64,000 bases of DNA from Uloborus plumipes (Eukaryota; Arthropoda; Arachnida; Araneae; Uloboridae). A program made the translations under genes and the position numbers. The stretch lies in assembly GCA_038373865.1 (NCBI GenBank), contig JAXGGA010002920.1:1-64000 (forward strand). Direction: 5' to 3'. The notes below the pieces were generated by a model. The model was not told the origin of the DNA. It searched no databases and was given only the letters and a program-made list of their open reading frames with translations. Shown here in pieces: positions 1 through 64,000 of this stretch. Position 1 is the first letter of the stretch, and the number at the start of each line of letters is the position of its first letter.

Positions 1-2424
1 GTACATAAAGTTGATGAATTTAACATGGCGGAGTTAGGGCTCACCCAGTTCCTTTAATAGTTCTAAAACTAAAATTCTGGTCACTAATGCATCCAGTTTT
101 CTCCTTGTTAAAGAGTGAGAGTATAATCGAAGGGGGCCCATCTCCCTCTTTCAATGGTGCATTCCCCTCAAATAAAATCAGATACTCCAGAGCGAGAGTT
201 CCCTTCCAAAAGAGAACAATTCCCTTCCCCTCCCCTAAAATTTCAGTGGCGCAGTCTGCGCCATGACCCCTTGGTTAGACGTCTCTGGCATAACAAGGCA
301 GAGTTTTCTATTGAGGGGGGGGGGGGTATCGCAGCAGTCCTTACATGTGCATATCAACAAACTAGGGTTCGAAATATAGATTAAAATCAAAATTAGGCTT
401 CGAAAAATGTTTGAATGCAAAAGCCCTCTCTGCTCGTGCAACATATATCAATATATTAGTATTACATGGTGAAAAATTAAGAAATCGTTGTCAAAGCGCT
501 CAATTTCAGCCCTCCATTTGTTAGTAAGGATTATCATTGCAAATATTTGTTTACCAAATTTTTCTTGAAGTTCGATTACAGAAAAGTTTGGAGTAGATGG
601 CATTTTGTGTCAATTAATTTTTTTCCGGAAATATCACGAGTGGGAAAAAAAAATGAGGGCACTACCTCAGCATGTTTCCAATTTTCTCGTGTTACTTTTC
701 CAGATAAAATAGCCTGACCGGTCTTAAAGAATAAAAAATAAATAACGAAAAGGTTTTCACACCAAGATTTTTTTTTTAACTTTCTCTCTGTTTTGCGTTC
801 ATCTTTCGTCCTTGAAAATGACCTATGTCAAGAATAATGTCAAGAATAAATAACCTTTTATCCCGCACAGGACCTGAAGAAACACATAACGTTTATTTTT
901 TATCTTCACCATTTACTTCTCGGGGGCTGAAAACTTAGTTTAATCCCATGAGATCCTGTTTTTCCCCGCCGTCTGGTCTCAGCTGAACAATTTTTAAAAA
1001 CTATTCAACCTTGTTCTTCAGATCTTCGCTCATGTAAATGTGGAAATTTTTATTCTTCTGGTTTTTCCCCTATTTTGTTTCTACATTCTAATTGCATGTT
1101 GAGATTTTTTTTTTTAATTGTTCAAACTGGATAATCCTTTCCATTGGCCTTGGGTTTTTTTAAACATTGAAGAGAGAAAAAAACTCTCTATCTCTCTCTC
1201 TTGTTTATTTTCCTGAGCTAGCATATTTATTTATTATGTTTTTTTCTTTTTTTTTTTGAGATTTTAAATAAAAAACTGAAATCAGAAACTAAAGAAGGTT
1301 CATAACATTATTTTGTTTTATTATTTATCTTTTTAAAGAATGAATCATTGTTTTCAAATATTGATATTGATTTGGGAAGCTCTTGAGCAAAACGTCAAAA
1401 AAAAAAAAAAAAAAGATTTCAAAAATTGATTTTGTCCACAAAAAAAAGTTTATTACTCCCAACTTGAAGCACTGAACTGGTAAATCTAAAACATTTTTTT
1501 AAAGAATTTTCTACAAATAAAAATAAAAGAAAAAAACTATAAATTGATTATAGAGCGAAGAAAGGAACTTGCTATGCTTTTTCATGAAAAACTAACTTAG
1601 GGGATAATTCTACCCTACGTTCAAATCGATCCTTGTTAATATGCTCAATTTAACATTTAATTAAGTCAAAATGATAGATAAGATATTATTAACATACAGA
1701 TAAAAGAAATATCATGAGTTTCCTTTTGGATCTCCTAAACCACAAAATGTCCAAAGTGAGTAATTGAGTTTGGATTCAAGCAACGTACAGTAAATGACGT
1801 ACACGATTCCCTTATTCTCTAAAGCTTTCGTGATTTCCGTAATTCTTTACGCATCATGTAAATTATGTTTTAAAGTCATAGGTCAAGGAGTTCAGTTGAG
1901 AGGAAAAAATTAAAATGTCGGAAATTCGAAAAAAACTTTTTCCTATTGATCGGATCAAACAGCAATGTTAAGTTCTAGAAAATAAAAATGTACACGCACT
2001 TTGCGTGTTGTTTGTGGTACTTATCGCGGAAGAAAATGCAATCAGTCCATATCTTGGTGGAAAATGAGAGTTAAAGTTTCCTTTATTTTTTTAATGCTAT
2101 TTTAAGGATATAAGGTCATTATCGAAAGTAATATGTTGTACAATTTTAAGAGAAAAAATGTACTTTTGATGAAATTGGTAAAACATTTCGCAGACCGGTG
2201 TGCGCGTATGTGTGCATGTATGTGTTTCTCAAAAACCGAAAAAAAGAAACTTCAAAGCAAATTCATGGTAATATTTTGCCTATGATTTATTTACAACAGC
2301 GACTAAATTATTTTACTTTTTATCATGAAGCAAAAAGCAAATAAATTTTTGAGGGAGAAAAAAATCACGAAATATTGTTTAAAAAATGCTCAGTTATTAA
2401 AAAATGACAATTGTGAGCACAAAT
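1..2424. other. Non-coding AT-rich stretch
   Basis: No convincing coding sequence. It holds a 12-base G run (315-326), poly-T and poly-A tracts and a short CT-rich microsatellite near 1180-1202. Around 245 there is a CAGTGGCGCAG sequence that resembles a hAT-type terminus, but I found no partner end. The small open frames here have no recognisable motifs. Confidence 0.6.
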
Positions 2425-2566
2425 CTGTACCTCAGAACCAGACTAACGTAAGTCCATTTTCGTCATTTTTCGGTAGAGGGGAAAAACGATTGTCGAATAC
2501 ATCGTTTTTCCCCTCTACTGAAAAATGACGAAAATGGACTTACGTTAGTCTGGTTCTGAGGTACAG
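2425..2566. repeat. 142-bp near-perfect hairpin (foldback MITE)
   Basis: Two 66-base arms (2425-2490 and 2501-2566) are reverse complements with one mismatch, separated by a 10-base loop (2491-2500). AAAT lies directly outside both ends, so a 4-bp target duplication is possible. The arms start CTGTACCTCAGAACC. It codes for nothing; an inserted foldback element is the simplest reading. The superfamily is not identifiable from this copy. Confidence 0.8.
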
Positions 2567-3749
2567 AAATCTCATCTTGCGAATCTCTAAGGTCAAAATT
2601 TTGAGTTCTAGTCGCAAATCAAAACATTTGAAGTAAAATATTTCGTACACAATATCACGCTAAAGTTATTTTTGTTAGCAATTTTGTCCATGCAGCACAT
2701 CAATGAAAGTAGTCTGTTGACGCATCTGAATAAATAACAGGCAAAAGCTTTTTCTTTTTTTTCCCCGAAACTTTTCTTCTCACTAAATAAAGTTAACATC
2801 ATCTTGCAAAAAAAAAAAAATAAATAAATAAATAAATCTACAGAACAACACATTTCCCAGAAACATGCAAAATTTACCCCTCATCCTTCTTTTAAGAAAA
2901 ATGCACCATCCATTATTATGATTGATCATTCGGTCAGAGGGAAAAAAAACGTACGCAGAAATGATGAATACAGAAGTTCAGCTTGGTTTTCCCCGTAGAA
3001 AATTCTGCGAAAGACAACTAGAAAACTGTGTCCGTGTAGGGAATTTTTTAAAAGCCTAAAGGTCGTGCATCAACCTCTTAAAACCAGACAGTTGCGATTT
3101 TCAGTTATTGCAATTTTATCTCGTATATTGCATTTTGGCCAAACCCTTTAAAATATTTCTCTTAAAGAAAAAAAAACTAAAGCCGGTTTAAAAAGTTGCG
3201 AACCTGGTACCCGTAGATTTCTGAGCGTATACCGTCCCTCGCCAAATTACTACACACTCAGCAGTTTTTATGCTAATTTATAAAAAACAAAAATTATTTT
3301 TTTTCTGCATACACCAAAATTGAAGGTTTACCCATGTAAGTTGTTTCGTAAACTTTCACCTACGTCATCCCGTAATTTGTTAAATTTAACTTTGCTGAAT
3401 ATGTATAAAGGGATTGCATATTTTGAAAAAAAAAAATGTTTATGCTAAGTCTTTATTAACTAGATCTGATGTTGAAATCTTATTTTTTCCTTTCTTTCTA
3501 ATGGGACTGCGCAAATTAGCTAGTAACCATTCGCAGACCTGTATAGTGATCCCCCAATATGCATCCATCCTTCATGTGAGGTCAGTAAGACGCAGATGTC
3601 ATGGCACAGAGAATTTTGACGGCCATTTTTCACTGGGTGGACGCAATTAGACTCTCTTCCATGTGAAACTGCACTAAGGATTTAATTTTGCCTGACATAT
3701 TAAGCATAATATTTTTTTCTTGTTAGTTATGTGTTTTCATTTTTTTCCC
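2567..3749. other. Non-coding stretch
   Basis: AT-rich with A runs and a TAAA microsatellite near 2818-2836. No gene, exon or bounded repeat was recognised. Confidence 0.5.
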
Positions 3750-3753
3750 TTAA

Positions 3754-3960
3754 CCTTTTGGATCCGGGCTGTTCATATAGAAATATTTCTTTCGACCCAG
3801 GTAGTACGACAGCTGAACCATACATTTCTTTTCCATTGAAAAGAGAAGGTATAAACTCGTATCAGACGTATGAAGCCTTGAAAAAATCCCCCCCAAAGGG
3901 TTCGAGAGAAAATTTCAACCCCGTCCTCTAAGAAAAAATGTACCACCCGGTTCCTAAAGG
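3754..3960 (+). mobile_element. TTAA-flanked MITE, copy 1 of 3 (piggyBac-type)
   Basis: A 207-bp element bounded by TTAA on both sides (3750-3753, 3961-3964). The ends are imperfect inverted repeats, CCTTTTGGATCCGGG on the left and the complement of CCTTTAGGAACCGGG on the right. It matches the elements at 33308-33539 (same orientation) and 42435-42665 (opposite). It has no transposase. In the other two copies a GGTACACATG-type palindrome lies 16 bp inside one end; here only its first half (GGTAC) remains. TTAA targeting suggests mobilisation by a piggyBac transposase. Confidence 0.8.
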
Positions 3961-3964
3961 TTAA

Positions 3965-4500
3965 ACATATGCTGACATACAGTGAATCACAAAAAATACG
4001 GCGATACAAAATACCAGCGAACCAATTTTTATAATGAAAATCTTCAGTAAAAAGAAATCAAGACACCAAATATTTAATTTTGCTACAAAGATTGTACAAG
4101 GTATTAATCTGTAATGTCATTTACCAAATTAGACAGAAAGATCTAAACTATATTCATGCTTCACTGAATCGCATTACGTTTACAAGATGAAATTGAAGCC
4201 ATAATGTTCAATTTATTCAGTCCTTTTGACCCTTATTCCACATTTCCCTCGAGATGATTAGTTTGCAGTTAACGATACGTAAGCCTATATTACTCCTCCA
4301 CTTGCAATGAAAGAAAAACCGACTTCCTGTAAAACATGTCCAATCATTGAAGTTTCAAGGTTAAGTATTTTGAAAATGCAATAAATTACGCCTGCGTGTT
4401 ATAGCTTTTTTTCTACAAGCTTTAAAAGTTAAGTAAACAATTAAAATTTCTGAAAAATGCTTAAATACTGTTCGTTGAAATGACCTATTGTTTCAATGAG
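3965..4500. other. Non-coding stretch
   Basis: AT-rich sequence between two inserted elements. Nothing recognisable. Confidence 0.5.
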
Positions 4501-4508
4501 CTGCATAG

Positions 4509-7178
4509 TAGGGTGGAGCGAAAAAAATGAATTTTTGATTTTCGTAAACGGGTACCTTTCATTTACTGTGAATGAGGATAAGTAACAATTCTGTAAAATA
4601 TTTCACTTTTGCGACGTCATCTTTAGTCTGCGCATTTGGCCTAAAGTTTTGAAATTTTTGATTTTTTTTTAGATTTTTTAATTTTTTTAAAAAAATATTG
4701 CAAATGATAAAACTAGTGACGGGTGGTTATTAAATGGAAGAAAAAGGTTTGAAATATACAATTAAATTTTTAAAACCACTTTAGATTATGATTTCAGTTC
4801 GTGCATTACGCTCAAAGTTCATTAAATTTCCCAAAATTTCTGATATTTTCAACATTTTTTAACTAAGTATTTCCTCTCAATATTCAATTGAAGTGTCTTC
4901 AAACCTGTTTTTATTCATTTTTTTATTACTTTGAACCTTGCAACTCTTCGCTAGCTCATGTGCAACTACCCAGGACTCACCATGAGGAGGTGACCGCACT
5001 TCTAGTCCTACACGTGAACCCTTCCTTCCAACCAATGCGAGCACGTATTTACATTTCTTAGATACGTCTTTCACAGTTAAATTGTTCCTTTGTGTCGTAA
5101 ATTGATCAAATATTTCTGTCAGATATCCTCGTTTTTACTAAACTTTTTCTTTTCCTGTGATTATATACCAATTTTGAAGAGCTTGTGACCTATTTGACAG
5201 CTCTTTCAACTGATTGAGTCTTGAATGGCAGTTTAAAAAGAGCGCATTCAGAAATCATATTTAAATTCTCAGCTTCCATAATCTTTGTAAATATTGTGTT
5301 GTTAAATTACCTGTAAAAGGTGGCTTTGTATCATGACAAGAAATCATATCGATGTATACTGACTTTTGATTTATGTATGTAATGTATGAAAATAGATTTT
5401 TATCTATTTTTGGGATCTGAAGCGTTCTCACTTGTTTGCTTGTTTGTTTTCTAGATTGAGCGTTGATAATACGATTTAAAACAAGTTTCTTTATATACTC
5501 TCTCTTATGAACTAACTAGATTATTTCCAGGCGTTGCCCGGGTGCTTATTAATACAACATGGCTCTAAAAAATATTTGAATGAATTCTATCCTCATGGGA
5601 ATATAAAAACTTATTTCATGCTTAAATGAAATAGTTGAAACTTAAATTGATAATTCATTGTTAATCGTAATCTTTGTTGGAAAATACTCCTATTTAATTG
5701 TTACATTTTATCAATTTGTATGCTTAAAGTCTTATCTCTATTACTCTATCTATTCAAAATTGAAAGAAAATGGCCATTTTGAGACAAAAGATTTGAATTT
5801 TGAGCTTTTTGGATTTTTTTTTAATTTCAAAACCCCCGCCTATGTGAATTCTAATGCATCAAGGAACCTCTGTGCCAAGTTTGTTGAAAATCCGGCGAAA
5901 ACTGGATTTGTATAAGGAACAAACATACATACATCCATTTATATATATATATATAGATATCGATAACAGCATATTTCTTGGGTGCAAAGTATACATTGTT
6001 TTGAATAGATGTGAATACAATTTTCTGCTTTTCCCGGAGAGATAATCTTTATAATCTCACACAAATTCATAGCTAAATTAGTAACGTCTGCACTTCATCC
6101 TAAAAGATCAAGGACACTTTTACCACGAAAGCTATGAACTCTTTTAAAAATTATAGTCTAAAGATTATGTTTGCTGTAGTCAACATCTGGCTTGGGAAAG
6201 CTTTCTTAGACTTCTGTTTCATATTTTTTTGGATATTTTTCCAGTCAAAACTACCTTGCTCATCTCATGAAGTTACTGTTGCTCAGTACTTGAATCATTT
6301 TTATTGTCAAAATCAATCTGATCAATGACAAATTCTATAGGTTCATATTGAACTGATTTGAAAGTATAACATGTTGTTTAGCTTCGTCCAACAGGCCCAA
6401 AAATCACTTTGGTCCACTGGTAGGTCTATCTAGCTTTCTGCAAAAAATGCAGCAAATTAAGTTCATTGAAATGTAATTGGCAAATGTCCCATTTACCAAG
6501 TTTTTCTTCCAGTTTCCGTATTACATCTTTGTATTTTCCTGTCTTTGTAGTGCATTCATCAAAACCAATGCAAACAATTTATTATTCAAAGAAGCAATTT
6601 ATTGTTCCTGACTTGTCTAAGAAATGTAAATGTGTGCTCTCATTGGTTGGAAGCAAGGGGAGCGCGGGTGGCACCCAAAGTGCGGCCACTTCCTCGTGGT
6701 GAGTCCTGGGTTATTTCAATGAGCAAGCAAAGAGTTGAGTAGTTCAAAGAAACAACAAAATGATTAAGAAAATGTTTTGAAGGCACTTTAAGTAAATATT
6801 GAGAGGAAATATTGAATTATAAATTTCTGCTCAATATTGAAAATATCGGAAATTTCTGAAAATTTGATGAACTTTGGGCCTAATGCGCAGACTGAAATCA
6901 TAATCTAAAATGGTTTAAAAAATTTCTTGTATATTTCAAACCTTTTTCTTCCATTTAATAACCACCCGTCACTAGTTTTATCATTTGCAATATTTTTTTA
7001 AAAAAATTGAAAAATCTAAAAAAAATCAAAAATTTCAAAACTTTAGGCCAAATGCGCAGACTAAAGATGACGTCGCAAAAGTGAAATATTTTACAGAATT
7101 GTTACTTATCCTCATTCACAGTAAATGAAAGGTACCCGTTTACGAAAATCAAAAATTCATTTTTTTCGCTCCACCCTA
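4509..7178. mobile_element. 2.7-kb hAT-type foldback element with 8-bp target duplication
   Basis: The octamer CTGCATAG occurs directly before (4501-4508) and after (7179-7186) the element. The ends begin TAGGGTGGAGCG on each strand, fitting the hAT terminal consensus YARNG, and 8-bp duplications are typical of hAT insertions. The inverted arms are unusually long, about 580 bp each (roughly 4509-5093 and 6590-7178), and stay similar nearly throughout. The middle carries a different interspersed repeat (5525-5945). No transposase was seen, so this is a non-autonomous foldback. A P-type element also makes 8-bp duplications, but the termini favour hAT. Confidence 0.85.
5525..5945 (+). repeat. 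Interspersed repeat with GCGTTGCCCGGG head, copy 1
   Basis: It begins near AGGCGTTGCCCGGGTGC and ends with GGAACAAACATACATACATCC followed by a TA microsatellite. A related copy lies inverted at about 48190-48575, sharing the GAAAGAAAATGGCCATTTT block and the GTGAATTCTA block. A longer repeat at 10449-14552 has the same kind of head and tail. The simple-repeat tail suggests a retroposed or otherwise 3'-anchored family; I cannot name it. It sits inside the 4509-7178 foldback. Confidence 0.65.
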
Positions 7179-7186
7179 CTGCATAG

Positions 7187-7635
7187 TTATTGCACAAAAC
7201 TTTTCTGTGCAAACTATTAAATGAAGTCCTTAGACCAAAGGTTACCAAACTTAGAATCATTGCTACCCACATTGAATAAGCTCTACCTAAGTTTTACCAA
7301 AAACAGGAATAAGTGAAAATCAGAGGTTGCAAGGGCTGGAGAGAGCGATGGGTGCGAAAGAATTGCACTTTTGTTCTGCCCTTTAGCCGGCGCCCATGGT
7401 CAGGTAATTTAGTGAAGAACAAAAAAAAAAGAGGAGAGAAAAGAAAGAAAAGAGAACACTAATACCAGTGGAACAAAAATAGCATGTGTTTCCAGAAATC
7501 GATCGTTAATTTTAGAAAACTGGCTAATAGTCCATTGATAACCTCTTCCCCCGTTCAGCTCATTCACTGTAATAGTGCCCATTTGTATGTTTACGGCTCG
7601 GAAATGTAATCAATCTCAGGTATCAATGCCTTCTA
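7187..7635. other. Non-coding stretch
   Basis: Ordinary AT-rich sequence with a purine-rich tract near 7418-7456. Nothing recognised. Confidence 0.5.
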
Positions 7636-7818
7636 CAGGCCCGTCATTTCAAGTTTTTCCGGGGGGGGGTGTCAAAGGGTGCAAATACAATGCAATGCAT
7701 ATTTCCAGAAAACAACAAAAACTGTGCCCACTTATATGTAAATGCATTGATTCTTGAAGCCAGGGGAAGGGGCAATTGACCCCCCCCCCCCCCCGTCCCC
7801 CCCAAAAAGACTGGCCTG
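7636..7818. repeat. Short MITE-like repeat with G and C runs
   Basis: It begins CAGGCCCGTCATTTCAAG and ends with the reverse complement of CAGGCCAGTC, so the ends are a short inverted repeat. Inside are a G run (about 7661-7669) and a long C run (about 7780-7796). Parts of the same repeat, with the motif ATATAAGTGGGCGTGG, recur at about 25550-25660 and 35150-35320. No clear target duplication was found. Confidence 0.6.
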
Positions 7819-9808
7819 CCTCTACACTTTTTAATTAGTAATAAAAGTAGTAAATTTTGAAGAAAAAATAATCAAGTGAATAACAAGATGCAACATGTTT
7901 GCGACCAACTTTGCAATGCAACGGTTGCGGTTGTTAAGTAGTTAAAAATGAGTCACAGCAATGTTGGTTCGGCAGTTTAGAAGTCATCCAATAATGTCCA
8001 TTTCTTTCAGCTGAAACGCTTTACTTCAAATGTAAACTCTCCAAAAATAAATCAGATTTTAAAATAATTTACTGTTTTTACGCAATTATTCTCAGACCTT
8101 GAAAACCATAAACGCTCGCTTAGCAGACAAAAGCGGTCTTGCTCATAAATTGCCTCACACTTTCTTATTTTAGCCGCGGATGGAAAAAAAAACTCAGAGC
8201 CAGTTCATTTAGTATTCTGCTATTGATCCAGAAATGATAGGGAGAATTTAAATTACTTTATCTTCGACCTTACATTGTTACAATCGGACGTTCATTAACA
8301 AGGTCAAAGCAAAAGACGTCATATCAATGATATTCGTGACGCTCGTGTGAAAATATTATTAATTTTCTTTTTAAATCCCCCCCCCCCAAAAAAAAGAACT
8401 TCATCACCAACAAGTTGTTTGAGCCGCTCTATCCTTAATGACACGAAGCATATTTATTGACGAATCAAGTTAAGGGAATTTACTGCACCACAAAAAAGGG
8501 CCACACACCAGTGCAAAAATGACGATTTTCAGGTCATTAATTTATTGTCCTGTATTACTGTATTGGGACATAATAACGTAATTTTTTACGTCAGCTAGTG
8601 CTTTTGGGTGAATATACGCTTTTTGATTTCCAACGGCCCATAGAAAAGTTGTACTGTAAAATGGAATGAATCAGAACACTTTTCATATTTGATCATAAAA
8701 AAAGAAATTTAAAGATTTTTTTTTTTTTAATTTCACTTTTCTTGGGTAAAAATATCGGTCTTGTTTTGCTCTAGATATTCCAAGCGAAGACAAAACATGT
8801 TGAATAGTTTTTATTTGTACACAGTAAAACCTCTCCGAGCTGCCACCTCTACTGAACTACCGCCCCTCTCAACGGCCAATTTCTCGTGGCGCGGATTTTT
8901 TGCCCCATAGATCTAATGTTGTTTAGTTTTCCAAAAAAAATTTGTTCGCATCATATTTCTAATCTTCAGTCCTTCGACTCAAAACCAACTTAGAGGAGGT
9001 CCTATTGGCGGTTAACGAATTGCGATAATTTTGGAGTAAAAAATTTATTCACTTTGTTCACTTGTTGATCAGTGATCTTTCTGCAGAGACAGTGCTTTTT
9101 ATCTGAGATAGTCCCAAGTATTTTAACGCTTTTGCTGTCGTTCCACTTTTACGTACACCATTGACGTAATCAAAAATGGAAAGTTGTGATTATAAAAAAT
9201 TGTCAAAAGTACTTTTTTCAATCAACGAGGATCAAAATTTTAAAGCGCTAACTCTGTGTTTTCCCCCTTTCAAATATTTTCCATCATATACAAGGGAGAG
9301 TTCTTCAAAACAGGGGCCACACTACACTCCAGAGATTCTGGGCACAGCCTCTTTTTTTTTATCCAGATCAATATCTGAGCAATCTCTGATCCAGCACTCC
9401 AAGATTTTATTGAATAGGGCTGGAAACTTGGAGGACATGTGTAACCACGGCTAATTTAACGCGTACCCATCCACATTAGCGAACACGGACAATCTGCGAT
9501 TCAAACGGAGAATATTCAGTTTATTATTGAAATTTAGTTACAATCATCGATGCAATGCAACTATGCACCAATGCGCCATACTGAGTGGAATTCTTGATAG
9601 GTTATTCTTTGAGTTAAAAGGTTTAAGGTTAGGTTAAAAGGTCTTTTTCTCTCTCTCTCGATTTCTATTTCTCAATGCATTGATTGCGTCTATTTTTGAA
9701 CATTAATATTCAGACTATTTGCTTATGAAAATAAGTTCTGAAGACTATAGAGCTCCCTCACTTTAATAGTCAGAAATCAAACCCCGATTGTAACTAAAGT
9801 AATAGTTA
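7819..9808. other. Non-coding stretch with one possible TIR-like end
   Basis: No gene supported. At 8822 the sequence CAGTAAAACCTCTCCGAGC resembles termini of pogo-type MITEs, but no matching right end was found. The 92-codon open frame at 9176-9454 has no motif I recognise and AT-rich composition like its surroundings, so I leave it uncalled. Confidence 0.5.
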
Positions 9809-10028
9809 CAGTGCGTCCCAAAAGTTTAGAGACAACAAGGTTTCCAAGTTTTACGAGAAAAAAAGAAACAACGATTTCAACACAACTTATAATCATGAAA
9901 AATATCAACACAATAATAATATTTCATATGAATTTAATCATACAATCACAGATTTTGTGATAATAATTGAAACTTAAATTTTACTGTCCCAAAAATTTAT
10001 AGACAACTCATTATATTATTTTTAATAT

Positions 10029-10181
10029 TCAAATTTTCAAGCCGTTTTTTCTAATAACTTCAAAAACGCGATCAGGCATATTTCAAACACGATTTTGAAG
10101 AACTTCTGGCTTTAATGAAAACCAACTACGTTCAATTTGCAGCCTAAGATCTTGAACTGTTGCAAACTGTCTTCCATTAGC
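10029..10181 (-). pseudogene. Tc3-like transposase C-terminus (fragment)
   Basis: Read on the minus strand this continues the transposase cut off by the 10186-18011 insertion. The frame passes from GCGAGAGATGTATATGCT through residues such as NGRQFATVQDLR to RVFEVIRKN and a TGA at 10029-10031, with one earlier in-frame TGA. The related element at 59431-60972 has a comparable C-terminal stretch (GGRQYNSTADLKRA, MPNRIYELI), which supports the assignment. It is non-functional. Confidence 0.75.
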
Positions 10182-10448
10182 ATATGGGCAATTCCACGAA
10201 ACTGGAGACATCACACACGAAAAAAAATTTCAATGAACCAATAGTTTTTTGATTTCATATGATGTAAAAAAGAATGAATTTTTATAAAATAACCCTAAAA
10301 AGGCTATAAACTTATTTCTTGTAAGTTTTATAGGTAAGTTTTGACAACACCATTTTGTGCGCATGTTTTCTTGTTTTCGAGCTATTGAAAGTTCATCAGT
10401 TTTTTTACTTATGAAATTAACTGGTATGTCTACAGTTTTATTTTTTAA

Positions 10449-13400
10449 CTAGCAAAAATACCCGGCGTTGCCTGGGCCAATAATGATTTATAGAAACAAT
10501 TCATACTCACCTTTGGGTTTTTTTTCCTGAACTTAAAACACACCAAATTTTGGATAACTTTTTTGGGATACCTAGGATAATTTTACTCCCCTCCCTACTT
10601 TATGAAAATATATTAAGTATTATTATGTCACTAATTTTTGTCTCAGAGAAATAGTCATCAAATGCTGAGATATTATTGCTGACCATAAAATGACGCTAAC
10701 AGTTTTTGAACTCAATGATTTCGAAATTAATAGGGAACATTTGACAATTATTTGTGCAAAAACGCAAGTTAATGGTAATGTAGTCTTGTTTAAGGGTTTG
10801 ATTAATTTAATATGCGGATTACCTTACGTTTTGACATAATTTTAAAAAGGTTTTTATTGGATACATACGGAATATGCCAACAAAAGAAAAAAAACTGAAC
10901 GTTTCGAACGTGGGAGTATTATTTCGATGATTAAGATTTTTCCACAGTCGATAAATATCAGACAATAATCATTTTATTTTGGTTACGTTGTGTAAGAAGT
11001 ACAGTATTATTGCGTAGTCTTTGGCACAAAAACTGGCGTTAGTTGAAAAAAATCTCCGTGCATCTCAGTTGCTAAAATCTTGCATTTAGCATTTAGCACC
11101 CCAGAGACCCCTGTACCTTCCAATTTGCTTGGATTTACCGGTTATTAAAATCTTGCAACAAATTTGGCAAAATTCCTGTTCAATTGGATACTAAGTAACT
11201 GGCCAATTGTAAATATCCCCAGAAAGTGCCAAATCAACGAAAACAAATTTGAGAAATGCCGAAAGGTTGTATTTAAAGCTCCATCAAATTGGAAATAATG
11301 AACCTAATTCATTTATTAGTTGCCAATCTCATCTAGCGATTACGTTACCGATATTCTAAAACATATTTACAAAACTGGCGAAAATAATTGATGCAGTGAA
11401 CAATTCTTACTACAGAAAATACTGTAGAATACAATTTATACTACAAAATAATATTTGCACGTTTCAAAGCACAATAAAAAAACACATTGCTTACACCACA
11501 AAATGGGAACTACTTTGATATATGCCCCAAATCGGAAATTTGGCGACTTTTTACTGTCGCCAAGAAAAATACCTGTTTTTGTTGTTGCCACAAAAAACTT
11601 GTTGCTACAAAACTTTAAAAAAAACTCAAAAAATAGTACAAAACTCAAGAAAATACTAAATTTGGCAACAGCAAAAACCTAAAAGCTGGAAAAAACCTAA
11701 ATTGGCAACACCAAAATAAGAAACAGCAACCCTAAAAAGTCCGAAAAGGAGTGCCAGATTTGGCGCGTAATTTTTGGGGGGGTATATCAAAGTTATACCT
11801 CTATGGAAAAGCCATGAAGCTGAAAAAAACTTTCTTTTTGATTTGACTTGAGAATAGCCTTGAAAACTTAATGCGAAAAGCGGAAATGATACACGCAATT
11901 CTAGCTATCGACAGGGAGTTGAGATGATGCACTAAATATTGAATTAGTTTGTTGAAAGCCTTCACGGATTTATGCGAAAAATGTACCTTAAATTGGAATG
12001 AAAAAAGCGCTACCAATCGAACTTTTTCGAATATTGTTATACACTATAGCCTATGTGTTATTCCGTTACCATCGAAACTCCAAGCCTTCTGTCTGATTTC
12101 TGACGTCACTGACTTGAGGCCAGCGGATTATATTGGCGCTTATTATTGGCCCGTTTTTACTAAACTTTTCTCGGTGGGAAAATTGTTGATTTTGAAAACA
12201 AGAAAATCAAACTTTTGGATCAAAAAAACTTTTTTGAAATGAATACGCAAAGCACAATTCTAAAAAATATTTATTTACATGTCAATGTATTTTTTCATAA
12301 ATTACAAAGATCTCAAGGGAACGAAAAAATATGAGCTTTATTTTTCTCATCATAGTTTCTTCTATATTTAGAAATCGAGCACTTGTTTGGCATTCTTTTC
12401 CAGTCGGTCTGAAAAAATTCAGGAATGAAAAAAATGTTATGATCAAGTAATGATATAAATGTTCATTAGTACAAAACACGAATCATGCTTGTTAAAATTA
12501 CCTATACAGGTTTTAAACTGCTACTTGACTTAAGGGATAGACCAGGTCTTGTGATTGACTTTTTGAAGGTGAAAGATTTGTTGGACTTGATCTAGCTCTG
12601 CTAGATCCCGGGGATTTAAAAGAAGAAGAAGAAGAAACTGCTACTACTAATAGGTTTAAAAAAAAGTTTTATTTCATTTTTTCTATTCTAATTAAATCTA
12701 TCAAAAGCTCAAAACTTATGACATTACTGTCAGTAAATTACAGAATTTTAAAATGTCTGCCCTAAGCTTAAAAATTTATATGATTTTATTATTTGTATTT
12801 ATAATTGAAAGTTCAGTATTATTCATAAGAAAATACTTCATCGTTTTTGACACATATTAATACATAATGGATATTCATGATCATGATGCTGAGAGAAGTA
12901 GAAATTGTGGGCAGCTTACTAGAATTATTTTTTAGCTTTTTTTTTTCTAATAAGTAAGGTTTTATTTATACTTGATTTTTCTTTTCAAAAGCGCAATTTG
13001 TAGTAAACGTTTAATATCAGTTTGTTTGCTTCTTCATTATTTCTTTAGTTGAGATCAAATGTAGGTTGTCGGCCCCTATGTAATGCTCTAAATTAAAAGG
13101 TACAATGAAGAGTTTCGACAATGTTGGTTGTTGGCGCAGCTAAAAATTTGGCTCAATTTTTTGACTCGCAAACTTTTCTTTTTTACAAACCAATCCTCCA
13201 AAAACCATTTAGAACTATAAAATGTCAAGGAGCCATTAAAATTTCGCCAAGCCAAAACTCGTCTAAATGTGCGATAGTTTTCGCAATCATAAAATTGCGC
13301 CAAAAATCAACACTTAAACGTTTTCCAAAATGTTTAGCGCAACATTTATGTTCGCTTCATTTATTTCGTTGACCGATTTCTTCAAATTTGAGATAATTGT

Positions 13401-14552
13401 GTTAATATTGTTAAATGGCTTTTGAAATTTCGCCAAAAATTTTACTTTTATTGACTAGCGTAAAATTAGCGGACTTGAAATCACATCCAAAAAAATTATT
13501 GACGAAACAACTTTAATTTTATTAACTAAAGTTTTAAGATTTGGAAAAAGAAGATTTTACCTAAATGGCTTTTGCAAATTTTTGGCGAAATTAATTGTCG
13601 AAGATACAATACCTATATCGGTACATATTTTACTTTCAGCAAGCTTTTTAAAAACGTGCCAAAACCAAGTATTAGTAAAATTCTTATCATTAAATCTGTC
13701 AATTTACAATGTAAATACCACAGAATAGTTATTATACAGCACACGAAGGACTTAGGTGTTTTGCCAGGAATGGATTACTTTACTGAAAATGGCTGCTCAT
13801 AGATATTTCGTCGGCAGCTTGTATTTGATTTTCGGATAGATACAAAGTTTTTTGTCAATGTATTACTCTAAACGCTTTAAATATTTTATAATCCTTTAAC
13901 GGGTAATACATCAACTTCATTTCATTACGAAATCGTTGTATATGGTTTAGGAAAATGGTTAGCTTAGCTAGCTTTTTGACTTAACTTTCGAACCTGGCGG
14001 TTACATTTTGAAAAAGTACAGCTTTTACAATCCGGAAAAGAAATTTCAATTAGGCAGTCATTTTCCATGAATAAATATTTAAATTTCGCACAGAAAGTCT
14101 GAAATAGATCAAATAAACTTAAAGCTCAGTCAACTAATCCGAAAACTATCAGAAATGTCAGTTAGTACTTAAAAATAAGTTAATTTCAATATTATAAAGG
14201 GATATGATGCATGAAAGAAAGCACAACTTACCTTTTATAATCCAAATGAAGGTTTTGGTGATAAAATCCAACTGGAATAAGATTCTTCTAGCTAGTTTGA
14301 ATAGGTTTTGCGTATAATAACAAGCTGGAAAATGAAAGAAAGTGGCCCCAATGTGATGACGTAGTCCCTAGCAACCGTTTCAGACAGAAGGCTTGGAGTT
14401 TCGATGGTAACGGTTATTCTGATGTATAAGCTACATTATGGTAAAAGTTTCATTAAAATCCATTCAGTAGTTTTTGCGTGAAAGAGGAACAAACATCCAT
14501 CCATCCATCCATCCAAACATCCAAACTTTCGCATTTATAATAGTAGTAAGAT
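10449..14552 (+). repeat. Long interspersed repeat with GGCGTTGCCTGGGCC head and (ATCC)n tail
   Basis: It starts near ACTAGCAAAAATACCCGGCG and ends with a segment resembling CATTCAGTAGTTTTTGCGTG, then GGAACAAACATCC, a run of ATCC units (about 14494-14518) and TTTATAATAGTAGTAAGATG. The head and tail match the type seen at 5525-5945. No reverse transcriptase or other domain was recognised in the 4 kb between. Inside are an inverted pair (12065-12098 and 14373-14413) sharing the ACTCCAAGCCTTCTGTCTGA core. Confidence 0.5.
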
Positions 14553-14930
14553 GAAATTTAGTTTATGAATGAAGAGATTACGCCAACAAAGAAGCTTCAA
14601 ACTGTTATAATTATTTTATAAACAAATTTTATAAATTAGTCGTCACATTCATGTAACGTCAGTCACAAAGGAGTATAAAAGTTTGTTTTACTTAAACAAA
14701 ACTAAACCCAAGATTACAACAAGTCATATTCTCTTCATTTAAGATGATATCTTTAATATTCTTTACTTAAATATTTAAAAGTAGTTGAATTAATATAACT
14801 TGCTTAAAATGTGTAACATCAGTCACATTTCTCTTTTCACTAAGATGCTTTAAATAAACTATACAAATGGCACTAACTGCTGCAAAAAGGCAACATATTA
14901 GGTGAGAGAAATTTAAAATGACGGAAAATA

Positions 14931-16323
14931 CACTGCTCGACATTGAAAATGCAACACCAAGAAGGAGTGGTCAGAAATTCATGCAAATTTTACCGTAGAC
15001 GCACGTCACAGAGTTATGCAAATAATATGAAATGCGCAGCTCTCCGACGCACGTGAAGTAAGATATAAGAGAATGAAGTTGAAAAGTGGGCTATGTTCAT
15101 GTTGGTTTTTCTGCCAGACTAATTATCGGAGAAATTTGGTTTTTGTCTCAAAGGATACGTGTGATAGGAGGAAATGCCACGCCGTCCTCAACGAAGACAC
15201 TTCCAGCATATAGACGACTTTACAAGGGGTATGGTGATCGGACTGAGAAGGGAAGGTTGGTCCATACGTCAAATTGCAGCTGATACCCACATGGATGCAA
15301 GCACTGTGCATCGGCTGTGTCGGAGATGGTTGGAAAGAGGAAATGTAGCCACATTGAGGGGTGCAGGTGCAGCCAGAGTGACGTCAGACCGCTTGGATCG
15401 ACGGATTCACCGACAAGCTGTGGCGGACCCGCAAGTCACTTGTACGTCGATTCTGCAGCACGTGCAAGGTACCCTGGATGTTCCTGTGTCGACCAGAACC
15501 ATTTCCCGTCGACTGGTTGCACGTGGCCTGCAATCACGGCGCCCGCTAAGAAGACTGCCATTGACCTCACAGCACAGACTCCAACGTTTGGAATGGTGCC
15601 GGACCAGAGCGACGTGGATGGCAGAATGGCAAACCGTAGTGTTCTCAGATGAATCCCGCTTCTGTTTGTCCAGCGATAGTCATCGCATACGTGTGTGGCG
15701 TCGACGTGGAGAAAGATCGAATCCGGCAGTAACTGTGGGACGCCCCACAGCGCGACAACGTGGCATAATGGTTTGGGGCGCTATTGCATACAATTCCGTA
15801 TCACCTCTAGTTCGTATTCGGGGCACTATGACGGCCCAACGATATGTAGATAATGTACTGCGGCCGGTGGCAATCCCCTACCTTCAGGGTCTGCCAAATG
15901 CAATTTTTCAACAGGATAACGCCCGGCCTCACAGTGCTCTAATCAGCCAACATGCTCTACGAGGTGTACAGATGCTTTCCTGGCCACCATACTCTCCTGA
16001 CTTGTCACCAATCGAACATGTGTGGGACGCGATTGGACGCCGTTTGCAGAACCTGTCACTGCCTCGTTCAGAGGACGAACTGTGGCAAATGGTTGAAAGG
16101 GAATGGAGTGCCATCCCTCAGGACACCATCCGCAGGCTTATTGACTCCATGCCTAGACGTGGTCCTACTTCTTACTGAGCCGACACCGTCCTCGCTCTAA
16201 ATTTTGCTTATTTATTTTGAAATAAATATCACTTATTTTTCCATGCTGTCTCTGTCTTCTTACCAAATTTCATCAATTTCTGACCACTCCTTCTTGGTGT
16301 TGCATTTTCAATGTCGAGCAGTG
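14931..16323 (+). mobile_element. Intact Tc1/mariner-type element with 49-bp TIRs
   Basis: Terminal inverted repeats of 49 bp (14931-14979 and 16275-16323) start CACTGCTCGACATTGAAAAT and match along their full length. TA lies outside both ends (14929-14930, 16324-16325), the standard Tc1/mariner target duplication. The element is 1393 bp and carries one open transposase frame. Intact ends and frame indicate recent arrival and possible activity. It sits inside the 7.8-kb element at 10186-18011. Confidence 0.95.
15174..16178 (+). CDS. Tc1/mariner-family transposase, 334 aa
   Basis: Catalyses cut-and-paste transposition of the element that contains it; it would act in the nucleus on the 49-bp ends. 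Residues about 10-60 form a helix-turn-helix DNA-binding region (GWSIRQIA, STVHRLCRRW), followed by a second basic HTH region to about residue 130. The catalytic domain shows the DDE triad: D159 in VVFSDESRF, D248 in FQQDNARPH and E281 in DLSPIEHVW. The last two are separated by 32 residues instead of the 34 of typical Tc1 enzymes. The ATG at 15174 opens a clean frame to TGA; length fits the usual 330-350 aa. The GC-richer sequence stands out from the AT-rich surroundings. Confidence 0.95.
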   Translation: MPRRPQRRHFQHIDDFTRGMVIGLRREGWSIRQIAADTHMDASTVHRLCRRWLERGNVATLRGAGAARVTSDRLDRRIHRQAVADPQVTCTSILQHVQGTLDVPVSTRTISRRLVARGLQSRRPLRRLPLTSQHRLQRLEWCRTRATWMAEWQTVVFSDESRFCLSSDSHRIRVWRRRGERSNPAVTVGRPTARQRGIMVWGAIAYNSVSPLVRIRGTMTAQRYVDNVLRPVAIPYLQGLPNAIFQQDNARPHSALISQHALRGVQMLSWPPYSPDLSPIEHVWDAIGRRLQNLSLPRSEDELWQMVEREWSAIPQDTIRRLIDSMPRRGPTSY

Positions 16324-16325
16324 TA

Positions 16326-18011
16326 TGAAGATTAGTAAATCAAAAACAGTGTATGATAAAATGAGCAGAGAAAAAAAGAGAAAAAATAAATTTTTGTAAA
16401 GTGATTATCTAGCTAAGTTCAAAGTAAGTTTAGAATCAAGTTTAAAAAAAAAAAAATAGGAAAAGAAATACAAGAAAATGTAGAACACAAAAGAGCCCAG
16501 TTTTAAATAGCACCTGCCCTTTTTTTCTTTTTTAATTGAAACTGGACAAACAAGTACTCCTAACTCTCCGTGTATGGCAGTTAAATTAAAGTATTTGTCA
16601 ATGAAAACAGAACATGGTTAAGTCCTTTTGGACCCTATATGATCTTAGGAGACGTGCACCAGGCTGGAAAGATATCAAAACTGCTTGGGAAAATGATAAT
16701 TCTGAAGAGATAAGACGCTAAAAAACTTCTGCAATACTCCTAGAAGCAGATGAATTTATTTGTGAAACAATGTATAGAAATGAGAAAGCAAATTTGCGGA
16801 ATTGAAACATATGTTTTTGATGTAGCAAATTACAGTACAATATTTTCCTGTGAAATTACCACAAAAGCTTCATAATAGCCTACACCAGATTTAGAAATAG
16901 CCAGATTATTTTCCTAAAGATTCGGAGAACTTCAGTATTAGTGAAGAAAATCCAAATCACGATCGATTGTATGTATATCTTTTTTTGTGCAAAAAAGTTT
17001 TTACATACTACACTTCAAGAAATGTGAAAATATTTTAGCTTCCCCCCCCCCGAGTTTGAAGCTATATTATTAATAGTTATATTTGAGTAATATTTTTTTA
17101 ATAAATCAGAAGCTGGAGCAGGTAATTAGCAGCAACACTCTTTTGGCAGTGATTTTCTGAATCATCAAAAGTTCAAAACAATTTTTTGAAGTCTAATTTA
17201 GCAAAATGTGTTCTGAAATTGAAGGCTGCAGCAGGAGAGAGGGTTCTTGTGGAACATGATGGTCAATTCTATGAGGTGAAGTTAGTGCCATTCAAAAATA
17301 TAAGTAGCCAGTTAATGTCAAGTTTTGAGCAGTAAAATATTTATAAATGGCCTAACAATGTGAATGAAATTTATTATTCGAAAGAAAAAGTAATTAAAAA
17401 AATTAGCCCTCCCCAGAAGAAGTTATTTCAAGAGGACAATTCATTAAAAATTAATGTGTAAAACTTAATTAGTGTAATTAAGATTTTGTTGCCATTCTTT
17501 ATTTCTTATAATTTAACTTCAATTTTGGGCAAAATATATGCTTTGTTAATAATTAGAAAGACATTATTTATTATTGTAGCAATGTTTTGTTATCGTAACG
17601 TCAGTCACGAAATCTTTGTTACATCAGTCACACCTATTACATATTTTCTGTGCTATCAGTTTTTCAGTTTATTCCATCAAGAAAAGTATTTTCATAAAGT
17701 CTGAAATCTCTATTTTTATGGGAATTTTATTTTTTATGTTTCACGCTATTAGTTTGAAGAGGATTTCAAATTGAAAAAAAGTCAATTTCAGTCATGTCGC
17801 TTTTGTATAACATCAGTCACATATGTTTGATTCCCCATAATTTCTGAAAAAAAATTTCCTCATACCTAATGAGTTATGAAAAGACTTTTAGTATACTCTG
17901 TAATTACATTTTAGTTCAAATTCAGGGGGTAAAAATTAATTTCAAGTCAGTACTGAATTTTTAATTTAAAAATAGAGTCAAACTGTAACGTCAGTCACCG
18001 TGGAATGACCC
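16326..18011. other. Right part of the 7.8-kb element, non-coding
   Basis: AT-rich sequence with four of the TAACRTCAGTCAC-type motifs clustered at 17596-17998. No coding domain recognised. Confidence 0.5.
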
Positions 18012-18420
18012 ATATACATCTCTCGCTAGTATTCCCCAGAGGTTTTCTATTGGGTCAGGACTCAAGGCTGCCCATTCCATAACAGTCGTCTATCTAAACT
18101 AAACCATTGCATTGTTGAATTAGATATGTAAATGGAGCAATTGTTTTGCTGAAATAACCATTCGTCCTCACCTAGCAACTTTCCAAATGGCAATAACTGT
18201 ACATTAAGAGTTCTCTGTTAGTCTTCGGAATATTGGCGACCTTTCAAAAAAGCAATATCGGTTGTTCTATTGAAAAAGTGCTCCCCACACCATGAGTGAA
18301 CTTCCTCTTTGTTGCCTGCTGAAAAAGGTTCATGGCTCCTTGCGAATACCATGCCAGTAATGTGCCCAACTATCCGGACCATCTAAATTGAACATTTTTC
18401 ATCACTAAAAATAACACTTA

Positions 18421-18711
18421 GGCAGGGATTCAAGTGAAACAGCACTGCGATCGCTTCGAATTGCAATCGTTACTGGAAGTGAATTACATTATCATCAACT
18501 TAAATTGGCATGACGTCACTACGGGTGGAGCCAATAAGAGCTCACAAGCACTCAGCGATCTCCTCTTATTCGCCAAGTAGGCTGTGACGTTTTATCTAGC
18601 TCGTTTTTCATAGGCAAACGTCACGATGTTTTTATCAAGAAACGTTCTAATGTAATTCATTTCCAGTCGCGATTGTAATTTGCGATTGCCTGTTTCACTT
18701 GAATCCCTGCC
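18421..18711. mobile_element. Harbinger-like MITE with TTA duplication, copy 1
   Basis: A 291-bp element with ends GGCAGGGATTCAAGTGAAAC, flanked by TTA on both sides (18418-18420, 18712-18714). A second copy in inverted arrangement is at 53838-54138, also with TTA. A 3-bp TTA duplication and GG-starting ends fit PIF/Harbinger. No coding capacity. It has inserted in the dead Tc3-like transposase. Confidence 0.85.
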
Positions 18712-18772
18712 TTAACCATTCATTTGTCTAATTCATGTGATTACGGAATACGAGCGTTTTTATGCCGACTTG

Positions 18773-19153
18773 TTAACCTCGACGAACGATGTAATTTGCG
18801 ATTTTCACAAGAAATGCACTTGCCTGCAGCCGTCGATGTACTGTTGATTTTGACACTGAAAAGCTTACTTCTTTACAAACGGACCGTGTTGACAGATTCT
18901 GGGTTGAAACTAGTTTCAAAATGTCTCTGTGTTGCCGCTTAGTTGTTTTCTTTGGTCGTCCAGAACTAAATTTTGCTTCAAAGCTATTATCTTTTGACAA
19001 GATTTGATAAATATCAGCCCTATTGCGTCCAAATTTACGTGCAATGTTCACTATTTTCCATCCATGAGCTTTCAAACGGTAGATTTTCAAAATTTCCGTT
19101 TCAGAAAACTCACGTTGCGAGGCATCTTGCCCAATCTTTAGAAACGGAAACAC
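18773..19153 (-). pseudogene. Tc3-like transposase N-terminal region
   Basis: A 126-codon frame rich in DNA-binding features: FSETEILKIYRLKAHGWK with NIARKFGRNRADIYQIL forms the first helix-turn-helix, SGRPKKTTKRQHRDILK the GRPR-like linker, and SKSTVHRRLQ the second. The catalytic region downstream (minus strand, 18016-18770) is broken: KMFNLDGPDSWAH can still be read near 18350-18400 but in a shifted frame, and a MITE interrupts it. The C-terminus is 7.8 kb away at 10029-10181. No function is expected. Confidence 0.82.
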
Positions 19154-19482
19154 GTGTTCGTTTTTATGTCAGAAAACCTGTGCGTCACAAGTAAATGATC
19201 TTGTAATATGCAAATTTTGAATACCATTACTTAAATCAGTTTTAAATAATGATTATTTATATACTTTTGGGACAGCATTTTTTCGTTTATATTTTTTAAA
19301 ATTAAATCTATGACCAGTAAGAGTTGCTTAAGTGTTTTAATAATTTTTTGAAGTCATTAACTATTTGCATAAATAATTTTGTCTCGCTTACTCGTGTAAT
19401 TAGCTTGTGGTTTCAGAAACGTGGTTGTCTATAAACTTTTGGGACGCACTGTATAATAATGGCTATATTGATTTGTATATGG

Positions 19483-20434
19483 GTCATTCCGACGAAAATG
19501 GTACAAATCATGTCTGAAACTCTTTACTTAAGAGATTATCAATTTAAATAATTTCCACCAACTAATCATATATTTTTTATTGAGTTTCCATTTATTTGTG
19601 TATGATGAAGTGTAAATAACTAGTGAATGACTCATTTATGAAAGGATTTTAAATATTTTGATCACTTTGTTTAACAGAGTGGACATATAACAGAGTGGAA
19701 AAATAATAAGCCTTTAAAAATATCTGTATAATCACAAAGAAAAGTTAGAATCACAGAACAAGCATAAAGTGGAATAAACAGCCTAAAACTGTAAGTCTGT
19801 CTGCAATTTCAAGAAAAAATTTATTTTTTTCATCATGAAATCGGCTCTAACAGAGTGGACATCCAACAGTTCAAATTGACTATCATAAGAAAAGAATTAG
19901 GCTCACCCTGGTCATTGACTACATAATTCAATATAGCAAGCTAATCACGGCAGTTATACTACCTATATTTTTAAAAATATATATCAGATTGAATGCAATT
20001 GTTTATTTTATTTCCAAAAGGCATATAACAGAGAGGACAATTCGAAACATAGAAAATCTAGGGACATGGATAAATAATAGTGTTTTTTGGGGAATTTTTT
20101 TTTTCATTTGTGTAATAATCTGCAGAAATGGTGTCAGAAGCATCTTTTGTGCAGTGCAGTGTCATTTATTTTGTTGTTACATTTCAATTTAATTTTAAAT
20201 CACATTTAAAATACTAGCAATTTGAAGCTGTGACACGTCATTTACTCCTTCTGACAAAAATATTTTTTTTCGTGTCATTTCTAAATGGATTATACCTAAT
20301 CAATGGATACTTGATGGCACAAAATTAAATGGAGAACCAATAAAAAATACACTTAATGGGTGGTAGTTATTAAAATTGATTTTAAAAAATTCTAAAGTCT
20401 CGGACATGATTTGTACCATTTTCGTCGGAATGAC
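19483..20434. mobile_element. 952-bp TIR element with repeated AACAGAGTGGAC motif
   Basis: The ends GTCATTCCGACGAAAATGGT (19483-19514 and 20403-20434) are about 32-bp inverted repeats with few mismatches. Inside, TAACAGAGTGGAC or a close variant occurs at about 19672, 19686, 19847 and 20025. No open frame is recognisable and no convincing target duplication was found. The GTCATTCC start resembles the ends of the 7.8-kb element at 10186-18011, so the two may be related. It is probably non-autonomous. Confidence 0.75.
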
Positions 20435-20488
20435 ATGCTATTGATTTGAATATTTGTTCATGAAACTGGCCTATTTATCCCTGTACAA

Positions 20489-20917
20489 CAGTGCCGTTTG
20501 AAGAGGGGTGAATAAGGCGACTGCCCCGGTAGCTGAAGTATGAGACGACGTTATGATTGAACAGAACTTTTACTGCATTACAATTTATTATTCCCCTCCC
20601 CCCTCTCTCTCTCTCTCTCTCTTTTATTGTTGTTGAAATGCTAACATGGTAGAATTTCTTCTTGTCATTTCTAATACACAAAGATTACATGTTCAAGTAC
20701 GCAATAATCAAAACACAAAAAAATATTCTGTAGATTTTCTATTAATTATATACCCACTACAGTTGCTAGCGCAACTTTGGCGGTTTTAAAAGAAGGCCAA
20801 TGTTCATATTTTGAAGTGTTTTTAACCAGCTTCATTTTTCTCTCTGTGTGTGTTACGGGGGGGGGGGGACGAAAGCATTCGCCCCGGTCATCGTCGTCGG
20901 CTCTTGGAACGGCCCTG
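20489..20917. mobile_element. hAT-like MITE
   Basis: The left end CAGTGCCGTTTGAAGAG and the right end, complement of CAGGGCCGTTCCAAGAG, are inverted repeats. Flanking octamers CTGTACAA and CTATATAT agree at only 5 of 8 places, so the duplication is weak. It contains a CT microsatellite (about 20600-20622) and a G run (about 20858-20868). Confidence 0.55.
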
Positions 20918-22992
20918 CTATATATTTGCGATTTTGTGTTTTAATGCATGAAATTAAAATAAAAAATCAAAAACTATGATGTAATGGTCTTATTTTTGCG
21001 ACTTTTCCAATCATCAAGCACAACTTGCAAACATTTTGTAAATTCAGCACGAGTTTTTACATGTCTTGCAAGGAAGCTTATTTACTTATTCTCCTCCTTC
21101 GTTCTGAAATACCTTTTCTGCTCTTCCAGATCCTGAAAAGACAAAGTAAGATGGATGTGAAGCGTAGGGAGGCATGATACTGTAAGAGGATCAACAACTG
21201 ATGCACCGCTGGAGTTCGAAACTTTTCGCATTATTTTCGTTGTGTTCTCAAAGATTTGAGGTCTGAATGTCACTCACGTCACGTACTTCTCTGGAAATTC
21301 TTGTTAGATTTATCAGTTGCTTTTAGCGTCATAAAATAAAATTATGGGATCCTAGGGAGCGATTTTATTTTTATTTATTTTTTGGAAATAAGTAAACAAA
21401 AAGTGATTTATCACATTACCTTTCAATAATACTCGCAGCTAAACTGAATGATTTTACTGGAAGGGTAGAAGCCATACTAAACGATTTAAAATACTTATGC
21501 TTCCTGCGTTTTGAATTTAGTTTAAACTATCCCCCTCCCCCGTCACAAGGGGGAAATAGAGAAAAACAAAGAATGAAACAATCAAGTTTGTAGAAGCGAT
21601 GGGACCATTTTTTAAAGGAAGTGATTTTACAGAAAAAAATTATTGCCAATTAGAAATGTCATGCCTAGAACACTGGCCCCGGGTGTCAGTGCGATCAAGT
21701 AAAGTGCGATAATAATTAAGTGATAAAATATTTTTTAAAAAAAGCTTTTGAATTAATTAAAAGATAAAAGGGAAACGTTCTAATGATTGTAATGATTCGT
21801 TTTTCATTGTTTCTTTTCATTCTAAAAGAATGTCAGTAAAATTTTGCTTTTTTTAAATTTTGTAGCCGTATTATGTTAATTTTTCAAAAGGTGAGCCAAT
21901 ATCCAAGCGATCGAGAATATCGCCAATCTGATGTTTCTAGCGCTTCTTATGTAGTCTATCTGTTACTGATGTCTTTAATTAACTGTCGGACAATGGGATA
22001 TTTCCTAGAATGTCAGTACTTATTTCTTAAGAGTTCAAAAAACGTGTTAGACTAAAGTTTGGCAAATACAGTTTAAAGCCCCTCCCCAACCCCAAGGAAA
22101 ATTTGACCCGCCAATAATTTTAGTCCTCAGAATTGAGTAATCATGTTTTCATACCACGCACCCAAAATCGAAGCATCATTGCGTTATTATGACATAAATA
22201 TTTTTTTTTAATATGGGAGACCATTTTACAAACTTTTTTCTGCATCTGACGACTATTCTTTACATCACAGACCGCGTCTTTTCGGCAGAGAGGAAATTTG
22301 CCGAATGATAAAATACGGTATACACAAATAAATACATGTTATGAAAAGAGACATAATGGCATTTAAAAATGCAATTATCTATACAAAACTGCAGAATCGT
22401 CAAAAATTTCCGAAGGACAATTTTGGTAGGTCACAGTGACCTCCCGGCGGAGCGCCCTGATTAGAGTATAAAGCAACTATTTTTTTAGTAGCGGAACTCA
22501 GTGGCAGCACTGCACCAAAATGATAGTTCCCATCAACAACCATTAATTTCTAGAAATCAAGTGTTATAAATCAGTGTGTCAGCAAATCGTTTATCAAACT
22601 GATTTTTAAAAAAATGATAGAATTAAAAACATAGAAGTGAAAATCATGGAGATGATTTATTTGTGTGAGCGTACTGGTAGTCACCCATGAGAAACAGTGT
22701 GCATCGTTCAATACCCATGAAACACAATATTAATAACAATACTTTGAGATAATTATATAGCACAGACGAGGAATCGTGCTATCAGCTGGGGAAAAAAATC
22801 TGGCTCAATGAGCAGTTATTCTATAAAATTACACTTAATGATATTTCTAAGCAATTATGAGATGAGAGAGAGATGCTGGTGAATAAGTATTGAAAGATGT
22901 TTTTTCACACTAAGCATCGCATCATAATGTATTTTTGTGCTTTAAATATACGACGAACGAAAAAGTTTTATTCGATTTTTATCCAGCTTTTA
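20918..22992. other. Non-coding stretch
   Basis: AT-rich. It includes an isolated AGGTCACAGTGACCT palindrome (22428-22442) in sequence that loosely resembles the dispersed repeat described at 41839-42721, so it may be a diverged fragment. No gene was recognised. Confidence 0.5.
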
Positions 22993-23245
22993 GACTATAA
23001 CAGCGTTTCCCAATCTTTAAGCTTACGCACCGCTTGGTTGTACACCATGCTAAATTGTACCACTTCTAAGAAATGATTATATTTCGTGATTTTTTTTTTT
23101 TTTTTTTGCGTTTGTGTTGTACATTTTATTGGGTGACCATGTACTTACATCAGCATAATGAGAGAAAATCCACTGGAATATGCCTAAACGAAACGTCATG
23201 CTGAATTATAAACTCGATGAAATTATAAATTCACTGCATCATATA

Positions 23246-24463
23246 CACTGAAGTGACAAAAGTCATGGGATACCTCTTAATATCGTGTCGGCCCTCCTTT
23301 TGCCCGGCGAAGTGCAACAACTCGACGTGGCATGGACTCAACAAGTCGTTGGAAGTCTTCTGCAGGAATATTGAGCCATGCTGTCTCGATAGACGTCCAT
23401 AATTGTGAAAGCGTTGATGGGGCAGGATTTTGGGCACGAACAGACCTCTCGACGGTGTCCCATAAATGCTCAATGGGATTCATGTCGGGCGATCTAGGTG
23501 GCCAAATCATTCGTTGGAATTGTCCAGAATTTTCTTCAAACCAATTGCGAACAGTTGTGGCCCGGTGACATGGCGCATTGTCATCCATAAAAATCCCATC
23601 GTTGTTTGGGTACATGAAGTCCATGAATGGCTGCAAGTGATCTCCAAGTAGCTGCACATAAGCATTTCCAGTCAATGTTCGGTCCAGTCGCACTAGAGGA
23701 CCAAGTCCATGCCATGAAAAAACAGCCCACACCATTACGGAGCCACCACCAGCTTGAACAGTGCCTTGCTGACAGTTTGGGTCCATGGCTTCGTGGGGTC
23801 TGCGCCACACTCGAACCCTACCATCGGCTCTTACCAGCTGAAATCGTGACTCATCGGACCAGGCCACGGTTTTCCATTCATCTAGGGACCAACCGATATG
23901 CTCACGTGCCCACGAGAGTCGCTGCAAGCGATGTCGTTCTGTCAGTAAAGGCACTCGAGTCGGTCTTCTGCTGGAATAGCCCAAGAAATCCAAATTTCTC
24001 CGCACAGTTCTAGCAGACACGTCCATTGTACGTCCCACATTGATTTCTACGGTGATTTGACGCAGTGTTGCTTGTCTGTTAGAATTTACGACTCTTTGCA
24101 GACGTCGCCGGTCTCGATCTTTAAGTGCAGGCGGTCGACCACTGCGCTGTCCATGGTGGGATGTTATGCCTGAAATTTCATACTCTCGGCACACTCTTGA
24201 CACAGTGGATCTGGAAATGTTGAATTCTCTAACGATTTCCGTAATGGCATGACCCATGCGTCTAGCTCCAACTAACATTCCGCGTTCAAAGTCTGTTAAT
24301 TCACGTCGTGCGGTCATCATCACGTTAAAACCTCTTCACATGAATAACTTGAACAGAAATGAAAGCTCTGTAAAAGCACTGCGCATTTATACCTGTTCTA
24401 TGCGATGCTACTGCCATCTGAAAATTTGCATATTGCTATCCCATGACTTTTGTCACTTCAGTG
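23246..24463 (-). mobile_element. Intact Tc1-like element, copy A
   Basis: Inverted repeats of 27 bp (23246-23272 and 24437-24463) starting CACTGAAGTGACAAAAGTC, with TA on both sides. At 1218 bp it is nearly identical to copy B at 62664-63875, which is 6 bp shorter. It carries an open transposase on the minus strand. High identity and intact ends suggest recent transposition. Confidence 0.95.
23277..24320 (-). CDS. Tc1-like transposase, 347 aa (copy A)
   Basis: Cut-and-paste transposase of the surrounding element. I place the start at the ATG at 24320 (protein begins MMTARRELTDFERG); a GTG just upstream extends the open frame but is an unlikely eukaryotic start. Two helix-turn-helix regions occupy about residues 8-60 and 65-120, with a GRP linker (GQRSGRPPALK) between. 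The DDE triad is D156 (AWSDESRF), D247 (IFMDDNAPCH) and E284 (DMNPIEHLW). The D-E gap is 36 residues, longer than the 34 of canonical Tc1. The frame ends at TAA, 5 bp from the inner edge of the 27-bp repeat. Copy B differs by about seven residues plus a two-residue deletion. Confidence 0.95.
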   Translation of the reverse strand: MMTARRELTDFERGMLVGARRMGHAITEIVREFNISRSTVSRVCREYEISGITSHHGQRSGRPPALKDRDRRRLQRVVNSNRQATLRQITVEINVGRTMDVSARTVRRNLDFLGYSSRRPTRVPLLTERHRLQRLSWAREHIGWSLDEWKTVAWSDESRFQLVRADGRVRVWRRPHEAMDPNCQQGTVQAGGGSVMVWAVFSWHGLGPLVRLDRTLTGNAYVQLLGDHLQPFMDFMYPNNDGIFMDDNAPCHRATTVRNWFEENSGQFQRMIWPPRSPDMNPIEHLWDTVERSVRAQNPAPSTLSQLWTSIETAWLNIPAEDFQRLVESMPRRVVALRRAKGGPTRY

Positions 24464-24850
24464 TATATATTTATGTATGTGTTTATTCAAAGTTTCGTGT
24501 TTCTCTATTACTTTTCCATATTTTGTTACTAATAAATGGTTTCAATTAAAAAAATATAGAAAAAACATTTATAAAAGCCAATTAATTTGTTCTCATATCA
24601 TAATCAAATAATTTTCATAATATATTCAATGTGATCTTTATGCTTGCTTCGAAGAACGTAATCTTTTAAAATTTACCGATGACTAACATCCAAATTTAAA
24701 AGTGCACTCAAAAATCACCATTTATTTTTCGCGTACCACCAACTAGCACGTCGGGTACCACCAATGGTGCGCGTACCACAGATTGGATAAAGCTGGACTA
24801 TAATGACCAAAGATCCCAACCATCCACTCGTCCCCGAGGTGACTCATAAC

Positions 24851-25924
24851 CAGGGTTGCCAGGCGTCCCGGATTACAAGGGACAGTCCCATTTTTCGAAA
24901 AAGTGTCATGCGTCATGTTAAACCTTGATACGGGACGGCTTTAGTCCCGTATTCTCAGCTAGAAGCAACATTTTACAAAACAAAACATTATTTTCAGAAA
25001 AAATAAAGTAAAACAAAAAAATGTGAAATAGAATGATAAAACAATTGATTTAATCCTGATTTTTTCCTGTTCTGAAGTGTAATGTTAGTGTTCTGTTTAG
25101 TTAGAGTAGGAATCATTGTGACATTAAATTCAACAAACGTGTCATTCATTGTAAAAGTGTGTAGCTCCTTATAAATGATTTTATTATGCCTTATTATATA
25201 CGCCCTTCTTAAATTTTTCCTTATAATAAGAAATATAAGTGTTCAGCTACTATTAGTCACCGGATATTTATCTTTCGAAATTTGCTTTGCTTTTCGTTAA
25301 AACTAAAAGATGTAACTAAGTGTTATTCTATTTGGCAAACAAATACGCATTTTCAAAATATTAAGATAAACGACATTTACAATGAACGGCAATAATGTGA
25401 ACTGCAATGAGCTTTATGGAAAATTAAAGACACAGTAAAACTTAGGAAGAATTATTAGAGCGGTAAAATTAAGTAGTAAATTCGTATGATTAAAAAAAAT
25501 TATTATGCTATAATATTGAAAAAACTAGTTTTTCTCCTGTAGTTTTTTATTTGCATATAAGTGGGCGTGGCTTTTGCTGTTTTTTGGAAAATTTACCTTG
25601 AATTTTTACTTTTTGCTCCAATGGCAAAGTTCGAAATGACGAGCCTTTGTCGGGAAAAATAGGGTTAATAACAGGGAAATTCGAGTTTACAGAATAGTTA
25701 AAGTTAAACCTTTTCCCTTTAATATTCGTGAAGAAAAATATGTAATGGTAAAAAATGTAATTTTTATGCATATGATAGAAAAAAAGTTGATGATAGAGTG
25801 AAGGTTTGATAGGAAGGTTTGATATTACATTCAAGGTTGTAAAAATTCAACCTTTAGACTTCATCTCTCAAAACGCTCCCATAAGGCTGTCCCGTATTTA
25901 CAGTTCTTAAACATGGCAACCCTG
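24851..25924. mobile_element. hAT-type element with CTCATAAC duplication
   Basis: The octamer CTCATAAC flanks both sides exactly (24843-24850, 25925-25932). The ends CAGGGTTGCCAGGCGTCCCG and the complement of CAGGGTTGCCATG are inverted. Short GTCCCGTAT-type motifs recur near both ends (about 24950 and 25888), as expected for subterminal transposase binding sites. No transposase remains. A partial copy of the 7636-7818 repeat lies inside at about 25550-25660. Confidence 0.88.
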
Positions 25925-25932
25925 CTCATAAC

Positions 25933-26583
25933 CCACCTCGTTCTCATCTTTTTATCATCCCTCTATTCTACCTCTTTCAAGGACATTTGTGAATAAAAAA
26001 TTTTACTGTGACGTTAGTGTTTTGTATAATTTTACCTTTTTTTAATTGAAAAAATATTTTTTAACTTTTAAAAGAACCAGGAGAAATACGTCAAAAACTG
26101 AAAATTATGGCAATATCCAGTGCAATTTCTTCACGAAAGTGTTCGTCAATGAGATAAAAATAACTTTTTAGTCAATGGCGTTTGTTGGGTAGGGGAGACT
26201 AGGGCAGGTTTTGGCGCTTTTTTTTAATTATTTTTTATTGAAAGTACCTAAGTTTGAAAAAACTGCACTACACCATTCATAGAAACCTTCGCTATAACGT
26301 GGAATTACTTACATCAATTAATTAAGCTTTGCTTTACAGAAAAATAGTTTTAAGTGTCGTTATGTCACGTGCGAAAATGTGCCCCGTGACCGGAGCAAGT
26401 TTTCACACTTTATTATCAGACAGGAGCGAGTTTTCGCATGCACTTACATCAATATAATTATGGAAATGAAACAAAATATTTTCAAGGGGGTTATTTATTG
26501 ATTTTCAGTAAATATACATTAAAAAAACTCATCACCAGCTTGGTTACTTAATAATTTTAATACCTGTAGGACTGTTAAAAGCA
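25933..26583. other. Non-coding stretch
   Basis: AT-rich. The sequence GGGGAGACTAGGGCAGGTTT near 26194 looks like a transposon terminus, and TGCCCCG-type motifs recur at 26380, 27306 and 28797, but I could not find a matching opposite end. Confidence 0.45.
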
Positions 26584-27007
26584 CTAACCGTCATCGTCAC
26601 TGTCACAGTTAATGCATACAAAGAACATAGGTTTTCCTTTGATGTAAGACTCGTGGCCCCATCTTTTGCAAAGAGTGCATTTTACCCATATCTCTTTAAC
26701 CTCAGATTTAATGAAGAGTTCTAAGTAGTAAATGCAAACAGTCTTCTTCCTCTTCATTACTTGATTCTTCATTTTCTTCGGGCTTGTTATGTTTTTCCAA
26801 TTTGTCTCTCAAATAGTTTTTCTTATCTTTCTTTTCATTCTCATTTTTTCTCTGCTTAGCTTGTTGCTGCTCTAGTCCAAGCTGATCTGAAGCAGTAGAT
26901 GGTCCCGGTGAGACAATTTCAGTAGTTGTAGAACCTGACGAACCAGGAAACTCGCCCTGTCTCGCCACTTGATGGGCCAGGAGTCGCACTTTATGAGGCA
27001 GTAGCAC
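26584..27007 (-). pseudogene. Transposase C-terminal tail, pogo-like (broken)
   Basis: Two overlapping minus-strand frames join by a frameshift near 26740. The upstream part is low-complexity (SSGSTTTEIVSPGPSTAS, then a charged Lys/Glu stretch ending in EENEESSNEEEED). The downstream part ends in WVKCTLCKRWGHESY...FFVCINCDSDDDG, a Cys-x2-Cys ... His ... Cys-x2-Cys arrangement. A Ser/Pro-rich linker followed by such a zinc-binding tail is what I know from C-termini of arthropod pogo/DDE_1-type transposases. No catalytic core was seen upstream. The assignment rests only on this pattern. Confidence 0.5.
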
Positions 27008-28870
27008 AGAACTGTCTGGGAGTTTCAGTTACTTTTTCAAAGGTTAACTTTCTACAATAATTTGCCTAAGTCCTGTCGCATAATCCTGGCTCAGTTGTAG
27101 ATGCGAGGGCTGTTTAAGCCATCTTTTAATTGTGTAATAGAACTTGAATCGTTACTGATTGCGAATTAATCAAATTAAAATACACAAACTCTGAAAAAAA
27201 CGTAAAATTTCGAATTTGGTGCATTTGTCGGTGATCTTTTTGCGCTACAATGCTTACAGAAATAACCAGTCATTTATCATGGATTTTTCTTGAATGCCCC
27301 CTGTGCATGAAAATGCCCCGTTTTCTAAAGCACATATAAATTGAAATTACACTAATTTTATGCATGATTTTTCTTAACAGTTTTTGAAAACACTATTTAA
27401 AAATATTGCCTTAAAGTAAGATCTTCAAGTTTATTAATTTCGATATGTCCAATCAAAAGTTGTTGTGTATAGCGTAGTTTTTGAAATACCTGTGAAGTAA
27501 TTAAGTAAATTTTTGAGTTTTCAGTGAGAGAAGGTAAGAAGTGTGTTAAAACTAATGGAGGAGGTATACCCATTTGAGACACATTTGCTTTAAGTCCTTA
27601 TGCAGTATATACACTTGCAATACATTTTGAGAAGCAATGATGAAACATAATTTTGTTGCTAGAGAGGAGTTTTGTTGTGAGCAGAAGTTTTCATTTGATA
27701 CAAAACAGGGGTGATTGTGAGTTCATGAAAAAATACCCGACAGTTTTGAAGAGAAAATGTGTGTGTGGGGGGGGGTGCTTTTTTCAAAAAACCAAGGTCC
27801 CTATTATTTAAGCACACCTAAATTTTATAATTATACATATTTAATAATAAATCGCCTTTCATAAACAAACAAGACACATTTCATACATTCGAATAGTTTC
27901 AAATAGCTTTTAGTCAAAAAAAAATAGAATGGCATCTTAACATTTTTGTTCGATGAATATTTTTAGTAATTATCGGAAAATCACCGAAAATTCGAAAAAT
28001 AAAAAAAAATACCGAAGGTGGGAAGACAAAAGCATAATTAAAAATATTTTAATTCCGGTATTTTCGAACATGCAAATACCAGAATCGATCATGGAAATAC
28101 ACCGGAACACAATCACCCCTGTACAAAAGTGACCTTGGTGCCAGAAGGGGATCAGAACATATTTTAAAATTTTCAAAGACACAACAGACGTAAACACAAT
28201 AAAATAAAAAGTTAAGAAAAAAAAGTTAAGGATGTTATGTTTATGCTAAGCATTACTTTAGAATTTCTGCTTTTGCGAAATAACTTTCAATGATATTTTT
28301 ATAAAATATTGTGACAAGGATTTTTAAAAGGGTTAAGTTAAAAAAAAATTTCGTCCATGGTTACGATGTAAAAAAATAAATTAACAAATAAAATAAAATA
28401 ATTCTTAAATGAATAGTTAAAACGAAAGTAAATAAAAAATATGTTGGTTGAAACATATTAAGAAATTCAGTTTGATTTAAGGGCGAAAGTGTTCATCATG
28501 TAGTTGAGATTTTTTCCTTCAGCATTCTCCGTTACTTTCTACACAATATGAAATTTGAAAAAAAAAAGGAAAAAAGTTCACAAATATCTTTTTTCTTGCA
28601 TTTAGGATTATTCAATAAAATCACAGAAATTAAAAATTCTATTGTATCGAAGTTTTTTCTTTCGGCGCTAGAGAAGTTTGGGATGAAAAAAAGTTGAAAA
28701 CTAGTTTAAAATTTTAAATAATGTACCCTTTGGTCTAATGTTTGTTTGAGATGTTCCAGATTGCCACTTAGTAGAATCGATATTGACCTATATGCCCCGA
28801 TTTGGAACACATAAGGACATTTTGGCATGCATTCTATTTTACTTATTTTTTATATTTTAAAGTTGTAGAG
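27008..28870. other. Non-coding stretch
   Basis: AT-rich, with a G run near 27767-27775. No gene or bounded repeat recognised. Confidence 0.5.
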
Positions 28871-29000
28871 CAGTGGTTCCCAAAGTGGTCCACAGGGACC
28901 CCCAGGGGTCCCTTGGAGTTTTCAAGAGGTCCATATAAATAAAAGGTACATGAGAGGCAAACAGGGGTCCGCGAGCTAGAATCGGTTAGAAGCAAAAATC
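28871..29000 (+). repeat. hAT-type terminus without a partner
   Basis: CAGTGGTTCCCAAAGTGGTC followed by GACCCCCAGGGGTCC is a very characteristic hAT-like terminal sequence. No matching right end with the flank TTGTAGAG was found, so this appears to be a truncated element. Confidence 0.55.
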
Positions 29001-29224
29001 TGCAACAACCTACGTCAATCGCTGTAATTTGTTATTAAATGCTATAAACAAAAAACGTAATACAGCCTTAAAATTCCAAATTATTTGTACAACTGTGTGA
29101 AGAAAGTGATGAGAGCTTTAATCAATTACCAACAAAGTACACTTGCTGTCAAAATGATCATCCTTAACAAGGTTATTATTTTTATTTTAAGAGTCGTTTT
29201 TTTTTTAAGAATCAAAAAGTCAAA

Positions 29225-31595
29225 AAAAAAAGGAAAAAGGTGAAGGAAATGAAATCTCTTCCCAAAGTGTATAGGGATCTTTTGCATTCAAAAGCTTAAT
29301 CACTGTCAAAAAGTTTTTAAGAGCCGTTTTTTTTAAGAATCGGGGGCAGTCAAAAAACTTGACATTTTTGATTTGGCTGAAAATTTCAGAATATGGTCTT
29401 TATTTAAAATTATTAAATACGTGTTTCTTTATTTTTTCAAAAAAAAATTTTTCTTTCCGTTTTGGGAGGTCAAATTTGGACTTTGCTCTTTTTTTCAATA
29501 AAAACGTGCCAACTTAGATGAGCCAATACTTTTTGCTGAGGGAGTGAACCGTGGAATTGACAATTATTTTGTGTTCTACTATATCCCCTATAACTGTAAG
29601 TACATAAATATTTGTGGACGACTCTTGGCGCAAAGGTCAGAGGTCACTCAAAGTTGTACGAAAAATAGTTTTTTAATGCAACTTTGACCGACCAAATCTT
29701 CTTGTGGAAACGGTGCACCACGGTAGTGTATATATCAGTAAATACCCACCAAAGAGTAGTATCCAAAAACATAAAGATATGTGTGGTTGATATTTTGCAC
29801 ATCGATATATTTGACTCTGAAATTGCAGAAATCGCAAAATCACGTAACTTTGAGGATTATTATCTCCTTGCACCATGAGGGACCAGATACAAAACTAGTT
29901 GGAGTAGAAGCCTTTCTTGTCCCAGAAACACAATCCGTTAACAAACCTATGGCTACTCTTTCAGTTTTTGCATAATTTGGCTCTAAACTTTGAAAAATGA
30001 GTGTTTTTCGGCGTTAAGAAAAAAGGCCAATTACCTGTTTTAAAATATGTATTGCTATTATTTGTAACTATTATATCCCAACTTCCTTTCTTGCTGAAAT
30101 GGCATCTAAAGATGGTTATACAGTTGAAACCAAATTGAAAATGAATTCTGGAAAATACTCAGTATACGTCAAAAACTATACTTTTTTATTTGTTCAGGCG
30201 AAGTTTTTTTTTTTTTTGTTTGTTACAGCTCTTTATTCCGTTCGGTTCCAACATGGTAAGTAATTTATGTACTTCTTGTCGTTCTAGTTGCTGTAAAACT
30301 GGAAAGTAATGTATCTAAAGTCTGATATAAAGTAATTTCTCTTGTCATATCAAGTTTATAATGTAAAAGAATATTTTGAAATGGATAATTAGACCTAATC
30401 TAAAAAAAAAACTTACTTGTTCAGCTGCGCCCTCTTGCTCGATGTCATGACTGTCATCAAAAATTTCCAGACCTGCACCGAGGGGCTTTAATGTACCAAG
30501 ATTTTTAAGAAGTGACATTCTGCTAAAGAGAACATTTACTTTCCAGTTTTACAGCAACTGGAATGACAAGAAGTACATAAATTGCTTACCATGTCGGAAC
30601 CGAATGGAATAAAGAGCTGTAACAAGAAAAACGTCGCCCGGACAAATAAAAAAGTATGGTTTTTGACGTATACCGAGTATTTTCGAGAATTCATTTTCAA
30701 TTTGGTTTCAACTGTATAACCATCTTTAGATATCATTTCAGCTAGTTAGGAAGTTGGGATATAATAGTGCTACAAATAATAGCAATACATATTTTAAAAC
30801 AGGTAATTGGCCTTTTTTCTTAACGCCGAAAAACACTCATTTTTCAAAATTTAGAGCCGAATTATGCAAAAACTGAAAGAGTAGCCATAGGTTTGTAAAC
30901 GGATTGTGTTTCTGGGACAAGAAAGGCTTCTACTCCAACTAGTTTTGTATCTGGTCACTCATGGTGCAAGGAGATAATGACCCTCAAAGTCACGTGATTT
31001 TGCGATTTCTGCAATTTCAGAGTCAAATATTTCGATGTGCAAAATATCAAACACACATATCTTTATGTTTTTGGATACTACTCTTTAGTGCGTATTTACT
31101 GATATATACACTACCGTGGTGCACCGTTTCCACAAGAAGATTTGGTCGGTCAAAGTTGCATTAAAAAACTATTTTTCGTACAACTTTGAGTGACATCTGA
31201 CCTTTGCGCCAAGAGTCGTCCACAAATATTTATGTACTTACAGTTAGTGAGGATATAGTAGAACACGAAATAATTGTCAGTTGTATGCTACAAAAGCAAA
31301 AAGTATTGGCTCATCTAAGTTGGCATGTTTTTATTGAAAAAAAGAGCAAAGTCCAAATTTGACCTACCAAAACAGAAAGAAAATTTTTTTTTGAAAAAAA
31401 AAAACACGTGTTTAATAATTTTAAATAAAGACCATATTCTGAAATTTTCAGCAAAATAAAAAATGTCAAGTTTTTTGACTGCCCGATTCTTAAAAAAAAG
31501 GCTCTTAAAAACTTTTTGACACTGATTAATCTTTTGAATGCAAAAGATCCCTATACATTTTGGGAAGAGATTTCATTTCATTCACCAATTTTCTT
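29225..31595. repeat. 2.4-kb inverted repeat with a unique 219-bp centre
   Basis: The left arm (about 29225-30312) and right arm (about 30532-31595) are reverse complements over roughly 1.07 kb with scattered substitutions and small indels, for example the shared block CACAAATATTTATGTACTTA. The centre (about 30313-30531) is not duplicated and carries an exon-like piece (30417-30518). No target duplication could be fixed because the outer ends fade into A-rich sequence. Foldback transposition and inverted duplication of a local segment are both possible. Confidence 0.8.
30417..30518 (-). other. Exon-like 34-codon open segment in the inverted-repeat centre
   Basis: From the ATG at 30518 the minus strand reads MSLLKNLGTLKPLGAG and continues through LEIFDDSHDIEQEGAAEQ, then meets a consensus splice donor: CAA followed by GTAAGT at 30416. 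The composition is more gene-like than its surroundings and the segment ends on a codon boundary. It may be a first coding exon captured by the repeat or belonging to an unrecognised gene. I recognise no family. No downstream acceptor or continuing exon was identified. Confidence 0.35.
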
Positions 31596-31641
31596 ACAAA
31601 AACAAGAAACAGATTGACAGTCACTGATCGGGAAGATTTAA

Positions 31642-33018
31642 CCCCTTCGGCCCTGGCGTTCTATTATTAGAACAAATCTTCCTAATGCTCTACATTCTTC
31701 CTTTTTAAGAATTTTAACTTCAAAATCCAGTGGCTTACTCATAATACATGTAAGAATTCATATATGGTAACATTTTTGCTCAGTAGATTTCAGCATGTGT
31801 TCTGCAGAGAAGATAATGTCGGTTTCTCACCACTTGCAGCAAAAAGGTAAATGCAGCTTTTATTATTTCTCAAAATGCTACTATATGTAATTCCCTGGAC
31901 CTAATGAAAATTCCACAGCACCAAATAGACTCTTTATGACCAGTTTAGTACTTTTAATGAAAAAAATAACTGTAAATAGAATTGTTAATACGATTTTTAT
32001 ATCTGTTCTACTAATAGGACATCAGGCCTTGGAGCACAAATGGCCTATTCTTCATGTTCTATTAAGAGTACATCAGGTGCTTAGTAGTGCTAAAATCATG
32101 TTTTGTTTTAAAACAAAACACTACTTTCTGTTAAATTATTGCCTCATGACTATAGTTTTTATGTTTTAATTAATTTATTGAATAAGTAGATGCATATTAT
32201 TGTCTGTTTATATCAAATTACGCACGCTGAAATACATTTCTATTTGCTTAGCCAATATGAGAAGTAAAAAGTTGTCCTTGTTGGAAGCCATTCAGTGCCT
32301 AAATAGTCTGGATGATTCTGATTTAGAAGATGTAGACTTAGATGGGTCTGATGATGAATGGCAGCCATCAAATTATGATTTGCCGCACTTGTAACCTGAT
32401 GAAGAGAAAGATTCCACTATTTCAGTATGGCTATAACAAACTCTTGGTTAGAGTATAAACAGGATGCCGCTTCGTTAGGAATTACATGTAAAGATCAAAT
32501 GGATTTGCCCGATTTCACGTTTGATGTAGCAGAAACGTTGGCATTCGCAAAACAAGCAACAGCTGCTACTAAACGTGGGAGGCCATCAGAAAATAGTCCT
32601 GTTGTACCACCAGCAAAGAAAAAACTAAACCCAGCTGTTAGACCCTGTGGAGATGTGAGGTATGATTTAATAAATCACATGATTGAGAGAAGTTCGAAAC
32701 AGCAGAGGTGCAAATTAGAAGGTTGCACCTATAAAACAACTTCTTATTGTGAAAAATGTGAAGTGTATCTGTTTTCATGTGCAAAGGAATTGTTTCAAAA
32801 AATTTCACACCAAATAAGTGCAAATATACTTAGAAATAAATGTTCTCTTTTTTACTTAATAACAGCCTGGTGTCCTACTATTAGAACACTTTTTAATTAG
32901 TTTCGTAATTGGTAGAATCTCATAATATTACATATTTAGCATATTTACATGCATTATAGCATATATAACCACTCATTGAATTTTTATCTACCCAATTAAA
33001 AATTCAGGGCCGAAGGGG
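31642..33018 (+). mobile_element. piggyBac-type element, internally deleted
   Basis: TTAA flanks both sides (31638-31641, 33019-33022). The ends CCCCTTCGGCCCTG are perfect 14-bp inverted repeats. A 16-bp palindrome, GTTCTATTATTAGAAC, lies 16 bp inside the left end (31658-31673). A variant, GTCCTACTATTAGAAC, lies 131 bp inside the right end (32872-32887). Two more variants occur at 32004 and 32056. The same 16/131 spacing is found in the piggyBac element at 46479-48141. Remnants of both transposase ends remain, but the catalytic core is gone. Confidence 0.93.
32257..32900 (+). pseudogene. piggyBac transposase, N- and C-terminal remnants
   Basis: The first part, from the ATG at 32257, reads MRSKKLSLLEAIQCLNSL and an acidic stretch (SDLEDVDLDGSDDEW), as in piggyBac N-termini, and stops at 32392. 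In another frame the C-terminal part follows: WLEYKQDAASLGI, MDLPDFTFDVAETLAF, then the cysteine-rich tail RCKLEGCTYKTTSYCEKCEVYL, which matches the CRD that binds internal repeats in piggyBac enzymes. Roughly 400 or more residues with the catalytic aspartates are missing between them. The tail also drifts out of frame after CEVYL. Confidence 0.85.
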
Positions 33019-33307
33019 TTAATTGCTATTTCTCACATAAATAACGTCCGGGGTTTCCCCCCGCGGTTTATGAAAAGAATAAGTTCTAAATACGTGATTG
33101 TCAGACATTTTGATTACGTAAAGGGAAGGAATGGGGTGAAGGGGCTCTCTTACAATAATTTTTTGAAACTGTAGATTCCAAAATCGCAATTCAGGCTATG
33201 GCAAAAAATATTAGAAAGAGGACGGTTAAGGGTTCTCCGAATTTTTTTTCAATTGAAATTTATTTATGTTTTTTCTTTTAACATTGAGAAAACAAATTTC
33301 TTATTAA

Positions 33308-33539
33308 CCTTTTGGACTTGGGCTGTTCATATAGAAATTTTTCTTTCGACCCAGGATTTACGACAGTTGAAGCACAGATTTCTTTTCCATTGAAAAGAGA
33401 AGGTATAAATTGTCCTAACAGACGTATGAAACCTCAAAAAAATCCCTGGCTCCAAAGGGTTTCGAGTGAAAGTGTCAACCCCGCCCTCTAATGAAAAAAG
33501 ACTTATGGTACAACATGTGTACCGCCCGGCTCCTAAATG
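33308..33539 (+). mobile_element. TTAA-flanked MITE, copy 2 (piggyBac-type)
   Basis: A 232-bp element with TTAA at 33304-33307 and 33540-33543. It aligns with the copy at 3754-3960 along its length. Sixteen bases inside the right end is a 17-bp palindrome, GGTACAACATGTGTACC (33507-33523), matching the layout of the two larger piggyBac elements. No coding capacity. Confidence 0.85.
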
Positions 33540-33543
33540 TTAA

Positions 33544-34651
33544 GTAAAAACTGAAGAAAGTCATTTAATTTTCTTTCCGTCCCAAGCTTACGTCTCCGCA
33601 TTCTCATCAAGACAGAAATCCGTCTTGAGACGGAAGGTCTTGCATCCATGATGACCATCCGTACCACAGGGAGTACAGCTGGACCCTACACAGGTGCACC
33701 TTTCCCACCCCTCTTTCTCTGTAAGCAATCAGCCCCACCTGTTATACCGGATTTGTGAACTCTCCCTATTGACACTGGAATGCTGGTGGAATTTTTCATA
33801 CAAAAGTATTGAACCGAAGGGGGAAAAAAGATAAAACAGGAATAAGACTAGAAAGATGAGAAAAATAGACTGTGAGACAGAAAAAATTGCTCGTTAAAAC
33901 CGGGTCTTGCTCGTTAAAAAAAATTCTGTTCCATAGACTTAACATTGATCCAATCATATATTCTTGTTTCCTTCGTTAAATCGGGGTTCTCGAATCAGGG
34001 TTCTCGTTGTAAACAAGTTCCACTGTAATAGGCTTGTGTTGATTTTAAAGGTTCAGTGTAATTTGTGAAGTGCACGTAGGTCAAAGTGAAATAGTTCATT
34101 TCGTTTGCTAATGCCTTCATTTACTAAATCACGCACGTATTTCTGCATTCATTAATATATTCATATTCTTTTACTTATTACTTCACGTATTTACCCACTC
34201 ATTCTCCTATTTTATTATTCATTTTGTTTTATTCACTCATTTCTTTTTCTCATATAATAATTCGATTGTTCGTCTATTTATGTGTGCGTTTATTTTTTCA
34301 TTAATGTTTCAGTTATTCGTTTATTTACGCATTCATTTGATGAAAATTACTGTAAATCATCAAACAGAAAATGCTTCATTACAAAAATATTTTATTTTTC
34401 ACTTTGCTCCATGGTTTTTTAGGGTGAAAAATTTCCACCTTTTTTTGAAGGTGCGCAATAAGTGCAAAAAATCAAAAATAACATTTTAACGCTAGTTGCA
34501 TTACAAAATACATTATTCATCCTGTGTACACTGAATTACAGAACAAATTTCCAATTTGTTCATTTTGAAACAGGTCAGCTATTTCACTTTGCCCCTACTT
34601 TTTTATCCTAAAGATGAACTGCCTAGGATTGTTTTCTGCAGGGGGGGGGGG
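33544..34651. other. Non-coding stretch
   Basis: AT-rich, with TCGTTAAA repeats near 33890-33920 and a GTTCCACTGTAATA end near 34018 that suggest a worn pogo-like MITE. A G run is at 34641-34650. No gene recognised. Confidence 0.5.
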
Positions 34652-34802
34652 CAGGGTTCCCCAAAGTGGGCCCAGCCCGAATAAACCCACCCGGGATTTT
34701 TCGGGAGGGCCCAATTGAAAAAAACCACTATATCGGTAAAGCGGTTTTTTTTTCAAAATTTACCGCACATTGAAAACACTTATTTCCGAAACAAACTAAA
34801 TA

Positions 34803-37800
34803 GGGTAAGTGCTCCAGTAGTCGGCCATTTAAGAAATCTTTTGTGGATCTTGGCTAACCTAGAACTTTCATCTATCAATACAGCAACAAAAACAAGGTAA
34901 AACTTTAGAATGAACCTTTCTGATAGTGAATCACCTACTTGTTTCAGAAATTAAAAAAAAAAAATAATGTTAAAATCCAAGCTGTTGTCAACACTAGTAA
35001 ATGCTCCAGTAGTCGGCCACAGAAATCCAGTGCTCGGCCACGTTGAATCCAGTAATCAGCCACTTCATTTTCATTGATCTTATCTGATATAGTGGGTTGA
35101 ATTAAAAAATACAAAACAAGGGGAAACTTACAACGAACCAGACACGTCATTTTGGGGGTCAGGAGGGGGTGGGGTCAATTGCTCCCCCCCCGGTTTTGAG
35201 AAATCAGGTAATTAATATATAAGTGGGCGTGGTGTTTGCTTTTTCCGATGAAATTGCATTGTGTTTGTACCCTTGTCCCCCCCCCCCTCTAGAAACGTGA
35301 AATGATGTGCCTGCAGCGATGCATTATACTTAGTCTGGTCATATTTTTCATGGTACTTCTGGTACTCAACTGTGTAGAAGATCATGTTAGTGTACTTCTT
35401 GATACACTATGTGCTTTACTTATTTCTCTAACTATCAATCTACCATTATTAATTTTAGACAGGACAATTAGCACAGAACTCTCAGGACATTAATGTTTTT
35501 ATACTTTAGCTGCCTAAAAAGTTTTATTTTAAAAACTCGAGCTAAAAAAGTATTTTTTTATGAATAACGTCTACAAATATGTCTATATCAAAAAGAAAAT
35601 AATTTAAAACACCAAAAGAAGCTTCATAAGGGTATGAGTATAAATGGCGCAACACTTTTTTCCCAACATACTTAGCCCCCCTCCATCCCTTTTTCTTAAT
35701 GTTTCAGAATTCAAGCTACCCTCCCCTACCATACCATAACGCGCAAACAGTGTGAGATAAGTGATTAAAGATAAAATAAATGTTGTTGCAACAAAGTACA
35801 GTAGCCCCTCATTATATCGCTCATTCGGATATATCGCTCTTTTCTTTTGTCTCTCCCACCCCCTAAAAAAACTTCTAGTTCGAAACCATTTTTGAGAAAA
35901 TATGTAAGGTGCTCAGAAAAGGTCTGTTTCTCATTTATTTTTTGTCATCAATGAACAAAACGAAGGTTCTTCTATTCTTCTGAATTCGCTGAAAAGAAGC
36001 AGCAAATTTCTGTCACTTAAACTTGCATACTGCAGACACAGTTTGGAAACTACTGAACACTTTCTTTTGTACTGATACAATGAGTGAAAAGCATCTGTTA
36101 GTAATGTGTAGTAGTAATTATCTATAAAAGTTATATTTTTTTGTTACTTTTGACTGAAAAAAAAAGTTAATGTTCGAATAAATGAATTTTTATGTATGTG
36201 CACGTATAACTTACTTGCATGCTGGATAGAAAACTATTTTTAATGACCTCAGTTATATCGCGCTTTTTTCTTGTCCCCCGAAAAGAGCAATATAACGTGG
36301 TGTTACTGTATTACGTATTGCGTATACGTAGTTTGAGCTTAAAAGTTAAAAAAAAAAAGTTTCTGAAGAAAAGAATTTCAGCAGCACTTACTAAAGATGC
36401 AAGAAGGGACAAAATAAATGAAGTTTATATAAAATGTACAAAATGTACTTGCTTAGGAAGTAAAAAAAACAGGAATAGTTTTGAAGTGAACAGCAGTTTT
36501 TAGTGATAATGACCAAAGAATTAAGAAATGAAAAACTGCTTTATTGTTTATGTAAACATAAAGACGTAATAATAGAGTCGACACAATTCTTGACCAATAA
36601 TCACGTCGGCACTTAACTGGTTCACATTCATTAAAACGGAATTTCAACATACGGAACATAAAACTAAAACTGTAGTTTCAGAAATGACAGCTTCCAAAAC
36701 TGTGCAAGTAAAAATACATTCAAAAATGCGCTAAAAGGAATCTCCATCGAGGCTTCATCTAGCACAGAATGCTCCACTGAAGCAAGGTTACTTGTTTTAA
36801 ACTCATTGAAGTAAGATGAAATGAGGAAGTAAAAGGAACTCGGGATGTCATGAAAGTAATCTTACAGCTTTCGACAAGAATACTAGTAAACAAGGAATAA
36901 CCTTGAAAACAAACCAAAATTTAGTTTGCAACAATGTAACCACATAGTTTTGAAATTAACTCAGCACAATTCTAATCCTCTAGCGAAGAAAACTCAAGAA
37001 GTCAAACATTTGGAGAGAATCATTAGTGAAAATGTACCAACATTTGAAACAATTATCCTAAATAGAGCACAGGGGTCTTGAACCTTTGGTAAAGCAAAAA
37101 GTTAAGCATAATAGCAAAAGAAAGAATAACTACATGCTTGGCACTCATTAAATAATTTGAGTCTATGTGACTATTGAAGTAATGCATCTTATCTCCTATA
37201 ATTGGGGAATGTTTATTAACTGCCGAATAAGTATCAATAGAAGTCAAATCACTTGTTTTGCCAATTTCATTAGTTTAAGATAAAATTTGATAAGAAAAAC
37301 TATAAAAACACCATTTGATAATAACTAGATGAGTATTAAAACTTATAATCTTAACTCAACGTATGCATATTTAAAAATCTTTTTTTTTAGAATTTTCTAT
37401 TAAATTTACAACACTAGAAGCAATAAAATGTCGAAATGGTGGTCAAAAGAAGTTAAGACATTTAATTTAATTACTATTTTTCAAGAAAAATAAACTTTGG
37501 AAAAGGTATTTTTACTCAAAACAGTTAAACTGTCGCTGTATTTCAATAAGTTAATTTAGCGTTAATTTGATGAACCCATATTAAGAATGAAAAGCTACAT
37601 TAAGTATGTGGCTGACTACTGGATAAATCATCCAAACTGCTTAGAACCAGTGGTCGGCCTACCATGGCCGACTATTGGAAATGCAGAATTCTGTACCCAG
37701 TAGTCGGCCACCCCTTTAAAAAACGATCGAGTCTAACCAGGAGTTCGCTCTTTCATTGAAACATTATGTTAGACATTCCATTAAGATAAAAATCACTCAA

Positions 37801-38102
37801 ATTTACAGTAGAATTAAATTAATAAGTGTAATTCGCCAATTTAATAAGACGTGTCCTCTTTGCTGAAAAATAAGCAGAATCGCAATCTTGGATGATGGGC
37901 ACACCATTCAAAATGAAATGACTCATTACTAATTCAAAAAAAGTACCCAAAACTTAACTGCCACTGGTTGATGATTGAGAATAGGTACATGAATGTGTGA
38001 ATGCGCCATATCTGATTTTGAATAAAAAATGTACTATTTATGAGGAATTTGATGTCATTGTGGCCGTCTTCTAGAGACGGGCCGACTACTGGAGCACTTA
38101 CC
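34803..38102. mobile_element. 3.3-kb TIR element with repeated CCAGTAGTCGGCCA motif
   Basis: The ends GGTAAGTGCTCCAGTAGTCG (left) and its complement (right) are about 24-bp inverted repeats. The host repeat can be realigned across the insertion, and ATA is duplicated (34800-34802, 38103-38105). The terminal motif CCAGTAGTCGGCCA or variants recur inside: 35001, 35025, 35049 on one side and about 37612, 37650, 37669 and 37700 in opposite orientation on the other. No transposase was recognised. A pogo-like MITE (35799-36308) is nested inside. Confidence 0.8.
35799..36308. mobile_element. pogo-like MITE with TA duplication
   Basis: Ends CAGTAGCCCCTCATTATATC and the complement of CAGTAACACCACGTTATATT are inverted repeats, with TA on both sides. 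Imperfect ATATCGCTC motifs recur near each end. About 510 bp, non-coding. CAGTNNNNCC ends with TA targets fit pogo/Tigger-type elements. Confidence 0.7.
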
Positions 38103-38617
38103 ATATTACAAACATTTCGATCAATACTAAGCCTAGAAATTGGTATTCAACACATTAGTTATAACATTTTTTTTTAGTTTGTTACAGTGTTTAGTCTTTG
38201 TCAGTACCTGATACAGAAATTGCCATCTTCAATTTCCTGACTTAGGTATTTGAAATAAAACTGCACATGAATTTTATATTTATTTATTTATTTTTTAACA
38301 CTTTGAAGATCAAAATAAGCAATAAGTATTTCTATTATCTATAAATTCAATTCAATATCAATTTTAGAAAAATATCAGTTTTAAAAATTCAATAGTCAAT
38401 GCTTTTTCCACATTTCCCCAATAAGAGTTTTTTTTTTAGGAGGTCACAATGACCTATATCTTTTCAAGGCCCTGCTGATTCTGTGAAAAAAGTAAAAGTA
38501 GCAGGCAGTAGTTTGGTGCACTATGTTTCAATGATAAAAATATAATTCCTGAAAACCCCCGAAAAAACCTGGGCTTTTGATCAAAAACACAGGTGGGCTG
38601 GGCTTTTTCAAACCCTG

Positions 38618-38998
38618 GGGGGATGGTGCTTTTTAGTAAATAAAGTTGCGCTGTAGTAGTGAAAAAATATCGAAAAGTTATTTCCAAAATGTGTTTCCTA
38701 ATGAAATGTATTTAATTTAAATGTTTTTTACAAAATCCAGTCACAAATGTTGGGGGTGTGGCGCAACCCCTGGCACCCCCATAAGTCCGCTTATGAGTAA
38801 CACATAACAGTTGACAAGTATGAGAAGGGTCCTTCACTTATTTTCAAGGACTTTCAAGAACTCAGCAAAAAAATGAAGTACTTTTAATACTTCTCGAGGA
38901 GCTTTTGGAAAACCAAGTCATTTTCCAGGGCCCCAGTTATCCAAATAAAATTCAAGAACTTTTCAAGGACCGTGAAAGTCTGTAAGCGTGCTCCTCCC
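38618..38998 (-). other. Region just downstream of the SNW1 stop codon
   Basis: Probably includes the SNW1 3' untranslated region. About 38845-38970 contains CAAGGACTTTCAAG-type sequence related to the ends of the hAT-like element at 43737-45530, so transposon sequence abuts the stop codon. An AATAAA cluster on the minus strand occurs near 38276-38294, but the true poly(A) site cannot be placed. Confidence 0.45.
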
Positions 38999-39230
38999 TC
39001 AGTCCTTCCTCCTCTTCCCCCTCTCCTTCTCATAGTCCTCCTGTGGCCTCTTGCTGGCCCTCTTGGCCTCTGTCAAGAACTTGTCCAAACCAAAAGGATC
39101 TTCCTCATCTTGTTTCTCGAACTGTACCGGGCCATCTCTCCTGGCGGTACGGTCCGTACCGGCAAACTCCTTGTCTGGTACAAAGCGGTTTGTCTTAGCC
39201 AACTTCTCGAGATCCTCGCCATACGTGTCC
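38999..39230 (-). CDS. SNW1 (SKIP/Prp45), last coding exon
   Basis: Final exon of the SNW-domain protein SNW1. It reads DTYGEDLEKLAKTNRFVPDK, then EFAGTDRTARRDGPVQFEKQ, EEDPFGLDKFLTEAKRASKR and a lysine/arginine-rich end before TGA (38999-39001). TNRFVPDKEF, GPVQFE and DPFGLDKFL are family hallmarks of the C-terminal tail. The acceptor CTAG precedes 39230, and the first base completes an arginine codon split with the previous exon. SNW1 is a nuclear spliceosome subunit (Prp45 in yeast) and also a transcriptional coregulator in Notch/CSL and nuclear-receptor contexts. The exon is far richer in GC than the flanking introns. Confidence 0.96.
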
Positions 39231-39261
39231 CTAGGTGTAGAAATGAAGTTATAAAAACCAA

Positions 39262-39545
39262 GGTTTGCCAAAGAGATCCCACCTGGGTTTTTTCGGGTGG
39301 GTCCAATTGAAAAAAATCCCTATGTCAACAAAGTAGGTTTTTTCAAAATTTACTCCATATTAAAAAATATTTATTTTAGAAACAAACTAAATGTCATAAA
39401 AATTTCGATCAATACTGAGCCTAAAAATTGGTATTGATCAATTTAGTTACCATATTTAGTTTACACACACACTACAATATTTAATCTTGCCTAGTACATG
39501 TCCAGAAATTGCCATTTTCCTTTCCTAACAAATTATTCAGGGACA
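39262..39545 (+). repeat. CAGGGTT-family repeat, truncated copy
   Basis: It begins at CCACCTGGGTTTTTTCGGGT and runs through the block AAACAAACTAAATG and CCTAAAAATTGGTATTGATC shared with the copies at 34652 and 41839. It stops before the AGGTCA palindrome. It starts about 30 bp upstream of the acceptor of the last SNW1 exon. Confidence 0.7.
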
Positions 39546-40205
39546 AAAACAGCTCATACTCAAAAAAGAGGAAAAATTGCACAGCTTAAAATTTTGATAG
39601 ATTTTTTTTTTTTTAATATTATGCGAAAGCTACTCTTAATTTGAAATTGCCGTGAAATCGAAAGTTAAATCGGTAGATTGAAGGCATTTTTTTTTAAACC
39701 TCTTAATTGCTCATTCCCTTTTCTTTTTTAAGTCATTCAAAACAGTGCAGAAAAAAAAGTGGAGGGATGAAAGGGGGAGGGGGGTTGCAATATTAGATGA
39801 ATTAGAATTGTGTATCTCAAGAAAGATTTCGCTAACTTATGTTGTTAGGTCTTTAGGAATTTTGATGAATTTTACTGTTCTCCCTGAGCAAGTCTGAGAA
39901 GAGTTCTCTCACAGCTTTCATGTTCTTTGCTGAGCTTTTTGCACTGAGGAAGGGGCTCCATTGTAACTTTGAAATAGCTATTTGCTGTTCTTCCTACCTA
40001 ATTTGTGCTTTATTTACGTTGATTTTTAACTTCAATTACAGTACGTTGATTGTTTCAAAATTGATAAAATAGTGACTATAAAATGTTCTAGTGGAAAAAA
40101 ATTTCAAATAATTTTTGATTAAGAGGTTAAACCTAATTTTATTCCTTCATAATACTGTTTATTAACTCTGCTCAGACTGAATGCAAGTTTTAAAATACAG
40201 CTGAG

Positions 40206-40316
40206 ATCGGCTCCAAATTGGCTTGAAACAGCAGTGCCCATCCACCCAAGCTCAATGGTGCAAATTCCCCCCGAAAATTTTCCACAACCCTCTTTTGCTT
40301 TTTATTTTTACCCTAA
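40206..40316 (+). repeat. 111-bp tandem duplication of a MITE end and its flank
   Basis: The segment starting ATCGGCTCCAAATTGGCTTG is repeated at 40317 as ATCGGCTTTAAATTGGCTTG. Both units include the host flank (target duplication side) and the first part of the MITE at 40340-40742, so the duplication followed the insertion. Confidence 0.8.
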
Positions 40317-40339
40317 ATCGGCTTTAAATTGGCTTGAGA

Positions 40340-40742
40340 CAGCGGTGCCCATCCACCCAAGCTCAATGGTGCAAATTCCCCCCCGAAAATTTTCCACAAC
40401 CCTCTTTTGCTTTTTATTTTTACCCCTCTTTTTTATTTTATTTATTTTTTATATATTATTTATTTTTTTATATATTATTAATTTTTTTAAAGTTTGAATA
40501 ATGTGCAGAATAGAATTGTTATTTCCCTTCCAGACATTCCAAGCACACAAAATATAATAAATAATAATAAAGAAATAAAAGAAATAGTTTATCTTTTCAT
40601 TAAAAAAATCAGTAAATAACTAAAAGTAAAAAAATTACTGAATAAATAATTTAAACAAATAAATCAATTAGTTTTAAAAATTCCCCCAAAAGTTTTGATG
40701 GCACAACTTGTGCTGTAGCCCCCCCCCCCCCCGGCACCCCTG
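40340..40742 (+). mobile_element. hAT-type MITE (CAGGGGTGCC family), copy in SNW1 intron
   Basis: Ends CAGCGGTGCCCATCC and the complement of CAGGGGTGCC. Flanking octamers GCTTGAGA (40332-40339) and GCTCGAGA (40743-40750) differ by one base, fitting an aged 8-bp hAT duplication. It belongs with the elements at 51820-52323 and about 54146-54590, sharing AAGCTCAATGG and CTTTTTATTTTTACCCCTC. A long C run (about 40719-40732) is near the right end. Confidence 0.82.
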
Positions 40743-40853
40743 GCTCGAGACCGACTGGTCGATCGTGATCGAGAAGTTGCCTACTGCTGCCTCAAATGAT
40801 AGAATAAAATAAAAAACTGTTACAAACAAATCGAGCCCTTTCAAGAATCTCAC

Positions 40854-41102
40854 CTGTCCTGCCCTTGGCGTGGCCGGTATATGCCCTGCGCCACCGCCTG
40901 GCTCGACCTCCAGGGCCGGTCGTAGACGTTGTAGTCCTCTTCCTCCCCGAAACCGCTGTCCATGCCTTTGCTTGAGTTGAAGAGCCGCTGGTCAAACTGC
41001 AGTTCGCTCGACTGCCTGGCTCCAGGCATGCCCAGCGCAATCTGCTCGCTGATGTCGCGCTCCCGCTGCTTCTCCAGCTTGCTTCGCTTGTCGGGGGCAG
41101 CC
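40854..41102 (-). CDS. SNW1, penultimate coding exon
   Basis: It reads AAPDKRSKLEKQRERDISEQ, then IALGMPGARQSSELQFDQRL, FNSSKGMDSGFGEEEDYNVY, DRPWRSSQAVAQGIYRPRQG. This is the part downstream of the SNW domain, where RDISEVIALG, QYDQRLFN, SKGMDSGF and YNVYD are conserved in animals. Acceptor TTTTTAG precedes 41102 and donor GTGAGA follows 40854. Its 249 bases leave one base at the start and two at the end, so phases match both neighbours. No frameshift or stop. Confidence 0.96.
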
Positions 41103-41588
41103 CTAAAAAGAAAATTTGGGAAACTGAAGTCTTGGAACTGAAGTCTCTCTCACACACAAGCACTTAATTCATATCGAATTGAGTTTATGTATTACCGTTA
41201 AAGTATGAAATCCGTTATTTTGTAGAATACCTAGTTATAGCTGATAGTGTCCGTTAAAATACAAAACTCTCTTGTATTTCATGGGTTAACTAGTTATTTT
41301 ATAGAATAAGGATCTGCGACCCGTTAAAGTAAAATAATATATATCACATAGCTCGCTTTTTAATACACTTTGATTTGTTTCACATATGGGTTTGTATGTA
41401 TGTAACTCTGAAAAAAAGATGAAATTCATGTTCTTTACAAATATAAAACTAATAAATTTATTACTATTAGTAATACTAAAGGCTAAACTATATTATTACT
41501 TATTGATGTATTATAAGTTTCGGTTGTGTTTGCATGTAACTCTGAACAAAAGATAAAATTCACGTTTCTTGCTAACATAAAAGTAATA

Positions 41589-41762
41589 CAGTGAAACCTG
41601 TGTTTAACCATACTGTACACAACGATAAACCTGCCTATTACGATATTTTGGTTTGGTCCCAGCCAACTTCCCATCTACTCAATGCAAAACTGTCTATAAT
41701 GATAATCTGTCTATGATATTTTTTCTCGGTCCTTTGAGTATCGTTATACACAGATTTCACTG
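41589..41762. mobile_element. pogo-like 174-bp MITE with TA duplication
   Basis: Ends CAGTGAAACCTGTGTTTAAC and the complement of CAGTGAAATCTGTGTATAAC, with TA outside both. Short inner repeats of the type ATAACGATA are seen (for example CTATAATGATAATCTG). Non-coding. Ends of this form with TA duplications are typical of pogo/Tigger-derived MITEs. Confidence 0.8.
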
Positions 41763-41838
41763 TATATTTAATGTCATTATTAATACTAAAGACTACTATA
41801 TTACATGATGATGTATTTATAAGTGCATGTAAACTCAG

Positions 41839-42721
41839 CAGGGTTCTCCAAAGCGGACGTAGCCCACTTGAAAAAAACCACTAAGTCGGTAAAGTGGGTT
41901 TTTTCAAAATTTGTTGCACATTGAAAATGTTTACTTTAGATACAAACTAAATGTTATAAATATTTTGATATACACTAAGCCTAGAAATTGGTATTGATCA
42001 ATTTAGTTATAATATTCAGTTTATTATAATATTTAGTCTTGATCAGTACCTGGTTTAGAAACTGACATCATCCTTTCCTGAGAGATTATTAGGTATTAAA
42101 AATCAAACTGCACGTGAATTTCACTTACTTTTTTTTTTAAAATACTTAAAAGATCAAAAAAAGCAATAATTATTTCAATCTATAAATTCAATTCAGTATC
42201 AATTAAAAATGTAACATCGATTTAAAAATTCAGTAATACAATGCTTTTTCAAAATTTGTTAAAGAAGTTTTTAGAAGGTCACAGTGACCTCTCTTTAGGT
42301 CTCCCCTGATTCTATGAAATGTAACAGTAGGTGCACAATGTTCAAGTAAAGAATATAAAAATGATTCTTGAAAAAACACGATAAAGCCCAGGTTTTTCAT
42401 CAAAAACACGAAAAAAAACTGGGTTTTTGATTAACCTTTAGGAGTCGGGCGGTACACATGCTGTACTGTAACTATTTTTTTTTTAGAGGACAAGGTTGAG
42501 ATTTTCACTCGAACCCTTCGGAGACAGGGATTTTTTCAAGGTTTCAAACGTCTGGTACGACAGTTTATACCTTCTCTTTTCAATGGAAAAGAAATCTGTG
42601 GTTCAACTGTCATATTACCTGGGTTGAAAGAAAAATTTCTAAAAAAACAGCCCGGATCAAAAATGTTAAAAACACAGGTTGGCTGGGCTCTTTAAAAAAA
42701 ACCCAGGTTTTTCAAACCCTG
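41839..42721 (+). repeat. CAGGGTT-family repeat, full copy with AGGTCA palindrome
   Basis: Begins CAGGGTTCTCCAAAGCGGAC and ends CAGGTTTTTCAAACCCTG, with the perfect palindrome AGGTCACAGTGACCT at 42276-42290. A TTAA MITE is inserted at 42435-42665. About 650 bp without it. No coding capacity and no clear target duplication. Confidence 0.75.
42435..42665 (-). mobile_element. TTAA-flanked MITE, copy 3 (piggyBac-type), inverted
   Basis: 231 bp with TTAA at 42431-42434 and 42666-42669. It is the reverse complement of the 3754 and 33308 copies. The end CCTTTAGGAGTCGGGC (16 bp) is followed at 42451 by the palindrome-like GGTACACATGCTGTACT. Confidence 0.85.
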
Positions 42722-42972
42722 ATTTATAGTTTATACACTGCATAAATGCCATAAATTGCTTGTTTTTCATATCAATTGTCTATCATTAGTTTATTTACAG
42801 AATACCTAGTTATTTCATTTTAGATAAATTGTTTATTTTACATTTTAACTGTCTCTCATTATTTAATTAGCATTTCTCTTTTCGATCTGTCTCATATCAC
42901 CCTATCTGCATGCACAACATTTCGGGGACACAGAGAGAGAAAATTTAGGAAGCTGAAGTCTTCCATACTGAC

Positions 42973-43221
42973 CTAGCAATATTTCGGTCCCTTTGGCGCT
43001 CCTTGTGCCTCTCATACCTCAGGGCCTCCCTCTCCCTGAGGTCCTGGTCCCCACCCCCTCCCCCCTCCGCTGGCTGCTGATTGGCCGTCGTCCTGATCCC
43101 TGCCCTCTGCTCCCTGGCCTGTTGGGCCAGTTTGCGCAGATGCTCCTCCTTTTTCTCTTTCTCTTTCTGAGCCAGTTTCTTCTCGAGTTGAGCGCGCAGT
43201 TCAACGGCTTCTCGGGCCTTC
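42973..43221 (-). CDS. SNW1 coding exon with coiled-coil-like charged region
   Basis: It reads KAREAVELRAQLEKKLAQKE, then KEKKEEHLRKLAQQAREQRA, GIRTTANQQPAEGGGGGDQD, LREREALRYERHKERQRDRN. This is the highly charged helical segment after the SNW domain (AREAVE.RAQ.E.K.AQKEKEK in animals). The glycine-rich insertion at QPAEGGGGGDQD lies where other animals vary. Acceptor CCACAG precedes 43221 and donor GTCAGT follows 42973. Phases (1 base, then 82 codons, then 2 bases) match both neighbours. Confidence 0.96.
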
Positions 43222-43736
43222 CTGTGGAAAGAAAAAAAAAGAACATGAGCATGACATATTTACAGCTGCTAACATTGAAAGCTGAAAATTAGCGAGACTT
43301 GTGCATAAAATGAAACTTTTTATTAAGAAATTTAACAATAAACATGTCAGCGCTAAAAGGGTTTTTTAAAACATAAGGGGTTTTACAAATAGAGTCAGTT
43401 AACATATCAAGAGTCGGAAATAAGACTACTGTTGTTTTTGTTTTTTTAAGTTAACTAAAGGGCTCCACCCTTGTTCGCTTTGCTCACCAACATATAAAAG
43501 AGACCCCCCCCCCCCCCCATTCTGGTATAAAAAAATGAAAAAAATAAGTACATAATTAAAAAACATAGTAAAATATCTAGCCCAAACAGAAAATCTTGTA
43601 CTTTTTCCCTCCCAGAAAAAAAAAAAAACTCAAACACGCAATGTAATTCATATGAAATAACTTAACAAAATAAAATACCATTAGCATAAGGAAAACTTTT
43701 CTTAAATGTTAAAAAAAAAAAAGAAAGAAAATATGG

Positions 43737-45530
43737 CAGGGTTCGTACACACTTCTTTAAAAAAAATTCAAGGACTTTTAAGGACTTTCAAGGACTAAAA
43801 AATCCGAAAAATAAGGACCTCAAAATAATTAATAACAAATTGGCCTATACATTTTCAACATTTCCAAATGTTTCTTTTTTTTTCACATAAAAGATAGATT
43901 AAAAATATAACAAAAAAAAAATCCTAAAAGTTTCCCGCAATAACAAAACAGAAAGAAAAATCTGAAACTGAAAATCCCATTACATATCTTTTAATTCCAA
44001 ACTTTTCTCTGATAATTTTACATCCAAAGAACTTACCGTATATACTCGCGTATAAGTCGAAAAATTTAGTCCAAAAAATGAAGTTGAAAGTTAGGGGGTC
44101 GACTTATACGCGGGGCAGAATTTCCGAAATTTTTTCCCAAACAACTTTTGGAAAAAAAAAACACTCAAAAACGAGAAGATTTTTCAAATTCAGTCCAACT
44201 ATTTTAAACAGACGCTAAAGAAGTAAATACTCATACATTCTACTGTATTTTTGCATGATTTGATTGTGAAATAAAGAATAAATATTTACAATAAACGAAA
44301 CCGACGTCGTGAAAAGTGCGGGAATTGCCGAATTCGCGAATTTTCCGATTGATGGTGTTTATCCTTTTGAAACAGAATGTAACACTGCTACATCGCAAAA
44401 TTTTATTGATAATAATAATGCAAAATAAAAGCAACAAATAGCAAAAATTGTCGCTGCAAAATCAAACCCTTACAAAAACCGCGATCGTAAATCGAACCCT
44501 TTACAAAAATCGCGATCGCAAAAATGAACTTTGGTGAAAAAGAATAACAATCGTGTTATTTTCAACACAAGAATGCTCACTACATTTCATTTTCCTTCTT
44601 TATAAAACGCTTATATATTTAAAATCGCGGTAAAACGTTCCCGAATCGGTGCCGTTTTACGAAAATCGAGATTGCAAAAATGAACACTTTTGGTGAAAAG
44701 GAATGACAATCGTGCTGTTTTTAACACAAGAATGTTCCAGTGCAGTTCAATTTCCTTCTTTTCAAAACATTTATATTTAAAAATCGTGGCAAAAGGTTCC
44801 CGATCATTTAAGAAAGTGCGGTCTCGACTTATACGCGGGTTTTCGATTTTTTCCCGATTTTCCTTAAAAAAGTAGGGGGGTCGACTTATACCCGAGATCG
44901 ACCTATACGCGAGTATATAAGGTATTTCAATTTCTTTTTCACTTAGTGTTTTTCTTAGTTCATGTAATGTAATTGCATAAACAAGTTAATGTCCTTAGTT
45001 TTTTCAGCCTCATCTGCCAACTGATTAGCTTTTGCATTTGTCTCCATTATGTCCTTTTGAAGAAACATTTTCTTGTTTTTTTAAAAAATTACTTCCTCCT
45101 CTAATGCTTTTCGTTAGACCACTCGGTGGGGGGGAAGCATCATGGGGGAAGCCGTAAGCGTTCGGCTAACGTAGTTCAGTTTCTTATCAGTTGTTTAAAT
45201 TTGACCAATTGTGTCCCTGATTTGGCACCTGCATTGATGGATATGGACTCCTAGAACAGGAGTGAAGCTGCCCACCCCCCGCCCCCTCTTAACTCTGAAT
45301 AGAGTTCTCGGAATGAAGTGCGGCCGAAGCGGAAATATTGCACTTGCAACCCTGCAGTGTAGAAATCGCTCTAATCGAAAAACGGCAATCTGATTTTTTG
45401 AAATAAGGGCAGAGTAAAAATAAGGACTTTCAAGGACTTGGGACATTAAAATAAGGACTTTTAAGCACTTTTAAGGCTAAATAAAAAAATAAGGACTTAT
45501 AAGGACTTTCAAGGACCCGTACGAACCCTG
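43737..45530. mobile_element. hAT-like element with reiterated AAGGACTTT motif
   Basis: Ends CAGGGTTCGTACACACTT and the complement of CAGGGTTCGTACGGGTCC. The short motif CAAGGACTTTTAAGGACTTT is repeated at the left end, with matching AAGGACTT units at the right end (45421-45515). TATGG occurs directly on both sides, but a full 8-bp duplication is not evident. No transposase seen. A separate element (44034-44924) is nested inside. Confidence 0.75.
44034..44924. mobile_element. Nested MITE with TATAAGTCGA ends
   Basis: Ends TACCGTATATACTCGCGTAT and the complement of TACCTTATATACTCGCGTAT form inverted repeats, followed inside on each side by GTCGACTTATACGCGGG-type sequence. The middle has a diverged tandem unit with GCGATCGTAAATCGAACC and AAAATGAAC blocks (about 44470-44800). 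No coding sequence. The target duplication could not be fixed. Confidence 0.75.
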
Positions 45531-46167
45531 TATGGGATAAAAGCAATCGTGTATATTTTGTTGAATTGAGACGAGCAATAAACAAAATTAAGCGTCACCG
45601 GTTTTGTTTGTCGAACGCGATCTTGTTGAAAAAGTTTTGGAGCAGTTTGGTTGAATGTAATGTAATTTTTTTTGAGTTGAAGATTGAAAAAACCACTTCT
45701 ATCTCCTGTTATAATTAACAGAGAGAAATGGAATCAACATCACCCTTTTCAGAAAAAAAAATCTTTAAAAGTATATAAAACATAAGGGGGTGAGGGAATT
45801 TTTTTGCCCCCTAATTTGATGAAATATGAAATTTCTGCTTAAAAAATTTCAAAAAAAACTAATTCAAAATTAAGAAAATAGCTCCGAGGTGAAAATATAC
45901 GGGGCTCAAACTAATTTTGTACCAAGTTTCAAGTCTGTAGGTGCTATGGGGCCACCTGGACGCAGACCAGCTACAAACATCCTTTCACAATATCTTTTAG
46001 GTTAATTTTTTTTTAATATACAGAGAAAATATTTCCCTCTGTTTTACAAAATTCTCTAAGTATAGCAATTGGTTTCTCCTAAGATTTATAAAAACTGCCA
46101 GATTTTTAACAGAAATTAGAGAAACTCATTCATTAGCAAAACTGTTTGCAAACTATCAATAGATTAC

Positions 46168-46334
46168 CTGTCAGCCACATAGAGTGCCTCCGCCAACTTG
46201 GCGAAGTTTTCGTTGACGTGTGTCTGTTGTAGGCCCCTTCCATCTGCCGCCAAACGCTTGTCCAGGGGTATAGTGTACCCCTTGGCATTTTTCCAATTGG
46301 AGATACAGGGGGGGATACGCCACTCCTGTTGCTC
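46168..46334 (-). CDS. SNW1 coding exon carrying the SNWKN signature
   Basis: It reads EQQEWRIPPCISNWKNAKGY, then TIPLDKRLAADGRGLQQTHV, NENFAKLAEALYVAD and a split arginine codon. SNWKN is the motif that names the SNW domain, and the whole exon is nearly invariant among animals. The acceptor TTTTCAG precedes 46334 and the donor GTAATC follows 46168. The 167 bases are 55 codons plus two bases, which fits the phase-0 end of the preceding exon and the split AG-G arginine with the next. Confidence 0.97.
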
Positions 46335-46478
46335 CTGAAAATAAGAGACATAAAACGTTAACGTTTTACACAAAAGAAGTTGATTGCCCTTTTTTAACCC
46401 ACTTTTATCAGCTTCACAAGTGGGTTTGCTTGTTTATTTGTATGTAACTCTGAATAAAACACAAAATTCATTCTTTAA

Positions 46479-48141
46479 CCCTTTAAATGCCGCACTATGT
46501 TTCAGGTATAAAAATTTGAGTTGCTGCATAAAAATAGGACTCTTAGGCATCCCTTTAGACAATGCAAAAAAAAATTAAAAAAAAAAAAATTATCTACGAT
46601 TTTGGGCATGTTCCCATTTGGGAACATTGGCATGTTACGTTAAGTTTTTCCTAGGGCTTTTAATCGATTGCGCTTTACGCTCTCTGTAGTTCTTTTGTAT
46701 TTATGCATAAAATGCTTTTTATTACTGATCATATTTGACAAATTCATTTCAATTTGAAACGTTAACATTTCAAAACATAAAAAAAAAATATGCACTTTAT
46801 AAACAAATATTGTCAAACAAATGTGTCCTTTTAATCAACACCCAATTGTTCTCCTTTCTGCATTGAATATAGTTCTGTCATTTTCGATAAATGACCCAAA
46901 TATTCAATTGGTAAAAATTTGTGGAAAATTTCAACCGGCGATAAATTTGCCAATTCTGGAAATGACTCAGAGTTTTTTATGGGTTTTCGTTTCTATAGTT
47001 TCATCAAAAGATGCATTTTTTCTCCAGTTAATTTCTTTTTTAGATGATTTTCTCTTTCTCTTGGATTTTGGAGAAGCTTCCGAGGTACATGGGGTATCAA
47101 TAATCGTCTCGTCATCCGATACATTGTTTGGTGATTTGCGGGTGACTACTTCTATTTGTCTGCAAACATCAGCAGGAACAACCCTATCAAATTCATTGTC
47201 ATTAACATCTTCTTCATCTGTTATTGCCCCGGTCTCATCTGGTGGTAATTGGCAAATGTCTAGTACAGAATCTGCTGATTCACCTGAGTCTGATAGGGCT
47301 TGAAACGATTCAATAGCTTCTTACAAAGTTAAAAACTTTTCTCTGGAACCCATTCTTTCTACGACTTCTAACAACACTGTCGCGATCACTTCTAGCGAAA
47401 CAGAAAGCGAAACCTCCATATGGAGGGAGAAAAAGAGTGAAAACATTGATTGGGGGCCGAATCTCTGGACAGTCTCAAGTGTAAAGGAAGGGATATTTAT
47501 TGCTAACAGGTTGTAGCCTGAGCGGGGTGCAAGAGAAAAGCTGTAAACATCTTCATTTCTAGCGATTTTTCGACATCACTCCCACCCAATAACTGGAGAC
47601 GAGGGGGGAGGGGGCAAAAAGGGGAGCAGTGGAAGGTCGAAAGGCCACCCACTTTCTTTTTCAATGCGTCGAATGAGGTTGTTTTCAATTCCAAGGCTTT
47701 CAATGATCATATAACCAAACTTAGGAAGCGGCGTGAATTACCTGATTTTGTATAGCGTTACTTGCTAATGTTCCCAAATGGGAACAACGAAGTTTGATCG
47801 CTTATAGGAGCTACATTTTTGCTTTAATTTTTTATTTGTCATGTTAGGTCATTAAAAGGATCCTTATTTATGGTTACTTTAGAATATCAAAAAAATTGAA
47901 TCTTTTTGAAATTTTTTAGAAATTTTTTTTTCTGTCTCCGAAAAATCCATAAAAAAGCACATTTTTGCGATTTTTTATAGAAAACAATAATTGTAGTAGC
48001 TAACTAGATTTTTTTTTCAAAAAATCAGGTCTACTTTTGACAGTAAATAGAAAAATAAAATTAAATCCTCAGAAGCGAAACTTTTTTTTAACGATTTTTT
48101 AAAGTTGATGTTCCCATTTGGGAACATTGGCAATTAAAAGG
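46479..48141 (-). mobile_element. piggyBac-type element, internally deleted (in SNW1 intron)
   Basis: TTAA flanks both sides (46475-46478, 48142-48145). The ends CCCTTTAAATGCC and the complement of CCTTTTAATTGCC are inverted with a few mismatches. The palindrome GTTCCCATTTGGGAAC lies 131 bp inside the left end (46610-46625) and 16 bp inside the right end (48110-48125); a third copy is at 47770-47785. Transposase remnants run on the minus strand, so the 16-bp offset is at the transposase 5' side, as in the 31642-33018 element. Confidence 0.92.
46820..47354 (-). pseudogene. piggyBac-type transposase, N-terminal remnant
   Basis: From an ATG at 47354 the minus strand reads MGSREKFLTL, an in-frame TAA, then EAIESFQALSDSGESADSVL, an acidic stretch (ETGAITDEEDVNDNEFDR), CRQIEVVTRK, a lysine-rich stretch (KSKRKRKSSKKE) and NWRKNASFDETIE. 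This is the layout of PGBD2/3-like N-termini leading to the dimerisation region. The frame is lost near 46985 and the catalytic core is missing. No function is expected. Confidence 0.78.
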
Positions 48142-48189
48142 TTAAATTATAAAGTTTGAATACTAAAGGCTAAATTATATTATATATTG

Positions 48190-48575
48190 ATGAATTAAAA
48201 GTGTTTCCGTTGTTTGTATGTTTCTTCCTTATACAAATCCAGTTTTCGTCGGATTTTAATCAAACTTGGCACATAGGTTCCTCGATGCACTAGAATTCAC
48301 ATAGGCTGGGTTTTAAAAATTTTGAAAAAAATCCAAGAAACTCAAAATTCAAATTTTTGTTTCAAAATGGCCATTTTCTTTCAATTTTGAACATATACAG
48401 TAATAGAGATAAGCCTTTAACCATACAAATGGATAAAATTTAACACATTTAAATATGAGTCTTTTCCAACAAAGATTATGATTGACAATGAATTATCAAC
48501 GTAAAGCTCACCTGTTTCATTTTACATGAAATAAGTTAAACATAATGCAATACCGGGCAACACCGGGTAATAAGC
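48190..48575 (-). repeat. Interspersed repeat with GCCCGG head, copy 2 (inverted)
   Basis: Reverse complement of the family seen at 5525-5945: AATGGCCATTTTCTTTCAAT, GTGCCAAGTTTGATTAAAATCC (as complement) and the degraded head ACCGGGTAATAAG near 48555. AT-rich, non-coding. Confidence 0.65.
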
Positions 48576-49155
48576 TATCAAAAGATAAAATTCATGTTCT
48601 TTGCAAACATAAAAGTAATATATTTAATGCTATTATTAATACTAACGGCTAAACTATACTACATGTTGATGTATTTTAGTGCACGTTTTCGTAACGGATA
48701 TTCAACAGTTTTGAAAAATCAGAGGGAAATCAGTTGGAGTATCATGAAAATATAATTTAACCTTTAGTATTAATCATAGTATTGAGTACATTACTTTTAT
48801 ATTTGTGAAGAACTACTTTATCAAATTGTCTAAGAGCGTATTTTTTAGTTTTTTTTTTAAAACTATAATTAATTATTTTTGCTGTTTTTCTTGTAATCAA
48901 ATCCAGAACATTTTACCAGTGCCCTGTTTTTGGAATTTTGTGAATAATAGTTACGGATAGAAATATTCCCGATCCCTTTTGAATTTTGGACTTCTGGGAA
49001 GAGTCTGTTCTTTGAGTTTCTGAATTTTGTGAATGGTCCGCCAACGGATCTAAATTCTTTCTAAAATGACCCTTGATAGCAAACTAAATTGCATGCAGTT
49101 ATCTCTGAAGTGAACTACTATTGAACTCTCATAAAACTTGGTTATAACATTTTAA

Positions 49156-49187
49156 CCTGTTACTGCCCAGTGATCTATTTATGGATC
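49156..49187 (+). repeat. Orphan piggyBac-type terminus
   Basis: After TTAA (49152-49155) come CCTGTTACTGCCCAGT (16 bp) and then the near-palindrome GATCTATTTATGGATC (49172-49187). This has the same 16-bp offset as the complete TTAA elements in the window. No matching opposite end was found, so it seems truncated. Confidence 0.5.
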
Positions 49188-49408
49188 ACCTCTTTTCAGA
49201 CCTTCTTTTAATAAAAATCGTAAAAATTACACCATATTATTTACCATAATTGCTTAGCTATTCATAGTCCCACTCGAAAAATTTGTATGCATTCTTTAAA
49301 ATTTTGTGAAACGTTTCTCTTCAGAGCAAGAAACAGCGCATAATTGTATTATTTGAAATGAGCTATTGTTAACTTAGCAGCCCACCATAAAACATTTTAA
49401 AACAATTC

Positions 49409-49690
49409 CAACCAGGGTTTTTTAAAAAAGCCCAGCCCTCCCGGGTTTTGGATGAAAAAAACGGTCTTTTTCGGGGGGTTTCAGGAATTGCTTTCTTCTC
49501 ATTTTTTATTCAAACATTGTGCACCTACTTTTACTTTTCATAGAATCGGAGAAGTCTTGAAGAGAGGTCACTGTGACCTAAAAAATTCTTATTCTGAAAA
49601 TTTGGAAACGGCATTGTAATAAATATATTTTAAATTGATATTGAATTGAATTTATAGATTGGAATAATTATTTTGATCTTCTAAAGCTTC
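49409..49690 (-). repeat. CAGGGTT-family repeat, inverted partial copy
   Basis: Begins CCAGGGTTTTTTAAAAAAGC and carries AGGTCACTGTGACCT at 49565-49579, followed by the TTGAATTGAATTTATAGATT block shared with 42190 and 57890. Confidence 0.7.
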
Positions 49691-50809
49691 CACGACAATA
49701 GGAAAAATTTAGACATTTTTTGGTTTTTTAGTTGCATAATTATCAATAACATTTGGATTTTCTTTTGTTAACAATGCGCTTTATCTTAAAATTGAGGAAC
49801 TACCTTTGTGCTTGAAAAGTAAACTAAAGTTTTTTTTATGTTTTATCGGGCAAAATTAGATTTTGTGGGCTAAAAATTGAAAAACCTTAATTTAAAAGTT
49901 CAACTTAGTTTCTCTTTGTTCTACTGTTCTTTCTCTTTTTCATAACTTCTCTGCATCTTCTAACATCCATTTTGCAACTCAATTTCAGACAAGACATTGT
50001 TCTTAACAGTTGACTTTAGTCGTTGGTTCCCTAATGGGAGCACTGCTGCTAGTAACATGGAAAATTCTATTTTAAGCTTTTAAAATTATAATTTTATAAA
50101 TTCAACTTTTCAAAATACTGCCTTTCAGTACAAAGCCATAATTAAACATTATGTGCTTGATTGTTTTAATTGTTTTCCAAAAAATGAAGCAATGGATAAC
50201 CTAATGCTTATTAAAATCAAGCTTGCAAAAATTAGTAGGTATATTAATAGAAAAAAATAAAGTATTTGTTATCAAAATATAAGCTAAAATAAGCTAATGG
50301 AAGGTGTCTATTGTCAAAATAACGGTTAATTGTCGAAAATATTAAAATGTTTGCAAGATGCATTTGGATTGAAATCTTCAACATAGGAAGCTTCGTCCGC
50401 GACGTAAATGCTAGATATTGACATGCTTCTAAAAATAAATTACTTTTTTCTCAAAGTAAAACATAAAATAAGTTAAACTGAAGTAGCATAAGTCAAAATA
50501 ATTTTGGATTGTGAAAAATGTCAAAATTTTTGCAAGATGCAAAAGGATTGAAATTTCAGATAAGGAGAATATTTTTCGCGACGCACGTGTTCAGAATATC
50601 GCCATAGCAACCGTCATAACGTACGATAACAAAAGCAGAAATTATGCTACTTTTTTGCGATATTCGCTAGAAAAACGGCCGTTTTGGTGCAGTCAGGAGC
50701 AATTTCAATCAAAAAGTGCGTTTGGGAGCAGGATGGCGCAAGATTCGTTGTTTGGCGCAGCGTGGCGCAATTGGCGCAGCACTTGCACCACTGCTATTGC
50801 TGTTTTCCA
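49691..50809. other. Intronic non-coding stretch with a diverged tandem duplication
   Basis: About 50285-50410 and 50465-50590 are diverged copies, sharing TTTGCAAGATGCA, GGATTGAAAT and CGCGACG with a period of about 185 bp. Nothing else recognised. Confidence 0.5.
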
Positions 50810-51000
50810 TCAAAGTATGTTGCTATATATTCTCGCCAAATATCCAATCAATAGTTCGATTTCATGTCCATACTATTTGCTATGATATACCGCAATGTTG
50901 GAAATTATTTTAACGCCTTACGGAATGGTGTACATTTAGCGCCAAATATAACATTCAAATTGATTTCAGATTTCCAAAAAGTAATCAGCTTTATAGAGAG
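50810..51000 (+). repeat. Direct repeat flanking the 3.8-kb palindrome, left copy
   Basis: The block from TTTCATGTCC to GATTTCAGATTTCC, including TACGGAATGGTG, is similar in the same orientation to about 55190-55345 (TTTCATGTCT to GTTCAGACTTGC). The two copies lie on either side of the palindrome. Confidence 0.55.
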
Positions 51001-51819
51001 TACCTCAACATTTGGCGACAATTTCTCTTTCACAAAAGTGATAATACCACGGAGTAGAAAGAAGGAGAGAAATGTTCTACGGATGCGCTAGTTTGAAAGT
51101 GGCAACGAATTCTCACACGCCCGCCAGAGGACGCTAGCTGAAACGCTCCCTACTTCCTACGGGTTTCAATGTAAATGATACTGAATCTGTCCTCTCTTTA
51201 AATGCTGCTATGGGAAAGAAAAAAAATTTTTTTCAACTGGATTTTGATGTAAATCTTCGACTGACATTATGAATTAAGTATGATTTTCATCCCACGAAAA
51301 TAGGAGCCGTATTTTTTGAGAAATAGGTTTAATCGAATGCACTTACCAACTTGTCAAATCTGACAGAATCTGTCATTTTTTAAAGACTGCTGTTGGTAAG
51401 AGTTTTTTTTTTTTTTTTTCAACTGGATTTTGGTGTAAATCTTCGATTGACATTATGAACTAAATATGTTTTTGAAGCTTTCTAAATTGTGATAAATTAT
51501 GCATGTGGCAAAAAATTAATTATGTCGGTACTTATTTTTTTTATTAATTAAAAATATTTAGTAGACAAAATAATTATTATAGACTATATTTTCATATTAC
51601 CTTCTTTTTTACATGTTCATATTTTTATTTAATTACCATTTGTAATCAGTAATTGAAAAATTTATTTATTCATTATTATTATTTTTCTTCGTTTTACCTA
51701 ATAATAGGAAATTTTATATTTACATAATTTTTACAATTAAAAATATATTCATTGGCTTAATTTTCGAATTTTTTTTATCTTTTTTGCTTAAACCTAGACT
51801 AATATAATGTATCTCTAAC

Positions 51820-52323
51820 CAGGGGTGCCCTCAGGGGGGGAATTATGACGCATGTTGCGCCATAAAAATTTTTGGGGGGATTTTTTAAAGCTAATTAATT
51901 AATTAATTTATTTATTTAAATTATTGATTAATTTATTTTTAATTAAAATTATGGGCTGATTTGTTTTGAATAAAAATTATTCATTAATTAATATTTTTAA
52001 TCCACATTTTTTTTTTCTTTATTATTTTATTTATTTATTTATTTATTTTGTGTGCGTGTGAGTGTGCTTGGAATGTCTGGAAAAGAAAAAAAGCGATTCT
52101 GTTCTACGTATAATTAGTATTTTTAGAAAAATAATAATAAATAAAAAAATAATATTTACAATTTAAAAAAAATAAACAAATATTTAAAAAAAATAAATAA
52201 TATATTAAAAAATAAATAAAATAAAAAAGAGGGGTAAAAAAATAAAAAGCACAAGAGGGTTGGGAAACATTTTGGGGAGGGGGGGATTTGCGCCATTGAG
52301 CTTGGGGGGGATAGGCACCCCTG
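51820..52323 (-). mobile_element. hAT-type MITE with TCTCTAAC duplication
   Basis: TCTCTAAC lies directly on both sides (51812-51819, 52324-52331). Ends CAGGGGTGCCCTCAGG and the complement of CAGGGGTGCCTATCC are inverted. 504 bp, very AT-rich, with TTAAT and TTTA microsatellite tracts. A counterpart from the other palindrome arm is at about 54146-54590. Confidence 0.9.
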
Positions 52324-52575
52324 TCTCTAACCCCGTTTAAAATACACAAAAATCATATTTTAAGACTTAAAAATTCTTTCCAGAAATTTTTGTCTCTGAA
52401 TTTTTCCTCTGTGTCCTTGCTTCAAATTTTTTTATTATGTTCTTTTTTCATTTAAGATCTGAAATTGACATTATGAATTAAATGTGTTTATTCCCACGGA
52501 AGTGAGTGCCGTATTTTTTAAGTGATTTTTTAATTGGAGATAGTCGTAAAAGCTTAAATTATGATACAAAATATA

Positions 52576-52751
52576 TTTGACGCTCGTTATAGTGACCACT
52601 CGTTATAAAGGCTCCCAATATTACGACCGGGGGGAAGCCCCCCCCCCCCAACTTTATCCCAATATACTCTATGTTCTACCTCTTATAGCGACGACTCGTT
52701 ATAAAGATCTTTTTGTGGGACGGAGATGGTCCTTATATCGAGCGTCGACTG
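52576..52751. mobile_element. pogo-like MITE in the left palindrome arm
   Basis: Ends TTGACGCTCGTTATAGTGAC and the complement of CAGTCGACGCTCGATATAAG, with TA at the right. Repeated CTCGTTATAA units. A counterpart lies in the right arm (53411-53590). Confidence 0.7.
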
Positions 52752-53410
52752 TAGTATAAATTTCGTCATTTCTATTTTACATGCAGTTTTTCTTATAAAT
52801 GGCAGTGACCAGGACCGTCACTAAATCACGAAAGTCAGGGAGTGTAAAAAATCGGCTGCCCCTAAAGTAGTTCATTATTATTATTTTTCTTAGTTTTTAC
52901 CTAATAATAGGAAATTTTATATTTATATCATTTTTGCAATTAAAAATATATTAATTGGCTTAATTTTTGAATTTTTTTCTTCTCTTTTGCTCAAATCGAA
53001 TAAGTTTTAAGCCATTTGTGCCTAACCTATGGTCTGTGAGCCAAATGGTGTGTTTATTATTATTATTATTTCAACGTATATAATTATTTGTTATATATTA
53101 TTAATTTTTTTTAAATTTTAATATTATTTTTTAAACATATTATTTTCTTTTTTTTTTTTAATATATTATTTTCTTTTTTTTAACCTATTATTTTCTTTTA
53201 TTTTTAAATTATAACTATTATTTCTTATTTAAAAAATTCTGTGCTACGCCACTGAAAGTTATCATTTTATCATGACTAAAATACGTTTGAACTACTTTAG
53301 GGGCAGCCGATTTTTTACACTCCCTGACTTTTTTGATTTAGTGACGGTCCTGGTCACTGCCATTTATAAGAAAAACTGCATGTAAAATAGAAATGACGAA
53401 ATTTATACTA

Positions 53411-53590
53411 CAGTTGACGCTCGATATAACGACCATCTCCGTCCCACAAAAAAGATCTTTATAACGAGTCGTCGCTATAAGAGGTAGAACATAGAGTATA
53501 TTGGGATAAAGTTGGGGGGGGGGGGGTTCCCACCGGTCGTAATATTGGGACAGTCTTTATAACGAGTGGTCACTATAACGAGCGTCAACT
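53411..53590. mobile_element. pogo-like MITE in the right palindrome arm
   Basis: Reverse complement of 52576-52751, beginning CAGTTGACGCTCGATATAAC with TA at 53409-53410. Both copies were presumably present before the arm duplication. Confidence 0.7.
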
Positions 53591-53837
53591 ATATTTTGTA
53601 TCATAATTTAAGCTTTTTTACGACTATCGCCATTTAAAAAATCACTTAAAAAATACGGCACTCACTTCCGTGGGAATAAACACATTTAATTCATAATGTC
53701 AATTTCAGATCTTAAATGAAAAAAGAATGATAAAAAAATTTGAAGCAAGGACAGAGAGGAAAAATTCAGAGACAAAAATTTCTGGAAAGAATTTTTAAGT
53801 CTTAAAATATGATTTTTGTCTATTTTAAACGGGGTTA

Positions 53838-54138
53838 GGCAGGGATTCAAGTGAAACAGGTCATCGCAAATTACAATCGCTACTGGAAATGAATTACATT
53901 AGAACGTTTCTTGATAAAAACATCGTGGCGTCAGCGTGACGTTTGCCTATGAAAAACGAGCTAGATAAAACGTCACAGCCTACTTGGCGAATAAGAGGAG
54001 ATCGCTGAGTGCTTGTGAGCTCTTATTGGCTCCACCCGTAGTGACGTCATGCCAAGTTAAGTTGATGATAATGTAATTACTTCCAGTAGCGATTGCAATT
54101 CGAAGCGATCGCAGTGCTGCTTCACTTGAATCCCTGCC
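53838..54138. mobile_element. Harbinger-like MITE with TTA duplication, copy 2
   Basis: 301 bp, same family as 18421-18711 in inverted orientation. TTA flanks both sides (53835-53837, 54139-54141). The left palindrome arm at about 52326-52336 retains the unoccupied site (TCTCTAACCCC), which independently fixes the borders. Confidence 0.92.
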
Positions 54139-54145
54139 TTAGAGA

Positions 54146-54590
54146 CAGGAGTGCCCATCCCCCCCAAGCTCAATGGCGCAAATCCCCCCTCCCCAAAATG
54201 TTTCCCAACCCTCTTGTGCTTTTTATTTTTTTACCCCTCTTTTTTATTTTATTTATTTTTTAAAATATTATTTATTTTTTTTTTAAATATTTGTTTATTT
54301 TTTGAAATTGTAAATATTATTTTTTTATTTATTATTATTTTTCTAAAAATACTAATTATACGTAGAACAGAATCGCTTTTTTTCTTTTCCAGACATTCCA
54401 AGCACACTCACACGCACACAAAATAAATAAATAAATAAATAAAATAATAAAGAAATAAAAGAACTAATGTGGATTAAAAATATTAATTAATGAATTATTT
54501 TTATTCAAAACAAATCAGCCCATAATTTTAATTAAAAAATAAATTAATCAATAATTTAAATAAATGAATTAATTAATTAATTAGCTTTAA
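54146..54590 (+). mobile_element. hAT-type MITE, right-arm counterpart (one end missing)
   Basis: Reverse complement of 51820-52323, starting CAGGAGTGCCCATCC. The opposite terminus is lost: sequence goes from AATTAGCTTTAAAAAAAC straight to the ACTCTTGCCAACAGCAG block, so a deletion removed that end and the adjacent arm sequence. Confidence 0.75.
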
Positions 54591-54900
54591 AAAAACTCTT
54601 GCCAACAGCAGTCTTTAAAAAATGACAGATTCTGTCAGATTTGACAAGTTGGTAAGTGCATTCGATTAAACCTATTTCTCAAAAAATACGGCTCCTATTT
54701 TTGTGGGATGAAAATCATACTTAATTCATAATGTCAGTCGAAGATTTACATCAAAATCCAGTTGAAAAAAATTTTTTTTCTTTCCCATAGCAGCATTTAA
54801 AGAGAGGACAGATTCAGTATCATTTACATTGAATCCCGTAGGAAGTAGGGAGCGTTTCAGCTAGCGTCCTCTGGCGGCGTGTGAGAATTCGTTGCCACTT

Positions 54901-55777
54901 TTAGATAGCAGAGATTTAGCTCCTCCCCTTTAACCTCCTTGGATAATACGTTTGTTTATTTATGGAAAGCATAGGGGTTCAGAATTATCCAAGGTATCCC
55001 AAATTAGCTACCAAATTGGCGACTTTTTAAATAGCGCCAAGAATCTTCAATAATTGAAATTTTCCAAGGTGCGTTGCTATGCAACTATTTTTGTTTTCGA
55101 GAGTAGAAAAAATTATTTGTGTATGGTAAATACCTGATTAAATATGTTTCCTTCTCAGACAAATATATTATTGCATGACAGTACTCAAATGCTACTATAT
55201 TTTTTAAGGTGTTTGCTTTTTCATGTCTGTAATATTTGTCATTAACAGCAATGTCAAAAATTATTAACGACGTACGGAATGGTGGGTATTGAGCACCAAA
55301 TAGGTCATTGAAATTGTGTTCAGACTTGCAAATAATATATTCATGCTTGCTCAAATTGTGCCACACGTGCAAAATTTATGGAACTCATTTCTTCGCATTA
55401 GATATTGTTAACTTTTTAGTTTTTATTTTCCTCAATTAGAGGGTGAAATATCTTTTAAGACTAAAAAGCGTTTTTGCACCCTGCAGATCGATTTTAAAAT
55501 AGTTGGAAATGAATGTAAACATTGCATCACGGTTATGACGTCACTCAAGCATTTTTGCGTCATAGGAACTGGTTATTTTGAACCGAGTCATTTCGTTCCT
55601 ATTTAATCGCGGTTATGAGATTTTTTGAAAAGTTTCTTGTGGTTTGGCAACTGAAAACTAATTTACATGTTAGGTTGTTTTGGAATGCACATGGGAGCAT
55701 AAAAGGCTCTAGCAAAGTTTTTTCGGGCTCTTCTCTCAATGCTCGTTTCCCCGTGTGTGTTGTTCCGTGTTGTCTCT
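54901..55777. other. Intronic stretch between palindrome and hAT element
   Basis: Contains the right copy of the direct repeat noted at 50810-51000 (about 55190-55345). The rest is AT-rich with no recognised feature. Confidence 0.5.
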
Positions 55778-55785
55778 GTGTCGTC

Positions 55786-56975
55786 TAGAGATTGCAAAAC
55801 CGGTATACCGAATACCAGTATTTCGAGCTATTCTCCAATCTCGAAATACCGGTATTTACTGAGGCAAAATACCGGTATTTTCGGTATTAGGGAAAAAAAT
55901 GAATAATTTTTGAATGAATAAGTATCTGCTCTGCTTCCCATAAAACTAGCAGTGGAGGCTTTATGTCGGAAGGATTCTAATTTATTAACAGCGAATGCCA
56001 TAATCAACTTTATGCTGCAGTCACTAAACGAGCAAGACACTTCACTGGCCAAAGAATTGTACAGTGCTTTGAAAATACGCACAGAGGAACGACATAATGA
56101 AGTGGAAGATATTTTGAGGTACATATTTGCATAATTTTAGTGAATTAAAAAAAGAAACAGAGAGAGAAGGGGAAAAAAATAACGCGATCAAATGTTGTCA
56201 CATTCATCATAAATTTCCTTCAACAATGTTTAGAAAAGCAAGCAAAACTCTTCCTGAGCAAGAACAAATTGATGAAGATGATATTGAAGTGGAAGAAGAA
56301 TTGTCTCTCCAGGAAAAGTTACAGCAAGCCATAAATAAGAAAATTGCTACAAACAGTACTAGTATAGCACCGAAAACAGATGTTTCCAAAAAGATCAGAA
56401 GAGAAATACAATTATTTGAAGACGGATTTCGGGGTAAGTACTTGGAGCGCACCTATTGCACATTGTTTCAACAATCCAACCTTGCAGCGTCGATTCCGAG
56501 CGCGCATTTTCAGCTGCTGGAACTATATGTACAAAAATTCGCTCCAGATTGAATGACAGTTCGATAAACGCTTTGTGTTTTTTAAGATTTTATTTTAAAA
56601 ATCAGCAGTAGAAAAAGTTCTTTTTTTTTTTTTTCAATTGATATTGACACCAGGCAGAATTTTTTGTACTCTACTATACGTTTTGTTATTTTTTGTGTTG
56701 AAAAAATGATTAATTTTATCTGTGTTTTTTTTTTTTTTTAATGTCATATATTGCTCACTTTTTGCATTTATTATTATTTGACCAAAATATTTGTTCTTCC
56801 ATATTATATTTGCATAAGATAATTTATATTTTTGTGTAAATTATTGAACACTACAACAAAACAAGTATGTTTTCTTACTTTTTTTGAAAAATTTCAAATA
56901 CCGGTATTCCGGTATTGGCGATTTAAAAATACCGAATACCGGTATTGTGTTTTTGCTCCGGTATTGCAATCCCTA
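55786..56975 (+). mobile_element. hAT element, internally deleted, with GTGTCGTC duplication
   Basis: The octamer GTGTCGTC flanks both sides (55778-55785, 56976-56983). Ends TAGAGATTGCAAAACCGG and the complement of TAGGGATTGCAATACCGG fit the hAT YARNG consensus. The palindromic motif AATACCGGTATT and variants occur many times in the outer 120 bp of each end. Remnants of a hAT transposase lie between, so this 1190-bp element is a deletion derivative of a larger one. Confidence 0.95.
55952..56611 (+). pseudogene. hAT transposase remnant (frameshifted)
   Basis: The first frame (MEALCRKDSNLLTANAIINF and on to RTEERHNEVEDILRYI) looks like a C-terminal-half segment of hAT transposases preceding the dimerisation domain. 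It shifts frame at about 56120. After an acidic stretch (IDEDDIEVEEELSLQEK), the terminal domain must be read in a further frame: ERTYCTLF, then AAGTICTKIRSRLNDSSINA, LCFLRFYF and TAG at 56609-56611, corresponding to the hAT dimerisation motif (SERAFS..G....K.R..L). Two or more frame changes and the missing N-terminal part make it inactive. Confidence 0.82.
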
Positions 56976-56983
56976 GTGTCGTC

Positions 56984-57805
56984 CATGATGCAATGTACGT
57001 GTATTTTACGTGTGTGGTGTGTATTTGAATAGGTTTAAGCCTATTTTTTCTTTGGAACTGTTGACGTCAAAATGTTCTTTTGCACCTGTAATTCACGTTG
57101 TTAAATGTCTTCTTTAATATTTTAAAACCCGGACGACAACAATGTTTGTCTTCAGTAAACTTCTATAGATAATAAAAATTGGATATTTTCACTTGAAAAC
57201 TTCTTTCCTTCAATTCTTCATGCTTGGTGACTTCAGTAAAATGACCATCTGCAACTACCACTCTGCAAGAGGGGATATGAACTTCTTCCTCATATCTCCT
57301 ACAGATATGTTGTTACTTAATTTTCAAATGGTTGTGCGTATGGACGAGTATTTCCCGATAGCTTATGCCATCAAATTACTAAAGTACAACCATTCCTCCA
57401 TGGTTTTTTTTCTTATTCAAAAGGACGTGTTACTTTTCTGTTTTAAGAAGTTTCTTCAAGTACTGTCAAGTTTAAGTATCACTTGCATCGTTACATTTCA
57501 AAATTTCAAAAAGTCCGCCATTGTTGTTAAGCTTAGTTTAGCCTTCTAAGTGACTTTATTAACTTTTTAAGAAGTGGACATCTGTGTTTTCCAATTCTAC
57601 AGAACATAGTTTTATAGTTTTAAAGGAAAATGAACTTTTTTATTGAATAACTTTATCAGAAGATAACTTTGCTTGATTTAGAATTTTTAAAATCTTTCAT
57701 GCCTATTTTTAAAACGCTTTATAGATTTTTACATCCAAAACACCATGTGGAGACGAAATATACATCTAGGCAGAACAACATCTGCTGGGTTCTGCTAGTT
57801 AGTTA
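56984..57805. other. Intronic stretch, nothing firm
   Basis: A 118-codon open frame (57193-57549) begins MKTSFLQFFMLGDFSKM; it is hydrophobic and AT-rich and matches nothing I know. GCAGAACAACATCTGCTGGG near 57771 resembles the end of an interspersed repeat. No gene supported. Confidence 0.45.
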
Positions 57806-58137
57806 TTAAAAATAAATTGCAAATAAATTTCACTGATTTATTTTTTATATACTTAAAAGATTAAAAAGAGTAATAATTAACTTAATCTATGAATTCAATT
57901 CAGTGTCAATTTAAAAAAATCCTTATTACAATATTTTTTCCTAATTTGTCGAAGAAGTTATTTAGGAGGTCACAATGACCTCTCTTCAGGACTCCCTGAT
58001 TCTATGAAGTGTAAAAGTATGTGTACAATGTTTCAACACAGAATGATATTAAAATGATTTTAAAATGATTCTTGGAAAAACCCAGGTGGGATGGGCTTTT
58101 TCAAAAAAAAAAAAAAAACAGGTTTTTTCAAACCCTG
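57806..58137 (+). repeat. CAGGGTT-family repeat, partial copy near an SNW1 exon
   Basis: Carries AGGTCACAATGACCT (57967-57981) and ends GGTTTTTTCAAACCCTG at 58137. It lies about 260 bp from the 58401-58587 exon. Confidence 0.72.
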
Positions 58138-58400
58138 TAAGAAATCCCACAAACATGTGAGATTTCCTAAGCAACAAAATTTTGTTCATTACCTTTTTAC
58201 ATTATTTTTAATGAAATACATGAAGGGTCACGTATGGGACAAAATTACCACTTTTCGTGGAATAGCTCAAAAGCAGAACAAAAAAGTTGCACCAATAAAA
58301 AGTTTGAATTTAAATTTCTATCAATTTGGGTTTTGTTACATAACTTCTTCAGTTGCAATCAGTTAACAAATAAAATTTTCATAAACCAAAGCATGTATAC

Positions 58401-58587
58401 CTTGACAGTCACTTTCCGGGTGGGGGAGTGCATGACAGGGGCCGGAGGCGAGGGGGGCCCCCTGGGGATCTTCTTGTTGATCTTGAAGTGGGGGGGTTCC
58501 ATGGGGTCTTTTTGGACTTCAACCATACGGATGATTCGCTGCTTGGCGCCCGAATTGAACGCCATACCCTGCTGCGATGGGGTGTAC
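58401..58587 (-). CDS. SNW1 coding exon, most upstream one in the window
   Basis: It reads YTPSQQGMAFNSGAKQRIIR, then MVEVQKDPMEPPHFKINKKI, PRGPPSPPAPVMHSPTRKVT, VK. This is the first part of the SNW domain (YTPSQQG.AFNSGAKQR.IRMVE.QKDPMEPP.FKINKKIPRGPPSPPAPV in animals). Acceptor ACTCAG precedes 58587, and the first base completes an arginine codon split with an exon not in the window. Donor GTATAC follows 58401 in phase 0. About 170 upstream residues of the usual protein are missing and should be encoded beyond 64000 on the minus strand. Confidence 0.96.
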
Positions 58588-59430
58588 CTGAGTATTTAAA
58601 GAAACAAATATTGCATACAAATCAATGTAGTAAATGACAAAACACAAGAGAATGGCAAGTATTTCAAAAGCATTAATGACTCTGGTACTCAACTATTAAA
58701 GGTACCACATCACTGAGTAGCTGAGCACCCAGTACTCGGCATGAATTTTGCACTACAATGAAAAATACAACAATTTAAATTATTAAAATATTTTTATTGC
58801 ACTTTTCATTTTTGGGCAATTCCATAGAAAAGGGGGAAAAGTTGCAAACTTTAAAATTCATATTTTTTTCAAATTTGGTATCAATGGAAAGGTAATTATT
58901 CAAAGTGTATGAAAATAGCAAAAAAAAAAAAAAAACTTTTAAAAAGTAAAATTAATTAGAGTTATGAGCCTTCAAATCAGATTATTATGCCCAAGTCCTT
59001 AAGTGTGCTTTTTTTTCTAACACTTAATAATGGCTGTGTGTTACTTATTTTATTAAAATTTTCAACTGATCTCTCTTTAACAAGGTTTTTTAGAGTCTCT
59101 AGAAGAGTTATGTACAAAAAAATTACACTCAAACTGTGTAATTTAATTTTTGGGATTTTTTTAAAGTAAGGTACTTCTGTAAGTCTACGTCCAACACCAA
59201 AATGACTAAAAGTTAATATATCGTAAAAATGAATGGATATTTTTACAAAATATTTTCTGTGCAAATAAGGATTTTATATGTATTTAAAAATATGCACTCA
59301 AATTAAATTTCAAAAAAATAGTTTTGCTTTAATTAACTATTAAAAAAAGTCTACGTCCGACACCGAAATTTTCAATAATGAAACCAGGTTCTTAAGTCTA
59401 CAATATTTCTAATCATTTTTTCTTAACATA
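58588..59430. other. SNW1 upstream intron, first part
   Basis: AT-rich. No SNW1 exon recognised. AAGTCTACGTCC-type motifs recur (59180 and 59348), possibly part of a worn repeat. Confidence 0.5.
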
Positions 59431-60972
59431 CAGTGCGTTTCGAAATGATAGGTCCACCAGTAAAAACCAAAGTTATGCTAGTAAAAAAGGTTGTATTGTG
59501 TACAAAGTACTATTTTATAAACTACATTACGTCATTCAATGTAAAATAGCTCATAAATAATTTACAAATAATAGGAATAATGAGGGAAACCAAAATTAGA
59601 TGAAACAGCTGTTTCAAAAAGATAGGTCCACTGAACCAAGCATCAAATAAACGTTGAATTAATAAGAAAATTTTCTGACTTTTTTTCTGAATAAGCTCAT
59701 AAATCCTATTTGGCATGGTTTCTACAAGTTTTTGCAAACAATTTGGAACCATTTTTGACCATTCTGAAGAAATAGCCCTTTTTAAGTCTGCAGTACTGTT
59801 GTACTGCCTTCCGCCTGCATACACCGCTCTTGCGAGTATACCCCACATGTTTTCTACAGGATTCAGGTCAGGGCTGCAAGGTGGCTAATCGATAATATGT
59901 ACAACATTATCTAGAAACAATTCAAAAGTTGCTGCTGCACTTTGCAAAGGAGCATTGTCCGGTTGGAACATGAAGAATGGGTCCCCAATGGGTTCTGATT
60001 GTGGAAGAAAATATTGTTCAAACAGCTTGTTATAGCCAGCAGCATTCAAACCATTGTCTACAAATGCTATATCAGTTTTTCCTTTCCTTCTGAATCGGGC
60101 ACACACCATAACGGAACCACCATGCGCTTAACTCTTCGAGAATATCTGTCTATCGTTACACAGATCGTGCTAGTAATAATGCCAAACATCTGGACTATCC
60201 AGGTTGAATTCTTTTTTATCACTGAATATCACACGATGCCTGTCTTGCTTCCAGGACATCACTTCCTGTGCGAATTTCATTCCCTTTTCTTTGTGCTTTT
60301 TAGTCAATTTCGGAACCGCTTTCCTTTAAACTATATTGCTCAACTTCTTTACCGCTCTGTGGACTGTAGATTTTGATATTGAAGGGTTTAGTTGTTTGGC
60401 CAAAGTGAATATGCTCATTATTTCCAGATTTTAGGTCCCTTACGATAGTGCTTCGTTGTCGGGGTGTCACTTGTGATGGGCGGCCAGATGAATTTTTACT
60501 GCTATAAGCATTTGTAAATAGCAAAAAATTGTTTGCAACACTTTGTGATCTGTTTAAAGCTTACCTATTTCTCTATTCGATTTTCCAGACAGTTTAAATG
60601 CATCAATTTTCCGCTGCTCAACCAGCGAAAGACTGCAACGACAACCCGTTTTGTTTGACTACAAAGTGCTGTTCAAATACCTCCACAGCAGCAAGCATAA
60701 TCCCGTAGTAAGACTAAGCAACGATACTTATGCAAATTTTTGGAAATAAATGTGGTTGGGGCAAAATTTCTGAAGGCGGACCTATCTTTTTGAAACGGTC
60801 TGAAAATGAAAATTTGCATCAAATAAGAAATAATTTGTTTTAAATAAATTTCATCAAACATATTTATAACAATTAGAGAGATATAATCACTATAAAAAAA
60901 GTGATTCTTATTCTCGATTAAGAGTCGAAATTTGGAAAAATAAGGGTGGACCTATCATTTCGAGACGCACTG
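59431..60972 (-). mobile_element. Tc3-like Tc1/mariner element, decayed
   Basis: 28-bp ends CAGTGCGTTTCGAAATGATA (59431-59458) and the complement of CAGTGCGTCTCGAAATGATA (60945-60972), one mismatch, with TA on both sides. 1542 bp. It is related in ends and transposase to the split element at 9809-19451. Confidence 0.92.
59522..60645 (-). pseudogene. Tc3-like transposase, broken by stops and frameshifts
   Basis: In order on the minus strand: helix-turn-helix (LVEQRKIDAFKLSGKSNREI, about 60645-60565), linker SSGRPSQVTPRQRSTIVRDL (about 60490-60430), then FSDKKEFNLDSPDVWHYY (about 60230-60170), KTDIAFVDNGLNAAGY, FMFQPDNAPLQSAAATFELF (about 59960-59910) and SPDLNPVENMWGILARAV (about 59870-59830). 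D in SDKK, D in PDNA and E in NPVEN are the triad, with a D-E gap of 34. An in-frame TAG replaces a tryptophan codon near 59887, and frames change several times. Inactive. Confidence 0.88.
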
Positions 60973-60974
60973 TA

Positions 60975-62663
60975 TCAGGCCTCTCCAATTACATATTCAT
61001 ACTCATATACCCAGTGGCAGAAAGTTTTGTAGCTGTCTGCGACAAACTTTGACAATTTCCTTTTCTGTCTGCAAATTTTGAGTGGAATTTTAATATACTA
61101 GTCATATATTAAACAAGTATAATTTAATTATAACTATAATTTGTAGCACTTTATTTAAAATATTGTAAGCATCATGTATTCTTTTTCATTTTGTTTTTTA
61201 CTTTTGATGATAGGGGTGTGTGACATGCGGTCTGTAAGTTATGACCTGTTGAGCATGCCACTCAAAAAAGAAAAAAGAACAGATGAAATTCTGATAAAAG
61301 ATTTCAAAAAGAAAGGCTTCTAAAAACTTCTCTTACTTTTTTCACAGGAGAAAACAAGATTGGTACAAAATGATAAAAAAGTTTAAACTTAATATTGGGT
61401 TTCCACCATAGGTTTGCATCCTAATCACTTATCCAGGTTATGAAACTCATTGTTTCAGTATATAATGATTTTTTTTTTCTATTTGTTCCATTAGCTATTT
61501 CATTAATCTTCTAAAATTCTATTTGGATATCTTTAGCACTTTTTGAGGTTTTAATTTTTTATTTCATTTTTTTTTCGTAAGAGCTGCTGCATTATAAACA
61601 TGGTTTAAGACAAGACATTTTTAACTGTGGTTATTCTAATGAAATCAAAAAGATTTTTTTATTAAAATGTCCAGAATAATTTAGAAATTAAGACAAAAGT
61701 GTATTGAGCTGTTTTCGCAGGTATTATCAGGTCACAAATTTTGAATTTGATAAATATTTTAAAGAAAAAAAAGGGTAGACTTTAAATTAGGACTTAAAAG
61801 AAAGGGCACTACCAGTGATCAAACTATTGGTTTTTTTTTTGATCCATTGAACATAAATTAAAATCTTTTTTAAAAAAATGGAGATTTTTCTTTTTTGACT
61901 TTCTGTGTTTTAAAAGTCACAGAAAAAAAAAGAATAAAATTGCTATGTGCATAAAGATCGGTGGTAGAGGGGGGGGGGGGGGGTGACCTATAAATTTGGC
62001 AAAAATTCACTTTACACCAAATGTAGAGAAGCCAATTTTCTAAGCATGAATCCAACAAAAATCAACTTTGTTAATAAAGCAATAAAGCAACGATTGATTT
62101 TATCGGGGGGGGGGGGAGGGGGAAGGAGATGCGATGCAAATAAATGAAGAAAGTTCAGCTTTCTCTTGAACAAAAACATAACAGTAGTGAAATATAATAT
62201 GCCTGCTCTGAAGTTTGAAAAGGCAAAGTCAAATTTCGGGCGCTATGTTTGTCCATGGTACAAAGAAATCTTGCAATTTTTTTTTTCACAGAAAAACGGA
62301 CAAAAATCGAAGGGGGAGGATAGATATCATGCAAATGAATGAAAAATAAAATGTAGCCGTATCTCAAATAAAAAATAACCCCAGTGAAATAAAACAAGCG
62401 AAGAAAGGTTTCAGGCGCCATGTTTGGCCACAGCACATTTTTTTTTTCCCGTAACACATTTTTTTTTCTCCCAGCGGCTAAATGGGGAGGAAAAAGAAGC
62501 TCCTAAGTCAAAGCATGCTCAAGAGGGGGAAAAATTGGCCGAAAGTTGCAGACAACTTTTCTAAGTTGTTTTCATTAGTGCAGACAAAAACTGTCTGCAA
62601 GAGGGTTTCACTGGTGGCGACGATGTCGCCGTGTCGCGGTGTTTCTGCCACTGGGCTCATATA
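60975..62663. other. Non-coding stretch with G runs and a diverged tandem repeat
   Basis: G runs at about 61969-61983 and 62105-62114. A block with ATGCAAATAAATGAA, ACAGTAGTGAAATATAAT and GGGCGCTATGTTTG (about 62115-62260) recurs in diverged form at about 62325-62425, a period of roughly 200 bp. No SNW1 exon or other gene recognised. Confidence 0.5.
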
Positions 62664-63875
62664 CACTGAAGTGACAAAAGTCATGGGATAGCAATATGCA
62701 AATTTTCAGATGGCAGTAGCATCGCATAGAACAGGTATAAATGCGCAGTGCTTTTACAGAGCTTTCATTTCTGTTCAAGTTATTCATGTGAAGAGGTTTT
62801 AACGTGATGATGACCGCACGACGTGAATTAACAGACTTTGAACGCGGAATGTTAGTTGGAGCTAGACGCATGGGTCATGCCATTTCGGAAATCGTTAGAG
62901 AATTCAACATTCCCAGATCCACTGTGTCAAGAGTGTGCCGAGAGTATGAAATTTCAGGCATAACATCCCACCATGGACAGCGCAGTGGTCGACCGCCTGC
63001 ACTTAAAGATCGAGACCGGCGACGTCTGCAAAGAGTCGTAAATTCTAACAGACAAGCAACACTGCGTCAAATCACCGTAGAAATCAATGTGGGACGTACA
63101 ATGGACGTGTCTGCTAGAACTGTGCGGAGAAATTTGGATTTCTTGGGCTATTCCAGCAGAAGACCGACTCGAGTGCCTTTACTGACAGAACGACATCGCT
63201 TGCAGCGACTCTCGTGGGCACGTGAGCATATCGGTTGGTCCCTAGATGAATGGAAAACCGTGGCCTGGTCCGATGAGTCACGATTTCAGCTGGTAAGAGC
63301 CGATGGTAGGGTTCGAGTGTGGCGCAGACCCCACGAAGCCATGGACCCAAACTGTCAGCAAGGCACTGTTCAAGCTGGTGGTGGCTCCGTAATGGTGTGG
63401 GCTGTTTTTTCATGGCATGGACTTGGTCCTCTAGTGCGACTGGACCGAACATTGACTGGAAATGCTTATGTGCAGCTACTTGGAGATCACTTGCAGCCAT
63501 TCATGGACTTCATGTACCCAAACAACGATGGGATTTTTATGGATGACAATGCGCCATGTCACTGGGCCACAACTGTTCGCAATTGGTTTGAAGAAAATTC
63601 TGGACAATTCCAACGAATGATTTGGCCATCGCCCGACATGAATCCCATTGAGCATTTATGGGACACCACCGAGAGGTCTGTTCGTGCCCAAAATCCTGCC
63701 CCATCAACGCTTTCACAATTATGGATGTCTATCGAGACAGCATGGCTCAATATTCCTGCAGAAGACTTCCAACGACTTGTTGAGTCCATGCCACGTCGAG
63801 TTGTTGCACTTCGCCGGGCAAAAGGAGAGCCGACACGATATTAAGAGGTATCCCATGACTTTTGTCACTTCAGTG
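62664..63875 (+). mobile_element. Intact Tc1-like element, copy B
   Basis: 27-bp ends CACTGAAGTGACAAAAGTC and complement, TA on both sides (62662-62663, 63876-63877). 1212 bp, 6 bp shorter than copy A because of a two-codon deletion in the transposase. Opposite orientation to copy A and nearly identical, including non-coding parts. Confidence 0.95.
62807..63844 (+). CDS. Tc1-like transposase, 345 aa (copy B)
   Basis: Same enzyme as copy A with an open frame; the start is the ATG at 62807, just after a GTG. Differences from copy A include T to S and S to P in the first helix-turn-helix (AISEIVREFNIPRSTV), R to W after the second catalytic aspartate (DDNAPCHWATT), loss of Pro-Arg in WPPRSPDMN (now WPSPDMN), V to T in LWDTTERS, T to M in LWMSIE and G to E near the C-terminus. 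The deletion shortens the D-E gap from 36 to 34. The frame is open, but loss of the conserved PPxSPD residues may reduce activity. Confidence 0.95.
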   Translation: MMTARRELTDFERGMLVGARRMGHAISEIVREFNIPRSTVSRVCREYEISGITSHHGQRSGRPPALKDRDRRRLQRVVNSNRQATLRQITVEINVGRTMDVSARTVRRNLDFLGYSSRRPTRVPLLTERHRLQRLSWAREHIGWSLDEWKTVAWSDESRFQLVRADGRVRVWRRPHEAMDPNCQQGTVQAGGGSVMVWAVFSWHGLGPLVRLDRTLTGNAYVQLLGDHLQPFMDFMYPNNDGIFMDDNAPCHWATTVRNWFEENSGQFQRMIWPSPDMNPIEHLWDTTERSVRAQNPAPSTLSQLWMSIETAWLNIPAEDFQRLVESMPRRVVALRRAKGEPTRY

Positions 63876-64000
63876 TATTACATAATATAAATTGCTGGAA
63901 CAACTAAACTCATTGTATTGGAGAAACATCTCAACTCTGAGAAATTTTAGAATTTTCATTTTTCAAGCTTCTTTCAACTAGATATTGAACTTCTGTTGTT

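What the first reader, a model, noticed from the sequence alone, without database searches (positions are those of the whole stretch)
31642..33018. piggyBac-type ends with a palindrome at fixed 16-bp and 131-bp offsets
In this element a 16-bp palindrome (GTTCTATTATTAGAAC) starts exactly 16 bp inside the 5' end, and a variant ends exactly 131 bp inside the 3' end. The element at 46479-48141 has an unrelated palindrome (GTTCCCATTTGGGAAC) at exactly the same offsets, in the same orientation relative to its transposase remnant. Known piggyBac (IFP2) has a 13-bp TIR plus 3-bp spacer before its 5' internal repeat, also 16 bp, and a longer 3' spacer. The sequence shows the spacing; that these palindromes are transposase binding sites is inference.
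Basis: partly seen in the sequence, partly recalled or inferred. Interest (0 to 1): 0.75.

Follow-up and report, generated by a model that had tools for sequence, protein, structure and literature searches.

The report
Three-site PGBD3-type piggyBac transposon ends
Two broken jumping genes carry three copies of a short mirror-image DNA word at nearly fixed distances from their tips, a layout already seen in a human relative (PGBD3) and shared by other families in the same genome whose words have changed while the distances have not.

Summary
In detail: both TTAA-flanked elements have a 16-bp palindrome 16 bp inside the 5' end and another ending 131 bp inside the 3' end. The palindromes are not unrelated: both are GTTC-N8-GAAC, the type of the human PGBD3/MER85 palindrome GTTCCAtTAtTGGAAC, published in 2012 at three places in PGBD3 with binding data. 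E1's transposase remnant matches tick proteins named PGBD3-like.

In the window's own genome I measured 11 such families. Ten have palindromes at 16, at about 360 (348-366) and at about 132 (129-135) from the 3' end; the eleventh is degenerate. The letters differ (eight half-sites in ten families) and the sequence between sites mostly shows no similarity. Most sites also repeat the inner part of the terminal repeat. The exact match at 131 is partly luck: four other E2 copies have 134-135.

So these are new members of a known kind. The part I found in no paper searched is the tip-anchored three-site geometry that persists while the recognition word changes. Binding and function are inferred from PGBD3, piggyBac and piggyBat.

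The parts
31638..31641 (.). E1 left TTAA target-site duplication
31642..33018 (+). E1: PGBD3-like piggyBac deletion derivative (1377 bp)
   Evidence: of 30 loci with its palindrome (window copy included) 24 have a recognisable 3' end, 18 of them 1376-1384 bp long
31642..31655 (+). E1 5' terminal inverted repeat, 14 bp
31652..31674 (+). E1 site 1: TIR-inner flank + palindrome (palindrome 31658-31673)
32004..32026 (-).
32056..32071 (.). E1 weak fourth palindrome (414 bp from the 5' tip here, 417 in 18 of 30 loci)
32257..32394 (+). E1 transposase N-terminal remnant (45 codons and stop)
32403..32817 (+). E1 transposase C-terminal remnant with cysteine-rich domain; frameshift before the likely ancestral stop at 32815-32817
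32866..32888 (+). E1 site 3 (palindrome 32872-32887), ends 131 bp from 3' tip, direct repeat of site 1
33005..33018 (-). E1 3' terminal inverted repeat
33019..33022 (.). E1 right TTAA
46475..46478 (.). E2 TTAA (its 3' side)
46479..48141 (-). E2: second PGBD3-type element by its ends (1663 bp), transposase remnant on the minus strand
46610..46632 (-). E2 site 3 (palindrome 46610-46625), 131 bp from 3' tip
46840..47354 (-). E2 transposase N-terminal remnant, by eye (one in-frame stop, one frameshift)
   Evidence: no homologue found
47762..47785 (+).
48110..48132 (-). E2 site 1 (palindrome 48110-48125), 16 bp from 5' tip
48142..48145 (.). E2 TTAA (its 5' side)

Best explanation
E1 and E2 are broken, non-autonomous members of two PGBD3-type piggyBac families. 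Each palindrome, together with a short copy of the inner terminal repeat beside it, is most likely a complete binding site for one transposase dimer: the core domain on the repeat-derived flank and the paired C-terminal cysteine-rich domains (CRDs) on the palindrome. Site 1, at the 5' tip, would load the catalytic dimer. The 3' tip has only the short terminal repeat; a dimer on site 3, about 132 bp inside, would help bring it in. Site 2, about 360 bp from the 5' tip and upstream of the transposase start, is the mirror image of site 3 about the gene. It most likely tunes the system by holding an extra non-catalytic dimer that limits synapsis or represses the transposase promoter. Shown here: sites, orientation, distances, conservation, and the protein family of E1. 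Inferred: binding, stoichiometry, and the roles of sites 2 and 3.
For: Sequence: three sites in both elements. The published human PGBD3 palindrome GTTCCAtTAtTGGAAC lies 3 bp inside a 13-bp TIR, 59 bp upstream of the ORF, and 114 bp upstream of the 3' TIR (about 127 bp from the tip); the transposase binds it in gel shifts and ChIP (PMC3459987 passages). Protein: E1's C-terminus matches P0001 at 76% and two tick proteins named PGBD3-like at 47-48%; a profile of these with E1 matches piggyBat (5e-36) and piggyBac (4e-27) structures. Genome: 11 families measured. Site 1 palindrome with 5-8 of 8 arms paired in 10 of 11 (F37 is 17 bp long and is counted by eye). Sites 2 and 3 in 10 of 11, where the best match to the family's own site 1 was equalled in at most 1 of 200 shuffles. 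Spacers between families mostly show no similarity (55 pairs, median z 0.3 and 0.5, highest 5.6 and 4.1). Flank orientation: site 3 in 11 of 11, site 2 in 9 of 11. Arms covary: pairs 4/13 and 5/12 are paired in 27 of 27 sites of 9 families with 2 and 3 pair types. The mechanical first-ATG offset varies from 467 to 1870 while site 2 stays at 348-376. Dimer binding to motif plus palindrome is shown for piggyBac and piggyBat (PMC7351741, PMC11707139, passages); removing the third piggyBat left-end site raises activity about 6-fold.
Against: No binding or transposition was tested. MER85, with only site 1, reached 889 human copies, so sites 2 and 3 are not needed in cis for spread there; yet the amplified forms E1, E2 and F44 mostly keep all three, so the cis role is unsettled. 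Family F36 has a degenerate site 1 (3 of 8 arms paired), a site 2 only at p 0.015-0.02 with a surrogate query, and a site 3 that does not beat shuffles. Orientation is not uniform: by flank, site 2 is a tie in F35 and goes the other way by one base in F34_C360; by the whole 23-mer, site 3 favours the opposite orientation in F35 and F34_C360 and ties in F33, and site 2 the opposite in F34_C360 and F33. The inner arm pairs are weak (7/10 paired in 14 of 27, 8/9 in 8 of 27). In piggyBac the second right-end site repeats left-end bp 7-35, as I read it in the same inward sense (PMC7351741 passages), unlike site 3 here. Families sharing GTTGC half-sites (F33, two F34, F35, F39) are not fully independent.
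Confidence: 0.7

Rival explanations
1. Sites 2 and 3 act mainly as operators for expression (autoregulation of the transposase gene and its 3' processing), not in the transpososome.
For: Site 2 lies upstream of the first ATG of the open frame in 9 of 9 families, and in E1 and E2 by coordinates; the PGBD3 authors suggest autoregulation (PMC3459987); MER85 spread without sites 2 and 3.
Against: Distances are kept to the tips (about 360 and 132), not to the gene: the ATG offset ranges from 467 to 1870 (mechanical, introns not considered). Site 3 lies downstream of the stop in E1, F39 and F45. Sites also carry the terminal-repeat flank.
Confidence: 0.35
2. The sites are internal remains of older transposon ends (nested or captured TIRs), with distances kept by descent only.
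For: Sites repeat the inner half of the TIR plus the palindrome.
Against: In the 14 flank bases printed the outer part does not continue the terminal repeat in most families, by eye; whether a TTAA lies further out was not examined. Spacer sequence mostly shows no similarity between families while distance stays within a few percent.
Confidence: 0.08
3. The two elements match by coincidence of AT-rich palindromes.
For: E2 relatives have 134-135, not 131, so the exact equality is partly coincidence.
Against: 0 of 100 shuffles; the same layout in further families.
Confidence: 0.01

Closest known systems
Human PGBD3 transposon and MER85 (PMC3459987, PMC2268245, passages read)
   Same: TTAA duplications, 13-bp TIR, 16-bp palindrome GTTCCAtTAtTGGAAC 3 bp inside the 5' TIR, again upstream of the ORF and again 114 bp before the 3' TIR; E1's palindrome differs by one symmetric change (C-G to T-A at positions 5 and 12)
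   Different: Palindrome letters; 3' distance about 127 against 129-135; distance of the internal site from the 5' tip and orientation of the sites were not found in the passages read
piggyBat of Myotis lucifugus (PMC11707139, PMC13405395, passages read)
   Same: Composite sites: a short motif 3 bp before an imperfect palindrome, three copies; no palindrome on the right end
   Different: All three piggyBat sites lie within 120 bp of the left end; the motifs and their spacing differ
piggyBac IFP2 of Trichoplusia ni (PMC7351741, PMC3459987, passages read)
   Same: 13-bp TIR, 3-bp spacer, palindrome from bp 17; asymmetric ends; CRD dimer on the palindrome
   Different: Palindrome TGCGTaAAATTgACGCA; right-end site 31 bp inside the TIR instead of about 118; only two internal repeats described in the passages

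Membership tests
piggyBac superfamily | TTAA target-site duplication | tested here: met
   E1 and E2 both sides; also E1, E2, F39 and F45/F44 relatives, with a few decayed copies
piggyBac superfamily | Short TIR (about 13 bp) beginning CC | tested here: met
   E1 14 of 14; E2 11 of 13 by eye; retained families 11-12 of 13
piggyBac superfamily | DDE_Tnp_1_7 (PF13843) transposase | tested here: inconclusive
   Met in E1's relative P0001, in P0005 and in F39. The E1 and E2 remnants themselves have no piggyBac Pfam hit; the core is missing from E1 and E2
PGBD3/MER85 type | Transposase nearest to PGBD3 | tested here: inconclusive
   E1: two tick relatives named PGBD3-like by NCBI; no tree with human PGBD3 was built. 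E2: no homologue at E 0.001
PGBD3/MER85 type | 16-bp GTTC...GAAC palindrome 3 bp inside the 5' TIR | tested here: met
PGBD3/MER85 type | Second palindrome upstream of the ORF and third about 127 bp from the 3' end | tested here: met
   E1 363 and 131; E2 356 and 131; 131 is close to, not equal to, 127
PGBD3/MER85 type | Palindromes bound by the transposase | not testable with these tools
   Published for PGBD3 (PMC3459987 passages)
piggyBac IFP2 type | Right-end internal repeat 31 bp inside the TIR | tested here: not met
   131 bp from the tip in both elements

The most novel reading that the evidence does not exclude
PGBD3-type transposons keep a fixed three-site geometry (16 in; about 360 in, inverted; about 132 from the 3' tip) measured from the tips, while the recognition palindrome and the CRD that reads it evolve together like lock and key. 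Many families can then share one genome without cross-mobilising, and sites 2 and 3 form a mirror-image pair that brakes or gates synapsis.
Probability: 0.32. Interest if true: 0.66.

Novelty: new member of a known kind. Interest (0 to 1): 0.46.

Why it matters
It is unclear why piggyBac ends are asymmetric and why some carry inhibitory extra sites. One genome with ten families of the same geometry but eight different palindrome half-sites is a natural experiment. Spacing, orientation and CRD-palindrome matching can be tested by swapping parts between families, and the geometry shows where to look for accessory sites in PGBD3-type elements and relics, including human PGBD3.

Tried and rejected
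Scans of genome contigs and viral contigs with P0001 gave no relative. Pfam on the remnants gave no piggyBac hit. The E1 fragment alone found no transposase among solved structures. The protein search with E2's remnant found nothing at E 0.001. A structure prediction from a 5-row alignment had mean pLDDT 33.6 and was discarded. A 3' end for the 49152 element was sought and not found. Comparison of CRD identity with palindrome half-site identity over 10 families (E2 has no CRD) gave r 0.38, permutation p 0.015; it is not corrected for shared ancestry, so suggestive only. The rough clustering probability for site 2 assumes uniform independent positions and is not relied on.

Rows dropped: of 13 loci, C6023 and C6537 gave no credible end pair and were left out; C8775, C883, C10676 and C442 are second copies or close kin of families counted once. 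F37 (17-bp palindrome) and F36 (degenerate) were left out of the pair counts, leaving 27 sites of 9 families. For F36 the query was the 49172 window palindrome, not its own site 1. Many of the 102 matches were not examined for ends.

Full report
WHAT IS THERE. E1 (31642-33018) and E2 (46479-48141, minus strand) are flanked by TTAA on both sides and bounded by short inverted repeats. Each has a 16-bp palindrome starting 16 bp inside its 5' end and one ending 131 bp inside its 3' end. With up to 3 mismatches the window holds 8 matches to the E1 palindrome (1.30 expected) and 7 to the E2 palindrome (0.61 expected), and none of 100 shuffles reaches either number. GTTC-N8-GAAC occurs four times in 64 kb, all inside these elements.

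Each element has a third site: E1 32005-32020, 363 bp from the 5' tip, and E2 47770-47785, 356 bp from the 5' tip. The sites are longer than the palindrome. In E1 the flank CCTGRY, and in E2 TGCYAAT, precedes the palindrome at all three sites; this flank is the inner part of the terminal repeat. By this flank, sites 1 and 3 are direct repeats and site 2 is inverted. Sites 2 and 3 are therefore mirror images around the gene: palindrome towards the nearer tip, flank towards the gene. E1 also has a weak fourth palindrome, at 417 in 18 of 30 loci.

WHAT THE PROTEIN SAYS. E1's C-terminal remnant finds 6 proteins at E <= 0.001 among 264 candidates: one at 76% identity and five at 47-49%, two of them tick proteins named piggyBac transposable element-derived protein 3-like. 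A profile of the alignment of those six with the E1 remnant matches piggyBat and piggyBac structures. E1 lacks the catalytic core, and E2 keeps only an N-terminal part, read by eye. E2's remnant found no homologue at E <= 0.001, so E2's place rests on its ends and palindrome.

THE KNOWN PRECEDENT. PMC3459987 (passages read) reports for human PGBD3 and MER85 a 16-bp palindrome GTTCCAtTAtTGGAAC 3 bp inside a 13-bp TIR. In PGBD3 the same palindrome occurs again 59 bp upstream of the ORF and 114 bp upstream of the 3' TIR. Gel-shift and ChIP data show transposase binding. E1's palindrome differs from it by one symmetric base-pair change.

COPIES IN THE SAME GENOME. E1: 30 loci, the window copy (L145) among them, were fetched by exact match to site 1, so the presence of site 1 there is by selection; the exact-match list itself was cut at its display limit. 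In 29 of 30 it lies 16 bp from a TTAA-like site; L126 has a damaged repeat. Site 2 is present in 29 of 30, 22 of them at 363 and 7 at 345-362. A 3' end was found in 24 of 30. Site 3 is present in 22 of those 24: 18 at 131 and one each at 122, 127, 128 and 133. 18 of the 24 are 1376-1384 bp long, so they look like descendants of one deletion derivative and are not independent. E2: 6 further copies of 39 listed, chosen by 5' end similarity, have site 2 at 356-358 in 6 of 6; site 3 is at 134, 134, 135 and 135 in the 4 with a recognisable 3' end.

OTHER FAMILIES. A search with P0001 gave 102 matches. For seven families (F35, F36, F36c, F34_C4269, F34_C360, F37, F33) the ends were set by TIR pairing alone, without the palindromes. 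F39's 5' end was first flagged by its palindrome and then borne out by comparison of copies; F45's ends by copies at the 3' side and by TTAACCC plus TIR match at the 5' side. E1 and E2 came with the finding. Offsets (site 1 / site 2 / site 3 from the 3' tip): E1 16/363/131; E2 16/356/131 (other copies 134-135); F39 16/364/133 (133-134 in 8 of 8 copies); F45 with F44 16/360/129-131 (site 3 in 14 of 16 loci); F35 16/365-366/132; F36c 16/354/133; F34_C4269 16/357/133; F34_C360 16/348/132; F37 16/359/133 (17-bp palindrome); F33 16/356/132; F36 16 (degenerate)/376 or 363/131 or 129. In 10 of 11 families (6 of the 7 set by TIR pairing alone) the best match to the family's own site-1 palindrome falls at these places and is equalled in at most 1 of 200 shuffles; F36 fails for site 3 and is marginal for site 2.

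ORIENTATION. By the 10-base flank, site 3 has the direct orientation in 11 of 11 (F35 only 3 against 2) and site 2 the inverted one in 9 of 11 (F35 a tie, F34_C360 5 against 6). By the whole 23-mer, site 3 is direct in 8 of 11 (F35 and F34_C360 opposite, F33 a tie) and site 2 inverted in 9 of 11 (F34_C360 and F33 opposite). The rule is therefore strong in most families and open in F35, F33 and F34_C360.

WHY THE DISTANCES LOOK CONSTRAINED. Local alignment of the spacers between families is mostly at chance level (55 pairs each; median z 0.3 for the 5' spacer and 0.5 for the 3' spacer; highest 5.6 and 4.1, not examined further). The N-terminal transposase regions of 9 families (E1 and E2 not included) give local alignments at 23-45% identity over 60-237 residues. 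Palindrome letters differ but outer arms pair: of 27 sites in 9 families, pairs 1/16, 4/13 and 5/12 are intact in 27 of 27, with 1, 2 and 3 pair types; the two innermost pairs are intact in 14 and 8 of 27. The first ATG of the open frame, taken mechanically, lies 467-1870 bp from the 5' tip, while site 2 stays at 348-376. I read this as geometry anchored to the tips. A fixed distance from the tip to an unknown transcription start is not excluded.

MECHANISM. In piggyBac the core domains hold the first 16 bp and a CRD dimer holds the palindrome at bp 17-33 of one end (PMC7351741 passages). In piggyBat a GCGGGA motif 3 bp before a palindrome forms a dimer site; the left end has three, the right end has no palindrome, and removing the innermost left site raises activity about 6-fold (PMC11707139 passages). 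By analogy site 1 is the catalytic entry, site 3 an auxiliary site for the 3' end, and site 2 a tuning or repressing site. MER85 spread with site 1 only, which argues that sites 2 and 3 are not essential in cis. The amplified forms E1, E2 and F44 (apparently a shortened F45) mostly keep all three, which argues the other way or is neutral. None of this is tested here.

NOVELTY. The kind is known. In the search listings, and in the passages I read, I saw no paper stating the three-site geometry as a rule across families, or its orientation. Most subscription papers are not held, and the superfamily paper cited (PMC5381638) was not held. The CRD-palindrome correlation is suggestive only.

Noticed in passing
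49152-49187: A possible third PGBD3-like 5' end in the window: TTAA, CCTGTTACTGCCCAGT, then palindrome GATCTATTTATGGATC (6 of 8 arms) at offset 16, resembling family F36; no matching 3' end found.
   Followed up: partly
3750-3964, 33304-33551, 42423-42669: Three copies of a TTAA-flanked repeat of roughly 210-250 bp with ends like CCTTTTGGATCCGGGC and CCTTTAGGAACCGGG (some diverged) and a 16-bp palindrome CTTTTCCATTGAAAAG not at offset 16; perhaps another piggyBac-like MITE.
   Followed up: partly
23243-24468 and 62659-63878: Two inverted copies, 98.9% identical, carrying a mariner/Tc1-like transposase frame (named by eye, not searched); a different Tc1-like frame lies at 15168-16178.
   Followed up: no
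51096-54901: Nested inverted repeats at 96-99% identity (314, 458 and 561 bp pieces), as of a long foldback element.
   Followed up: no
29233-31593: Inverted repeat of about 1.1 kb at 92.7% identity ending 48 bp before E1.
   Followed up: no
31642-33018 and 46479-48141: The 3' spacer plus the 5' spacer add up to 147 bp (131 + 16), equal to the nucleosome core length (recalled); may be coincidence.
   Followed up: no
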